45,356 nucleotides of DNA, from contig JAFQVS010000050.1 in the NCBI GenBank assembly GCA_017407905.1, forward strand, positions 1-45,356, written 5' to 3'. Position 1 is the stretch's first letter. The number at the start of each line of letters is the position of its first letter. The position numbers were made by a program, and so were the translations under genes. The notes below the pieces were generated by a model that was not told the origin of the DNA, ran no database searches, and worked only from the letters and a program-made list of their open reading frames with translations. This stretch comes from Bacteroidaceae bacterium. Its GTDB lineage: Bacteria; Bacteroidota; Bacteroidia; Bacteroidales; Bacteroidaceae. Positions 1 to 45,356 of this stretch are shown piece by piece.

Positions 1-16
1 ACCGGCGTAAGCCGGT
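1..16. repeat. Perfect 6-bp inverted repeat at window edge
   Basis: ACCGGC-GTAA-GCCGGT is a perfect hairpin with a tetraloop. The upstream sequence is missing, so it could be the end of a terminator or of a structured RNA belonging to a gene left of the window. No T-run follows directly on the + strand. Confidence 0.4.
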
Positions 17-35
17 CGATAATATTTAGAAAAAG

Positions 36-190
36 GGGGATACCCCTCAGAGGTACATTTCGTTTTGGAAAATAGAACGCTTCGTTCAAAAATTGCGAAA
101 CGCTTCGATTTGCGGATTATACTTACCACAATAAGGCTATATGCCGAAGGTCTATGTACCTATGGCCCTCGCTTAGGTGGGGGCTTTTTT
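36..190 (+). ncRNA. Possible structured small RNA ending in an intrinsic terminator
   Basis: No protein gene fits here. AGGTACAT (51-58) is perfectly complementary to ATGTACCT (154-161), which would close a long hairpin over about 95 bases. Inside it lie smaller hairpins such as GAACG-CTT-CGTTC (76-88), and GGGG-ATA-CCCC lies just outside (about 37-47). The terminator at 165-190 follows at once. This is the layout expected of a small RNA of about 150 nt, but I do not recognise a known family (not tmRNA, SRP RNA or RNase P RNA by their hallmark motifs) and see no clear promoter. It may instead be the 3' end of a transcript that starts left of the window. Confidence 0.3.
165..190 (+). terminator. 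Intrinsic terminator, + strand
   Basis: The stem GCCCTCG (165-171) pairs with TGGGGGC (178-184), including G-T pairs, around a six-base loop and is followed by six T residues (185-190). It implies a + strand transcript arriving from the left: either the possible small RNA or a gene outside the window. Confidence 0.55.
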
Positions 191-351
191 ATGCTATTAT
201 TAAGAGGGATTCTTAGGCTCAGTAATAAAAAGATGTGGTCGAGATAATTCTGTTTATCACCCTCTCGGAATATTTCTGCGGCTATTCTTGAAAGTAGAAA
301 ATTGCTTATTGATTCTTGTTCACAGTAAATTTCTACTGAGCCATTATTGCC

Positions 352-560
352 GCTCCTCTTTCGATAAAGAGGAGCTGGCGCGTAGCGTCTGAGGAGTTCG
401 ATAGTACATCAAAAAATAATGTGGTTTGTGGTTATTTTAACTCCTCACCCCGCCGGGGAGCTCCTCTTTATTACAAAAAAGAGGAGCGGTTTTTTCTGTT
501 TGCGGTTATTTTAACTCCTCACCCTTTCGCGAGCTCCTCTTTATTACAAAAAAGAGGAGC
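352..560. repeat. Three GCTCCTCTTT hairpins, two within a 74-bp direct repeat
   Basis: The arms GCTCCTCTTT and AAAGAGGAGC occur at 352-375 (four-base loop), 460-487 and 533-560 (eight-base loops). The last two sit in a 74-bp direct repeat that begins GGTTATTTTAACTCCTCACC at 430 and again at 504. The first copy is followed by GGCGCGTAGCG (a GCGC-GTA-GCG dyad) and GAGGAGTTC, giving a compound palindrome. The pattern resembles REP-like or MITE-like intergenic palindromes of gut bacteria. No transposase gene is nearby. The rest of 191-660 holds nothing else that I can name. Confidence 0.7.
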
Positions 561-613
561 ATATTTTATTTTTGTTTTTATTGTAAGGAGCGGTAGGAGT
601 TTGCGTGCATTTG

Positions 614-654
614 TATAAAAATAAATATAGGCTGAGTGATTTTTTCACTCAGCC
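614..654 (-). terminator. Intrinsic terminator of the GH20-GH33 gene
   Basis: A perfect 10-bp stem, GGCTGAGTGA (630-639) and TCACTCAGCC (645-654), has a five-base loop and is followed on the - strand by a T-rich tract (complement of 614-629). It lies 26 bases after the stop codon of the glycosidase gene. Confidence 0.8.
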
Positions 655-679
655 TCTACGCTATAAATAATTATTATAG

Positions 680-3600
680 TTACTTAATAAAAACCTTACG
701 TCCATTTACAATGTATATTCCCTTCTTGGGGTTCTCGACGCGGCGGCCCTGAAGGTCGTAGATGCCGCTGCGGGGCGTGCCGGCGGTTACACTCTCGATG
801 CCGGTGCCACTGCCGCCGCCGAGGAGCGAGTAGGCGCCGTCGGTGATTGTCTCGAGGGTGTAATTCTTGTACTGTATTGTGTAGTCGGCGCAGTAGGTGC
901 TCTCTTCGTACAGGAAGGCTATTGTGCCGTCGGCTTGCAGGCACATTGTCGAGTAGGCCGAGGGGAGGTACGATGCTTGGTGGCGTCCGTCCCAATCTTT
1001 TGCAAAGTTGGCGGGGGTGTTGTAGTCGTCCTCGTCGGCAAGCTCTTTGTAGTAGATGCCGACGTTGTTGCGACCGCTGCCGAAGGGTACCGATTGCAGG
1101 GCTATCCACATTTCGGCGTTGTCCTCGTTGCGTACGGCGGGAAGGATGAGTATCTCGCCGTTGGTTGAGTTGCCTACTGCCACGACACCGCCGACGTTGC
1201 TGTTCGAGGTTGCTTGTGTGCCCCACGAGCCTTGTGCTTTTTGTGCGTCGGTGAATGTGAAGATGTTGTAGTGGCGTCCGCCTGTGGTGCGGCTGCTTAG
1301 GATGATATTGCCGTTGGGAAGTTCCTCAACCTTAGGTTCGTCGGCGCCTGTGCAGTGTCCGCGGCTTGTTGTGCCGAGTACTTTCCAGCTGCCGCCAAAA
1401 TCGTCGCTGTAGAGGACGAAATTTATGTAGTTGGCGCTGCGGTCTTTGGCGAGCACTGCGCAGTAGAGGCGGTAGTAGTCGTTGACCTTTACGTAGCGGC
1501 TCTGATGTATCTTGCCCGAGCCGATGAACATTGCCATCACGGGGCCTATGGGGCTGTTATCGAATTGTGAGTAGATGCTCTCGGCAATGTCTTCGGGCCG
1601 GCTCCAATTGGCTCCGTTGTCGTCGCTGTAGAAGCGTGCGATGTTCTGGTGGTTGCCTCGGCTGCCTGCTTGGAATGATACGTTGCCTGCGCAGCTGAGT
1701 ACAAGCACGCGGTTGCTCTCGCGGTCGGCTACTATGCAGGGGTCGCCGAAGCCTACGTGCATAAAGTCGGGCGAGCTTGCTCCTTGTCCCTCGACGATGG
1801 CAAATTTGGGGTTCCACGTTGCGCCGTTGTCGGTGCTGATGCGTGCGTGCAGGTCGATGCGGCCTTTGTTCACTACGCCAATGTCGGCGCCGCTGTGGCG
1901 GTAGTCGGCAACGGCTATAAGGTGGCCGTTCTTGGCTGTTGCTATTGCGGGGATGCGATAGGGGATTGCGCCTTTCTTAGTGGTGAATATCTCTTGCGAG
2001 GGCTCGACGGGTAGTGAGCTGCGGATGATTGTGGCGTAGAAATTGCTTGTGTTGGCGAACATATTGCTTGTGGCCGATACGGTGAATGTGAGCGCGGGCT
2101 CCTCGACACCCTCGACGACGACGCTCTGCGGCTGTGTCGAGCTTGCCGTGATGCTCTCCTTGCCCTCGGGGGTGATGCTGACATCTGTCGTGCCCGAGCT
2201 TACAAAATTGAGGCGGTAGCCCCCTATTGAGTAGCCCTCGTCGGCGCTGATGCTGTATGTTGCTGTGTGCTGGCCGTTAACGGCTGCTCCTGCAAGGCAG
2301 GTAAAGAGCTGAATGTCGCCCTTGTCGTTGTAGGCGGCCATATTATTGCGGGCGGCAGTCTCGGTGAGGGTTATCTTGGGCGTTTGTGTCGATTGCCACG
2401 CTGATGCCCACGTGCCTGCGGGGTTCGATGCTGTCCAGCTGCCCGAGAGGGTGTTTATGGGGTACTCGGCTTGTGCAAATTGTATGTTGAGGGTCGAGCC
2501 TGCGTCGGCGCCGCCGTTCCAGAATGCGAGTTTGTTGTCGCGGTTGTTTACTTTGTTATTGCGGTAGCCTTTCTCGTACATATAGTAGTAGGTGTCGCCC
2601 TCGCCGAGGTCGCTCGATGATTGGAACATCCATAGGTCGGTGTAACCATTGGGGAGGGCTTTTGCATCGACAAGGATGGGGTAGGCTGTGCTGCCTGTGG
2701 TGCCTGTCATTGTGGTGGGCGCTGCGAGTACTTTTGTGGCGCCTGCTTGTTTGTTGTAGAGGCGGTAGCCGTTGGTGTTGTCGCCTGTGAATGCCCAGAG
2801 TTGTGCGTCGTCGGTGGCGCTCGATATTACGTCGTCGAGGGCAATGTGGTTGCTTGTGCCGTTGTTGTCGATGACGTAACCGTTGGCGGCTATTTGGAGG
2901 GTGTACCACGCTGTGCCTTGTGCAAATTGGTTGTCGGTAACGGTGGTGGTGTTGAACAATTGCTCGACGGTGCCTTGTTGTTTGTCGGCTACTTCGAGGG
3001 TTACATCGACGATTGTGCCGCGGTTGCTGTCGAGGCGGTTGCCCGGGTCGGTGCATCCTGCGGGGTCGATGCTGTTCCAATCAATCTTGAAGCGCATACG
3101 GTATGTGCCTTTTGTGGTGGGGGCGGTGAACGAGGGGAGTGCTACGGTGTTGTTGCCGTTGTTCTCGCCTGCGCTGTTACGCCACGCTCCGCCGCCGTCG
3201 GGGTTGGCGTTGTAGGCCGAGTAGCTGACAAGGTCGTCGGTGGGGCTGTAGCCGTCGGCGCCGATGCCTGCGGTGAATCCGTTTTTATCGGTGTCGATAT
3301 ATACGTAGGCGTGCATCCACACTGCGCCGTAGCCGGCTGTGGGAAATACTTCGTCGCCTGCGCCTACTTTCAGTGTTACGCTTTTGGTGGCATCGACGTA
3401 TAGCTGTGTCAGCTCGTTGCCGCTTAGTTTATATTCGGCGGTGCCGTACGAGGGACTTTCGAGCTTAATAAAATTCAAAGGGCGGTCGCCGCCCTTTGTT
3501 CCTGTGTAGTTTGGTGTGTAATCGAGGGCGCTTGTATCGCCGTCGCCACCTTCATTGCTTATAAGTTCGATGCTGTATTTGCATCCTGCGTCTGTTGTGT

Positions 3601-6250
3601 TGGTTCCGCTGCCCCAATTGAAGAGTTTGTAGCTTTGCCCCGCGGTCGTTTGGTTGAATTGCGTCGTGCCGCTTACGATGATGAAGTATCCGGGTGCGTC
3701 GGCAGGCTTTAGTGTCCAGCCTTTTGTGGGGGATGATGCTTGTGTGCGCAAGGCTGTGTTGTTGCTGCTCGATGGGGAGATGTACGATGCGTCGCTGTAG
3801 TTGATAATGTCGTATGTGCCGTCGCCGCGCTCGACGAATTTCCATTTTGCGGCGTTGGTTACTGTTTTTTCGCCGTAAATCTCGTTGCCTGCGCCTTTTG
3901 AGGTGGCGTAGCGGCCTTCGCGCAGCGGGGTGCTCAGTGTGTAGTAGTAGCTTGTCTGGCTGTTGCTGACAAGGGGCTGGTTGAGGGGTGTTGTTGGGTA
4001 GTAGGCTTTAAATGCGTCGAGTGCGTCGCCAAGCTCTTTGGCCTGTTGGTTGCGCTGCTCGGCGCTGAGCTCCTGTTCGAGGGTGGCCTCAATCTTGGCT
4101 ATTACTTCGCCGAGGGCTGCTGCTGTCGCGGGGCTGTAGTATCCGGGTTTCTCGCCTGTTACGCTTGCGATGAATTTTTTTATTTCGCTTATGCTTGCTG
4201 CAATCTGCTCGGCTGCTTCGTCCTTGCATTTGTTGGGCGAGTAGATGAGGCCGTCAACGGCGTCTCGGCCATCGAGGTCGGTGAGTACGAATGTGAACAT
4301 CCATTTGTTTAGACGCACGCCGCTTGCTGCAACGTAGGGCAGTTTGATGAATACTTTGTTCCAGCCGGCGTTAAGCTGTACTTTTACGGGCTTGCGGGCG
4401 GTGAAATTCTCGTTTCCGAGGTCAACCTCGTTGTTGATGCTCTTGCCTGTGTTGTCCCACGTTGGGGGGAGGATTTCTTGGTCGTTGAGCCAGATGCGCG
4501 AGCCTTTGCGGTCCCATTTGCCTTTGTCGGGGGCGGTGTCTTTCTCGCTGCGACCGTAATTCTGAAATTCTATCTGTGCGCCTACGCTCTGTGCAGTCTC
4601 GCTATAAACGTATGTCCACGCGTAGGCTGTCGTGTTCAGCTGGGGGCTGCTGAAATATGTGGGGATTATCGAGCCCCACGTGTGGCGCAGGTAGATGCCG
4701 GCGCCTGTTGCCATTCCTGTGGAGTAGGTTACGCCGTCAACGGTGTAGCTCTCTTTCGGTCCCTCGGTCTCGGGGGCGAATTGTGCGTTCATATCTCCGC
4801 CGTTGGGGAATGCGTCGGTTATGCGCCAGCGTACGTTGGTTTGTTTGACGTAGGGAATGGGTTCGTTCTTTAGTGAGTGGGCCTTGTGGAAGAGGAAACG
4901 ACGCTCCCAATCGGCAAATTCGTTGTACTCGTCGCCGCTGTTGGGGAGGGTTGTTCCGCCTACTTCGATATATTGCTTGCCACCGCCTATCCAGCCGCGC
5001 TCGGCGCTTGCAATTACGTTGGCGTACATATTATTCTGCTTGATAATGTCCTCTTCGGTGGGTGTCTTGCGGTCGTTCCAATAGGCCGATATTGTGCCGG
5101 CGATGTTTTTGTTGCCTTGCTGCTCGTAGTAGATGTTGCTGCGGTAGATGCCTACAACGTCGGCAAATACGTCGAAGTGGTTGGTGTAGTTGTAGCGGCA
5201 GTCGATGTTGGCTTTGCCGTCAATCTGACGTCCTGCGGTGCTCCACATTTGTGTCATATCGGCGTCGGTGCTGCCGACGTTCACTCCCGAGATGGGGTTC
5301 CACACTACCACTTTTTTGCCTTTATTGTGCAGATGGCCGGTCATTATGCCGAGGAAATTGGGGTAGGTGATGCCTTTCTCGTCGGCGCCTATGTGAATGT
5401 AGGGGGCGTCGGGGAAGAGGGCTACTACCTCGTCGAGTATCACTTTGAGGGCTGCTACGCCTTTGTCGGTCTGCATATCATAGCCCATTGCGCGCACGAA
5501 GGCTTCGCTGTGTCCGGGCATATCAATTTCGGGAATTATGGTAATGCCGTATTTCTTGGCGTGTGTTGCTACCTCGCGGCACTGCTCCTGTGTGTAGAAT
5601 TTACCGGGGAAGCGTGTCATTGAGGCGTCGCTTGTGAGCTGTGGGTAGGCGTTTATCTGCAAGCGCCACGCTTGATTCTCGGTAAAGTGCCAATGGAAGC
5701 AGTTTACTTTGAAGCGCGAAAGTAGCTCGATGTGTTTCTTCAGTTCGGGCACGCTTATGAATGAGCGGCCGACGTCGTGCATATATCCGCGCAGCTTGAA
5801 TGCTGCCCAATCTTTTATGTCAACGGCTTCTATGGCTGCTGTGCCCTCGTAGCCCTCGGCTAATTGTGTGAGGGTCTGTGCGGCGCGTATAACGCCGATG
5901 GGCTTTACAGCGGTGATGTTGATGCTCTCGTCGCGAACGGCTATTGTGTAGGCTTCGTTGTCGAATCCCGAGAGTTCGTAGTCGTATGCGCCTTCTATTT
6001 TATCGACAATTGTTACCGTTATCTCGGCGCCGTCGGTGCCGATGGTGCAGCCTGTCGATGCGAAAAATTCTTCGAGCAGGGTGCAGGCCTCGACGCCGTT
6101 GTATTTTATTGTTACGGGACGACCGAGGGCAAATGAGCCTTGTTGTTTGGTAATCTCGTGCGGCTTGGGCAGAAGATGGGTTATCTTTGCCGCTACGGGC
6201 GTAATTGCCAGCAGCAGTAGTGCCGTTAGAATGGTAAGAGTCTTTTTCAT
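680..6250 (-). CDS. Secreted bifunctional GH20 beta-hexosaminidase / GH33 sialidase
   Basis: This 1,856-residue exported protein carries two glycosidases. A signal peptide (about 1-21) is followed by a GH20 N-terminal domain and a GH20 barrel: HWHFTENQAWRL, PEIDMPGHSEAF and the catalytic pair D290-E291 in HIGADEKG. GH20 enzymes remove terminal GlcNAc or GalNAc by substrate-assisted catalysis. The middle holds beta-rich domains, including a GEVED-like module ending in RMRFKIDWNSIDPAG (around residue 1060). The C-terminal third is a GH33 sialidase: the YRIPA motif with arginine 1432, and Asp boxes STDNGATW, SDDNGANW and SDDFGGSW near residues 1470, 1540 and 1614. The last about 35 residues (IYDLQGRRV, GIYIVNGRKV) resemble a type IX or surface-targeting tail. 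The likely role is host mucin glycan foraging at the cell surface or in the periplasm. The gene stands alone, with its own promoters and terminator. Both catalytic families are clear; the exact linkages are inferred. Confidence 0.93.
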   Translation of the reverse strand: MKKTLTILTALLLLAITPVAAKITHLLPKPHEITKQQGSFALGRPVTIKYNGVEACTLLEEFFASTGCTIGTDGAEITVTIVDKIEGAYDYELSGFDNEAYTIAVRDESINITAVKPIGVIRAAQTLTQLAEGYEGTAAIEAVDIKDWAAFKLRGYMHDVGRSFISVPELKKHIELLSRFKVNCFHWHFTENQAWRLQINAYPQLTSDASMTRFPGKFYTQEQCREVATHAKKYGITIIPEIDMPGHSEAFVRAMGYDMQTDKGVAALKVILDEVVALFPDAPYIHIGADEKGITYPNFLGIMTGHLHNKGKKVVVWNPISGVNVGSTDADMTQMWSTAGRQIDGKANIDCRYNYTNHFDVFADVVGIYRSNIYYEQQGNKNIAGTISAYWNDRKTPTEEDIIKQNNMYANVIASAERGWIGGGKQYIEVGGTTLPNSGDEYNEFADWERRFLFHKAHSLKNEPIPYVKQTNVRWRITDAFPNGGDMNAQFAPETEGPKESYTVDGVTYSTGMATGAGIYLRHTWGSIIPTYFSSPQLNTTAYAWTYVYSETAQSVGAQIEFQNYGRSEKDTAPDKGKWDRKGSRIWLNDQEILPPTWDNTGKSINNEVDLGNENFTARKPVKVQLNAGWNKVFIKLPYVAASGVRLNKWMFTFVLTDLDGRDAVDGLIYSPNKCKDEAAEQIAASISEIKKFIASVTGEKPGYYSPATAAALGEVIAKIEATLEQELSAEQRNQQAKELGDALDAFKAYYPTTPLNQPLVSNSQTSYYYTLSTPLREGRYATSKGAGNEIYGEKTVTNAAKWKFVERGDGTYDIINYSDASYISPSSSNNTALRTQASSPTKGWTLKPADAPGYFIIVSGTTQFNQTTAGQSYKLFNWGSGTNTTDAGCKYSIELISNEGGDGDTSALDYTPNYTGTKGGDRPLNFIKLESPSYGTAEYKLSGNELTQLYVDATKSVTLKVGAGDEVFPTAGYGAVWMHAYVYIDTDKNGFTAGIGADGYSPTDDLVSYSAYNANPDGGGAWRNSAGENNGNNTVALPSFTAPTTKGTYRMRFKIDWNSIDPAGCTDPGNRLDSNRGTIVDVTLEVADKQQGTVEQLFNTTTVTDNQFAQGTAWYTLQIAANGYVIDNNGTSNHIALDDVISSATDDAQLWAFTGDNTNGYRLYNKQAGATKVLAAPTTMTGTTGSTAYPILVDAKALPNGYTDLWMFQSSSDLGEGDTYYYMYEKGYRNNKVNNRDNKLAFWNGGADAGSTLNIQFAQAEYPINTLSGSWTASNPAGTWASAWQSTQTPKITLTETAARNNMAAYNDKGDIQLFTCLAGAAVNGQHTATYSISADEGYSIGGYRLNFVSSGTTDVSITPEGKESITASSTQPQSVVVEGVEEPALTFTVSATSNMFANTSNFYATIIRSSLPVEPSQEIFTTKKGAIPYRIPAIATAKNGHLIAVADYRHSGADIGVVNKGRIDLHARISTDNGATWNPKFAIVEGQGASSPDFMHVGFGDPCIVADRESNRVLVLSCAGNVSFQAGSRGNHQNIARFYSDDNGANWSRPEDIAESIYSQFDNSPIGPVMAMFIGSGKIHQSRYVKVNDYYRLYCAVLAKDRSANYINFVLYSDDFGGSWKVLGTTSRGHCTGADEPKVEELPNGNIILSSRTTGGRHYNIFTFTDAQKAQGSWGTQATSNSNVGGVVAVGNSTNGEILILPAVRNEDNAEMWIALQSVPFGSGRNNVGIYYKELADEDDYNTPANFAKDWDGRHQASYLPSAYSTMCLQADGTIAFLYEESTYCADYTIQYKNYTLETITDGAYSLLGGGSGTGIESVTAGTPRSGIYDLQGRRVENPKKGIYIVNGRKVFIK

Positions 6251-6293
6251 TTTGTTAATTATTAAGGTTATTATTTTTTTCGTATTTTTTATG

Positions 6294-6472
6294 CTTTATG
6301 CAAAGTCAGTGAAAGGCGAGTGCATAAATAAAAAGAAAAGTTTACTTATTCTTTTTTCTGCCGAGCCGCATCCTGCTTTATGCAAAGTCAGTGAAAGGCG
6401 AGTGCATAAAGAAAAAGAAAAGTTTGCTTATTCTTTTTTCTGCCGAGCCGCATCCTGATTTATGCAAATGTA
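6294..6472 (-). repeat. 82-bp tandem direct repeat (two full copies) carrying promoter-like boxes
   Basis: Copies at 6294-6375 and 6376-6457 are nearly identical and a third begins at 6458. Each contains GTCAGTGAAAGGCGAGTGCA and TGCCGAGCCGCATCCTG, a kind of intergenic repeat I recall from Bacteroides and Prevotella genomes. Read on the - strand, the same position in each unit holds a -7-like box: TGACTTTG (6301-6308), TGACTTTG (6383-6390) and TACATTTG (6465-6472), each 82 bases apart and pointing at the glycosidase gene. Confidence 0.85.
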
Positions 6473-6494
6473 TTAAAATTTTTTAAAAAACAAG
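6465..6494 (-). promoter_or_regulatory. Candidate promoter upstream of the glycosidase gene
   Basis: On the - strand, CTTG (6491-6494) is followed after 18 bases by TACATTTG (6465-6472), a match to the Bacteroidetes -33/-7 pattern. The repeat units downstream carry related boxes, with the closest, at 6301-6308, giving a leader of about 45 bases to the start codon. Confidence 0.45.
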
Positions 6495-6580
6495 AATATT
6501 GCCCTCTATGCTAAAGTATATTATATATGATAAACACTTTTTTGTTGAAATTACGAGTTGTGCTTAATATTTTGGAGAAC

Positions 6581-6609
6581 AAAAAAACGCACTGCTTTTT
6601 TGCAGTGCG
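6581..6609 (-). terminator. Intrinsic terminator of the rimP-to-rnhB operon
   Basis: Arms CGCACTGC (6588-6595) and GCAGTGCG (6602-6609) form a perfect 8-bp stem. On the - strand it is followed by a run of seven T. It lies just beyond the rnhB stop codon. Confidence 0.85.
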
Positions 6610-6616
6610 CCTAAGA

Positions 6617-7231
6617 TTATTCACCAAAATCGAATGTCAGTTGTTGCGCCGCTTCGCCCAAGAGATTGAAACTCTTTCTATGGTAAGGAGTGGGGCCGTA
6701 CTCCCTTATCGCGGCCCGATGCTTTGCTGTGGGATAGCCCTTGTTACTTTTCCAATCGTATTGCGGATACTCCTCGGCGAGGCGTTGCATATAGTCGTCG
6801 CGGTAGGTCTTTGCAAGGATGGAGGCGGCGGCAATACTCATATACGTTGCATCGCCCTTTACCACCGTCGTGTGGGGAATGCCGGGGTAGGGGTTGAATT
6901 TGTTTCCGTCGATGAGCAGATGCTGCGGACGCACCCTCAGCTGCTCGACGGCACGGTGCATTGCAAGAATCGAGGCTCGGAGGATGTTTATGCGGTCAAT
7001 CTCCTGCGCCGTTACAATGCCCACGGCCCACGCAAGAGCCTCGCGCTCGATTACCTCGCGCAGCTCGTAGCGCCGAGCTTCGCTCAGTTGCTTCGAGTCG
7101 TTGAGCAGGCTGTTGTCGAATCCCTCGGGCAGTATGACGGCGGCTGCATAGACGTCGCCGGCCAGACAGCCGCGTCCCGCCTCGTCGCAACCGGCCTCTA
7201 TCCTCCCGCTTAGCATATAGGGCTTTAACAT
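6617..7231 (-). CDS. rnhB: Ribonuclease HII
   Basis: RNase HII cuts the RNA strand of RNA-DNA hybrids and nicks DNA at single ribonucleotides. The protein has 204 residues from the chosen start, usual for the family. The catalytic acids are visible: D16 and E17 in GCDEAGRG, D108 in LLIDGNKF and D145 after SILAKTYRD. The reading frame stays open 60 codons further upstream, into sufS, but that extension lacks family similarity; the start at 7231 has GGAG seven bases ahead and begins the conserved core shortly after. The gene follows sufS by 25 bases and is the last gene of the operon, ahead of a strong terminator. Confidence 0.95.
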
Positions 7232-7256
7232 ATTCTTCTCCTTGATTTTTATGCCT

Positions 7257-8468
7257 TTAGGCGAACATTCGTGCAACGCGCTTGATGCCTTCGACCAAAA
7301 TATCGACCTCGTCCTTTGTGTTGTACAGGGCAAACGAGGCTCGCACCGTTCCGGGGATTCCCAAATGGTCGATGAGCGGTTGTGCGCAGTGGTGTCCCGT
7401 GCGTATGGCAATGCCCAATCGGTCGAGCAGGGTGCCGAGGTCGGCGGGGTGAATGTCGCCTACAAGCAGCGATACGGCCGAGCCGTCGGGACAGCCTATA
7501 ATGCGCATATTATCTACCTCGGAGAGACGTTCAAGGGCATACTGCGTGAGGCTGTGCTCGTGTGCCGCAATATTTTCTATTCCAACGTGTTCTATAAATT
7601 CGATGGCTTTGCCCAATGCAATGGCGCCGATATAATCGGGGGTGCCGGCCTCGAATTTATAGGGTAGCTCGTTGAAGGTGGTCTTTTCAAATTTTACGGT
7701 CTGTATCATTTCGCCGCCGCCGTGATAGGGCTGCATCTGCTCGAGCCACTGCTCCTTGCCATAGAGCACGCCGATGCCTGTTGGGCCGTACATTTTGTGT
7801 CCGCTGAAGACAAAAAAGTCGGCGTCTAAGGCCTGAACATCTACCTTAATGTGTGGGGTGCTTTGTGCTCCGTCTATTAGGATGGGTACGCCGTGGCTGT
7901 GGGCAATGTCGATGCACTCTTTTACGGGGTTTGTGCAGCCAAGCACATTGGATACGTGTGTGAGGCTCACTAAGCGGGTGCGCTCGGTGAATAGCTCTTT
8001 GTAGGCCTCGACGTCGAGCGTGGCATCGGCCTTCAGGGGGATTATTTTTATCTCGATGCCTATGCGCTCGCGCAGCAGCTGCCACGGGACGATGTTGCTG
8101 TGATGCTCCATTGTGGAGATTATCACTTGGTCGCCCTCTTTTAGGAATGTGTCGCCGAATGACGAGGCTATAAGGTTGATGCTCTCGGTGGTGCCGCGGG
8201 TGAATATTATCTGTCGGCTGTCGGGGGCGTTTATGAAGCGCCTAACGGTGCGGCGCGCCTCCTCGAAGCGCTCGGTGGCTACCTGCGAGAGGTGGTGCAC
8301 ACCGCGGTGGACGTTGGCGTTTATGGTGCAGTAGGCCTCGCTTATGGCGTCGATGACGCAACGGGGCTTCTGGGTGGTGGCGGCGTTGTCTAAATAGATT
8401 AGCGGGCGGCCATAGACCTTGCTGTCGAGTATGGGAAACTGCTCGCGTATATCGTTGGGGTTGAACAT
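7257..8468 (-). CDS. sufS: Cysteine desulfurase SufS
   Basis: This is a PLP-dependent group II cysteine desulfurase that takes sulfur from cysteine as a persulfide for Fe-S cluster building. At 403 residues it has the usual length. The PLP lysine is K225 in [10 protein letters not shown], the substrate-handling histidine lies in MEHHSN, and the persulfide-carrying cysteine is C361 in [10 protein letters not shown]. No separate sufE or sufU gene is seen in this cluster, so the sulfur acceptor must be SufB directly or a protein encoded elsewhere. It lies nine bases after sufD and 25 before rnhB. Confidence 0.96.
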
Positions 8469-8477
8469 ATTATTCTG

Positions 8478-9821
8478 TTATTGCTTGCACAGGGCGCATC
8501 TTTTGCAGCGGTTAAGCTCGCCGCGGAAACGCTTCTCGATGAGAAGGTGCAGGCGGTCGCGCAGTGCTTCTATGTTTATTTTCTCTATCACTTCGCCGGC
8601 AAAGGCAAACATCAGCAGATGGCGTGCCTCGTCCTTGCTTATGCCGCGCTGCTGCATATAGAAGAGGGCATTCTCGTCGAGCTGTCCGACGGTGGAGCCG
8701 TGGCTGCATTTTACGTCGTCGGCGTAAATTTCGAGCTGAGGCTGTGCGTACATTCGGGCGCATTTTGTGAGGCACAGATTGCGGTTGGTCTGACACGAGG
8801 TGGTCTGTTGTGCATCGGGGCAGATGAGCATACGTCCCGAAAAGACGCCTGTGGCCTCTTCGTCAAGGATGTATTTATAGAGCTCGCTGCTGTTGCAGTG
8901 CGAGGCTTTGTGCTCGACGAGGGTGTTGTTGTCGGTGTGCTGATTTTTGTCGCAGATGGCAAGGCCGCCCAAATGAGCCTCGGCGCCGCTGCCTGCGAGG
9001 GTTACTTTTATGTTGTTGCGTGTCAGTCCGTTGGTGAGGGTGATGCAGCAGTGGTTAAGGCGGCTGTCGCTCTCTTGGTTGACCAGCAGATGGGCAAGGC
9101 GGCTGTTCTTTTCGCCCGTCTCCTCAATCTCGACAATATTGAGTGCGGCGCCGCGACGCAGGAATATTTCGGTTACCTGTGTCGATAGTGTCTGTTTGTC
9201 GTTCGACGAATGGTCGCAGATGAGTAGGTCGGCTGTGGCATTTTGGTCGATTATTATGAGCAGACGGCGGTTGCTGAGCATCTCGATATTGGAGCGCAGG
9301 AGGGTTACTATCTGTATGGGCTCGCTGAGCTTTGTATCGCGGGGAACGTACAGCAGCAGGCCGTCCTGCACAAAGGTCGTGTTGAATTGTGCAAGGCTGT
9401 CGCTCTCTTGTGCCTGACGATTGTAGTAGGCCTCGACGAGCTCGGGGTGCGTCTGCGCAAATTGGTCGAGGCTGCCAAGAAGTACGCCCTCGGGTAGGGG
9501 GCTCTTTTCGGCAGCATCGCGGTAGAAGCTGTCGTTGATGATATATTCCTGTCGCGCTCTTAGGTTGGGAACGTCGCAGCTGAAAAAGTCGGCGGGAGAG
9601 CCTTGCAGGGGCAGGCGACCAAGATTCATTCCATAGTCGGCGGCAAAGAGCTTGTCGATGGGGGTGCGGCGATACTCCTCGTCGTCTCTCTTGGGAAAGC
9701 CTGTGCTTTTGAACTGCTCAAAGGCTTTTGCGCGCTCTTTGTTGAGCAGGGCCGAGCAGAGCGTCTCAATCAGCGGGCGGTTGTTGTCGAAAATTTCGAT
9801 ATATTCTTTCTCGTTGCTCAT
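8478..9821 (-). CDS. sufD: Fe-S cluster assembly protein SufD
   Basis: SufD partners SufB in the SufBC2D scaffold on which Fe-S clusters are made. The 447-residue protein ends with the family's beta-helix region and the conserved C-terminal helical part: KCSHGSTVGQLDENALFYMQ, then RGISKDEARHLLMFAF. The histidine in KCSHG matches the conserved SufD histidine near the SufB interface. The N-terminal part (about 1-130) is divergent and helical, as is normal. The C-terminus holds an unusual cysteine group (CKRCALCKQ) not expected of SufD; it could be a metal-binding tail or simple variation. The gene follows sufC by two bases, suggesting coupled translation. Confidence 0.95.
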   Translation of the reverse strand: MSNEKEYIEIFDNNRPLIETLCSALLNKERAKAFEQFKSTGFPKRDDEEYRRTPIDKLFAADYGMNLGRLPLQGSPADFFSCDVPNLRARQEYIINDSFYRDAAEKSPLPEGVLLGSLDQFAQTHPELVEAYYNRQAQESDSLAQFNTTFVQDGLLLYVPRDTKLSEPIQIVTLLRSNIEMLSNRRLLIIIDQNATADLLICDHSSNDKQTLSTQVTEIFLRRGAALNIVEIEETGEKNSRLAHLLVNQESDSRLNHCCITLTNGLTRNNIKVTLAGSGAEAHLGGLAICDKNQHTDNNTLVEHKASHCNSSELYKYILDEEATGVFSGRMLICPDAQQTTSCQTNRNLCLTKCARMYAQPQLEIYADDVKCSHGSTVGQLDENALFYMQQRGISKDEARHLLMFAFAGEVIEKINIEALRDRLHLLIEKRFRGELNRCKRCALCKQ

Positions 9822-9823
9822 TG

Positions 9824-10585
<762 letters not shown>

Positions 10586-10609
10586 TGCTTTTCTCTAATG
10601 TTATTGTTG

Positions 10610-12058
10610 TTATCCCACTGCTCCTTCGAGTGATACGCTCAGTAGCTTCTGTGCCTCGATGGCAAACTCCATAGGTAGCTTGTTTAGAACCTCTTTGGCG
10701 TAGCCGTTGACGATGAGGCCTATTGCCTCCTCGGTGCCGATGCCTCGCTGGTTGCAGTAGAATAGTTGCTCTTCGGATATTTTTGAGGTTGTTGCTTCGT
10801 GCTCAATTACGGCGTTGTCGTTGTGTATGTCCATATAGGGGAATGTGTGGGCGCCGCATTTATCGCCAAGCAACAGTGAGTCGCATTGGCTGTAGTTGCG
10901 TGCACCGTCGGCATTTTTGCTCACACGGACAAGGCCGCGGTAGGAATTTTGGCTTTTTCCGGCCGATATTCCTTTGCTTATTATTGTGCTGCGGGTGTTG
11001 CGACCAAGATGTATCATCTTGGTGCCTGTGTCGGCCTGCTGGTAGTTGTTGGTTACGGCCACCGAGTAGAACTCGCCTTGCGAATTGTCGCCGCGCAGTA
11101 TGCAGCTGGGGTATTTCCACGTTATTGCCGAGCCTGTCTCGACCTGTGTCCACGAGAGCTTGCTGTTGTTGCCGCGACAGTCGCCGCGCTTGGTTACAAA
11201 GTTATATACACCGCCTTTGCCCTCGGCGTCGCCGGGGTACCAATTTTGTACGGTGCTGTATTTTACTTCGGCATTCTCGCACACTACAATTTCGACTATT
11301 GCGGCGTGCAGCTGATTCTCGTCGCGCATCGGGGCGGTGCAGCCTTCGAGGTACGATACGTAGCTGTTGTCGTCGGCGACGATGAGTGTACGCTCGAATT
11401 GTCCTGTGTTTGCTGCGTTGATGCGAAAATAGGTCGATAGCTCCATTGGACAGCGCACTCCTGCGGGGATATAGACGAATGAACCGTCGCTAAAGACTGC
11501 GCTGTTGAGCGCTGCGAAGAAATTGTCGCGGTAGTTGACCACCGTACCAAGATACTTGCGCACAAGGTCGGGGTACTCTTGTATGGCCTCGCTCATAGAG
11601 CAGAAGATTATTCCTTTCTCTTTGAGCTCCTCCTTGAAAGTGGTCTTTACCGACACCGAGTCCATCACGGCATCGACGGCCGTACCGCTGAGTGCGAGGC
11701 GCTCCTCAAGGGGGATGCCCAGCTTCTCGAAGGTCTTCATAAGCTCGGGGTCAATCTCTTTATTTTGCTTATCCTTGCTCTTTTTTGTTGGGTCGGCATA
11801 GTAGGATATTGCCTGATAGTCGATGGGGGGAATATCCAGATGAGCCCACTGTGGTGTTTCGAGTGTCAGCCAATGGCGGTAGGCCTGAAGACGAAATTCG
11901 AGCATCCACTGCGGCTCGTTCTTTTTGCTGGATATTAGTCTTATGACATCTTCATTAAGGCCTTTGTCAATAATCTCGGTCTTAATGTTGCTGACAAAGC
12001 CATACTCGTAGGCTTTATCGGCTATCTTGCGGAATATGTTGTTGCTTTTCTTTTTCAT
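10610..12058 (-). CDS. sufB: Fe-S cluster assembly protein SufB
   Basis: SufB is the scaffold subunit that receives sulfur from SufS and holds the nascent cluster. The 482-residue protein shows the family landmarks: the [19 protein letters not shown] region, [27 protein letters not shown], the core [12 protein letters not shown] and the terminal [20 protein letters not shown]. In SufB the cysteine in the central beta-helix (candidates here include [10 protein letters not shown]) accepts sulfur; I did not settle which. It follows cvpA by three bases and leads the suf part of the operon. Confidence 0.97.
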
Positions 12059-12061
12059 CTA

Positions 12062-12541
12062 TCACTTTTTCACCTCTCCGATAAGCGAGAATGTCGCATC
12101 TTGTACATATTTGTACAACGTGGAATCCTCTTGTGTTGTTTTATCAAAAACTGCTATTCCTAATGATAAACTGTGCGAGGCGTTGGCTGCTCCCACAATA
12201 AGCATCATTGATATTGCGCAGCTGAAGAGTGCACCCAATATCTTGTCGATGAATCCGATATTTATTGCGTTGAGCAGCATTTGCAGCAGCCACCCCAATA
12301 TTTTCACGGCGAGTAACACCACGGCTATTATACTCACAAATGCAAGAATGCTACATATTATCTCGTCCCAGCCGGTGAGCGATGCGATGCGCACGCTGGC
12401 GGCCTTGTAGAACAGTACCGATTGAAATAGTCCGAGCACAATTCCTGCTACAAATGTAAGTTGGCTGATGAGCCCTTTGAAATATCCTATGGCAAAGCCC
12501 ACTATCATTGCTACTATCAATATAATATCCAGATTGTTCAT
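12062..12541 (-). CDS. CvpA family membrane protein
   Basis: A 159-residue inner-membrane protein with four hydrophobic segments (about residues 5-22, 28-46, 63-88 and 105-124) and the CvpA-type start MNNLDIILIVAMIVGFAIGY with a G-Y-x-K-G-L-I turn. In Escherichia coli CvpA is linked to colicin V production and envelope stress resistance; its molecular role is not settled. A gene of this family between infB and sufB is a pattern I associate with Bacteroidales. It starts 114 bases after infB and its stop is three bases ahead of sufB, so it is probably co-transcribed with the suf genes. Confidence 0.85.
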   Translation of the reverse strand: MNNLDIILIVAMIVGFAIGYFKGLISQLTFVAGIVLGLFQSVLFYKAASVRIASLTGWDEIICSILAFVSIIAVVLLAVKILGWLLQMLLNAINIGFIDKILGALFSCAISMMLIVGAANASHSLSLGIAVFDKTTQEDSTLYKYVQDATFSLIGEVKK

Positions 12542-12599
12542 ACTCTCTGTTTTTGTGTGTTTGTGTGTAAATATATAAGGTAGGTCAAATGCACATAAT

Positions 12600-12637
12600 G
12601 CGAGGGGGCATTTTTTCCTTTCCGAAACGCCCCTCGC
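12600..12637 (-). terminator. Hairpin between infB and cvpA
   Basis: GCGAGGGG (12600-12607) pairs with CCCCTCGC (12630-12637) across a 22-base loop. On the - strand no T-run follows the stem, so it is not a classic intrinsic terminator. It could reduce read-through, or protect an RNA end, between the translation-factor part and the suf part of the operon. Confidence 0.35.
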
Positions 12638-12655
12638 CTGTGCCTTTGTTTTTTA

Positions 12656-15544
12656 TTATAGTTTCTGCTTAACCTCAACCTCTACGAATGTCTCGATAAT
12701 ATCGCCAACCTTAATATCGTCCTGCGATACAAGGCTGATACCACACTCGTAGTTTGTTCCAACCTCGCGAACATCCTCCTTGAAGCGCTTGAGGGCCGCA
12801 AGATTGCCTGTGTGTATCACAATACCGTCGCGGATGAGGCGTGCACGGTCGGTACGCTTTACTTTTCCCTCGCGCACCATACATCCGGCTACTGTGCCCA
12901 CCTTGCTTATGTGGAAGGTCTCGCGCACCTCGATGGTGGCTGTTACCTCCTCTTTCACAATGGGGGCGAGCATACCCTCCATAGCTGCCTTTACCTCCTC
13001 GATGGCATCGTAGATGATTGAGTAGAGGCGAATATCGACGCCCTCGTTCTCGGCTACCTTGCGTGCCATCACAGAGGGGCGCACTTGGAAACCCACGATA
13101 ATTGCGTCGGATGCGGCTGCAAGGCTCACGTCGCTCTCCGAGATTTGTCCCACGGCCTTGTGGATGACGTTTACCTGTATTGTCTCGGTTGATAGCTTGA
13201 TGAGTGAGTCGCTCAGCGCCTCGATTGAACCGTCAACGTCGCCCTTGACAATGATATTCAGTGTCTGGAAGTTTCCGAGGGCTATGCGGCGGCCCACCTC
13301 GTCGAGGGTAAGCATTTTTTGTGTGCGCAGACCTTGCTCGCGCTGCAACTGCTCGCGCTTGCCGGTAATTTCGCGTGCCTCGCGCTCGCTGTCAACCACG
13401 TTGAATACATCGCCGGCTGCGGGGGCGCCGTTGAGGCCCAGAATAAGTGCGGGCTCGGCGGGGCGCACCTCTTTTATGCGCTGGTTACGCTCGTTGAAGA
13501 TGGCTTTTACCTTACCCCACTGTGTTCCGGCAACTACAATGTCGCCTACACGCAGCGTTCCGTTCTGCACCATTACTGTGGCTACGTATCCGCGGCCCTT
13601 GTCGAGTGTCGATTCAATTACCGAACCTGTGGCCTTGCGGTTGGGGTTGGCCTTGAGCTCAAGAAGCTCGGCCTCGAGAAGAACCTTCTCCATAAGCTCC
13701 TCGACGCCAATACCTTTCTTGGCCGATATTTCTTGCGATTGGTACTTTCCGCCCCAATCCTCGACGAGCATATTCATCTGTGCAAGCTCCTCTTTGATGC
13801 GGTTGGGGTCGGCGGCGGGCTTATCTACCTTATTGATGGCAAAGACGATGGGCACGCCGGCTGCCATTGCGTGGTTGATGGCCTCTTTGGTCTGGGGCAT
13901 CACATTGTCGTCGGCGGCAATTATGATGATGGCAATATCGGTGATTTTGGCTCCGCGGGCACGCATTGCGGTAAAGGCCTCGTGGCCCGGGGTGTCGAGG
14001 AATGTAATGTGTTTGCCATTCTCAATCTGTACGTTGTAGGCTCCGATGTGCTGTGTGATTCCTCCGGCCTCGCCTGCAATTACGTTCGACTTGCGGATGT
14101 AGTCGAGTAGTGAGGTCTTTCCGTGGTCAACGTGTCCCATCACGGTGATGATGGGTGCGCGGGGCAAGAGGTCCTCGTCCGAGTCTTTCTCTTCCTCGAT
14201 GGCGTTGGCAACCTCGGCGCTCACATATTCTGTGGTAAAGCCAAACTCCTCGGCCACAAGGTTGATTGTCTCGGCGTCGAGGCGCTGGTTGATTGATACC
14301 ATCATTCCGATGCTCATACAGGTGGCAATTACCTGTGTTACCGAGATATTCATCATACTTGCAAGCTCGTTGGCTGTTACAAACTCGGTGAGTTTCAGTA
14401 CTTTGCTCTGCTCCATTGCGTCCATTGCCTGTTGCTGCTGACGCTCGGCTGCAAGCTCGCGCTTGTCTTTGCGGTATTTTGACGATTTTGTCTTTCCGCG
14501 GCTGGTGAGACGTTCGAGTGTCTCTTTTATCTGTTTAGATACGTCCTCGTCGCTGACGTCCGATTTATCGAAGCGTTTGTGTTTATTGTCGCGCTCTTTG
14601 CGGCTGCCCTGCGAGGGGTTGTCGCTGCCTTTGTTCTTGTTGCGGTTGCCCGACCAATCTTGCTGTTGCTGGGGCTCGCTGCCTTGAACATTGTCGATAT
14701 TGACGCGCTGGTTGCCTATGCGGGCGCGTTTCTTCTTTTTGTCGCCGCCCTGATTATTGCTGCCTGCGCTCTTCTGTGCCTCTTTCTGTTGCTTGCGCTG
14801 CTCCTCGCGCTGACGCTCTTTCTCTTCGCGCTCCTTACGCTTTTCTTCTTTGCTCTTTTTCTTGGGGCGTGTCGATTGGTTGATTGCCGAGAGGTCAATC
14901 TTGCCCACTACGTTGAATGTGGGCTTGATGTCTTCAATCTGTGTGAGGGATGCGGGCTGCGGCTTCTCCTCGACCTTTGCGGGCTCCTCTTTTACGGGTG
15001 CGGGGGCGGGTGCCTCGCTCTGAGGCTTCTCCTCGACCTTTGCGGGCTCCTCTTTTACGGGTGCGGGAGCGGATGCCGCGGGCTTTGTCTCGGCCTTGGG
15101 CTGAGCGGGCTTCTCTTCGCGCTTTTTCTTGTGCTTGTCGCTCTTGGCGGGTTGCTGCTTGCGCTTGAGTGCGTCAAGGTCGATGCTGCCCATTACTTTT
15201 ATAAGCGGCTCGGCTGCTGCGCTCTTCTCCTCGCTTGCTGCGGGGGTAGGCTTTGCGGGCTCGCTTGCTGCGGGCGCTGTCTCGACGGGGGCTGCCTCGG
15301 CGGGCTTTGTCTCGGACGTTACTTTTACTTTGTCTTTATTCTGACGCTCTTTTGTGAATTTGTCCGATTCGATGCGGGCGTTCTTGTCGGTGCTGAATGC
15401 TTCTCTCAGCAGAAGGTAGCCCTTCTCGGGTACAACGGCATTGGGGTCTTCCTTAATGTCGATGCCCTTCTTTTGTAGGAACTCAACGATTGTGTTCAGT
15501 CCTATGTTAAGCTCTTCTTGTACTTTATTTAGTCTTATCTTCAT
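12656..15544 (-). CDS. infB: Translation initiation factor IF-2
   Basis: IF-2 is the GTPase that places initiator tRNA on the 30S subunit and promotes subunit joining. The 962-residue protein has an IF2_N domain at the start ([20 protein letters not shown]), a long low-complexity charged linker (about 60-380), a second IF2_N-like domain, the G domain with G1 GHVDHGKT (470-477), DTPGH and NKVD, and the C-terminal domains. The linker holds a 21-residue near-duplication, [13 protein letters not shown] twice, caused by a 63-bp direct repeat around 14960-15065. It lies 12 bases after nusA. Confidence 0.97.
14961..15065 (-). repeat. 63-bp internal direct repeat in infB
   Basis: The stretch starting GGCTTCTCCTCGACCTTTGC at 14961 recurs at 15024, a period of 63 bases, keeping the frame. 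It encodes two copies of [13 protein letters not shown] within the disordered IF-2 linker. Such repeats vary in number by slippage. Confidence 0.8.
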
Positions 15545-15556
15545 TCTTACTTTTTT

Positions 15557-16831
15557 TTATTCGTTGGCTTCCTTGTCGTCTTCAAACTCGGCTCTCAGGA
15601 CACTGAGCAGATTATCTACGGTGTCTTCCTCAAGGTCGGCTTTCTCGATGAGTACCTCGCGGGGGGCGTTGAGGACGGCTTTTGCGGTGTCGTATCCGAG
15701 TTTTTTAATTGCGGCGATTATCCACTCGTCAATCTCGTCGGCAAACTCGTCGAGGTAGATGTCGTCCTCTTGTGTGTTCTCTTCAATCTCGCGATATACG
15801 TCGATTGTGTATTCGGTGAGCATACTTGCGAGCTTGATGTTTAGTCCGTTCTTTCCAATTGCGAGTGATACCTCCTCGGGCTTCAGATATACGTCGGCGC
15901 TCTTCTTCTCTTCGTCGAGGAAGATTGTGAATACCTTTGCTGGGCTCAGGGCGCGCTTGATGAAGAGCTCGATGTTCGATGTGTAGTTAATTACGTCGAT
16001 GTTCTCGTTGCGAAGCTCGCGCACAATGCCGTGGATACGTGAGCCTTTTACGCCTACGCAGGCGCCAACGGGGTCGATGCGCTCGTCGTAGGTCTCTACG
16101 GCAATCTTGGCACGCTCGCCGGGGATGCGGGCAATCTTCTTGATGGTGATGAGGCCGTCGTTAATCTCGGGTACTTCGAGCTCGAAGAGGCGCTGAAGGA
16201 ACAAGGGTGATGTGCGGCTGAGGATAATCTTGGGGTTGTTGTTCTGATTATCGACACGTGCAACAACGGCGCGCACGTGGTCGCCCTTGCGGTAAAAGTC
16301 CGAGGGAATCTGCTCGCTCTTGGGCAGGATGAGCTCGTTGCCCTCGTCGTCGAGCATAAGAATCTCTTTCTTCCATATTTGATAAACCTCGCCGCTGACG
16401 ATTGTGCCAACCTTCTCGCTGTATTTGTTGTAGAGGCTGTCTTTTTCGAGCTCAAGGATTTTTGATGCAAGGGTCTGACGCAGGTTCAGGATGGCGCGAC
16501 GTCCAAACTCGGCAAAGTTGACCATCTCGCTAACCTCCTCGCCCACCTCGAAAGTCTCGTCGATGAGCTGTGCCTCGCTAAGGCCAATCTCGAAGTTACT
16601 GTCCTTTACGTCCTTGTCCTCTACTACGGTGCGACGACGCTGAATCTCAAAGTCGCCGCGGTCGGGGTTGACGATTACCGAGTAATTCTCGTCGGTGCCG
16701 AACATATTTACCAATACTTTGCGGAAGCTCTCTTCGAGCACGCTAATCATTGTTGTGCGGTCGATGTTTTTCGACTCTTTAAATTCTTGAAATGTATCAA
16801 GAAGGCTTACTGTTTCTTCTTTCTTTGCCAT
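15557..16831 (-). CDS. nusA: Transcription elongation/termination factor NusA
   Basis: NusA binds RNA polymerase and the nascent RNA, controlling pausing, termination and antitermination. The 424-residue protein has the NusA N-terminal domain (about 1-130), an S1 domain (about 140-210: IVSGEVYQIWKKEILMLD), and KH1/KH2 domains with DPVGACVGVKGSRIHGIVRE and VSLAIGKNGLNIKLA, the two GxxG loops. The C-terminal acidic region (about 355-424) resembles one helix-hairpin-helix-like repeat. Length matches Bacteroidota NusA, which is shorter than the Escherichia coli protein. It begins one base after rimP stops. Confidence 0.96.
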   Translation of the reverse strand: MAKKEETVSLLDTFQEFKESKNIDRTTMISVLEESFRKVLVNMFGTDENYSVIVNPDRGDFEIQRRRTVVEDKDVKDSNFEIGLSEAQLIDETFEVGEEVSEMVNFAEFGRRAILNLRQTLASKILELEKDSLYNKYSEKVGTIVSGEVYQIWKKEILMLDDEGNELILPKSEQIPSDFYRKGDHVRAVVARVDNQNNNPKIILSRTSPLFLQRLFELEVPEINDGLITIKKIARIPGERAKIAVETYDERIDPVGACVGVKGSRIHGIVRELRNENIDVINYTSNIELFIKRALSPAKVFTIFLDEEKKSADVYLKPEEVSLAIGKNGLNIKLASMLTEYTIDVYREIEENTQEDDIYLDEFADEIDEWIIAAIKKLGYDTAKAVLNAPREVLIEKADLEEDTVDNLLSVLRAEFEDDKEANE

Positions 16832-16832
16832 T

Positions 16833-17300
16833 TTATTTGAAATTTATAATATACTTCGTGTATTTTGTGTCGCCATAGGCGAAGCTAATCTCTTGCTCGA
16901 CCATTTGGGGACGTTTGCTGCCCTCGACCTTCTGCTTTTTGCTTACGGCTATCGAGAATGCTGTCTCGTCGGCCTTTGTGAGGATGCCTTTGTATTTTTT
17001 GCCATCCTTGCCCAGCACCTCGACCTCTTTGCCTATGTGGATAAGGTATTGTTGAAGCACTTTGAACGGCTGTCCGAGGCCGGCCGAGCCAACCTCAAGC
17101 TCGTAGTCCTCGGTGTCGCGGCTAAGGCCCGACTCAATGTGGCGACTAAGCTCGGCGCAGTCCTCAATCCACACTCCGTCGGCGTGGTCGATTTCTACTG
17201 TAATCTTGTCGTCCTTGCTGATGGTTACGTCAACTAAAAAATACTCTTTGTCGGCGAGCCACTCTTGTGTAAGCTCAATGACTTTCTGCTTGTCAATCAT
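16833..17300 (-). CDS. rimP: Ribosome maturation factor RimP
   Basis: RimP helps late 30S subunit assembly. The 155-residue protein shows the family core: YFLVDVTISKDDKITVEIDH, then CAELSRHIESGLSR and the YELEVGSAGLGQPF motif (E-V-x-S-x-G-x-x-x-P), followed by the Sm-like C-terminal domain. It is the first gene of the operon. A promoter lies about 85 bases upstream, with a terminator-like hairpin between promoter and start. Confidence 0.95.
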   Translation of the reverse strand: MIDKQKVIELTQEWLADKEYFLVDVTISKDDKITVEIDHADGVWIEDCAELSRHIESGLSRDTEDYELEVGSAGLGQPFKVLQQYLIHIGKEVEVLGKDGKKYKGILTKADETAFSIAVSKKQKVEGSKRPQMVEQEISFAYGDTKYTKYIINFK

Positions 17301-17379
17301 AAATTCTTTTGTAGAAGATGGGGTTGTGTGTAATTATTGTATGAAAAAGAGGGGCTTGTCGGCCCCTCTCAATCATCAT
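17293..17379 (-). other. Possible 28-codon leader ORF overlapping the rimP start
   Basis: From the ATG at 17379 a 28-residue frame (starting MMIERGRQAP) runs through the hairpin and stops at a TGA inside the second and third codons of rimP. Its ATG lies within a few bases of the predicted transcription start, so it would be almost leaderless. It may be chance, but the overlap with rimP would allow translational coupling. Confidence 0.2.
17344..17369 (-). terminator. Intrinsic-terminator-like hairpin in the rimP-nusA-infB leader
   Basis: AGAGGGGC (17348-17355) and GCCCCTCT (17362-17369) form a perfect 8-bp stem with a six-base loop; on the - strand four further T follow the T that ends the stem. 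No - strand gene precedes it, and it lies between the predicted promoter and rimP. It is therefore better read as an attenuator of the operon than as the end of another gene. Confidence 0.65.
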
Positions 17380-17387
17380 TTCGAGTG

Positions 17388-17419
17388 CAAAAATAATAAT
17401 AAAATATGGTCGAGCCAAA
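17388..17419 (-). promoter_or_regulatory. Promoter of the rimP-nusA-infB-cvpA-suf-rnhB operon
   Basis: On the - strand TTTG (17416-17419) is followed after exactly 20 bases by TATTTTTG (17388-17395), a full match to the Bacteroidetes -33/-7 pattern. Transcription should start near 17381, about 80 bases ahead of rimP. Confidence 0.7.
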
Positions 17420-17439
17420 TGTTTGCACTCTTTTTATCG

Positions 17440-17468
17440 TTGGCGAGAGAGTTTTTTTTATATCTTCG
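17440..17468 (+). promoter_or_regulatory. Candidate promoter of the 17499 gene
   Basis: TTGG (17440-17443) and TATCTTCG (17461-17468) resemble a -33/-7 pair with a slightly short 17-base spacer. The -7 box carries TTCG in place of TTTG, as at several other starts in this window. Confidence 0.4.
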
Positions 17469-17498
17469 CACTGTCTAAAAATTTATTTTAAATAAAGT

Positions 17499-17897
17499 AT
17501 GCGTAACACAAGGGGCAGGGATGCCAATATGAGGTTTTTGTTCGGCAGTGTGCTGTTCTTCTTTATGATTATAATGTCGGTGATGCTTTTTGTCTATTTT
17601 GTCCTTGAACAAAGCGTTACGAAAGAGGATAGGGTGCGCGACTGCTACGAGATTTCTTTCTCGAAACAATTCGACGGGCTCGAATATGACTTTTATCTGA
17701 ACGATAGTCTGCTCTATGTGGGCAGGCCCGTGTCGTCGGATACGGTCATTAGAATAGAGCGCAGCTTGGACGAAAATTCTTTGCTTGTGGTTGACAAGGC
17801 TACGGATATTGTCTCGGTTGTCGAGATTGGCCGACGCGGACGTCTGCTCATTGGCTTCGGGCGCGGTGGCGAGATTACGGCCGACCTCGTCGAGTGA
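17499..17897 (+). CDS. Small single-pass membrane protein of unknown function
   Basis: A 132-residue protein, divergent from the rimP operon. A hydrophobic segment (about residues 12-34, FLFGSVLFFFMIIMSVMLFV) should anchor it in the inner membrane, with the remaining about 95 residues outside. This part looks like a small beta-rich domain (YDFYLNDSLLYVGRPVSSDT, then SLLVVDKATDIVSVVEIG). I do not recognise the family. An in-frame ATG at 17529 would start directly at the hydrophobic segment and is possible. The next gene begins 75 bases on without an evident promoter, so the two may share a transcript with the CHAT peptidase gene. Confidence 0.65.
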   Translation: MRNTRGRDANMRFLFGSVLFFFMIIMSVMLFVYFVLEQSVTKEDRVRDCYEISFSKQFDGLEYDFYLNDSLLYVGRPVSSDTVIRIERSLDENSLLVVDKATDIVSVVEIGRRGRLLIGFGRGGEITADLVE

Positions 17898-17972
17898 TTT
17901 TTAAGGCGTCGGCCTTGTGGGCGGTGGCGCCGCTGTTGCGAATAATAAAAGGAAAATAAAATTATCAATATT

Positions 17973-18623
17973 ATGAAACGAGTAATAATTTCGACCTTTC
18001 TCTTTTTTGTTTTTTTGACGGGGTGGGCACAATCCTTTCCCGTCGGCGAGTTAAATGACAATATGCAGCGCTTTTACAAAGGCTGTATGACTTTGCGCGA
18101 GGGCATTGCAAGCAAAGATGTTATCACATTGGATAAGGCAATAGAACTATTGGACGACGATGCGCAAAATCCCGATAGAATAGAATTGTATAGCCTGAGC
18201 CTCGGTTGCGCCGACACCATTAACCAATGCTCGATGCAGGGGCATATGTACTATGATGCCGATTATGCCGAGTTTTTTAAAGAGAATATGGGGCTGGGAG
18301 TGTATAGCGAGGCTGCCGAGAGCCTGAGAGGAAAGCCGAGCAACTGTCAAATTGCGCACCGGGCAATAAAGGCCAACAGTAAGGTGCAATATACGGTTAG
18401 GATGGCCGGCTCGTGCCAGATGTTTGTCCTTGCCGAGATTGGGGGTAGTATAAAAGCAAAGGTCCATTTCGACAATGACAAGGAGTTTGTCGGCGTATCA
18501 TACGATAATGGAGCATTATCGTATTTAAAATGGGAAATGAACGCGTTCCCGCCCAAAGAGGTAACAATAACCATCGAGAATGTCTGCGACAAAGAAATCA
18601 GCTACGTAATTGTATCAAACTAA
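17973..18623 (+). CDS. Secreted protein of unknown function, upstream of a CHAT peptidase
   Basis: A 216-residue exported protein. The signal peptide MKRVIISTFLFFVFLTGWAQ ends at about residue 20. The N-terminal half (about 25-115) looks helical (FYKGCMTLREGIASKDVITL, then KAIELLDDD), reminiscent of a TPR-like helical bundle. The C-terminal half (about 130-216) looks like a beta-sandwich, with VQYTVRMAGSCQMFVLAEIG and a last strand KEISYVIVSN, comparable in pattern to PPC-type domains; this is inference. The gene lies 60 bases ahead of the first exported TPR-CHAT peptidase and in the same direction, so it may be its partner, regulator or substrate. Confidence 0.7.
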   Translation: MKRVIISTFLFFVFLTGWAQSFPVGELNDNMQRFYKGCMTLREGIASKDVITLDKAIELLDDDAQNPDRIELYSLSLGCADTINQCSMQGHMYYDADYAEFFKENMGLGVYSEAAESLRGKPSNCQIAHRAIKANSKVQYTVRMAGSCQMFVLAEIGGSIKAKVHFDNDKEFVGVSYDNGALSYLKWEMNAFPPKEVTITIENVCDKEISYVIVSN

Positions 18624-18683
18624 GAGGCGCCGCCCTCTCTTTTAAGCCCCTTTTTTGTGAAATTTTACAGATTCCGAGATATT

Positions 18684-21017
18684 ATGAATGGGAAGATTGC
18701 AATATTTCTGCTCCTCTTTTTTGTGTGTGGAAATATTCAGGCGCAGCAACAGGACAGCCTGATAAATATAAAATATAAAGCGGCGCGAGAAGCTCTTGCA
18801 AGCGAGCGGTACGACGATGCAAAATCGTTGTATATTGCCTTGCTCGATTGTAATCTGCCCCGAACCACACGGGCGAACATCCTCAACGAGGTTGGTGTGT
18901 GCTACAAGAATCTGGGCGAATATACACGGGCCGAAAAGAGCTTGGAAGAGGCGCTCGGGCTCACCCGCACAAGAAACAAGGATGCCGTGAGACTGAACTT
19001 GAGCAATCTGTATCTAATATCGGGCAGTTACGAAAAGGCCATTAAATGCCTAAATGAAATAACAGCCGAAAAACACAAATACGATAAACTCATAAACTTG
19101 TCGCACGCCTATTTCAGACGCGGCGATGAGGGCGACACCGGCACTGCGCTCTCATACATTGAAGAGTGCGTTGCAGCTGCCGACAGTGCGGCAAACAAAG
19201 AGAGCTATTATATAGCCCTTCAGAACAGGGGTTACATATATTGGAGCTTGGACAGCTTCCATAAAGCCGATAAAGACTTAGAAACGGCGTTGCGACACAC
19301 TCCATCGGACAAAAATATCTATTATACGACAAAAGCCAATCTTGCAATGGTCAAGGCGGCCATTGCCGATTATACCTCGGCGTTGGAATATATCGAGAGT
19401 GTGTTGTCGTGGCAAAAAAGCAATCTTAAAGAGACGCACCCCGACTACATAATTTCTTTGCGAAAAAGAGCCGAGATACTACTGCTGATGAAGGAAAAAG
19501 AGCGTGCGTGCGAGGCTTTTCGGCAGTATTACAATGCAAAAAAGAATTTTGTGGTGCGCGAATTTCCCACCCTTACCGAGCAGCGTCGTTTAGACTTCTG
19601 GGCAAGCAAAAAACCGCTTATCTCTCAGATTTTTCAGTTGAGAGAGACTGATACCGAACTGTTGTACGAGGTTGCACTCCTGCGACGACACATTGCACTC
19701 ATTGGTAAGAACAATATAGAAAATCTCTCGCAGGAGCTATCGAATACGCCGGCCAAACTGAGAAAGTCCCTAAACTCAGAAACAGCCGCCATTGAATTTA
19801 TCTGCTACTACGACAATGAGCAGAAAGACACAGTCTATGCAGCGCTTTTAATGACAAAAAAGAGGCCCGTAAAATATATTCATCTGTTCGGCGGAAAGGA
19901 GTTTCACGGATACAAATTAAACCGGTTCCTCGATTTAAAATCGACCGTCTGTTCGGCCAAAGAGAAGAACAAAAATATCATATACCGGGATACGACGCTT
20001 GCAAAAAAAATATGGGAGCCGATACTCGACGAGATGCCCGAGTCGGTCAGCCGCATATATTTTGCGCCCGACGGCCTGCTGCAAATGCTGGCAATAGAGT
20101 ATATGCCGCACCCCGAATTAGAGAGTTACACCATACAGAGGCTGACGTCAACCTCGAATCTGTGCAAGGTGAAGCATAAAAACAGGGGCAAAAAGAGTAG
20201 GGACTATTTAGTGATAGGCGGTGTCAACTACAACAAATACTCGGCCGAGAATGACACGACGGGCGAGACTAATCACGCTGCCTACGATTATCTGATTGAG
20301 CAGTATGGCAGCGTCTCGTTCACACAGCTTAAAGGTACCGAATTAGAGGCCGACTCCATAAGACAAATTGTGGCAACTGAGGCAGGTGATAGTGCAATAT
20401 ATACCTCCGAGGCCTACCTCAAGCAGAATATGGGGAATTACTCCGTGGTGCACCTTGCAACGCACGGATACAGCGCGGCGGTGAATGTGGGTAGGACGCC
20501 CTTTGTTATGCGCGACAGCCTTGTTGCCGATTATTCTTTGTTGGCGTCGGGAGTAGTGCTTGCCGGAGCGAATATCGCGGGTGATAACACTAATGTCGAG
20601 GATGGACTATTGTCCTCGCGCGAGATTTGTGAGTTGAACCTCTCGAACGTAGAATTGGTTATTCTCTCGGCCTGTCAGACGGCGCAGGGGGTGGTCTCGG
20701 ACGAGGGGCCGGCAGGTGTTGTCCGGGGTCTCAAGAAAGCCGGGGCAAAGACAATAATTGCAACGCTGTGGCCTGTGAACGATAATGCCACAATGATATT
20801 TATGAATGCCTTTTATAATGCGTGGTTCTTGTCGGGATGCAGTAAACAAGAGGCGATAAAGATTGCTCAGAGGACGGTTAAGGAATATTCAAAGCCTTCT
20901 CAACCGCGACGCGCAAGGGCAATTCTCTCGCACAAGAATGAAACAAACGAGACTGTGGTAAAGCCATACGCACAGCCTCGTTATTGGGCACCGTTTATCT
21001 TGATAGATGATATTTGA
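18684..21017 (+). CDS. Exported TPR-CHAT domain caspase-like peptidase (copy 1)
   Basis: A 777-residue protein: signal peptide (MNGKIAIFLLLFFVCGNIQA, about 1-20), a TPR-type helical repeat region (about 30-270, for example LNEVGVCYKNLGEYTRAEKS), a linker, then a C-terminal CHAT domain. CHAT is a clan CD cysteine peptidase fold related to caspases and separase. The catalytic histidine is H594 in VVHLATHGY and the catalytic cysteine C664 in VILSACQTAQG; the ending YWAPFILIDD is typical. The signal peptide places it in the periplasm or beyond, unlike the cytosolic TPR-CHAT protein of type III-E CRISPR. A GTG 27 bases upstream could be used but would put nine extra residues before the signal peptide. 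It converges on the second CHAT gene, 31 bases away. Confidence 0.88.
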   Translation: MNGKIAIFLLLFFVCGNIQAQQQDSLINIKYKAAREALASERYDDAKSLYIALLDCNLPRTTRANILNEVGVCYKNLGEYTRAEKSLEEALGLTRTRNKDAVRLNLSNLYLISGSYEKAIKCLNEITAEKHKYDKLINLSHAYFRRGDEGDTGTALSYIEECVAAADSAANKESYYIALQNRGYIYWSLDSFHKADKDLETALRHTPSDKNIYYTTKANLAMVKAAIADYTSALEYIESVLSWQKSNLKETHPDYIISLRKRAEILLLMKEKERACEAFRQYYNAKKNFVVREFPTLTEQRRLDFWASKKPLISQIFQLRETDTELLYEVALLRRHIALIGKNNIENLSQELSNTPAKLRKSLNSETAAIEFICYYDNEQKDTVYAALLMTKKRPVKYIHLFGGKEFHGYKLNRFLDLKSTVCSAKEKNKNIIYRDTTLAKKIWEPILDEMPESVSRIYFAPDGLLQMLAIEYMPHPELESYTIQRLTSTSNLCKVKHKNRGKKSRDYLVIGGVNYNKYSAENDTTGETNHAAYDYLIEQYGSVSFTQLKGTELEADSIRQIVATEAGDSAIYTSEAYLKQNMGNYSVVHLATHGYSAAVNVGRTPFVMRDSLVADYSLLASGVVLAGANIAGDNTNVEDGLLSSREICELNLSNVELVILSACQTAQGVVSDEGPAGVVRGLKKAGAKTIIATLWPVNDNATMIFMNAFYNAWFLSGCSKQEAIKIAQRTVKEYSKPSQPRRARAILSHKNETNETVVKPYAQPRYWAPFILIDDI

Positions 21018-21048
21018 TAAAATTTATAGACACTCTCGCGGGTGGCTC

Positions 21049-23307
21049 TTATTCGAGTCCGTCAAGCAATATGAATGCCGCCCAATATTCGGGCGAGCTC
21101 CACTCTTTGTGTCTGCGCACCGTCTCTTTTGCAATCTTCAGCGCCTGATGCTTGCTTTTGCCCATCATCCAATGCTTGTAAAATTCGGTCATTAGAACCT
21201 GTGTGGCGGCATCGTCAACCTTCCACAAGGACATTAGAATACCTCCGGCGCAGGCCATCTTAAAGCCACGCTGAAGCCCGAATACACCGTCCGAGGTGAT
21301 GTCGCCGCGTCCCGTCTCGCAGGCGCTCAGCACAATAAGGTCGGCTCCTTGTAAGTCGAGGGTCGATATTTCGTGGGCAGTCAATATGCCGTCCTCTACG
21401 CCCTCGGGCATTGGCACTCCATTGTATTTGTTATCGGCACCGGCAAAGAAGAGTCCGCTGCGCAGCAGGGGATTATCCTCGTTGCTGTCGGTGCTGCTTT
21501 TTTGGTTGTGATAGAAGCCGTGTGTGGCAATATGGATAATCTTTTTTTGTTTTCCACTGAGATTCTTAAAGGAGGTTTCCGTGCCTTTGTTTGCCTGAAA
21601 AACCTCGGCTGTGATATTTGTGCTTTTGGCACCGTTGATAATTGCTGTGATGCTGTCGGCCTCTATTTTTGTTCCTTTCAGATAGGGTATTTGAACAACC
21701 GCTGCACGCTCGGCGCGGGTGTTGTCGTCCCCGACAAATACAATATCGCGCTTGCTGACGTCGGGATATTTTTTCATATCGGCTATCATATCATTTGTGC
21801 TCATATCATAGCTGAGGCCGCCATAAACGACGGCATTTTGACCCTTTACCAAATTATCTTTTATGATTATTTCGCGTGTCGAGGACAAGCGGTAAATGTC
21901 GAATAGGTCGGCAAGGGTGTGATACGAGGAGTAGTCGCCGCTCTGCGCTGTCGGCTTTATGAACGGCAGATACTCTATGCCGTTGACCAGCAGGGCACCC
22001 TCGGCCGAGAAGTAGATGCGTCCCGCCTCTTTTGTAGGAAAATGTCTTACAATTTCATCGGGCCATATTGCTTTGCCGAGCTTCCATATTTCGTTCAGGG
22101 AGTTTGCGCCGAGGAAGGGGTTGCCTTTGAGATACTCTTCGAGGCTTTTGTTTAGTTGGGTGCTGCTCTGTTGCTTTTTTGTCAGGAATTTGGGCAGCAG
22201 GTCGCTGAATGAGAATTTTGCTTCTTCTAATGATAAATAACTATCTAATCTCACCAATTTGGGCGCCGACCACTCGTGCTTCAGCAGTATGGCACCATAC
22301 TCCCCGGTGGTTGTTCTGTAAAATTCTATTGCAAGGTCGTCGTCGGAGAGGTTGTTGCGAACATCCTCCCAAGTAATTGCGAGCTGAGGGATTGTGTAAC
22401 TCTGTCCTTTCTCGTGGAGTGCGTCAAGAATTACGTAATCTAACGAGTCGAGTACATTTTGTGTGGCACCCAACAGTGTTAGTCTCTTTTTTAATTTCAG
22501 ATTCTCTATTGCGCGTTCGTTGCGGCTCTCGTTTATGTAATTCTCGAAGCTGACGGCGGTGTTCAGCAGCAACCCTTTTGAGAGTAGCAGGGCATTGTAG
22601 GCTGCCGATGCTATCGAGGGTACCTTGCCGCCTGATTCGTGGGCAAGGTCGATGGTCTTGTTTATATATTTTGCGGCTTTATTCCAATAGATGCTGCGCT
22701 CTGATTCGCTGCGTGAGCAGAATTCTTTTTTTATCAATTCGACGTATGCCTCGTAGCCCATATTGTGATATTTGCTCGACTTTTTGTATTTCAGACGTTC
22801 GGCATATAGTCGGGATAATTCGAGCAAGGAGGTTAAATAGACCTCGCTGTTTGTCCCGAAATATTGCTTTTTTAGTTTGTGCGAGCGTTTGTAATATTGC
22901 AGGGCCATATAGTCGCGCTCGTTGTTGTATTCCAATTTAGATTTTGTGTCTAAAAAGAAAATCTCGTCTATGGTGTCTTTACCGTCGAAGATGCCGTCGG
23001 CGTGTTTTTTGAAGAGGCTTTCGCTTTTCGCCAGCAGTTGCTTTGCTTGTTGGTTGTCGCCTGCCTCGACGCACATCGAGGCGCACCACATTACGCATTG
23101 GGCATACTCTTTGCTGCTTGTCGAGTATCTGTTCTCGTATAATTGCAGCATCTCATTAAATTCGGAGTTATAGTATGCTCTTCCTTGTCGTATGTACTCC
23201 TGAATTGTCCTCTTTAGTGATTCGGCTCGCAGCGAGTCGTTTGTGGCAGCCTCGGCTCGCAGGGAGACAAATAGAAGGAATATAAATATTAGTTTGTAGT
23301 ATCTCAT
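21049..23307 (-). CDS. Exported TPR-CHAT domain caspase-like peptidase (copy 2)
   Basis: A 752-residue paralogue of the converging neighbour, with the same layout: signal peptide (MRYYKLIFIFLLFVSLRAEA), TPR-like helical region (about 30-280), linker and C-terminal CHAT domain. The catalytic histidine is H596 in IIHIATHGF and the cysteine C663 in LIVLSACETGRGD, nearly the same positions as in copy 1. It ends EYWAAFILLDG. Outside the CHAT core the two differ widely, so the duplication is not recent. It is the last gene of an eight-gene - strand run of exported proteins, nine bases after the one before, which suggests it acts on or with those envelope proteins. The substrate is unknown. Confidence 0.88.
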   Translation of the reverse strand: MRYYKLIFIFLLFVSLRAEAATNDSLRAESLKRTIQEYIRQGRAYYNSEFNEMLQLYENRYSTSSKEYAQCVMWCASMCVEAGDNQQAKQLLAKSESLFKKHADGIFDGKDTIDEIFFLDTKSKLEYNNERDYMALQYYKRSHKLKKQYFGTNSEVYLTSLLELSRLYAERLKYKKSSKYHNMGYEAYVELIKKEFCSRSESERSIYWNKAAKYINKTIDLAHESGGKVPSIASAAYNALLLSKGLLLNTAVSFENYINESRNERAIENLKLKKRLTLLGATQNVLDSLDYVILDALHEKGQSYTIPQLAITWEDVRNNLSDDDLAIEFYRTTTGEYGAILLKHEWSAPKLVRLDSYLSLEEAKFSFSDLLPKFLTKKQQSSTQLNKSLEEYLKGNPFLGANSLNEIWKLGKAIWPDEIVRHFPTKEAGRIYFSAEGALLVNGIEYLPFIKPTAQSGDYSSYHTLADLFDIYRLSSTREIIIKDNLVKGQNAVVYGGLSYDMSTNDMIADMKKYPDVSKRDIVFVGDDNTRAERAAVVQIPYLKGTKIEADSITAIINGAKSTNITAEVFQANKGTETSFKNLSGKQKKIIHIATHGFYHNQKSSTDSNEDNPLLRSGLFFAGADNKYNGVPMPEGVEDGILTAHEISTLDLQGADLIVLSACETGRGDITSDGVFGLQRGFKMACAGGILMSLWKVDDAATQVLMTEFYKHWMMGKSKHQALKIAKETVRRHKEWSSPEYWAAFILLDGLE

Positions 23308-23316
23308 ATTTTTAGC

Positions 23317-23844
23317 TTAAAAAGTTTTCTTTATACCAATTCCTACGCTGTGTGCATAATCGTTCTTGTTCCTAAAATGTGATACTCCCACCGAGAAACT
23401 TTTGTCTATTGGAAGAATATATGCCGTCGATACATCTATTGCATTTGCTTTCTTCTCTAATTTCTCGCTCCACGCATTGAAAGGAAGTGTTATAGCAAAA
23501 AAGGCTATCGAACTGCAAGGGATTGTAATCCAATCCGACCAATTCTTCTCTACTCCAATAACTGAAACTCCAACCATTACTCCTATACTGCACAAGAATC
23601 CGAGTGTTGTAACATCTTTGCTCATACGTTGCAGTTTACGTTTTTTGTTCAGTAGTTTGTAATCGTAACTCCTATCCATTGAGTTTGTCTCAAGATAGGC
23701 GCTTAGGGGCAGTATGGGGAGCTCCCGAGGGCCGATGGCCTCGGCGCTGTTGTGTATAGTGTCGTTCTCTTCTAAGGTCTGCGATGAGGCTGTTGAGCAC
23801 AACAGGCTTAAAAGCATTAAAATGAAAAATCTATTGAGTTTCAT
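23317..23844 (-). CDS. Small exported or membrane protein, unknown function
   Basis: 175 residues. A signal peptide (MKLNRFFILMLLSLLCSTAS, about 1-20) is followed by a polar stretch, a basic segment (LNKKRKLQRM), two hydrophobic segments (about 80-100, LGFLCSIGVMVGVSV, and about 105-122, WITIPCSSIAFFAITLPF) and a C-terminal part with alternating residues ending in IGIKKTF. The final phenylalanine and the two-strand pattern suggest a barrel-like end, but the hydrophobic pair suggests an inner-membrane hairpin; I cannot decide. It is nine bases from the CHAT peptidase gene downstream, so it is probably coupled to it. Confidence 0.65.
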   Translation of the reverse strand: MKLNRFFILMLLSLLCSTASSQTLEENDTIHNSAEAIGPRELPILPLSAYLETNSMDRSYDYKLLNKKRKLQRMSKDVTTLGFLCSIGVMVGVSVIGVEKNWSDWITIPCSSIAFFAITLPFNAWSEKLEKKANAIDVSTAYILPIDKSFSVGVSHFRNKNDYAHSVGIGIKKTF

Positions 23845-23874
23845 CTTTTTTCGTTTTTTTAGATGTATATTATT

Positions 23875-24606
23875 CTATCTTCTTTTTGTCGTAAAGAGAA
23901 GGAAAGAGGCTCTTGCTTCCCAATAATTCCCATCTACGTGGGTTTTTCCTAAATTATAATATGCAATGGCATTTGGGTCTATTTGTGGTGTTACATATGA
24001 GCCTATGCGTAATTCTAAAGAGAGGAAAGAGAGTCTTGTGCAGAGACCAAAGTACCAACAGAGGCTCATTGGGTTGAAGCACTCTTTGTTTAGGCCTGCG
24101 TACTCGCCTAAAAACTTATCCTTAGAGTGTGATGCAAGGAATATATCCGATTTTATTCCTGCACAAAAAAATAATACAGACAGATTAAGGTCGGACGCGA
24201 GCCAATGTGTGTGTATGCCCGTGTTTCCGAAAAAGCCATTGTCGTGGGCGTATCTCTCGTATTTATATCCCACGCTTGCTCTAATTCTGGGCTTCCAAGA
24301 AAACGGCGTGAAGAGAGATTCTCTTTCTGTAAAATAGAGCTCTCCGGTCATTCCTATATCAAAGAATCTACCGTAGATGTCGCCCGATTCAGTATATATA
24401 TTTTGTGTCGATGTCCACAGATTGGGGTGTTTCGCTGTTCCTGTTGCTGCGTATGTATATACATCGAAAAAACAGGGGTTGTTTTGGGAGTGGTCAATCT
24501 CGTTGACAATAACTCGGTTGCTGTTGTCGTCTCTCTGAGCGTTTGCTGTCTCTAAAGCAGCTGCTGCGAGTAGTAGCATAAGGCTCCATCGTTTAATAGG
24601 TATCAT
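23875..24606 (-). CDS. Exported outer-membrane beta-barrel-like protein
   Basis: 243 residues with a signal peptide (MIPIKRWSLMLLLAAAALET, cleaved near ANA-Q, about 23). The mature part is rich in alternating aromatic and polar residues typical of outer-membrane strands (GYKYERYAHDNGFFG, LSLELRIGSYVTP, YWEARASFLLFTT). It ends KRR rather than in an aromatic residue, which is unusual for a barrel that uses the standard insertion signal. Its start overlaps the upstream lipoprotein gene by 14 bases, so translation is probably coupled. The family is not recognised. Confidence 0.65.
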   Translation of the reverse strand: MIPIKRWSLMLLLAAAALETANAQRDDNSNRVIVNEIDHSQNNPCFFDVYTYAATGTAKHPNLWTSTQNIYTESGDIYGRFFDIGMTGELYFTERESLFTPFSWKPRIRASVGYKYERYAHDNGFFGNTGIHTHWLASDLNLSVLFFCAGIKSDIFLASHSKDKFLGEYAGLNKECFNPMSLCWYFGLCTRLSFLSLELRIGSYVTPQIDPNAIAYYNLGKTHVDGNYWEARASFLLFTTKRR

Positions 24607-25297
24607 AATAGATGTATTTTACGGCTCGTACATAATGTGAATTTTTTTTCAGCCAGCGGTCTTTTACGCCTGAGGTCGTTTTTTTGGGTGTTAATATTAC
24701 GGCTCTGTTCTCGGCGTCGTAATCGCTCTCTTGCCCTTTTATTGTTATGTAGTCGGTGTAGTCTTCGCTGCACGTCCAATAAAAGTTATTTTCGTTTAGT
24801 GGTGTCCCGCCAATGTCGGTAAGCGCCTTATTCAGCTTTTTGTGTTCGGAGTATTGGGTTATGTTATAAAATTCGTTATAGGATGGCAGGTGCCAGCTTC
24901 CACCGTAGGGCGAGGTGGCTGCGGAGTCTTTCTTATAGCACCAACACATTGCCGGGTATTTCGCAATTCCTTTTTCTTTCATTATGTGGAGCATTGCTAT
25001 GCTGAATTGCTCATCTCTATAGACTGAGCTGGGGTATTTTACCGAGTCGTTTATGATGTATAGCTGCTCGTTCAATGGCCCCCACGGGAGATATGTTTCG
25101 TCGGCCGAGATAACTAAAATATAGCGACCTTTTGATATGTATGCAACAATGCCTTCGTTGCCATACTTATCGACATAATAGTCGTAGAGCTCGTACTCTT
25201 CGGTTGTCTCGTCGATAATAAGTGCGTCCGATTCGTGCCGGCAGCCTATGCAGCAGATTAACGCCGATAGAAAAAATATAAATTTTATCTTCCTCAT
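24593..25297 (-). CDS. Lipoprotein with a DUF1566/Lcl_C-like domain
   Basis: From the chosen start the protein has 234 residues and begins with a lipoprotein signal, MRKIKFIFFLSALICCIGC, lipidated cysteine 19. An ATG 42 bases upstream would place polar residues ahead of the signal and is less likely. The C-terminal half shows GGSWHLPSYNEFYNI and NNFYWTCSEDY, the W-x-L-P-[ST]-x-x-E plus Y-W-[ST]-x-S/C-x-E pattern of DUF1566/Lcl_C or the Fibrobacter 'major paralogous' fold found in many surface proteins of Bacteroidota. After the lipidated cysteine comes RHESD, without an acidic run, so it may stay in the periplasm. Confidence 0.65.
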   Translation of the reverse strand: MRKIKFIFFLSALICCIGCRHESDALIIDETTEEYELYDYYVDKYGNEGIVAYISKGRYILVISADETYLPWGPLNEQLYIINDSVKYPSSVYRDEQFSIAMLHIMKEKGIAKYPAMCWCYKKDSAATSPYGGSWHLPSYNEFYNITQYSEHKKLNKALTDIGGTPLNENNFYWTCSEDYTDYITIKGQESDYDAENRAVILTPKKTTSGVKDRWLKKNSHYVRAVKYIYYDTY

Positions 25298-25319
25298 TGT
25301 TGCTTCTGTTTTTTGTCGG

Positions 25320-26180
25320 TTAGTAATGTATGTATTCAACTAATTTTAGAGCCGAGCAGTCGATTTTTAAGAGAAAAGGACGGTGCTCAAAATTATATAC
25401 ATTATATGTTATTGTGTCGTCTTTTAGATTTATATATCGTCGTATTTGTATCTTTAATGTGTCGTCGGGCAGGCTTAGTGTCAGGGGAAGTACGATGTTC
25501 TTTTCCTCGTTAATAAAATATTCGTAAGAATTATAGCTTCTGTTTATCCCTTTAAAGTCTTTTATATAGTAAGATTCGTAGTAGTAAGTCCATCCACTCA
25601 ATTTATTTACTCTGCCGAAATTCGTAAATACGCAGTACCCATTATGTGAAATTTGCTTTAACTCAACGGGGTAAATTTGGTTGGCGGGTGATGTTTCTAC
25701 TGTTGCCGAGTATAGTACATTCAGTTGGGGCGTGTCGCTTCTGTTGAGTGAAAATATATAAAAGTCGTCTATGCTTTTTGTTTTAAGCTGAAACCACGTC
25801 TCGTAATAATTGACGAATTGGTCGTATTTTACTACGTCGGCCGTAAAGAGGAATTTATATTTCTCGTCCTTATATAAATGCTTTATGGCGATTTTTGTGT
25901 CTTCAATTTGGGGCGACAGCTTTGTTTGCGAGTCTATCAGATTGCCTTCGCTGTCGTAGCAGTAGCAAACTACACGATAAAGGTAATCCGTGTCGAGATT
26001 GAATTTATTTTGCAACTGGAACTCGCCATTTGTGTATGATAGTACACTCGTCGCGAGGTGTACGGAGTCGAATGTGAATGTTATGTATCGCTGCGACGTG
26101 TCGTCCCATTCGTCAAAATTGTCGTTACAGCCGACAGATAGCAGGGCTGTGATTATAAATAATAGATTCAACTTTTTCAT
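25320..26180 (-). CDS. Lipoprotein of unknown function, possibly surface-exposed
   Basis: 286 residues. Lipoprotein signal MKKLNLLFIITALLSVGC, cysteine 18. The residues after it (NDNFDEWDD) are acidic, like lipoprotein export signals described for Bacteroides and Flavobacterium, which hints at the cell surface. The rest is beta-rich with many tyrosines (GWTYYYESYYIKDF, KIQIRRYINLKDD). No known domain recognised. Its ATG overlaps the stop of the barrel-like gene upstream (ATGA), and the next lipoprotein starts 22 bases after its stop. The sequence is clearly A+T-rich compared with the housekeeping operon. Confidence 0.65.
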   Translation of the reverse strand: MKKLNLLFIITALLSVGCNDNFDEWDDTSQRYITFTFDSVHLATSVLSYTNGEFQLQNKFNLDTDYLYRVVCYCYDSEGNLIDSQTKLSPQIEDTKIAIKHLYKDEKYKFLFTADVVKYDQFVNYYETWFQLKTKSIDDFYIFSLNRSDTPQLNVLYSATVETSPANQIYPVELKQISHNGYCVFTNFGRVNKLSGWTYYYESYYIKDFKGINRSYNSYEYFINEEKNIVLPLTLSLPDDTLKIQIRRYINLKDDTITYNVYNFEHRPFLLKIDCSALKLVEYIHY

Positions 26181-26830
26181 ATTTCAAATGGAATATAATA
26201 TGTTAGTCCGATGCCTATTCTCGCTCTCTCGAAAATGGAATCATATAATTTGTCGTAATTGTAGTATTTCGATTCGTAGATATATTTCTGATTCAGTGCT
26301 GGCGATAGGTCGTATTCGTACGATAGTGCCAACTCGTATCTTTTTATTTTGAGACCTATTTTTGCCTTTGCCGAGAAAAAATGCTTGCTGACATTGTAGT
26401 TGTCCTCTTGTTCCACTTCGGTGCTTGGTGTGTAGTCGGAACTTAGGCCCCAATTGTGTGCAATCTCGCCCCCGACGAAAAGGCAGCGCTCTTTGCCACG
26501 CAATAAATTTATGTCAAGCGACGCGTACATTGCAAGATGGCTGTACGATATACGGTCGTTGTTGCCAAAGTAAAAAGGGTTGCCCAATTTGTATTGCAGG
26601 CCAATGTTGGCATTGAGGATGTTTCGCGACGAGCCTATTCCGATGCCTATTTTGGGCGAGAGTGCCCAATTGTGATGCACCGCGGCGTCTATTCCAATTG
26701 CGGCGCGATAAAAGTCTATCTTGCTGAAGCGTTCGTTTCTTAGAATTATCTGCTCCTTCTTGCTTTGAGAATAGCCCGGGATGAGCGTCAGTAAATATAA
26801 TATGATGAGTGTTATTCTCGACTTTTTCAT
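26177..26830 (-). CDS. Exported outer-membrane beta-barrel-like protein
   Basis: 217 residues. Signal peptide MKKSRITLIILYLLTLIPGY, cut near SQS (about 22). The mature part shows repeated short amphipathic strands separated by turns: YRAAIGIDAAVHHNW, SPKIGIGIGSS, LNANIGLQYKLG, KIGLKIKRYELALSYEYDL and ARIGIGLTYYIPFEI at the end. The layout suits an eight-stranded outer-membrane barrel of the OmpA or OmpW size, though the last residue is not aromatic. It follows the FN3-like lipoprotein gene by six bases and overlaps the next gene by four. Confidence 0.68.
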   Translation of the reverse strand: MKKSRITLIILYLLTLIPGYSQSKKEQIILRNERFSKIDFYRAAIGIDAAVHHNWALSPKIGIGIGSSRNILNANIGLQYKLGNPFYFGNNDRISYSHLAMYASLDINLLRGKERCLFVGGEIAHNWGLSSDYTPSTEVEQEDNYNVSKHFFSAKAKIGLKIKRYELALSYEYDLSPALNQKYIYESKYYNYDKLYDSIFERARIGIGLTYYIPFEI

Positions 26831-26836
26831 AATTCG

Positions 26837-28150
26837 CTACATTTTAATCATTGCAAATGGAAATTCTATATACGACCTGCCTAATATTGTACGTGAGCCG
26901 TCGTTTGAATGAAGCACGTATGTTATGCCTCCTATTGATTGTTCAACACCAAAAGCAGGATAGGTAATTTTTATTGTTGTATAAAATCCGTATGCGTCTG
27001 CTTCTTCGATGAATTTTCCTTTTGCTAAATTTAAATCGGATGATTTTGACGTTAAATCTAATTCATCCTTTATATTCATATACCAGCCTTGCATATATAA
27101 ATCGCCGACAACAGTAGTGCCGTCAATTATAAATTCGGCATTTTCTTTGACCAATTGCGTTGGGATGGTGATATTGCGGCTGTTCTGATTATAGTTGACG
27201 ACAATGGGGAAGGGGTGGTTGCCCCAACCATACATTAAGAGTGATTGATTTACTTTCAGTTTCTCGAATCTAATGTTGTTATATGTAACATCCTCATTGT
27301 TGGTAATTTTCCACTCATTTGATAGTAGATTGTCGAACCCTTTGGTCGCTTTATACTCCTTAACAGAGAAGGGTTCGCTCTTTACATATAGGCCGCTTGG
27401 CGAGCCGTCGGGATTAACGCCAATGGCGTATGCGATATAGTCGTTCGGGTCTAAATAGTGATAGTAGTAGATTGATTCTATGGCCAAAAAATCTTCTAAC
27501 AACCAAAAATCTTGTTCGTTTTCGTCATCGCCAATATGCTCTTTTTTAAACTCTTCTATTGCGTAGCCGATAAAGTCCTCTTCGTTTGTGAATGTGTTAT
27601 AAGTATCAATATCGCACTCAAAAACAAAATAGTGGTCGGTGGAAATTTTATTGACATTTACTTTGAATTTTGAATAGTAGCCGTTGTTGTATAATGCGTC
27701 GCCGAGGTATTTTATTGCCCAATTTTCGTTTATTACGGCACTCCATTGGCGCTCTGTGGTCTTAAATTCCACCGCATCGGGTACGCCGTATAGCTCGCCA
27801 TCCTCGTTTATGCCGAATACAATATATGTAAACTCAGAGGTGGGCTTTAGGCCCGAGAGGGAGACTACTTTTTTGCGCTGGTTCTTTAGGGAAGATAATA
27901 TCTTGCTCTTGTCTGCCTTTGATAGGTATTTGTTTATTTCGCCTTGAATGTCATCCTTGCTGCCACTTACCCAAAAGCCGTAGTAACAGTTTCTGTTGGT
28001 GCCATTGTGGGTGATGGTTACGGTGGCCGAGTAGTCTTTGGCCTCGGTGAGTGATACTTTGAATATTACCTCGTTGCTCTCTTGCTCGTCCTCGGTGCAG
28101 GCGGATAATATAAATAGTGTTAAAAATATGAGAATGTTAGTCTTTTTCAT
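26837..28150 (-). CDS. Surface lipoprotein with FN3-like domain
   Basis: 437 residues. Lipoprotein signal MKKTNILIFLTLFILSAC, cysteine 18, followed by TEDEQES, an acidic stretch that fits surface export. Residues about 28-130 look like a fibronectin-III-like domain common in Bacteroidota lipoproteins (DYSATVTITHNGTNRNCYYG, then GLKPTSEFTYIVFGINEDGE). A second similar half has DYIAYAIGVNPDGSPSG (about 233-249). The C-terminal 170 residues are beta-rich and unassigned. Such proteins often bind glycans or other surface molecules, but nothing here fixes a ligand. It is the second gene of the operon, 37 bases after the first. Confidence 0.68.
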   Translation of the reverse strand: MKKTNILIFLTLFILSACTEDEQESNEVIFKVSLTEAKDYSATVTITHNGTNRNCYYGFWVSGSKDDIQGEINKYLSKADKSKILSSLKNQRKKVVSLSGLKPTSEFTYIVFGINEDGELYGVPDAVEFKTTERQWSAVINENWAIKYLGDALYNNGYYSKFKVNVNKISTDHYFVFECDIDTYNTFTNEEDFIGYAIEEFKKEHIGDDENEQDFWLLEDFLAIESIYYYHYLDPNDYIAYAIGVNPDGSPSGLYVKSEPFSVKEYKATKGFDNLLSNEWKITNNEDVTYNNIRFEKLKVNQSLLMYGWGNHPFPIVVNYNQNSRNITIPTQLVKENAEFIIDGTTVVGDLYMQGWYMNIKDELDLTSKSSDLNLAKGKFIEEADAYGFYTTIKITYPAFGVEQSIGGITYVLHSNDGSRTILGRSYIEFPFAMIKM

Positions 28151-28187
28151 ATTCTGTCTGTTGCTCTGAAAAAACTGCTTAAATGTG

Positions 28188-29375
28188 CTATCTTCGGCCG
28201 CCCGCCGCTTGTGGGGTGCCTGTCGGTGCGCTACCTGCTGTCGGTGAATCGGTTTTTAGTCCCAATTCTTCCAATAGGTCGTTGCTTATTATGCTTGCGG
28301 GTGCTCTAAGGGTGGTTATGACCCAGCTTTGTGCTTTCTCGTCCCAATGCTGTGTCGAGATTGTTTGCCACGTTGATGCGATGAACGTGGTGTCGGGCTC
28401 CATCTTTTTTCGGCGCTTGTAGTCGCTTTTCCAATTTTCGCGGTAGTCGTCGGTTATTTCGCAGGTCTCTTTTAGGGTGATGGCCAATTTGTACTCGCCT
28501 GTGCCCCAGCAATCTTTGTATTCATCGGATTCGTCGCGGTAGCCCATATAGGAGCGGGGGACGATAAAACTCTCGCCTGATATTCCGATGGCAGGTGCTT
28601 TTTCTCCATCGCGTATGTAGCGGAAAAATCCTCGTTCGTCGAGACTTTCGGGCTTTATGGGGATTGTAATGCAAAATTCGCCCAATAGCTGGTCTTTTTG
28701 CAGTAGCACAATTTCGTTCATCCACGATGATATTAGTTTAATGTTCATCGTGAGTATGAAATTCTTGCGCTCCTCGAACGAGAATGGTATATCGTATGGC
28801 GAATTTGGTAAATGCGAGTGGGCGGGGCTTAAAATAAACGTGTCTAATACCAACTCGAATTTCGAGTGGTTTACGATGCGATGCAGCTTGGAGCGATCGA
28901 CGTGGCACGAGATATAAAAGACAGTGTCTTTTCCCTCCTTGCGCAGGCAGCCGATGCCGTCGAAGCGCATTCCTTTGGGGTCCATAGCGCCGTCGAACGA
29001 TATTTCTTTGTAGAAGTCGTTTACATCGGATACTGTGCTTATTTTAGTCTCGAAGATGTTCTCTTTTTTTACGCTCTCTTCCCACTCCTTTTTTTGTCGG
29101 GATTTTTTTGTTACCAAAGAGCCCACCGCGTTAACTCCTAAGTCGATGAAAGAGGTTACGTATCCCGATGCGATGCCTTTTCCCGCGCCGATGCCTGCAT
29201 CCATCAAATTACCCATATATCCGCGGGAAATTGCATCGGTCGATTCTGAATATCTTTGGCTAATCTCCTCGCTCAACTCTTCGCTTGTGTATATAAATGT
29301 CTGATATTTAATATTTTGTGCTGTCAGTGTGTGCGATAGCAGCAGGCATAATGCAAAAAGGATGTTTTTTTTCAT
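28188..29375 (-). CDS. Exported protein with glycine-rich hydrophobic segment, first gene of the CHAT operon
   Basis: 395 residues. Signal peptide MKKNILFALCLLLSHTLTA (about 1-19, then QNI). After a polar helix comes a glycine-rich, weakly hydrophobic stretch (about 52-88): GNLMDAGIGAGKGIASGY, then VTSFIDLGVNAVGSLV. Glycines at 3-4 residue spacing recall glycine zippers of membrane-inserting segments. The next about 250 residues are mixed alpha-beta, with cysteines in FDGIGCLR, YISCHVDRS, EFCITI and KDCWGTG. The tail is Gly/Pro/Ala-rich. No known domain recognised. It starts the eight-gene run ending in CHAT copy 2 and has a promoter-like box about 110 bases upstream. Confidence 0.66.
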   Translation of the reverse strand: MKKNILFALCLLLSHTLTAQNIKYQTFIYTSEELSEEISQRYSESTDAISRGYMGNLMDAGIGAGKGIASGYVTSFIDLGVNAVGSLVTKKSRQKKEWEESVKKENIFETKISTVSDVNDFYKEISFDGAMDPKGMRFDGIGCLRKEGKDTVFYISCHVDRSKLHRIVNHSKFELVLDTFILSPAHSHLPNSPYDIPFSFEERKNFILTMNIKLISSWMNEIVLLQKDQLLGEFCITIPIKPESLDERGFFRYIRDGEKAPAIGISGESFIVPRSYMGYRDESDEYKDCWGTGEYKLAITLKETCEITDDYRENWKSDYKRRKKMEPDTTFIASTWQTISTQHWDEKAQSWVITTLRAPASIISNDLLEELGLKTDSPTAGSAPTGTPQAAGGRR

Positions 29376-29485
29376 TGCGGTGTTTTATTTGTAGTGTTAT
29401 TTTTAATAAATTCTTTTCAAATAATGATTATGCGCGGCCTCTCTTCTTTTTATCGGCCTGCTGCGAGGCCGAGCGAAAAGAACTA

Positions 29486-29493
29486 CAAAAATA
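29486..29493 (-). promoter_or_regulatory. Candidate -7 box of the CHAT envelope operon
   Basis: TATTTTTG on the - strand matches TAnnTTTG; no convincing TTTG lies about 20 bases further upstream. The predicted leader of about 105 bases holds a hairpin, TCGGCCT/AGGCCGA (29453-29472). The rest of 29376-29697 has only a weak dyad TGCCAC/GTGGCA (29557-29578), and no gene. Confidence 0.4.
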
Positions 29494-29670
29494 TCAATGA
29501 GATAAATTTAAGCAGTTTCTAAAATAATGTCAAAATTACGGAAAAGTCGGCGAGGCTGCCACTTGTTAAACTGTGGCAATTTATGTAAAAAAAGATTAAC
29601 CCGCAAGAAAATTCAGAAAAAGTTTATGGCGGGGCAGGGGGGGTATGGAAGTTTTATGGAAGAAACAAAA

Positions 29671-29692
29671 AAGGCAACCTTAAAAGGTTGCC
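29671..29692 (-). terminator. Intrinsic terminator of the tRNA-Asn transcript
   Basis: GGCAACC (29673-29679) and GGTTGCC (29686-29692) make a 7-bp stem extended by A-T pairs; on the - strand a run of T follows. It lies directly after the second tRNA and would also work in the other direction, isolating the CHAT operon. Confidence 0.8.
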
Positions 29693-29697
29693 TTTTG

Positions 29698-29771
29698 CTC
29701 TTCAGGTAGGACTTGAACCTACGACCCCCTGATTAACAGTCAGGTGCTCTAACCGACTGAGCTACTGAAGA
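29698..29771 (-). tRNA. tRNA-Asn (anticodon GTT), copy 2
   Basis: 74 nt on the - strand. The acceptor arms TCTTCAG and CTGAAGA pair fully, the discriminator base is G, the anticodon loop CTGTTAA gives GTT, and the T-loop is GTTCAAGT. CCA is not encoded. Its sequence is identical to the other copy. Confidence 0.95.
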
Positions 29772-29810
29772 ATATGTGTCAAACTTTTTTGGATTGCTGC
29801 GGCCTTTTTG

Positions 29811-29884
29811 CTCTTCAGGTAGGACTTGAACCTACGACCCCCTGATTAACAGTCAGGTGCTCTAACCGACTGAGCTACTGAAGA
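29811..29884 (-). tRNA. tRNA-Asn (anticodon GTT), copy 1
   Basis: Identical 74-nt gene, 39 bases upstream of the other in the direction of transcription, so both probably come from one precursor. Cloverleaf arms and anticodon as in the second copy. Confidence 0.95.
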
Positions 29885-29913
29885 ATTTTAACGACCTTTC
29901 TCGTTTGACGATG

Positions 29914-29945
29914 CAAAAGTACTACATCTTTTTTTTACAGCCAAG
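29914..29945 (-). promoter_or_regulatory. Promoter of the tRNA-Asn pair
   Basis: On the - strand CTTG (29942-29945) and, after 20 bases, TACTTTTG (29914-29921) match the Bacteroidetes pattern, placing the start about 20 to 25 bases ahead of the first tRNA. Confidence 0.5.
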
Positions 29946-30047
29946 AAAAAACGCATTTTTTTTTGAAAAAATCGTCAATTAGTATAAAATGCACCCTTTT
30001 TAGTTTAAAATAACCCGAAAAAGAGTGGTAAAAGAGACGAAATAGTG

Positions 30048-30055
30048 TATCTTCG
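30048..30055 (+). promoter_or_regulatory. Candidate -7 box of the S41 protease gene
   Basis: TATCTTCG followed by CGGCA lies 30 bases ahead of the start codon. It is the same TTCG-type box seen ahead of the 17499 gene. No clear -33 element is visible. Confidence 0.4.
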
Positions 30056-30085
30056 CGGCAATAAACAGTAAATACCTCTATTATT

Positions 30086-31762
30086 ATGCGCAAAAGAGTA
30101 CCTTTTATAGTGTTTCCGTTGGCGGTGCTGACGCTCATAACTCTGCTCTCGTTCAGCAACGACCGACGTAAATTCCGCCTGTCGCAACAATTGAATATCT
30201 TTAATTCCATAATCAGGGAGCTCGACCTTTTTTATGTCGATACAATTGCACCCGAGAAGATTATTAAGGATGGAATTGATGCTATGCTCGAAAAATTAGA
30301 CCCTTATACAGTCTATTATTCGGCCGATGAGGCTGACGAATTGAAAATGATGATTACCGGAAAATATGCGGGAATAGGCTCTATGATACGTTTCCACGGG
30401 GAGAAAAACACAACCGTCATTGCCGAGCCATACGATAATATGCCTGCTGCAAAGGCCGGACTTTTAATAGGCGATGCGCTGTTGAGCGTCAACGGACAGG
30501 ATGTGCGGGGAATGTCAACCGACAGTGTCAGCAATCTTTTGCGGGGCGAGCCGGGCACTAAGCTCAAACTCGAAATTGAGCGTCCGGGACGCAAAAAACC
30601 ACTCACGGTAACCCTTGAGCGTGCGACGATTACGCTGCCGCCCATTCCTTACTATGGTATTCTGCGCGACAGTATAGGATACATTCTCTTCGAGAGTTTC
30701 ACCGAGAATTGCTCTAAGGATATGCGCCGCGCAATTGTCGATTTAAAAGGACGCGGTGCAAAATCATTCATCATCGACCTCAGAGGCAACGGCGGAGGCT
30801 CGTTGCAGGAGTCTGTGAATATCGTCAATCTGTTTGTGCCAAAAGGCAAGGTAATCGTTACCACAAAGGGTAAGACAAAGCAGGCACACGAGGAGTATAA
30901 GACAACGCGCGAGCCCATCGACACATCCTCGCCGCTTGTGATTCTTGTAGATGGACAGACTGCCTCGGCCGCCGAGATTCTGGCTGGCTCGTTGCAGGAT
31001 TTTGACCGCGCGGTGATTGTCGGCTCGCGCACGTACGGCAAGGGCCTTGTGCAGACGACACGCTCGTTACCCGGCAACGCTTATCTGAAACTGACAACCT
31101 CGAAATATTATATTCCCAGCGGACGCTGCGTGCAGGCGCTCGACTACAGCCATCGCAGCAGCGACGGAACGGCGCAGCGCATCCCCGACAGCCTCACAAA
31201 TGTCTTTCACACACTCGCCGGCCGCGAGGTGCGCGACGGTGGCGGCATACGTCCCGACGTCGAGCCCAAGAGCGAGGAACTTACAACGCTGCTCTTCTAC
31301 ATTATGCAGGATATGACAATGTTCGACTATGCAACGGAGTATCGTTTGCGATACGATACAATTGCACCGGCCGAGATTTTTGAACTGAGCGACGACGATT
31401 ATAAACTGTTCAAAGACAAGCTTATTGCCAGCGGATTCAGCTACGATATGCACAGCATCAGAATGCTGAAACAGCTTAAGGAGATGATAAAATTCGAGGG
31501 CTACGAGGAGGTTGCAAAGGATGATATTGCCTCGCTCGAAGGGAAATTGCAGCATAATCTGGGGCACGCGCTCGAACACTTCTCGGATGACGTTAAGATG
31601 CTCTTGTGCGACGAGATTGTGAAGCGTTACTATGGTCAGAAGGGTGGGATTGTGTATGGATTGCGCGCCGATAAGGATATTGAGGAGTGCTTCGGCATTC
31701 TCGCAGACGGCGAGCGTTACAGCAGCATTCTATCGCCCAAAAGTGCCGCTTTAGGGGAGTAA
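30086..31762 (+). CDS. S41 family C-terminal processing peptidase
   Basis: A 558-residue carboxyl-terminal (tail-specific) protease of the CtpA/Prc type, which degrades or trims periplasmic proteins from the C-terminus. An N-terminal signal or anchor (about 5-21) exports it. A PDZ domain (about 85-170) includes PAAKAGLLIGDALLSVNGQD. The serine-lysine dyad is S294 in GQTASAAEILAG and K319 in GSRTYGKGLVQ, the 25-residue spacing usual for the family. Residues about 400-558 form an extra helical C-terminal region found in Bacteroidota members. It stands alone on the + strand, divergent from the tRNA genes, with a terminator shared with the S9 gene. Confidence 0.93.
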   Translation: MRKRVPFIVFPLAVLTLITLLSFSNDRRKFRLSQQLNIFNSIIRELDLFYVDTIAPEKIIKDGIDAMLEKLDPYTVYYSADEADELKMMITGKYAGIGSMIRFHGEKNTTVIAEPYDNMPAAKAGLLIGDALLSVNGQDVRGMSTDSVSNLLRGEPGTKLKLEIERPGRKKPLTVTLERATITLPPIPYYGILRDSIGYILFESFTENCSKDMRRAIVDLKGRGAKSFIIDLRGNGGGSLQESVNIVNLFVPKGKVIVTTKGKTKQAHEEYKTTREPIDTSSPLVILVDGQTASAAEILAGSLQDFDRAVIVGSRTYGKGLVQTTRSLPGNAYLKLTTSKYYIPSGRCVQALDYSHRSSDGTAQRIPDSLTNVFHTLAGREVRDGGGIRPDVEPKSEELTTLLFYIMQDMTMFDYATEYRLRYDTIAPAEIFELSDDDYKLFKDKLIASGFSYDMHSIRMLKQLKEMIKFEGYEEVAKDDIASLEGKLQHNLGHALEHFSDDVKMLLCDEIVKRYYGQKGGIVYGLRADKDIEECFGILADGERYSSILSPKSAALGE

Positions 31763-31909
31763 TTTCGCCCCCTACGGCTGCAAAAGAATGGCGCCCGATG
31801 GCTCTTGCGGCAAAATGTGTCTCCTGTTACTCGGCGGTGCGTGGGATGGTTGTTTGCTTTTTGCAGAATCGGCTTTTTCTTTTCTATGGTCGGCAGATGA
31901 ATAAACAAC

Positions 31910-31966
31910 CGAGGCTTACTCTTTTCCTTATCGCCCGATTGCGGATAAGGGCCCGAGTAAGCCTCG
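31910..31966. terminator. Large bidirectional hairpin between convergent S41 and S9 genes
   Basis: CGAGGCTTACTC (31910-31921) pairs perfectly with GAGTAAGCCTCG (31955-31966), and a second stem CCTTATC (31926-31932)/GATAAGG (31944-31950) nests inside. T-rich sequence follows on both strands, though without a long T-run. The rest of the 246-bp gap 31763-32008 holds nothing I can name. Confidence 0.7.
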
Positions 31967-32008
31967 TATTTTAGAGCCGAAATTGGCCTCGTGAATATAA
32001 AATGATTA

Positions 32009-34504
32009 TTAGTCGTTGTTCATTTCAATTATATCAACCTCGCACTCTTGCGACTCGCCCAACAGATGCTTGCTGAAAAAGTCGGCCATCTTCCAGAAGA
32101 AAAATTCGTCCATTGAGCCGAAGCCGTGGCGCTGTCCGGGCAGATAGAGCATCTCGAAGCGCTTCTTGGCGTTGATAAGGGCGTTGACTACGCGCGTGGT
32201 GTTGGCCGGATGCACGTTGTTGTCCATATCTCCCGTTACCAGCAGCAGATGACCTTTCAGACGCTCGGCAAGCGCTTGGTTGGTGCTTATGTTGTAGGCG
32301 AATGTGGTGTCGTTCTCGGCAATATTCTCCTTTTCTTTGATGTTCTCTTTTATTCCGTGGTGTTTCTCGCTCCACCAATTGTTGTAGATGCGATTGTCGT
32401 GGTTGCCGGCGCACGATACGGCCACTTTGAAAAAGTCGTTGTAGGTGAGAATGGCTGCCGTTGACATAAAGCCGCCGCCCGAGTGGCCGTGGATGCCCAC
32501 TTTATCGCCGTCGATGAAACTGTGGCGGGCAATGAGTTGCTGGGCTGCCACTTTCTTGTCGGCGAGGCCATAGTCGCGCAGATTGCCGTATCCGAAATTG
32601 TGGTACCATTTGCTGCGGTTGGGGTGGCCGCCGCGATTGCCCACGGTTATTACTATAAAGCCCATCTGTGCGAGGCGGTCGATGCGGTTCATTCCACTCG
32701 ACCAGCTTTCGTTGACAGCCTCGGTCTGCGGGCCGGGATAGACGTACTCGATGAGCGGGTAGCGCTTTGTGGAGTCGAAGTCGAAGGGTTTGTACATTAC
32801 TCCGTAAAGGTCGGTGATGCCGTCGGCGGCTTTTACGGTGAAGCGCTCGGGGTATTTGTAGCCTGCTGCAAAGAACTCTCTGAGGTCGGCCGTGGCAAGA
32901 TGGAGGCCCTTTTTGCCGCGCTTGCCATAGACGTTGTTGACGGGGGCTGTATCGACGCGCGATGCGGTTACGACGAATGCCTCGCCATTCTCGGCTGCCG
33001 AGAGGCTGCTGATGTTGGTGTCGCCCTCGTCAATCTGCTTGAGGCCGCTACCGTCGAAATTGACGCTGAAAAGGTGTTGGTAGTAGGGGTTTTCGCCTTT
33101 GTTGTAGCCACAGGCGGTAAAGTAGATTTTTTTCTCTTTCTCGTTGACGGCAACGACCTCTTCGACGTGGTAGGCGCCATCGGTGATTGCGTTCTTTAGT
33201 GTGCCGTCGGCGTTGTACATATAGAGCATTGCCCAGCCGGTGCGCTCGGACCATTGGATAAATTCCCTGCCGTTGTTGATGAGCTTGATGGGGCGGCTCT
33301 CGATGCTGGTGTTCATCTGCTCGCGTACGACGGTGGTGGCGCTGTCGCCATCGACCGATACGTAGCATACCTCTATTTTCTTAAGGTCGCGGCTGCGGCG
33401 CTCGAAATAGAAGCCTTTTTCGTCGCCCAGCCACAGGCTTTTGTATGTGGGTGCGTGGCGCTCGGCTGCTGTCAGGGGTTTGCGGTAGATTGATACATAT
33501 TGGTGCTTGAATTGCGCAATGTCAATCATTTTGCTTGTCTTGTCTTGGAAATTGAAAAGCTCCATCGTTATTACGGGCGAGTCTTCGCCGGGCATCTGGT
33601 AGCGGTATGTTTCGAGCTTGGGACGAGGGTTGCTGAGTGAGTTTATTACCCACATTTTCGATAGTATGGAGTCGGCGCGGTGGGTTATGACAAAGTGGCG
33701 CGAGTCGGGGCTCCACTGTGCGCTGATGCGGTGGCGCTTGGTGCTGTCGTGCTGCTCGTCGAGCGAGTGGTAGGCATAGCAGCGGTTGGGGCGACCGTTG
33801 AATGTGAGCCGATGCTCGACGACGGTGCTGTCCTTCTCCCATAGGCGCAGTTTATCGACATCCTCGCGCGACATATACCAGATGTCGTAGTTTTTCTCGT
33901 AGATGGCATATTGGCCGTCGGGCGAGAAGTTGGCCCACCCGGGGTATTTGGGGTAGAGGTCGTCAATCTCGTCTTTTGTGCGCTCGCTCAGAAGGCCTGT
34001 CTCAATGTCGTACTCGAAGTAAAAGGTCTTGTTCTCTTTCTTACCTTTGTTGGCTTTTATCTTGGCGCTGTCGGTGCGCTCGTGGCGGGGTAGCTCGCGG
34101 GGTACTTCGAGCTTGGAGCGTATGTCGATGCGCAGATAGCGGTCGTCGCGTATGTCGCTTATTGACACGGGGGCGTGCTGTGCGTCGTAGGGGTCTTGTG
34201 TGCGCAGGGTTATCTCTTTGGCCATCCACTCCATATTCCACAGCTCTTTTTGGGTGCCTTTTACTGCATCGACAAGGTAGAAGCGCTTGCCGTTTGTGTC
34301 GCTCCACGAGTAAACGAAGCGGCGGCCGTCCGAGAACCACATTGGCTGCACGCGCGTCTGTTTAACCATTCGGCTTATCTTGTTGGGCGAGAAGCGCTCG
34401 GCAAGGGCGTAGTTGGGGCGCACTCTGTTGTCGTCGGTCTGTGCCTTGATGGTCGATGCTGCAAGCAGCAGTGGGAGTGCGGCTAATAAAAGTATTTTCT
34501 TCAT
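32009..34504 (-). CDS. S9 family dipeptidyl-peptidase (prolyl oligopeptidase type)
   Basis: An 831-residue exported serine peptidase. Signal peptide MKKILLLAALPLLLAASTIKA. A DPPIV-type beta-propeller domain (about 100-540) is followed by an alpha/beta hydrolase domain. The triad is S675 in GHSGGGFMS, D761 in GDMDNNVHP and H793 in GQRHGFG, with serine-aspartate-histidine spacing close to that of DPP-IV. Such enzymes trim dipeptides, often after proline or alanine, from periplasmic peptides taken up as nutrients. It starts 28 bases after the serine dehydratase gene stops, so the two may share a transcript. Confidence 0.94.
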   Translation of the reverse strand: MKKILLLAALPLLLAASTIKAQTDDNRVRPNYALAERFSPNKISRMVKQTRVQPMWFSDGRRFVYSWSDTNGKRFYLVDAVKGTQKELWNMEWMAKEITLRTQDPYDAQHAPVSISDIRDDRYLRIDIRSKLEVPRELPRHERTDSAKIKANKGKKENKTFYFEYDIETGLLSERTKDEIDDLYPKYPGWANFSPDGQYAIYEKNYDIWYMSREDVDKLRLWEKDSTVVEHRLTFNGRPNRCYAYHSLDEQHDSTKRHRISAQWSPDSRHFVITHRADSILSKMWVINSLSNPRPKLETYRYQMPGEDSPVITMELFNFQDKTSKMIDIAQFKHQYVSIYRKPLTAAERHAPTYKSLWLGDEKGFYFERRSRDLKKIEVCYVSVDGDSATTVVREQMNTSIESRPIKLINNGREFIQWSERTGWAMLYMYNADGTLKNAITDGAYHVEEVVAVNEKEKKIYFTACGYNKGENPYYQHLFSVNFDGSGLKQIDEGDTNISSLSAAENGEAFVVTASRVDTAPVNNVYGKRGKKGLHLATADLREFFAAGYKYPERFTVKAADGITDLYGVMYKPFDFDSTKRYPLIEYVYPGPQTEAVNESWSSGMNRIDRLAQMGFIVITVGNRGGHPNRSKWYHNFGYGNLRDYGLADKKVAAQQLIARHSFIDGDKVGIHGHSGGGFMSTAAILTYNDFFKVAVSCAGNHDNRIYNNWWSEKHHGIKENIKEKENIAENDTTFAYNISTNQALAERLKGHLLLVTGDMDNNVHPANTTRVVNALINAKKRFEMLYLPGQRHGFGSMDEFFFWKMADFFSKHLLGESQECEVDIIEMNND

Positions 34505-34532
34505 AGTGTGCTATTGTGTTGTTTTTCTTTTC

Positions 34533-35753
34533 TTATTCCTGAGACTTTTTCTTGCGTTTTTTTGTGTCTATCTTGGCGATTCCTCCCGTCGAGGTCTCTT
34601 TGTAGAGGCTGGGGAGGTCGTGGCCCGTCTCGCGCATTACCTCGACGATGCGGTCGTAGTCAATCTTGTGTTTGCCGTCGGATAGGGTGGCGTAGGTGCA
34701 GGCGTCTAATGCGCGCGATGCGGCAATGGCGTTGCGCTCGATGCAGGGTACTTGGACAAGGCCGCACATTGGGTCGCAGGTTAGTCCCAAATGGTGCTCA
34801 AGGCCCATCTCGGCGGCATACTCAATCTGTGTTATTGTGCCGCCGAAGAGCTGACAGGCTGCTGCGGCTGCCATTGCGCAGGCCACTCCCACCTCGCCCT
34901 GACAGCCAACGTCGGCGCCCGAGATTGAGGCGTTCTCTTTGGCTATATTGCCGAATAGTCCGGCGGTGGCTATCGCACGCAGAATGCGCGGTTCGCTGCT
35001 GATGTGCTCTTGCGATAGATGGTACAGCACGGCGGGCAGTACTCCGCACGAGCCGCAGGTGGGGGCTGTTACCACTTTCGAGCCGCTGGCGTTCTCTTCG
35101 CTTGTGGCAAGGGCGTAGGCATATACTTTGGCCTTGCTGCGCACCGACGAGGTGTATGAGGCTGCTTTCAGTAGGTAGGTGCAGGCCTTGCGCTGTATGC
35201 CGAGGCCGCCGGGGAGCACGCCCTCGTGTTCGAGGCCGCGTCGGATGGTCTCTTTCATCGTCTCCCACACCTCGGAGAGAAAATCCCAAATTTCGGGGCC
35301 TTCGTATTTCTCGACATACTCCCAATAGCTGCATCCTGTCTCGTCGCACCACTCCATAATTTCGTGCAGGGTAGTCAGGGGGTAAATGTCGGCCTCGCTC
35401 TTGCGGGTGTGCTCGTTGGCAAGTTCGCCGCCGCCTATGCTGTATATCACCCACTCGTCGATGGGCTTTCCATCTTTTATGCCCTCGAATTTCATTCCGT
35501 TGGGGTGAAAGGGCAGAAAGACCTTCGGCTCCCAAATGAGCTCAAGAGGGGCAATGGGTTCGAGCACCTCGATGATGGCTTTGTCGGTCATATGGCCCTC
35601 GCCTGTGGCTGCAAGGCTGCCGTAGAGTGTTACACGATAGGAATCGACATTGGGGCAGCGCAGGGCAAACTCTTTTGCTGCGCGGTTGGGACCCATTGTG
35701 TGGCTGCTCGACGGGCCGAGCCCTATTCTGAAGAGTGAACGTAGAGATTTCAT
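34533..35753 (-). CDS. sdaA: L-serine ammonia-lyase (iron-sulfur, single chain)
   Basis: It converts L-serine to pyruvate and ammonia using an oxygen-sensitive 4Fe-4S cluster. The 406-residue protein holds the beta domain first (GIGPSSSHTMGPNRAA) and the catalytic alpha domain after (APTCGSCGVLPAVL). The expected cluster ligands are C284 in GCQGEVG and C326 and C337 in CDPMCGLVQVPC, with the 42 and 11 residue spacing of the family. Its need for a 4Fe-4S cluster links it in function to the suf genes in this window. It is divergent from the RmlD-like gene. The -7-like box TATTTTCG lies at 35791-35798 (-). Confidence 0.95.
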   Translation of the reverse strand: MKSLRSLFRIGLGPSSSHTMGPNRAAKEFALRCPNVDSYRVTLYGSLAATGEGHMTDKAIIEVLEPIAPLELIWEPKVFLPFHPNGMKFEGIKDGKPIDEWVIYSIGGGELANEHTRKSEADIYPLTTLHEIMEWCDETGCSYWEYVEKYEGPEIWDFLSEVWETMKETIRRGLEHEGVLPGGLGIQRKACTYLLKAASYTSSVRSKAKVYAYALATSEENASGSKVVTAPTCGSCGVLPAVLYHLSQEHISSEPRILRAIATAGLFGNIAKENASISGADVGCQGEVGVACAMAAAAACQLFGGTITQIEYAAEMGLEHHLGLTCDPMCGLVQVPCIERNAIAASRALDACTYATLSDGKHKIDYDRIVEVMRETGHDLPSLYKETSTGGIAKIDTKKRKKKSQE

Positions 35754-35790
35754 TTTGTTTCTTTATTTTCGGTTGTAAAAGTTTATTATG

Positions 35791-35798
35791 CGAAAATA
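35791..35798 (-). promoter_or_regulatory. Candidate -7 box of sdaA
   Basis: TATTTTCG on the - strand, 37 bases ahead of the start codon. The -33 element is not clear. Confidence 0.35.
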
Positions 35799-35882
35799 CA
35801 ATATTTATTGTTATTCGAGGGCTGTTTTTGAGGAAATTATTCCTTAATGCTGTTCATTTTTTCTTACTTAACTTTTTTTGTT

Positions 35883-35890
35883 TATTTTCG
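35883..35890 (+). promoter_or_regulatory. Candidate -7 box of the RmlD-like gene
   Basis: TATTTTCG followed by CCGCAG, 20 bases ahead of the ATG; TTTT lies about 20 bases upstream in the -33 position. The same box occurs on the other strand for the divergent sdaA. Confidence 0.4.
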
Positions 35891-35910
35891 CCGCAGATAA
35901 AAGTTATATT

Positions 35911-36777
35911 ATGCAGACTATTTTGATTACAGGGGCGAGCGGATTTGTGGGCAGCCGCTTCTTTAGACGTTGGGCGGGGGAATATACCATTCTTGCCCCC
36001 TCGCACGCCGAGCTTGATATTACCGACCGCGCCTCGGTCGAGGGTTATTTTGCGTTTCATACGCCGCAGACGGTGCTGCATCTTGCTGCTCTCTCGAACA
36101 CGGCTTATTGCGAGCAGCACCCCGAGGAGAGTTACAAGGTGAATGTCCTCGGCACCGAGAATCTTGCTCGTGCGGCTGCGGCCCGCGGAATAAAATTTGT
36201 CTTTTTTTCGAGCGACCAAATTTATAATGGAAATTTGGAGACGGGGCTTTTGAGCGAGTGTGTGGCCGTGGCCCCCGAGAATCACTACGGTCGCCATAAA
36301 TTGCTTGCCGAGCAAAGGGCTTTTGAACACGCTCCCGACGCTGTTGCTCTGCGTGCAACGTGGATGTACGACGACGAGCGCGAGGGGCTGCCCGTTCACC
36401 CAAATTTTGTAATGAATTTCCAAAGGGCGCTGCACGAGGGTGCGCAGCTGACTTTCCCCGTGCGCGAGTATCGCGGAATTACGTGGGTGAAAGAGGCGGT
36501 GGAGTTTCTGCCGCGCACATTCTCGCTTGCGGGCGGGGTGTATAATTATGGTGCTGAGAATCGTCTGAATACCTACGAGACTGCCTGCTGCTATTTTGAA
36601 ATGTTGGGCCGCAGCGAACGCCCCGAGAGTGTTATAATTGCCGACGCCGACCGTTACCCCGAACACGAACGCAATATTGCAATCTCGAACGAGAAAATAT
36701 TTGCGGCGTCGAACGGGGCAATCTTCTTTAGCGACACGCTCGACGGACTGCGTATTTTTGCCGAGAGCCGAAAATAA
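35911..36777 (+). CDS. RmlD-like NAD(P)-dependent sugar-nucleotide reductase
   Basis: 288 residues, an extended short-chain dehydrogenase. The Rossmann motif GASGFVGS (8-15) binds NAD(P); the catalytic Y126-x-x-x-K130 lies in HYGRHK; the serine partner is near FFSSDQIYNG. This pattern fits dTDP-4-dehydrorhamnose reductase (RmlD), but no rmlA/B/C neighbour is present, so the substrate is open and I give no gene symbol. The start at the ATG is chosen over a TTG 33 bases upstream because the Rossmann strand begins three residues in. Confidence 0.85.
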   Translation: MQTILITGASGFVGSRFFRRWAGEYTILAPSHAELDITDRASVEGYFAFHTPQTVLHLAALSNTAYCEQHPEESYKVNVLGTENLARAAAARGIKFVFFSSDQIYNGNLETGLLSECVAVAPENHYGRHKLLAEQRAFEHAPDAVALRATWMYDDEREGLPVHPNFVMNFQRALHEGAQLTFPVREYRGITWVKEAVEFLPRTFSLAGGVYNYGAENRLNTYETACCYFEMLGRSERPESVIIADADRYPEHERNIAISNEKIFAASNGAIFFSDTLDGLRIFAESRK

Positions 36778-36813
36778 TTTGTTTGCTCGTGTGGGGCTTT
36801 TAAATTTGTATGC

Positions 36814-36852
36814 AAAAAATGTGCGCCACAAAAGAATAAAACAATGGCGCAC
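36814..36852 (-). terminator. Intrinsic terminator of the tam operon
   Basis: GTGCGCCA (36821-36828) and TGGCGCAC (36845-36852) make an 8-bp stem with a 16-base loop; on the - strand ATTTTTTGC follows. It also could serve the converging RmlD-like gene, since A/T-rich sequence flanks both sides. Confidence 0.75.
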
Positions 36853-36889
36853 TAAAAATGGGCAGAAAAAAACGCTGCGAAAGAGCCTT

Positions 36890-39208
36890 TTAGAACGGAT
36901 AGCCTATCGCAAAATGCCACGCAAAGCCCTTGCCGAACGAGGTGATATTATAGTAGCCGCTCTTGCCCGTGTCGTAGGGAGCGTGCAGAGCGACGCCAAA
37001 ATCGAGGCGCAGCACCATAAACTCAAGGTCGTAGCGCAGGCCGGCACCCGTGTTCAGGGCAATCTGGTCGGCGAAGCTCTTGAGCTTAAATTCTCCACCC
37101 GGACGATTGCTGTCCTTCTTGAGCAGCCACACATTACCTGCATCAACAAACAGCGCACCATTTAGATTGCCGAAGAGCCCGAAGCGATACTCGACGTTAG
37201 CCTCGAATTTCAGCGTGCCCGTCTCGTCGAGGTAAGAGTAGCGTGTGGCTTTGTCGGGGTGGTAGCTGCCCGGGCCTATCGTGCGCACCGTGAAGGCTCT
37301 GAGGCTGTTGGCGCCACCAATGTAAAATTGCTCGCTGTAAGGCGCGTAGTCCGAGTTTCCGTAACTCTTTACTACGCCGGCCATAAAGCGTGTGGCAATA
37401 TGATTCTTTGCGTTTATGCGGTAGAGCTGCCGTATCTCGGCGGTGAGTTTTAGGAATTGTGCGTAGGGGTTGTTGAACAGATTCTTGTCCTTCTTGTCCC
37501 ACGGCTGCCCGAAAGCGGCAAAAAGCAGCGACGTAAGGTTGCCCGATGAGGTTGCCGATACCTCTATCCACGTCTTGTTGCGGTGGGCGGTGGGGGTGTT
37601 GTCGTAGGTGAATGTATATTGCATTGCCGGGATAAACTGATTGCGGAAACTATTGGCAATGGAGCGATTTTCGGCTGCTATACTGTCGAATTTTGCTGTT
37701 GTGCGCTGCAACATATCATAAGTCAGGCGGAACGGGGTAACGGTGTGCGTCGTTGTGCGCTTGGTGTAGATGTTGTATGTTACCTCGCCGCCTACGTGCA
37801 CCATCTTGAAGAATCCCGAACGGTTCATCTGACTGCCGTACAGACGCAGCGACGTCGTTGCGGGAAAGCGCAGATAACGCCTGTGCACGACGGGGAAAAA
37901 TAGTCGCGGAAAGGTCAGCGAGACGTCGCTGCCAATCTCCCACGAATTTATCACTGCCTGCCGCCCTTTGAGGCTGCCGTCCGTCTGCCACTCGTATGAG
38001 CCTTGAAGCGTGAGCTTCAGCACCTCGCCGCCTCGGAAAATGTTGTTACGCGACAGGCTTATTTTGCTTCCCGGGCCTATCTGACTGTTGCTCTTAGAGG
38101 TTGCATTGAGCTCGAATGTGAAATTATAGGGCCTGTCGAGCCGTGCGTTTAAAAATATGTCGAGAGTGTCGCTGTTGTTCCGTGGCTCGAACGAGAAATT
38201 CACGCTGCTGAAGATGTTTGTCTTGCTGAGCTGTTGCAGCGACCTCAGCTGAAGCTCCTGCGAGTATATGTCGCCGCTGCGCAGGAATATGTTGCGCATT
38301 ATGGTGCCTGCACGCACGGGTAGTTTCTTTCCGTGCGTGTGTATGTAGCTCATACTGCGAAAGGATAGTGTGTCTAATGTCGAGTGGTGGAGTGTCCCGG
38401 TGCTGTTGTTGTCGTGTATGTGCACGTATGTGCGCCCAATATAATAGGGACGCTTAATGTGCGACGAGAGCCCTTTTATCGGTTGCAGGCGCAGCTCGAC
38501 CTTTCCGGGGCTGTTTATGGTGTCGGCAAGAATTTCTATATACTCGGTCTGACTATAATAGTAGCCGTTGTTGCGCAGAAGGGTGTTCAGACGTTCGCGC
38601 TCGCCGCTGAGGTTCTTTACGCTGAATTGTTCGCCGCTCATAAGAAGGCTCTCGCCTCGCGAGGCGACGATGAGGCTGTCGGCCCTCGGCGTGAATCCGC
38701 GGTACTCTATGCTGCCCAATGTGTAGGGGCGGTGCAGTGTTACGTAATACTCGACCGAGGCTTTTTTGGGGTTCTTTCTGTTTGTTATTATGCGCGGGGT
38801 AACTTTGCCGTTGAAATAACCATAGTAGCTGAGGACGTTGGTGCCTACGTGCGAGCGCAGCCGGGGATTTACTTTCGAGATAAGCACGGGGGTGGTGGCA
38901 AAGGTACGAAAGAACCATTGTCCCACCTTGCTCTTGCTGTCGGCGTAGGCGTTGTACCACCACAGACCAAAGGGGATACTGCGGTATTTGGAGCTTCCCG
39001 CTATTGAGGCGTTGGGGGGGGCGGCAAGCGCTGCTTCGAGCTCGGTTATTGCGCTCTGGCCAATTGGGGTCGAGGCATACTCTTTGCGCCCCTCAATTTC
39101 TATCTTCTTGGTGCCGGTGTATAGTTGCTGCCCCTCCTCGATTAGTCTTGTGGTGGAGCAGGAGTACAGTAACATAAGGAATAATATGTATGACAGGCTT
39201 TTTTTCAT
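36890..39208 (-). CDS. tamL: TamL: lipoprotein BamA/TamA-family outer membrane assembly protein
   Basis: A 772-residue Omp85-superfamily protein that should work with TamB in transporting lipids or inserting proteins in the outer membrane. A lipoprotein signal, MKKSLSYILFLMLLYSC (cysteine 17), replaces the usual signal peptide of TamA; this lipidated form, TamL, is typical of Bacteroidota. POTRA-like domains occupy about 130-330 (YRGFTPRADSLIV region) and a 16-strand barrel the rest, with GGANSLRAFTVRTIGPGSY (loop 6 region) and the aromatic C-terminus FAIGYPF. It begins seven bases after tamB stops. Confidence 0.9.
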   Translation of the reverse strand: MKKSLSYILFLMLLYSCSTTRLIEEGQQLYTGTKKIEIEGRKEYASTPIGQSAITELEAALAAPPNASIAGSSKYRSIPFGLWWYNAYADSKSKVGQWFFRTFATTPVLISKVNPRLRSHVGTNVLSYYGYFNGKVTPRIITNRKNPKKASVEYYVTLHRPYTLGSIEYRGFTPRADSLIVASRGESLLMSGEQFSVKNLSGERERLNTLLRNNGYYYSQTEYIEILADTINSPGKVELRLQPIKGLSSHIKRPYYIGRTYVHIHDNNSTGTLHHSTLDTLSFRSMSYIHTHGKKLPVRAGTIMRNIFLRSGDIYSQELQLRSLQQLSKTNIFSSVNFSFEPRNNSDTLDIFLNARLDRPYNFTFELNATSKSNSQIGPGSKISLSRNNIFRGGEVLKLTLQGSYEWQTDGSLKGRQAVINSWEIGSDVSLTFPRLFFPVVHRRYLRFPATTSLRLYGSQMNRSGFFKMVHVGGEVTYNIYTKRTTTHTVTPFRLTYDMLQRTTAKFDSIAAENRSIANSFRNQFIPAMQYTFTYDNTPTAHRNKTWIEVSATSSGNLTSLLFAAFGQPWDKKDKNLFNNPYAQFLKLTAEIRQLYRINAKNHIATRFMAGVVKSYGNSDYAPYSEQFYIGGANSLRAFTVRTIGPGSYHPDKATRYSYLDETGTLKFEANVEYRFGLFGNLNGALFVDAGNVWLLKKDSNRPGGEFKLKSFADQIALNTGAGLRYDLEFMVLRLDFGVALHAPYDTGKSGYYNITSFGKGFAWHFAIGYPF

Positions 39209-39215
39209 CTTTTTT

Positions 39216-42200
39216 TTATTCTTGAATTTTTGCGGGTGCGTCGCTTGCTGATTGTGTCCTTTTTCTTTTGCCGAATATGAAAAGCTCTGTCAGCTTGTCG
39301 AGCTTGCGCTTATAGACGTATCCGACGCCGGTCTCTGTTATTTCGCCTTCGAGTATCGACTCGTAATTCTTGTCGTAGAATATGCGTATGTAGCGGTTAC
39401 CCTCACGGCTTATTTTCCATTCGAGCGATACGTTGTTTATGAAACTGTTGCTGCGCTCGGTGTTATTGCCGCTGTTTACCTCGCCGCCGATGACTATTGT
39501 CAGACGGTCGTTCCAGAAGCGCTTGGCGAAACTGAATGAGTAGTTTTTGTATGTGTCGCCCGTCTGATTATTGTCAACGTCGGTGATTCCCACGTTAATA
39601 TCGACGCTTTTCATTGCGTTGCCGGCAATGTCGTTGATGCGCGCGTCGAGGAACGAGCTCAGGGCGTTGGAGACTGTTATTCCGCCGCTACTGCCTAAAT
39701 AGGCGCCTGTGATGAGCATTGTTACGGCATATTTGTTCAGTGTCTCTTTATCGACAGCGTTGAGCTCATTCTGTACGGCGGCATTCTCGGGTGCCGAGAG
39801 GGTGAAGCTCAGCCCCATATTGTCGAGGGTGTTTGTGAGCACGACGCCCACGTCGAAGGCCACCGCCTGCGAGACGCCGTCGTCCATTGTTACCGATGAG
39901 GTCATACGCTCAAGAGCGGTTATGTTTACTGTCGGGTTCCAAATGTCGCCCGTCCAATTTATGTAGCTGCCGTCGCTGATGTTAAAGGTCTTCAGGGGAA
40001 TTATGGGCAGGGTGTATTTGAGCTGTCCGTCGCTCAGCGTGTAGCGTCCGGTGAGGTTTATTCCCGCCTCGCCTGTGTAGGTGAGATTAAGATTGCCGCC
40101 TCCTTGCAGCTCAATGTAGCTGCTGCGATTCTCGTCAAAATCGGCGTTTATGCGCGCACCCTCCTCGATATTGAGTGTGATATTCATTGTCAGATTGCCA
40201 AAATCGACGCCGGGGGGCTCGCTCTCGTTTATCTGTGTGGTGTCGGCAAAGTTAACGAACTTTACAAGGCCGTCGAGCTCGCTCTCGGTGGCGAGGGGGG
40301 TATCCTGCATCACGTAGGTAATGTCGCTGCTGCCCAATAGGGTGGCCGAACCGTTTATTTGCAGTGCATCGAGCGGGCCGCGCAGTTGCGAGTTAAAGTC
40401 GAGCGACATATTTCCGTAGAGCATATTGCCTTTTTTGCGCTTGGCATTTACTATCTGGTAGTCGGTGGCGCGCATAATGAGGTTGAACTCGGGGTTCAGC
40501 AGGTTTTTTATGTCTATCGTGCCGTTTATATTGAACGGGGTGGCGCTGTGGGCGTAAATGTCGAAATTCTTGAATGTGAGCTTGTTGTTCTTGACGGCGA
40601 CGCGGTCGTCCTTAAGGTGGAGCTTGGCGCCGAATATTGGTGCTTCGGCCGATACTGAGTCGAAATGTATCTCGCCGTTGCTCACGGGGCTCTCTATTTT
40701 TCCTTTTAGTTTGATGTTACCGTCGATGTAACCGCCGAGGCTCAGGCCGCTCTCTTTTAAAAATGCGTCGGATAGTTGCAGGGGAAAATGGCTCAGCACT
40801 GCTTCGCCGTCTATCGTGGGACTGATGCTGTCGCCAAAATAGTCGCCGTAGATGTTGAGCACCTCATTTTTGTTGTGGTGCAGGGTGAGGTCGATGTAAT
40901 GTTGCTTTTTCCCTTTGGGCAGATAGGCAAGCTCGGCCGTGCCGTCGCCCATTGGGGTGCCCTCGTAGATTATGTCGCTCAACTGAATGTCGCTGCCGAC
41001 GAGCATCTGTCCGTCGTCGTCGCGGTAGTGAATGTCGGCATTCAGCGTTCCCGAAATGTCGGGGGCAAAGGGCAGCAGGGCGGTGAGCAATTTTAAATCG
41101 ACGTTGAAGAGCTCGGCGCTGAGGTCGCGCAGCTGTGTGCTGTCGTTGTTTGATAGCAGACGCACGCCCGAGCCTATGGAGTCTTTAAGCTCGATATTGC
41201 TGCGGATGGCATAATCCTTGCCCACGGAGAAATAGTTGTCGGGGTTGAAGCGGAACGTGTGTCCGAGGATTATTGCGTCGGGGTCGAAATGCAGTCGCAT
41301 ATTTCGGGGGCTCAGATGAGTGAAGAGTTTCAGCCGGGCGCCTACGCGCTCGTTGTTGTCGCGGAATATGTAGTTTGTCGTGAGGCTGTCTTTTTTTATG
41401 TTGCCGTAGAGTGCCGAGTAGAATTTCAGCTTCTTCTGCCCGGGGTCGAGCGAACGGGTGCGCAGGCCTGCAAAATAGCGTATCAGATTGCTGTCCTGAC
41501 GCAGCGAGAATTGCACTGTGTCGAGCTGCATACTCTCGCTTTTAAAGCCGTAAATTCCGCCGCGACCGTTAATCTCTTTGCGGTCGTTTAATTTTAGGTC
41601 GAGCTTGGCGCTGTTAAAATCTATGTTGTTGTATCTTAAAAAGTTGGACGCTATATTTTGTTGCCCGCAGTCGATGCTGAGCGAGAAGCTCGGAAGCTCT
41701 TTCTCGTAGTCGTCGATGTAATAGAGGGTGTGTCGGCTTGTGCGTGCTTCGCTGTATAGTCGCTCGATGCTTTTTAGTGCCTCGCCCAGAGCTGTGTATC
41801 CGCTTGCCATCGTGCCTTTTATTTTAAGGTCGCCGGTGTTTATGTTCACGTATGAGGTGTCGGGTGCGGTGGAGGCCTCGAAATGGAGCGGGGCGGGGGT
41901 AAAGGTCTTTTTGGGGGTTACCAATCTGAAGCCGTCGCCCTTGATTGTGAGATTGTGGCTCTGCCGCATATTGGTGGATGCTTCAATGTCGAGTGTCATT
42001 GAGGCTTCCAGCGGGGCGGCGGTGAGGCCTATCTTGTCGAGTAGGGCGTTGTCGAGCTCGATGTGCGAGCTGTTGGTGATTAGGGTGCTGTCGAGGTGTG
42101 TGGCTGCCGTTATCTGTAAGGCAAGATTGGGGTCGTGCGAGGCGAGCATAATGGACGAGAGGCCGTTCATCTGCTTTGCCGTAAAATGTAGCTTGTGCAG

Positions 42201-43841
42201 CGCTATTGTGTCGTAGCGCAGGGTGTCTATTTGTAGGTCGTAGTTGTAGCGTGTCGATTGGTCGAATGGGTCGAGGCCTCGACCCTCGGCCTTGAGCGAG
42301 AGTGTCAGTTGGTGCAGGGGTACCTCGGGCAGGATTTTCGTGAGGTTGATGCCGCGCAGACGTGTGCGGGCGCTGTAGCTCTTCTCTTTTATATTGTAGC
42401 TTGCGCGCAGGGCGGCGCGTCCCTCGCCCGTGAGTGCGCGCAGTGCAAGGCTGCATACGCTGTGCTCGTAGGTGCTGTTGCCTCGCAGTGTAAGTGTTTG
42501 GGGGGCGAGTGTATCGGCCGTGGCGCCTTTTTTTATTAGGTGCGCAACGTCGGCAATCTGTCCGTCGAATTTTATCTGTGCCGAGAGTGCTTTGCCCTTG
42601 TCGATATTGTTTATTGTGCCTCGTGCTCCGATGCGCGAGAGCAGGGGGACGGTGGCACTCAGTGTGTCGATGCTCAGCTGTTGCAGATTGCCGCTGAGGT
42701 TGATGCTTGCGTCGAGCATCGAGTCGGGTAAAAAGTCGATGCTTTTGTATAGCGACGATGAGACGAGGCGTCGAAGGTCGGGCTTTTCGATGTGCAGCTT
42801 GGCCGTTGCACTCGCGCGGCCGCCTTTCAGGCCCTTTAGAAGCTCTTGGGGGATAATGGCTTTTGCCCCGAGGGTGGTGCCGTTGGCTGTTGTCAGCGAG
42901 AGGCGGTCGAGGCGGAGGCTCTTCTCGTCGGCCTCGGCCAAAAGGCTTAATTGTTTTACTTTAAAGCCGTCCTTTTGTGTGAGGGTAAACTCTTTGATGA
43001 GGGCCGATGCTCCCGTGGGGCAGTAGCTGAGCGGCCCTGCCGAAAGGCCAATGTCTGTGGCCCACAGATGGTCGAGCGGGGCGATGCTGTCGGGCTGTGT
43101 GCCACGATTGTATTGTGCGCTGCTGTGCTTTAGCGTCAGCGTCTGCACGCCGAATTTTTCGCTCCCGAGGTCGGCTGTGGCGTCGGCAATCTTAAATTGT
43201 CCTATTTTTGTGCTTATGGCTATTGTGTCGTCGGGGATTGTGATATTCACCCCGACATTATTTATTACTCCTTTGCGCAGCGTTATAATCCAATCGTTGT
43301 TGTTTTTTGTGCTGTCCTCATCCTCTTTCGTGGGCGATAGTGTAACGTCGAAATTGCTGTCGGCGAGATATACTCGTCTAAGGCCGATGCTTTTTCTCGA
43401 GGGGTGTATGCTGCGTGCCGTTACTCGAAAATTGCCTATGCTGCCCTTAATGTGTGTGCTTTGGATAAGGTCGCGGGTGTCTATCTGCGTGTGGTCAATT
43501 GTTATGTAATTTACCTCGACTGCGCCTCTTAGGAGTGCTGCGGGGTGAATGTCGGCCTTAATCTGTCGGCCTTCGAGAATCGTTGCGCTATCTTTTTTTA
43601 TCAAAAAACTGTCGATGGTTGCCGTCAATGGAAATTGTAGATGAAAAGCGCCGATGCTCATCTGATATTCGCTGTTCTCCCCGACCCATCGGCACACTTT
43701 TTCAACGGCCATCTTTTGCACGGCGGGAATATAGAGCGCGGCAATGAGAGCCCACAGCAATACTATGGGGCACAAAATCAGAGCAAGCAGTGCTCGGAAT
43801 ATTTTTTTTGTAAGGCTGCTTTTGGGGCTGCTCTCTGTCAT
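39216..43841 (-). CDS. tamB: TamB-like translocation/assembly module protein (AsmA-like bridge protein)
   Basis: A 1,541-residue protein of the AsmA/TamB family, long hydrophobic-groove beta-taco proteins that span the periplasm and carry phospholipids from inner to outer membrane. An N-terminal anchor (about 14-42, LLALILCPIVLLWALIAALY) holds it in the inner membrane; the rest is repeated beta strands, and the last about 450 residues match the TamB/DUF490 domain (GTINNIDK-like repeats earlier, LTGRYTLSDGQLKYTLPIIP, then SALSSFLDARINDIAGNA). It is first in the tamB-tamL operon. Confidence 0.92.
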   Translation of the reverse strand: MTESSPKSSLTKKIFRALLALILCPIVLLWALIAALYIPAVQKMAVEKVCRWVGENSEYQMSIGAFHLQFPLTATIDSFLIKKDSATILEGRQIKADIHPAALLRGAVEVNYITIDHTQIDTRDLIQSTHIKGSIGNFRVTARSIHPSRKSIGLRRVYLADSNFDVTLSPTKEDEDSTKNNNDWIITLRKGVINNVGVNITIPDDTIAISTKIGQFKIADATADLGSEKFGVQTLTLKHSSAQYNRGTQPDSIAPLDHLWATDIGLSAGPLSYCPTGASALIKEFTLTQKDGFKVKQLSLLAEADEKSLRLDRLSLTTANGTTLGAKAIIPQELLKGLKGGRASATAKLHIEKPDLRRLVSSSLYKSIDFLPDSMLDASINLSGNLQQLSIDTLSATVPLLSRIGARGTINNIDKGKALSAQIKFDGQIADVAHLIKKGATADTLAPQTLTLRGNSTYEHSVCSLALRALTGEGRAALRASYNIKEKSYSARTRLRGINLTKILPEVPLHQLTLSLKAEGRGLDPFDQSTRYNYDLQIDTLRYDTIALHKLHFTAKQMNGLSSIMLASHDPNLALQITAATHLDSTLITNSSHIELDNALLDKIGLTAAPLEASMTLDIEASTNMRQSHNLTIKGDGFRLVTPKKTFTPAPLHFEASTAPDTSYVNINTGDLKIKGTMASGYTALGEALKSIERLYSEARTSRHTLYYIDDYEKELPSFSLSIDCGQQNIASNFLRYNNIDFNSAKLDLKLNDRKEINGRGGIYGFKSESMQLDTVQFSLRQDSNLIRYFAGLRTRSLDPGQKKLKFYSALYGNIKKDSLTTNYIFRDNNERVGARLKLFTHLSPRNMRLHFDPDAIILGHTFRFNPDNYFSVGKDYAIRSNIELKDSIGSGVRLLSNNDSTQLRDLSAELFNVDLKLLTALLPFAPDISGTLNADIHYRDDDGQMLVGSDIQLSDIIYEGTPMGDGTAELAYLPKGKKQHYIDLTLHHNKNEVLNIYGDYFGDSISPTIDGEAVLSHFPLQLSDAFLKESGLSLGGYIDGNIKLKGKIESPVSNGEIHFDSVSAEAPIFGAKLHLKDDRVAVKNNKLTFKNFDIYAHSATPFNINGTIDIKNLLNPEFNLIMRATDYQIVNAKRKKGNMLYGNMSLDFNSQLRGPLDALQINGSATLLGSSDITYVMQDTPLATESELDGLVKFVNFADTTQINESEPPGVDFGNLTMNITLNIEEGARINADFDENRSSYIELQGGGNLNLTYTGEAGINLTGRYTLSDGQLKYTLPIIPLKTFNISDGSYINWTGDIWNPTVNITALERMTSSVTMDDGVSQAVAFDVGVVLTNTLDNMGLSFTLSAPENAAVQNELNAVDKETLNKYAVTMLITGAYLGSSGGITVSNALSSFLDARINDIAGNAMKSVDINVGITDVDNNQTGDTYKNYSFSFAKRFWNDRLTIVIGGEVNSGNNTERSNSFINNVSLEWKISREGNRYIRIFYDKNYESILEGEITETGVGYVYKRKLDKLTELFIFGKRKRTQSASDAPAKIQE

Positions 43842-43938
43842 TCTCTCTTTTTTACTATTCTACTGCAAAGTAACCAAAAAAATGGCTACGTTGCCCCTAT
43901 TTTGTCAATCTTTTATCTATTATGAGTAAAATTTTGCA

Positions 43939-43968
43939 TTTGTTCAGTGTGTATGTTCGGTACTTTTG
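43939..43968 (+). promoter_or_regulatory. Promoter of prmA
   Basis: TTTG (43939-43942) and, after 18 bases, TACTTTTG (43961-43968). A second box TATTTTCG (43972-43979) follows closely. Either would place the RNA start within 25 bases of the ATG. Confidence 0.55.
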
Positions 43969-43998
43969 TATTATTTTCGCAAAAAAATAGGAATTATT

Positions 43999-44847
43999 AT
44001 GAACGATTATACAAAAGTAACGTTTGCAGTAAATCCCTGTGAGGAGGCTGCAACGGATGTTCTTGCGGCGCTTTTGGCCGAGATTGGATTCGAGAGTTTC
44101 GTACCCGAGGAGGGTGGAATGAGTGCTTACGCTCCCTTGACACTCTTCAGTGCCGAGGCTCTTGCTGCGGTGGTCGATGATTTTCCGCTCGATGGCTTTT
44201 CAATAACCTACACGGCCGAGAATATCGAGGGCGAGGATTGGAATGCTGAGTGGGAGAAGAACTATTTTCAGCCCATCGTTATTGACGATAAATGCGTCAT
44301 TCACAGCACCTTTCACACAGACGTTCCGCAGGCGCGCTACGACATTCTCATCGACCCTAAAATGGCCTTCGGAACGGGCTATCATCAGACGACGTGCCAT
44401 ATGCTGCGCGCAATCCTCGCAGCCGATATGCGCGGAAAGAGCGTGCTTGATATGGGCTGCGGAACGGCCCTGCTGGCAATCCTCGCACGGATGCACGGCG
44501 CCGAAAAAGTGGTCGCAATTGATATTGACGAGTTTGCCTACGAGAATGCCAAAGAGAATATCCTGCTCAACGGCACGCCCGATATTGAGGTGCGCTTGGG
44601 AGGCGTCGAGGCACTGCGGGGGGACGACTGCTTCGATTATGTAATTGCCAATATTAACCGCAACATTCTTTTGGCCGACATTAAACATTATGTGCGCTGT
44701 ATGCACAAGGGCTCTGTGATATTCCTCAGCGGATTTTATGTCGAGGATATTGAGGCGCTGAAGGCCGAGGCCGAGCGTTGGGGCCTCGGATATGTTGGCA
44801 GCGCCGAGGATAATCGCTGGGCAATGATGGAGCTTGTAAAGGATTGA
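43999..44847 (+). CDS. prmA: Ribosomal protein L11 methyltransferase
   Basis: PrmA trimethylates ribosomal protein L11 using S-adenosylmethionine. The 282-residue protein has the N-terminal substrate domain (about 1-85), the motif PKMAFGTGYHQTT (about 120-132), the SAM-binding loop VLDMGCGTALLAILA (about 149-163) and the active motif VIANINRNIL. The ATG at 43999, with AGGAATT ahead of it, is preferred over a TTG 33 bases upstream. It is a single gene with its own promoter and terminator. Confidence 0.94.
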   Translation: MNDYTKVTFAVNPCEEAATDVLAALLAEIGFESFVPEEGGMSAYAPLTLFSAEALAAVVDDFPLDGFSITYTAENIEGEDWNAEWEKNYFQPIVIDDKCVIHSTFHTDVPQARYDILIDPKMAFGTGYHQTTCHMLRAILAADMRGKSVLDMGCGTALLAILARMHGAEKVVAIDIDEFAYENAKENILLNGTPDIEVRLGGVEALRGDDCFDYVIANINRNILLADIKHYVRCMHKGSVIFLSGFYVEDIEALKAEAERWGLGYVGSAEDNRWAMMELVKD

Positions 44848-44871
44848 TTTTTCGGACTTTTTAATTTATAT

Positions 44872-44909
44872 GCAGCCGTGTCGCAATGGAGGAGACGGCT
44901 GCTTTTTTT
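44872..44909 (+). terminator. Intrinsic terminator of prmA
   Basis: GCAGCCGT (44872-44879) pairs with ACGGCTGC (44895-44902) and seven T follow (44903-44909). Confidence 0.85.
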
Positions 44910-45028
44910 GTCTCTGTGCAGGGCTCTTTGTGTCTATATTCTGTATGCTCTTTTTAAAATACGAGTGATGAGTTATCCAATTCCTACTTTTTAGGGTTCG
45001 AGTAAATCATATTTCAATGAAAAAGCAT

Positions 45029-45036
45029 TATATTTG
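45029..45036 (+). promoter_or_regulatory. Candidate -7 box of the DUF3791 gene
   Basis: TATATTTG matches TAnnTTTG 14 bases ahead of the first ATG; no good -33 box at the usual distance. The sequence around it is A+T-rich. Confidence 0.4.
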
Positions 45037-45050
45037 CAGTAAAATAGTTT

Positions 45051-45284
45051 ATGTATAGCACAATGAAGTATAACATTAGAGACATAATTGAGTATATAAT
45101 TGCTTTGGTGAATGAGTTTGCCAAGCGATTTGGTTTGACAGAAAAGCAAGCCTACAGATATATTCGTATGTATCAAGGGGTAGCTTTTGTGGAGCAAAAC
45201 TATGGAATCATTCATACGCTTGATTTTAATGAGGCGGTGGATAGCGTTGCGGACTATTGCCGTAGAAAGGGAGGTAGATTATGA
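45051..45284 (+). CDS. DUF3791 domain protein, antitoxin-like partner
   Basis: A 77-residue cytosolic protein. The core LTEKQAYRYIRMYQGVAFVEQNYGIIHTLDFNEAVDSVADYCRRKGG region (residues about 28-74; key residues E-K-Q-A-Y-R-Y near the start and Y-C-R-R-K-G-G at the end) fits the DUF3791 family. Such genes commonly stand ahead of DUF3990 genes. The stop overlaps the next start (ATGA). An ATG 12 bases downstream is equally possible as start. Confidence 0.75.
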   Translation: MYSTMKYNIRDIIEYIIALVNEFAKRFGLTEKQAYRYIRMYQGVAFVEQNYGIIHTLDFNEAVDSVADYCRRKGGRL

Positions 45285-45356
45285 TTCTGTATCATGGTTC
45301 AAATATGATCATCGACAAGATAGATCTTGAGATGTCAAAACCTAATAAAGATTTTG
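45281..45356 (+). CDS. DUF3990 domain protein, N-terminus only (cut by window end)
   Basis: Only 25 codons are present, beginning MILYHGSNMIIDKIDLEMSK. The opening I-L-Y-H-G-S-N is characteristic of the DUF3990 family, whose start resembles the first NAD-binding motif of ADP-ribosyltransferase-like folds. It overlaps the DUF3791 stop codon by four bases, so the pair is translated together. The catalytic region lies beyond the window, so activity cannot be judged. Confidence 0.6.
   Translation, partial: MILYHGSNMIIDKIDLEMSKPNKDF

Follow-up and report, generated by a model that had tools for sequence, protein, structure and literature searches.

Among the described systems closest to the locus analysed here, Craspase is RNA-activated and cytosolic and works with Cas7-11 and Csx30, and the DegS-RseA type of signalling uses a serine protease, unlike the cysteine protease of CHAT proteins. 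The available text of PMC10028731 describes Csx29, a TPR-CHAT protein that makes one precise cut in Csx30, the sigma-factor inhibitor of its own locus, and names DegS-RseA, in which a periplasmic protease answers an envelope signal. Conflict systems are formed by TIR, trypsin, caspase and FGE-type domains (PMC7159879 and PMC10907252, in the portions available), and it has been conjectured that the CHAT proteins encoded next to T6SS effectors in Bacteroides fragilis act as immunity proteins (an excerpt of PMC11854122). Nothing on exported CHATs was found in the accessible part of PMC8195603, and the open-access literature matches listed include neither a paper that describes an exported CHAT together with an envelope operon nor a study of the targets that exported CHATs cut.

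The locus described here, from a Bacteroidaceae genome, encodes two TPR-CHAT proteins predicted to be exported, one of which is the last gene of a six-gene cassette that is duplicated in the same genome. The likeness to Csx29 lies in the TPR-CHAT architecture, the His/Cys dyad and the precedent of cutting a protein encoded in the peptidase's own locus (PMC10028731, part of the text); the differences are the predicted export and the lack of Cas7-11 and Csx30 genes in the island (no Cas7-11/gRAMP or Csx30 match among 12 window genes in Pfam). A periplasmic protease that answers an envelope signal would follow the same logic as DegS-RseA, although the cassette has no anti-sigma gene. With the EAD/VMAP/STAND conflict systems, whose effectors are caspases or trypsins and whose sensors are of FGE/C-lectin type, the locus shares a protease effector and lectin-like sensor domains, and related g2-CHAT modules carry TIR-FGE-sulfatase genes; the cassette differs in that its effector carries a signal peptide and in that no NTPase switch (STAND/VMAP) has a Pfam match in the island, effector-associated domains being possibly missing from that library. 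The presence of the six-gene set in duplicate points to a dedicated system in which a signal at the cell surface would be sensed and followed by cleavage of a protein.

Two predicted TPR-CHAT peptidases and a duplicated cassette

The window, i.e., the whole stretch of DNA analysed (45,356 nucleotides), belongs to a genome of 102 contigs with 84% estimated completeness (G000). The locus is chromosomal and is flanked by rimP-nusA-infB and a gene for an S41 peptidase (Table 1).

Table 1. Features of the island and its edges, in window coordinates
Feature	Position	Strand	Remarks
Inserted island	17900..29690 (about 17.9-29.69 kb; limits approximate)		From g1 (resident) to the tRNA-Asn pair
g1, resident gene, outside the system	17499..17897	+	Adjoins rimP in G013, G016 and nine further genus-mates (30-73% identity)
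g2, exported, 216 aa, partner of CHAT+	17973..18623	+	Relatives directly flanked by a TIR-type gene and by an exported CHAT gene
CHAT+, exported TPR-CHAT peptidase (predicted)	18657..21017	+	Pfam CHAT and TPR, dyad; alternative start ATG at 18684
CHAT-, exported TPR-CHAT peptidase (predicted), last cassette gene	21049..23307	-	Pfam CHAT; 67% full-length paralog on contig C5
s175, small exported protein, two hydrophobic segments after the signal peptide	23317..23844	-	Immediately precedes CHAT in each copy
b243, exported, possible outer-membrane barrel	23875..24606	-	37% paralog on C5; without family match
lp234, lipoprotein, weak Lcl_C (DUF1566)-like C-terminal part	24593..25297	-	Lcl_C below cut-off
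lp286, lipoprotein, acidic residues after the lipid cysteine	25320..26180	-	39% paralog on C5; used as cassette marker
b217, exported, probable outer-membrane barrel, first cassette gene	26177..26830	-	47% paralog on C5, which has sub-threshold matches to barrel families
lp437, lipoprotein, in the operon but outside the C5 cassette	26837..28150	-	Without relative in the loci searched
x395, exported	28188..29375	-	Relatives adjoin exported CHAT genes elsewhere
Two tRNA-Asn genes at the island edge	29697..29884	-	ARAGORN

A Pfam search identifies the CHAT domain (PF12770, curated cut-off 24) in both CHAT+ (E 1.7e-52, 179.1 bits) and CHAT- (E 3.1e-46, 158.6 bits), and TPR_12 in CHAT+ (E 3.5e-17) and, just under the cut-off, in CHAT- (E 2.5e-6). 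The His/Cys dyad is H596/C663 in CHAT- and H603/C673 in CHAT+ when the latter is numbered from GTG, or H594/C664 from the ATG nine codons in, so that both proteins belong to PF12770 by domain score and dyad alike. In an alignment of 95 CHAT rows of at least 250 aa from 88 loci (shorter fragments and loci L059, L060, L074-L076 and L078 were left out), the dyad is aligned in 94, the sole exception being half of a frame-broken gene. CHAT+ and CHAT- are predicted caspase-like peptidases with an intact dyad. The sequence-only reading had described two convergent TPR-CHAT proteins with intact dyads and signal peptides, 31 bases apart, and had numbered the dyads H594/C664 and H596/C663; the coordinates, Pfam, the alignment and the export rule agree with all of this, its numbering of CHAT+ being counted from the ATG.

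PDB sequence searches with CHAT+, CHAT-, the CHAT pair, lp437 and the profiles of lp286, lp234 and g2 returned no informative match, and neither CHAT, alone or as the pair, matched a solved CHAT structure. The PDB matches of CHAT+ (designed proteins and BBS4) run through its TPR part and are uninformative, and those of the g2 profile (E 7e-4), which are ubiquitin-containing chains, were disregarded. A PADLOC search with 10 proteins identified no system, the only match being that of CHAT+ to BovA (E 2.4e-5 over about 50 residues). No gasdermin was matched among the ten island genes in Pfam or PADLOC, libraries that may not model every bacterial gasdermin. PHROGs gave no match for the 8 proteins scanned, and none of the 173 records retrieved from a plasmid collection with CHAT- covers 80% of the query.

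The genes from x395 to CHAT- form a tight eight-gene operon with gaps of 37, 6, -4, 22, -14, 30 and 9 bases. As had been read from the sequence alone, every product carries an export signal (8/8 by a signal-peptide rule, which is also positive for g2 and CHAT+), and three lipoboxes are present (lp437, lp286 and lp234). The rule is crude and is positive for some membrane proteins as well, among them g1 and the product of 12062-12541; it is negative for the window proteins that we read as IF-2, NusA, RimP and SufBCDS. Among other ORFs of at least 150 aa in 60 loci of the order, 158/457 are called exported, and the chance of eight out of eight is about 2e-4 if the genes are treated as independent, which operon genes are not.

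Six of these genes, b217-lp286-lp234-b243-s175-CHAT, are found in identical order and strand at a second locus of the same genome (contig C5, L043). The C5 CHAT is the closest paralog of CHAT-, with 67% identity over the full length, and the partners are 47% (b217), 39% (lp286), 48% (lp234), 37% (b243) and 40% (s175) identical; lp437 and x395 have no counterpart at the C5 locus, and lp437 has no relative in any of the loci searched. The proposal of a dedicated envelope gene set accompanying CHAT thus holds for five of the seven partners, which the paralog keeps in order, but not for lp437 and x395. All twelve reading frames of the six pairs are open. Where a residue is identical, the codon is identical in 0.438 of cases for CHAT, 0.456 for s175, 0.541 for b243, 0.468 for lp234, 0.42 for lp286 and 0.49 for b217. 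Such similar synonymous wear in the six pairs implies that the copies separated long ago; on this comparison, the idea that the CHAT genes were recently duplicated or converted was rejected, and the two copies have probably diverged together, without recent gene conversion. CHAT is the most constant member of the cassette and its partners are fast-changing, and the six genes have been kept together similarly long under old, lasting selection. The known copies are two, both in one genome of 84% estimated completeness. An old duplicated cassette with worn synonymous sites and open frames is the strongest evidence for a functional unit; the six-gene unit is real and old, and probably transferable.

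Exported CHATs and their partner genes in the order

The sequence-only reading took the envelope location to be the unusual feature of the locus, a view that comparison does not bear out. Of the 212 other order genomes with a CHAT, 60 were sampled, at one CHAT neighbourhood per genome, and 52 of the 62 CHATs in these neighbourhoods are called exported, high-scoring CHATs being over-represented in a sample picked from the top of a score-ordered list while avoiding matches near contig ends. The rule also calls all seven complete CHATs of the genus loci and seven of eight in the host genome, the eighth being a fragment; truncated proteins (two in the genus loci, four in the host) were set aside from these counts. 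Export is therefore usual for CHATs of this order, and what sets the locus apart is its partner set. In the order sample (n=62), the number of exported operon neighbours is none for 34 CHATs, one for 19, two for 6, three for 2 and four for 1, as against five for each cassette CHAT in a count that looks at a maximum of five on one side; given the 34 CHATs with none, CHAT in general does not need such partners. By eye, several of the 10 rule-negative CHATs of the order look exported.

CHAT is present in 213/393 genomes of the order, the host included, and in 12/44 of the genus, with one match in each of 11 genus-mates and 12, fragments included, in the host. For the marker lp286, the 43 other genus genomes gave no match and the 392 other order genomes a single weak one, to its N-terminus, and phage records and viral contigs hold nothing for it; the weak match (G358, E 7e-4, residues 1-98) lies among other exported proteins, without a CHAT, and was discounted. 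Across the 392 order genomes, s175 has no relative beside other CHATs, and the two weak matches of its profile (G406 and G432), with no CHAT within about 1.5 kb on each side, were likewise discounted. In the 11 CHAT-bearing genus-mates, the surroundings of CHAT yielded no match to any of the five cassette partners, the stretches from G012 and G016 ending at contig ends. The case that the sequence-only reading had named as refuting it, CHAT genes lacking these neighbours, thus exists for CHAT genes in general but not for the close C5 paralog.

CHAT+ appears to have a different context. Among the loci searched, which cover the genus in part, relatives of g2 occur in four (L051, L067, L184 and L185), each time with a TIR-type gene immediately on one side and an exported CHAT gene on the other; TIR_2 and FGE-sulfatase are matched in L067 and L184 (TIR_2 in L184 marginally under the cut-off), and the TIR-type genes at L051 and L185 were read from the sequence start only. 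In the window, g2 and CHAT+ stand without a TIR gene. CHAT+ thus seems to belong with g2 in a g2-CHAT module distinct from the cassette, so that the earlier assignment of both CHATs to one system is not upheld. Two further matches of the g2 profile (G286 and G433) were discounted, there being no CHAT in the flanks retrieved. In a small set, the profile also has matches (E 8e-7 to 8e-6) that fall within longer proteins, namely in L186, in L187 and in the product of the L188 kinase-like gene.

In a search run outside the order sample, x395 was found in three of the 11 CHAT-bearing genus-mates (G005, G014 and G063), in each case directly downstream of an exported CHAT. The genes ahead of CHAT-x395 include a trypsin-like match (L069) and weak FHA and weak kinase matches (L188), and a truncated x395 relative lies at the edge of L051. 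A quick tree, from which G063 is absent, places the G005 and G014 CHATs as sister to CHAT+, not to CHAT- (SH-aLRT 93%), so x395 may be part of an older block made up of g2, CHAT+ and x395. On this one fork, we tentatively place the cassette as nested into the older block, between CHAT+ and x395.

Other operons resemble the cassette in layout with other proteins. Propeller proteins with Reg_prop repeats are encoded in CHAT operons of 5/60 order loci, three of them ending in SpoIIE. In G424 and G337, which belong to different families, a Reg_prop lipoprotein and two exported barrel-like proteins precede CHAT in the operon. The resemblance to the cassette consists in a sensor-type lipoprotein, two other exported proteins and a TPR-CHAT; the partners are not homologous to those of the cassette, the sensor is a beta-propeller, there is no s175, and the possible barrels have one sub-threshold match only (Phenol_MetA_deg, E 3.5e-4). 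The rule does not call the G337 CHAT exported, yet its start reads like a lipoprotein signal.

In sum, the earlier interpretation is good in outline and partly supported, with the unit drawn too wide and the unusual feature misjudged.

Insertion beside tRNA genes

In the seven genus-mates that have both rimP and the S41 gene on the retrieved stretch (L200-L204, L207 and L208), only g1 lies between the two, with S41 following g1 within about 300 bases and inverted relative to the window. Because g1 stands next to rimP across genus-mates, it is a resident gene, and it was rejected as a member of the system. A tRNA-Asn gene is found beside S41 in six of these seven, there on the far side, and also in G013 and G016. 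G013, among the closest genomes by rimP (86%) and S41 (84%), has S41 and two tRNA-Asn genes arranged as in the window, and four unrelated genes in the interval from g1 to the tRNAs (one for an ECF sigma factor, two that follow it and one on the opposite strand). By coordinates, 25 genus-mates have rimP and S41 no more than 2.8 kb apart, against 4.7 kb for G013 and 12.8 kb for the window; the remaining genus-mates lack one of the two genes or have them on different contigs. From this arrangement, the block from g2 to x395 is an insertion beside the tRNA-Asn pair. The GC content of the ten island genes is 0.38-0.47 vs 0.49-0.55 for nine flanking genes. The sole direct match between the island ends is 11 bases, no att site or repeat was found there, and the Pfam matches of the window island include no integrase.

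The C5 copy lies after genes read as pyrE and purB, followed by c167 and tRNA-Leu. These three genes are together in six of seven relatives, and tRNA-Leu is close behind c167 in four; a CHAT was found in none of the seven stretches, the length of one being just 4.5 kb.

Predicted functions of the cassette proteins and alternative readings

The residues that follow the lipid cysteine in lp286 (C-[NK][DE]NFDEW in both copies, C-NDNFDE in the window) and lp437 (C-TEDEQ) roughly fit the surface-export (LES) signal, i.e., polar and then acidic residues after the cysteine, the consensus being that of F. johnsoniae; lp234 (C-RHESDA) does not. The consensus in the available part of PMC5080379 is SDDFE, to which the lp286 signal is close. 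The match of lp234 to Lcl_C (E 6.6e-5; E 0.0096 for the C5 copy) is below the curated cut-off. In Legionella Lcl, this domain (DUF1566) is in a surface glycosaminoglycan-binding domain (excerpt of PMC11162425), and both DUF1566 and FGE-sulfatase are frequent in variable proteins of diversity-generating retroelements (excerpt of PMC4159848).

Of the two proteins earlier read as barrel-like, b217 is a probable outer-membrane barrel, given the sub-threshold Pfam matches of its C5 paralog (OMP_b-brl, E 0.0045; DUF5777, E 0.007; also DUF2490), whereas b243 matches no family, barrel families included, in Pfam and a further profile scan, and is a possible one. The hydrophobic segments of s175 (residues 77-101 and 106-124) are in the same place in the C5 copy and are the least conserved part of the protein; a basic stretch, NKKRxL, is kept in both copies just before the first segment. 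Structure predictions for lp286 (2-row alignment, mean pLDDT 43.4) and x395 (3-row alignment, mean pLDDT 33.5) gave models that were not used.

The reading that we prefer, with a probability of roughly 0.4, is that the six genes encode one trans-envelope sensor-protease system, kept and probably moved horizontally between genomes as a unit, with s175 as the favoured substrate. Under this reading, lp286, with its surface-export-like signal, lp234, with its weak lectin-like domain, and one or two barrels would sense a ligand or contact outside the cell. The periplasmic TPR-CHAT would be docked to the lipoprotein/barrel complex through its TPR part, to which the complex would pass the signal, and the caspase-like domain, once stimulated, would make a limited cut in an envelope partner. 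This partner would most likely be s175, which is favoured because its gene immediately precedes CHAT at both loci and the protein has two membrane segments. The Reg_prop operons of G424 and G337 offer an analogy for such a system, and Csx29 is a precedent for a single cut made by a TPR-CHAT.

The CHAT could instead be a dedicated maturation protease that trims or assembles the cassette lipoproteins and barrels into a surface structure, such as an adhesin or uptake complex, and takes no part in signalling in response to a stimulus. Dedicated proteases do serve surface structures of Bacteroidales, and a single operon with all products exported, kept together in both copies, is compatible with such a role. 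However, several TPR-CHAT relatives adjoin signalling genes (ECF sigma, weak anti-sigma, Reg_prop-SpoIIE, FHA-trypsin/kinase-like and TIR) and not structural ones, and no pilin or TonB receptor is matched in Pfam among the window genes scanned, so we consider this role unlikely.

Envelope defence or cell death, in which phage attachment or cell contact would be sensed at the surface and CHAT would activate s175 as a membrane pore, is another unlikely reading. It agrees with the tRNA-adjoining island, the patchy distribution, the fast divergence of the partners and two weak matches of s175 that fall short of significance, one to SLATT_1 (E 0.053) and one to mob_CxxC_CxxC (E 0.015). It also agrees with the presence, beside related exported CHATs, of TIR-FGE-sulfatase and FHA-trypsin genes, which are types known from conflict systems (PMC7159879 and PMC10907252, as far as their available text goes). 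Against it, the weak BovA match of CHAT+ is the only one in PADLOC, and there is neither a gasdermin nor an NTPase match among the genes scanned. Its fullest form, for which we see a slim chance, would be an envelope-spanning death or defence circuit spread on tRNA-linked islands, in which lectin-like lipoproteins and barrels detect an attacker and the periplasmic CHAT cuts s175 at NKKRxL to yield an inner-membrane pore, a gasdermin-like logic outside the cytoplasm.

Finally, release of a regulator, with the periplasmic CHAT acting as a site-1 protease on an anti-sigma factor or sensor encoded elsewhere, has the Csx29-Csx30-sigma precedent (part of PMC10028731) and the exported CHATs of G021, G025 and G029, which directly follow homologous sigma-like, anti-sigma-like and exported caspase genes (C14, E 4e-17 in G025), but is quite improbable here, as the window island has no sigma or anti-sigma gene in Pfam, none was read in the C5 cassette, the sigma-like match in G021 is below the cut-off (E 7e-8), the anti-sigma-like one is weak (E 0.007), and the G025 homolog has no Pfam sigma match.

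The preferred reading, a trans-envelope sensor-protease system, concerns a common class of proteins, since exported TPR-CHATs are common in this order, and a cassette with few named partners makes the questions of docking, cutting and sensing tractable. If the proposed chain is true, bacterial caspase-like proteolysis would also act as a periplasmic signalling step.

Copy number and integrity of the CHAT genes

The genome under study carries 12 matches to the caspase-like peptidase CHAT, fragments counted, on contigs C1, C5, C11, C47, C54 and C90, whereas each of the 11 CHAT-bearing genus-mates has a single match. Thus, the CHAT expansion is specific to this lineage. Some of the matches are fragments or frame-split (see the table). 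A further CHAT gene adjoining the second copy of the cassette, on C5, is split over two reading frames and so is either decayed or an assembly error. The CHAT fragments that terminate contigs C1 and C90 agree in score, in length and in the part of the profile they cover; the assembly looks as if it were broken there at a repeated CHAT gene.

In genome G062, the only CHAT left is a 105-aa remnant, whereas G014 has a full CHAT operon (L068) at what reads as the equivalent position, so that loss of the gene in G062 is likely. On contig C59 of another genome, G013, the block of S41 and rimP, the genes flanking the window island, is present twice in opposite orientations with equal identities (L196, L197), either an inverted duplication or an assembly artefact.

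Coordinates of CHAT fragments and CHAT-associated genes
Feature	Source	Position
Frame-split CHAT gene	L044 (C5, 51-56 kb)	3137-7686
Terminal CHAT fragment	C1	9194-9376
Terminal CHAT fragment	C90	3318-3500
CHAT remnant	L189 (G062)	7914-8231
Member of CHAT-upstream family	L163	4814-6058
Longer protein matched by g2 profile	L188	4034-5230
Longer protein matched by g2 profile	L186	6081-8234
Longer protein matched by g2 profile	L187	3-1118

Operon partners

Among CHAT neighbourhoods from 60 other genomes of the order, a sample in which high-scoring CHATs are over-represented, one protein family is encoded directly 5' of CHAT in eight loci; export is called for seven of these proteins, and a type IX sorting domain is present at the C terminus of the single member that was scanned. 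Reg_prop beta-propeller proteins are operon neighbours in five loci (L139, L155, L158, L115, L124), and three of these proteins terminate in SpoIIE; L115 encodes an additional SpoIIE protein on the opposite strand.

The profile of g2, an exported 216-aa CHAT partner, matches stretches of longer proteins, with E values between 8e-7 and 8e-6 for a search set of small size; one of these proteins is the product of a kinase-like gene in L188, from an operon of CHAT and the exported protein x395. These sequence matches suggest that g2 and the longer proteins may have a domain in common.

Caspase and sigma-like genes

In three loci (L064, L065, L066), an exported caspase (with a C14 match in L064), a sigma-like gene, a weak anti-sigma-like gene and an exported TPR-CHAT form one row, a candidate envelope stress regulon that would be under caspase control.
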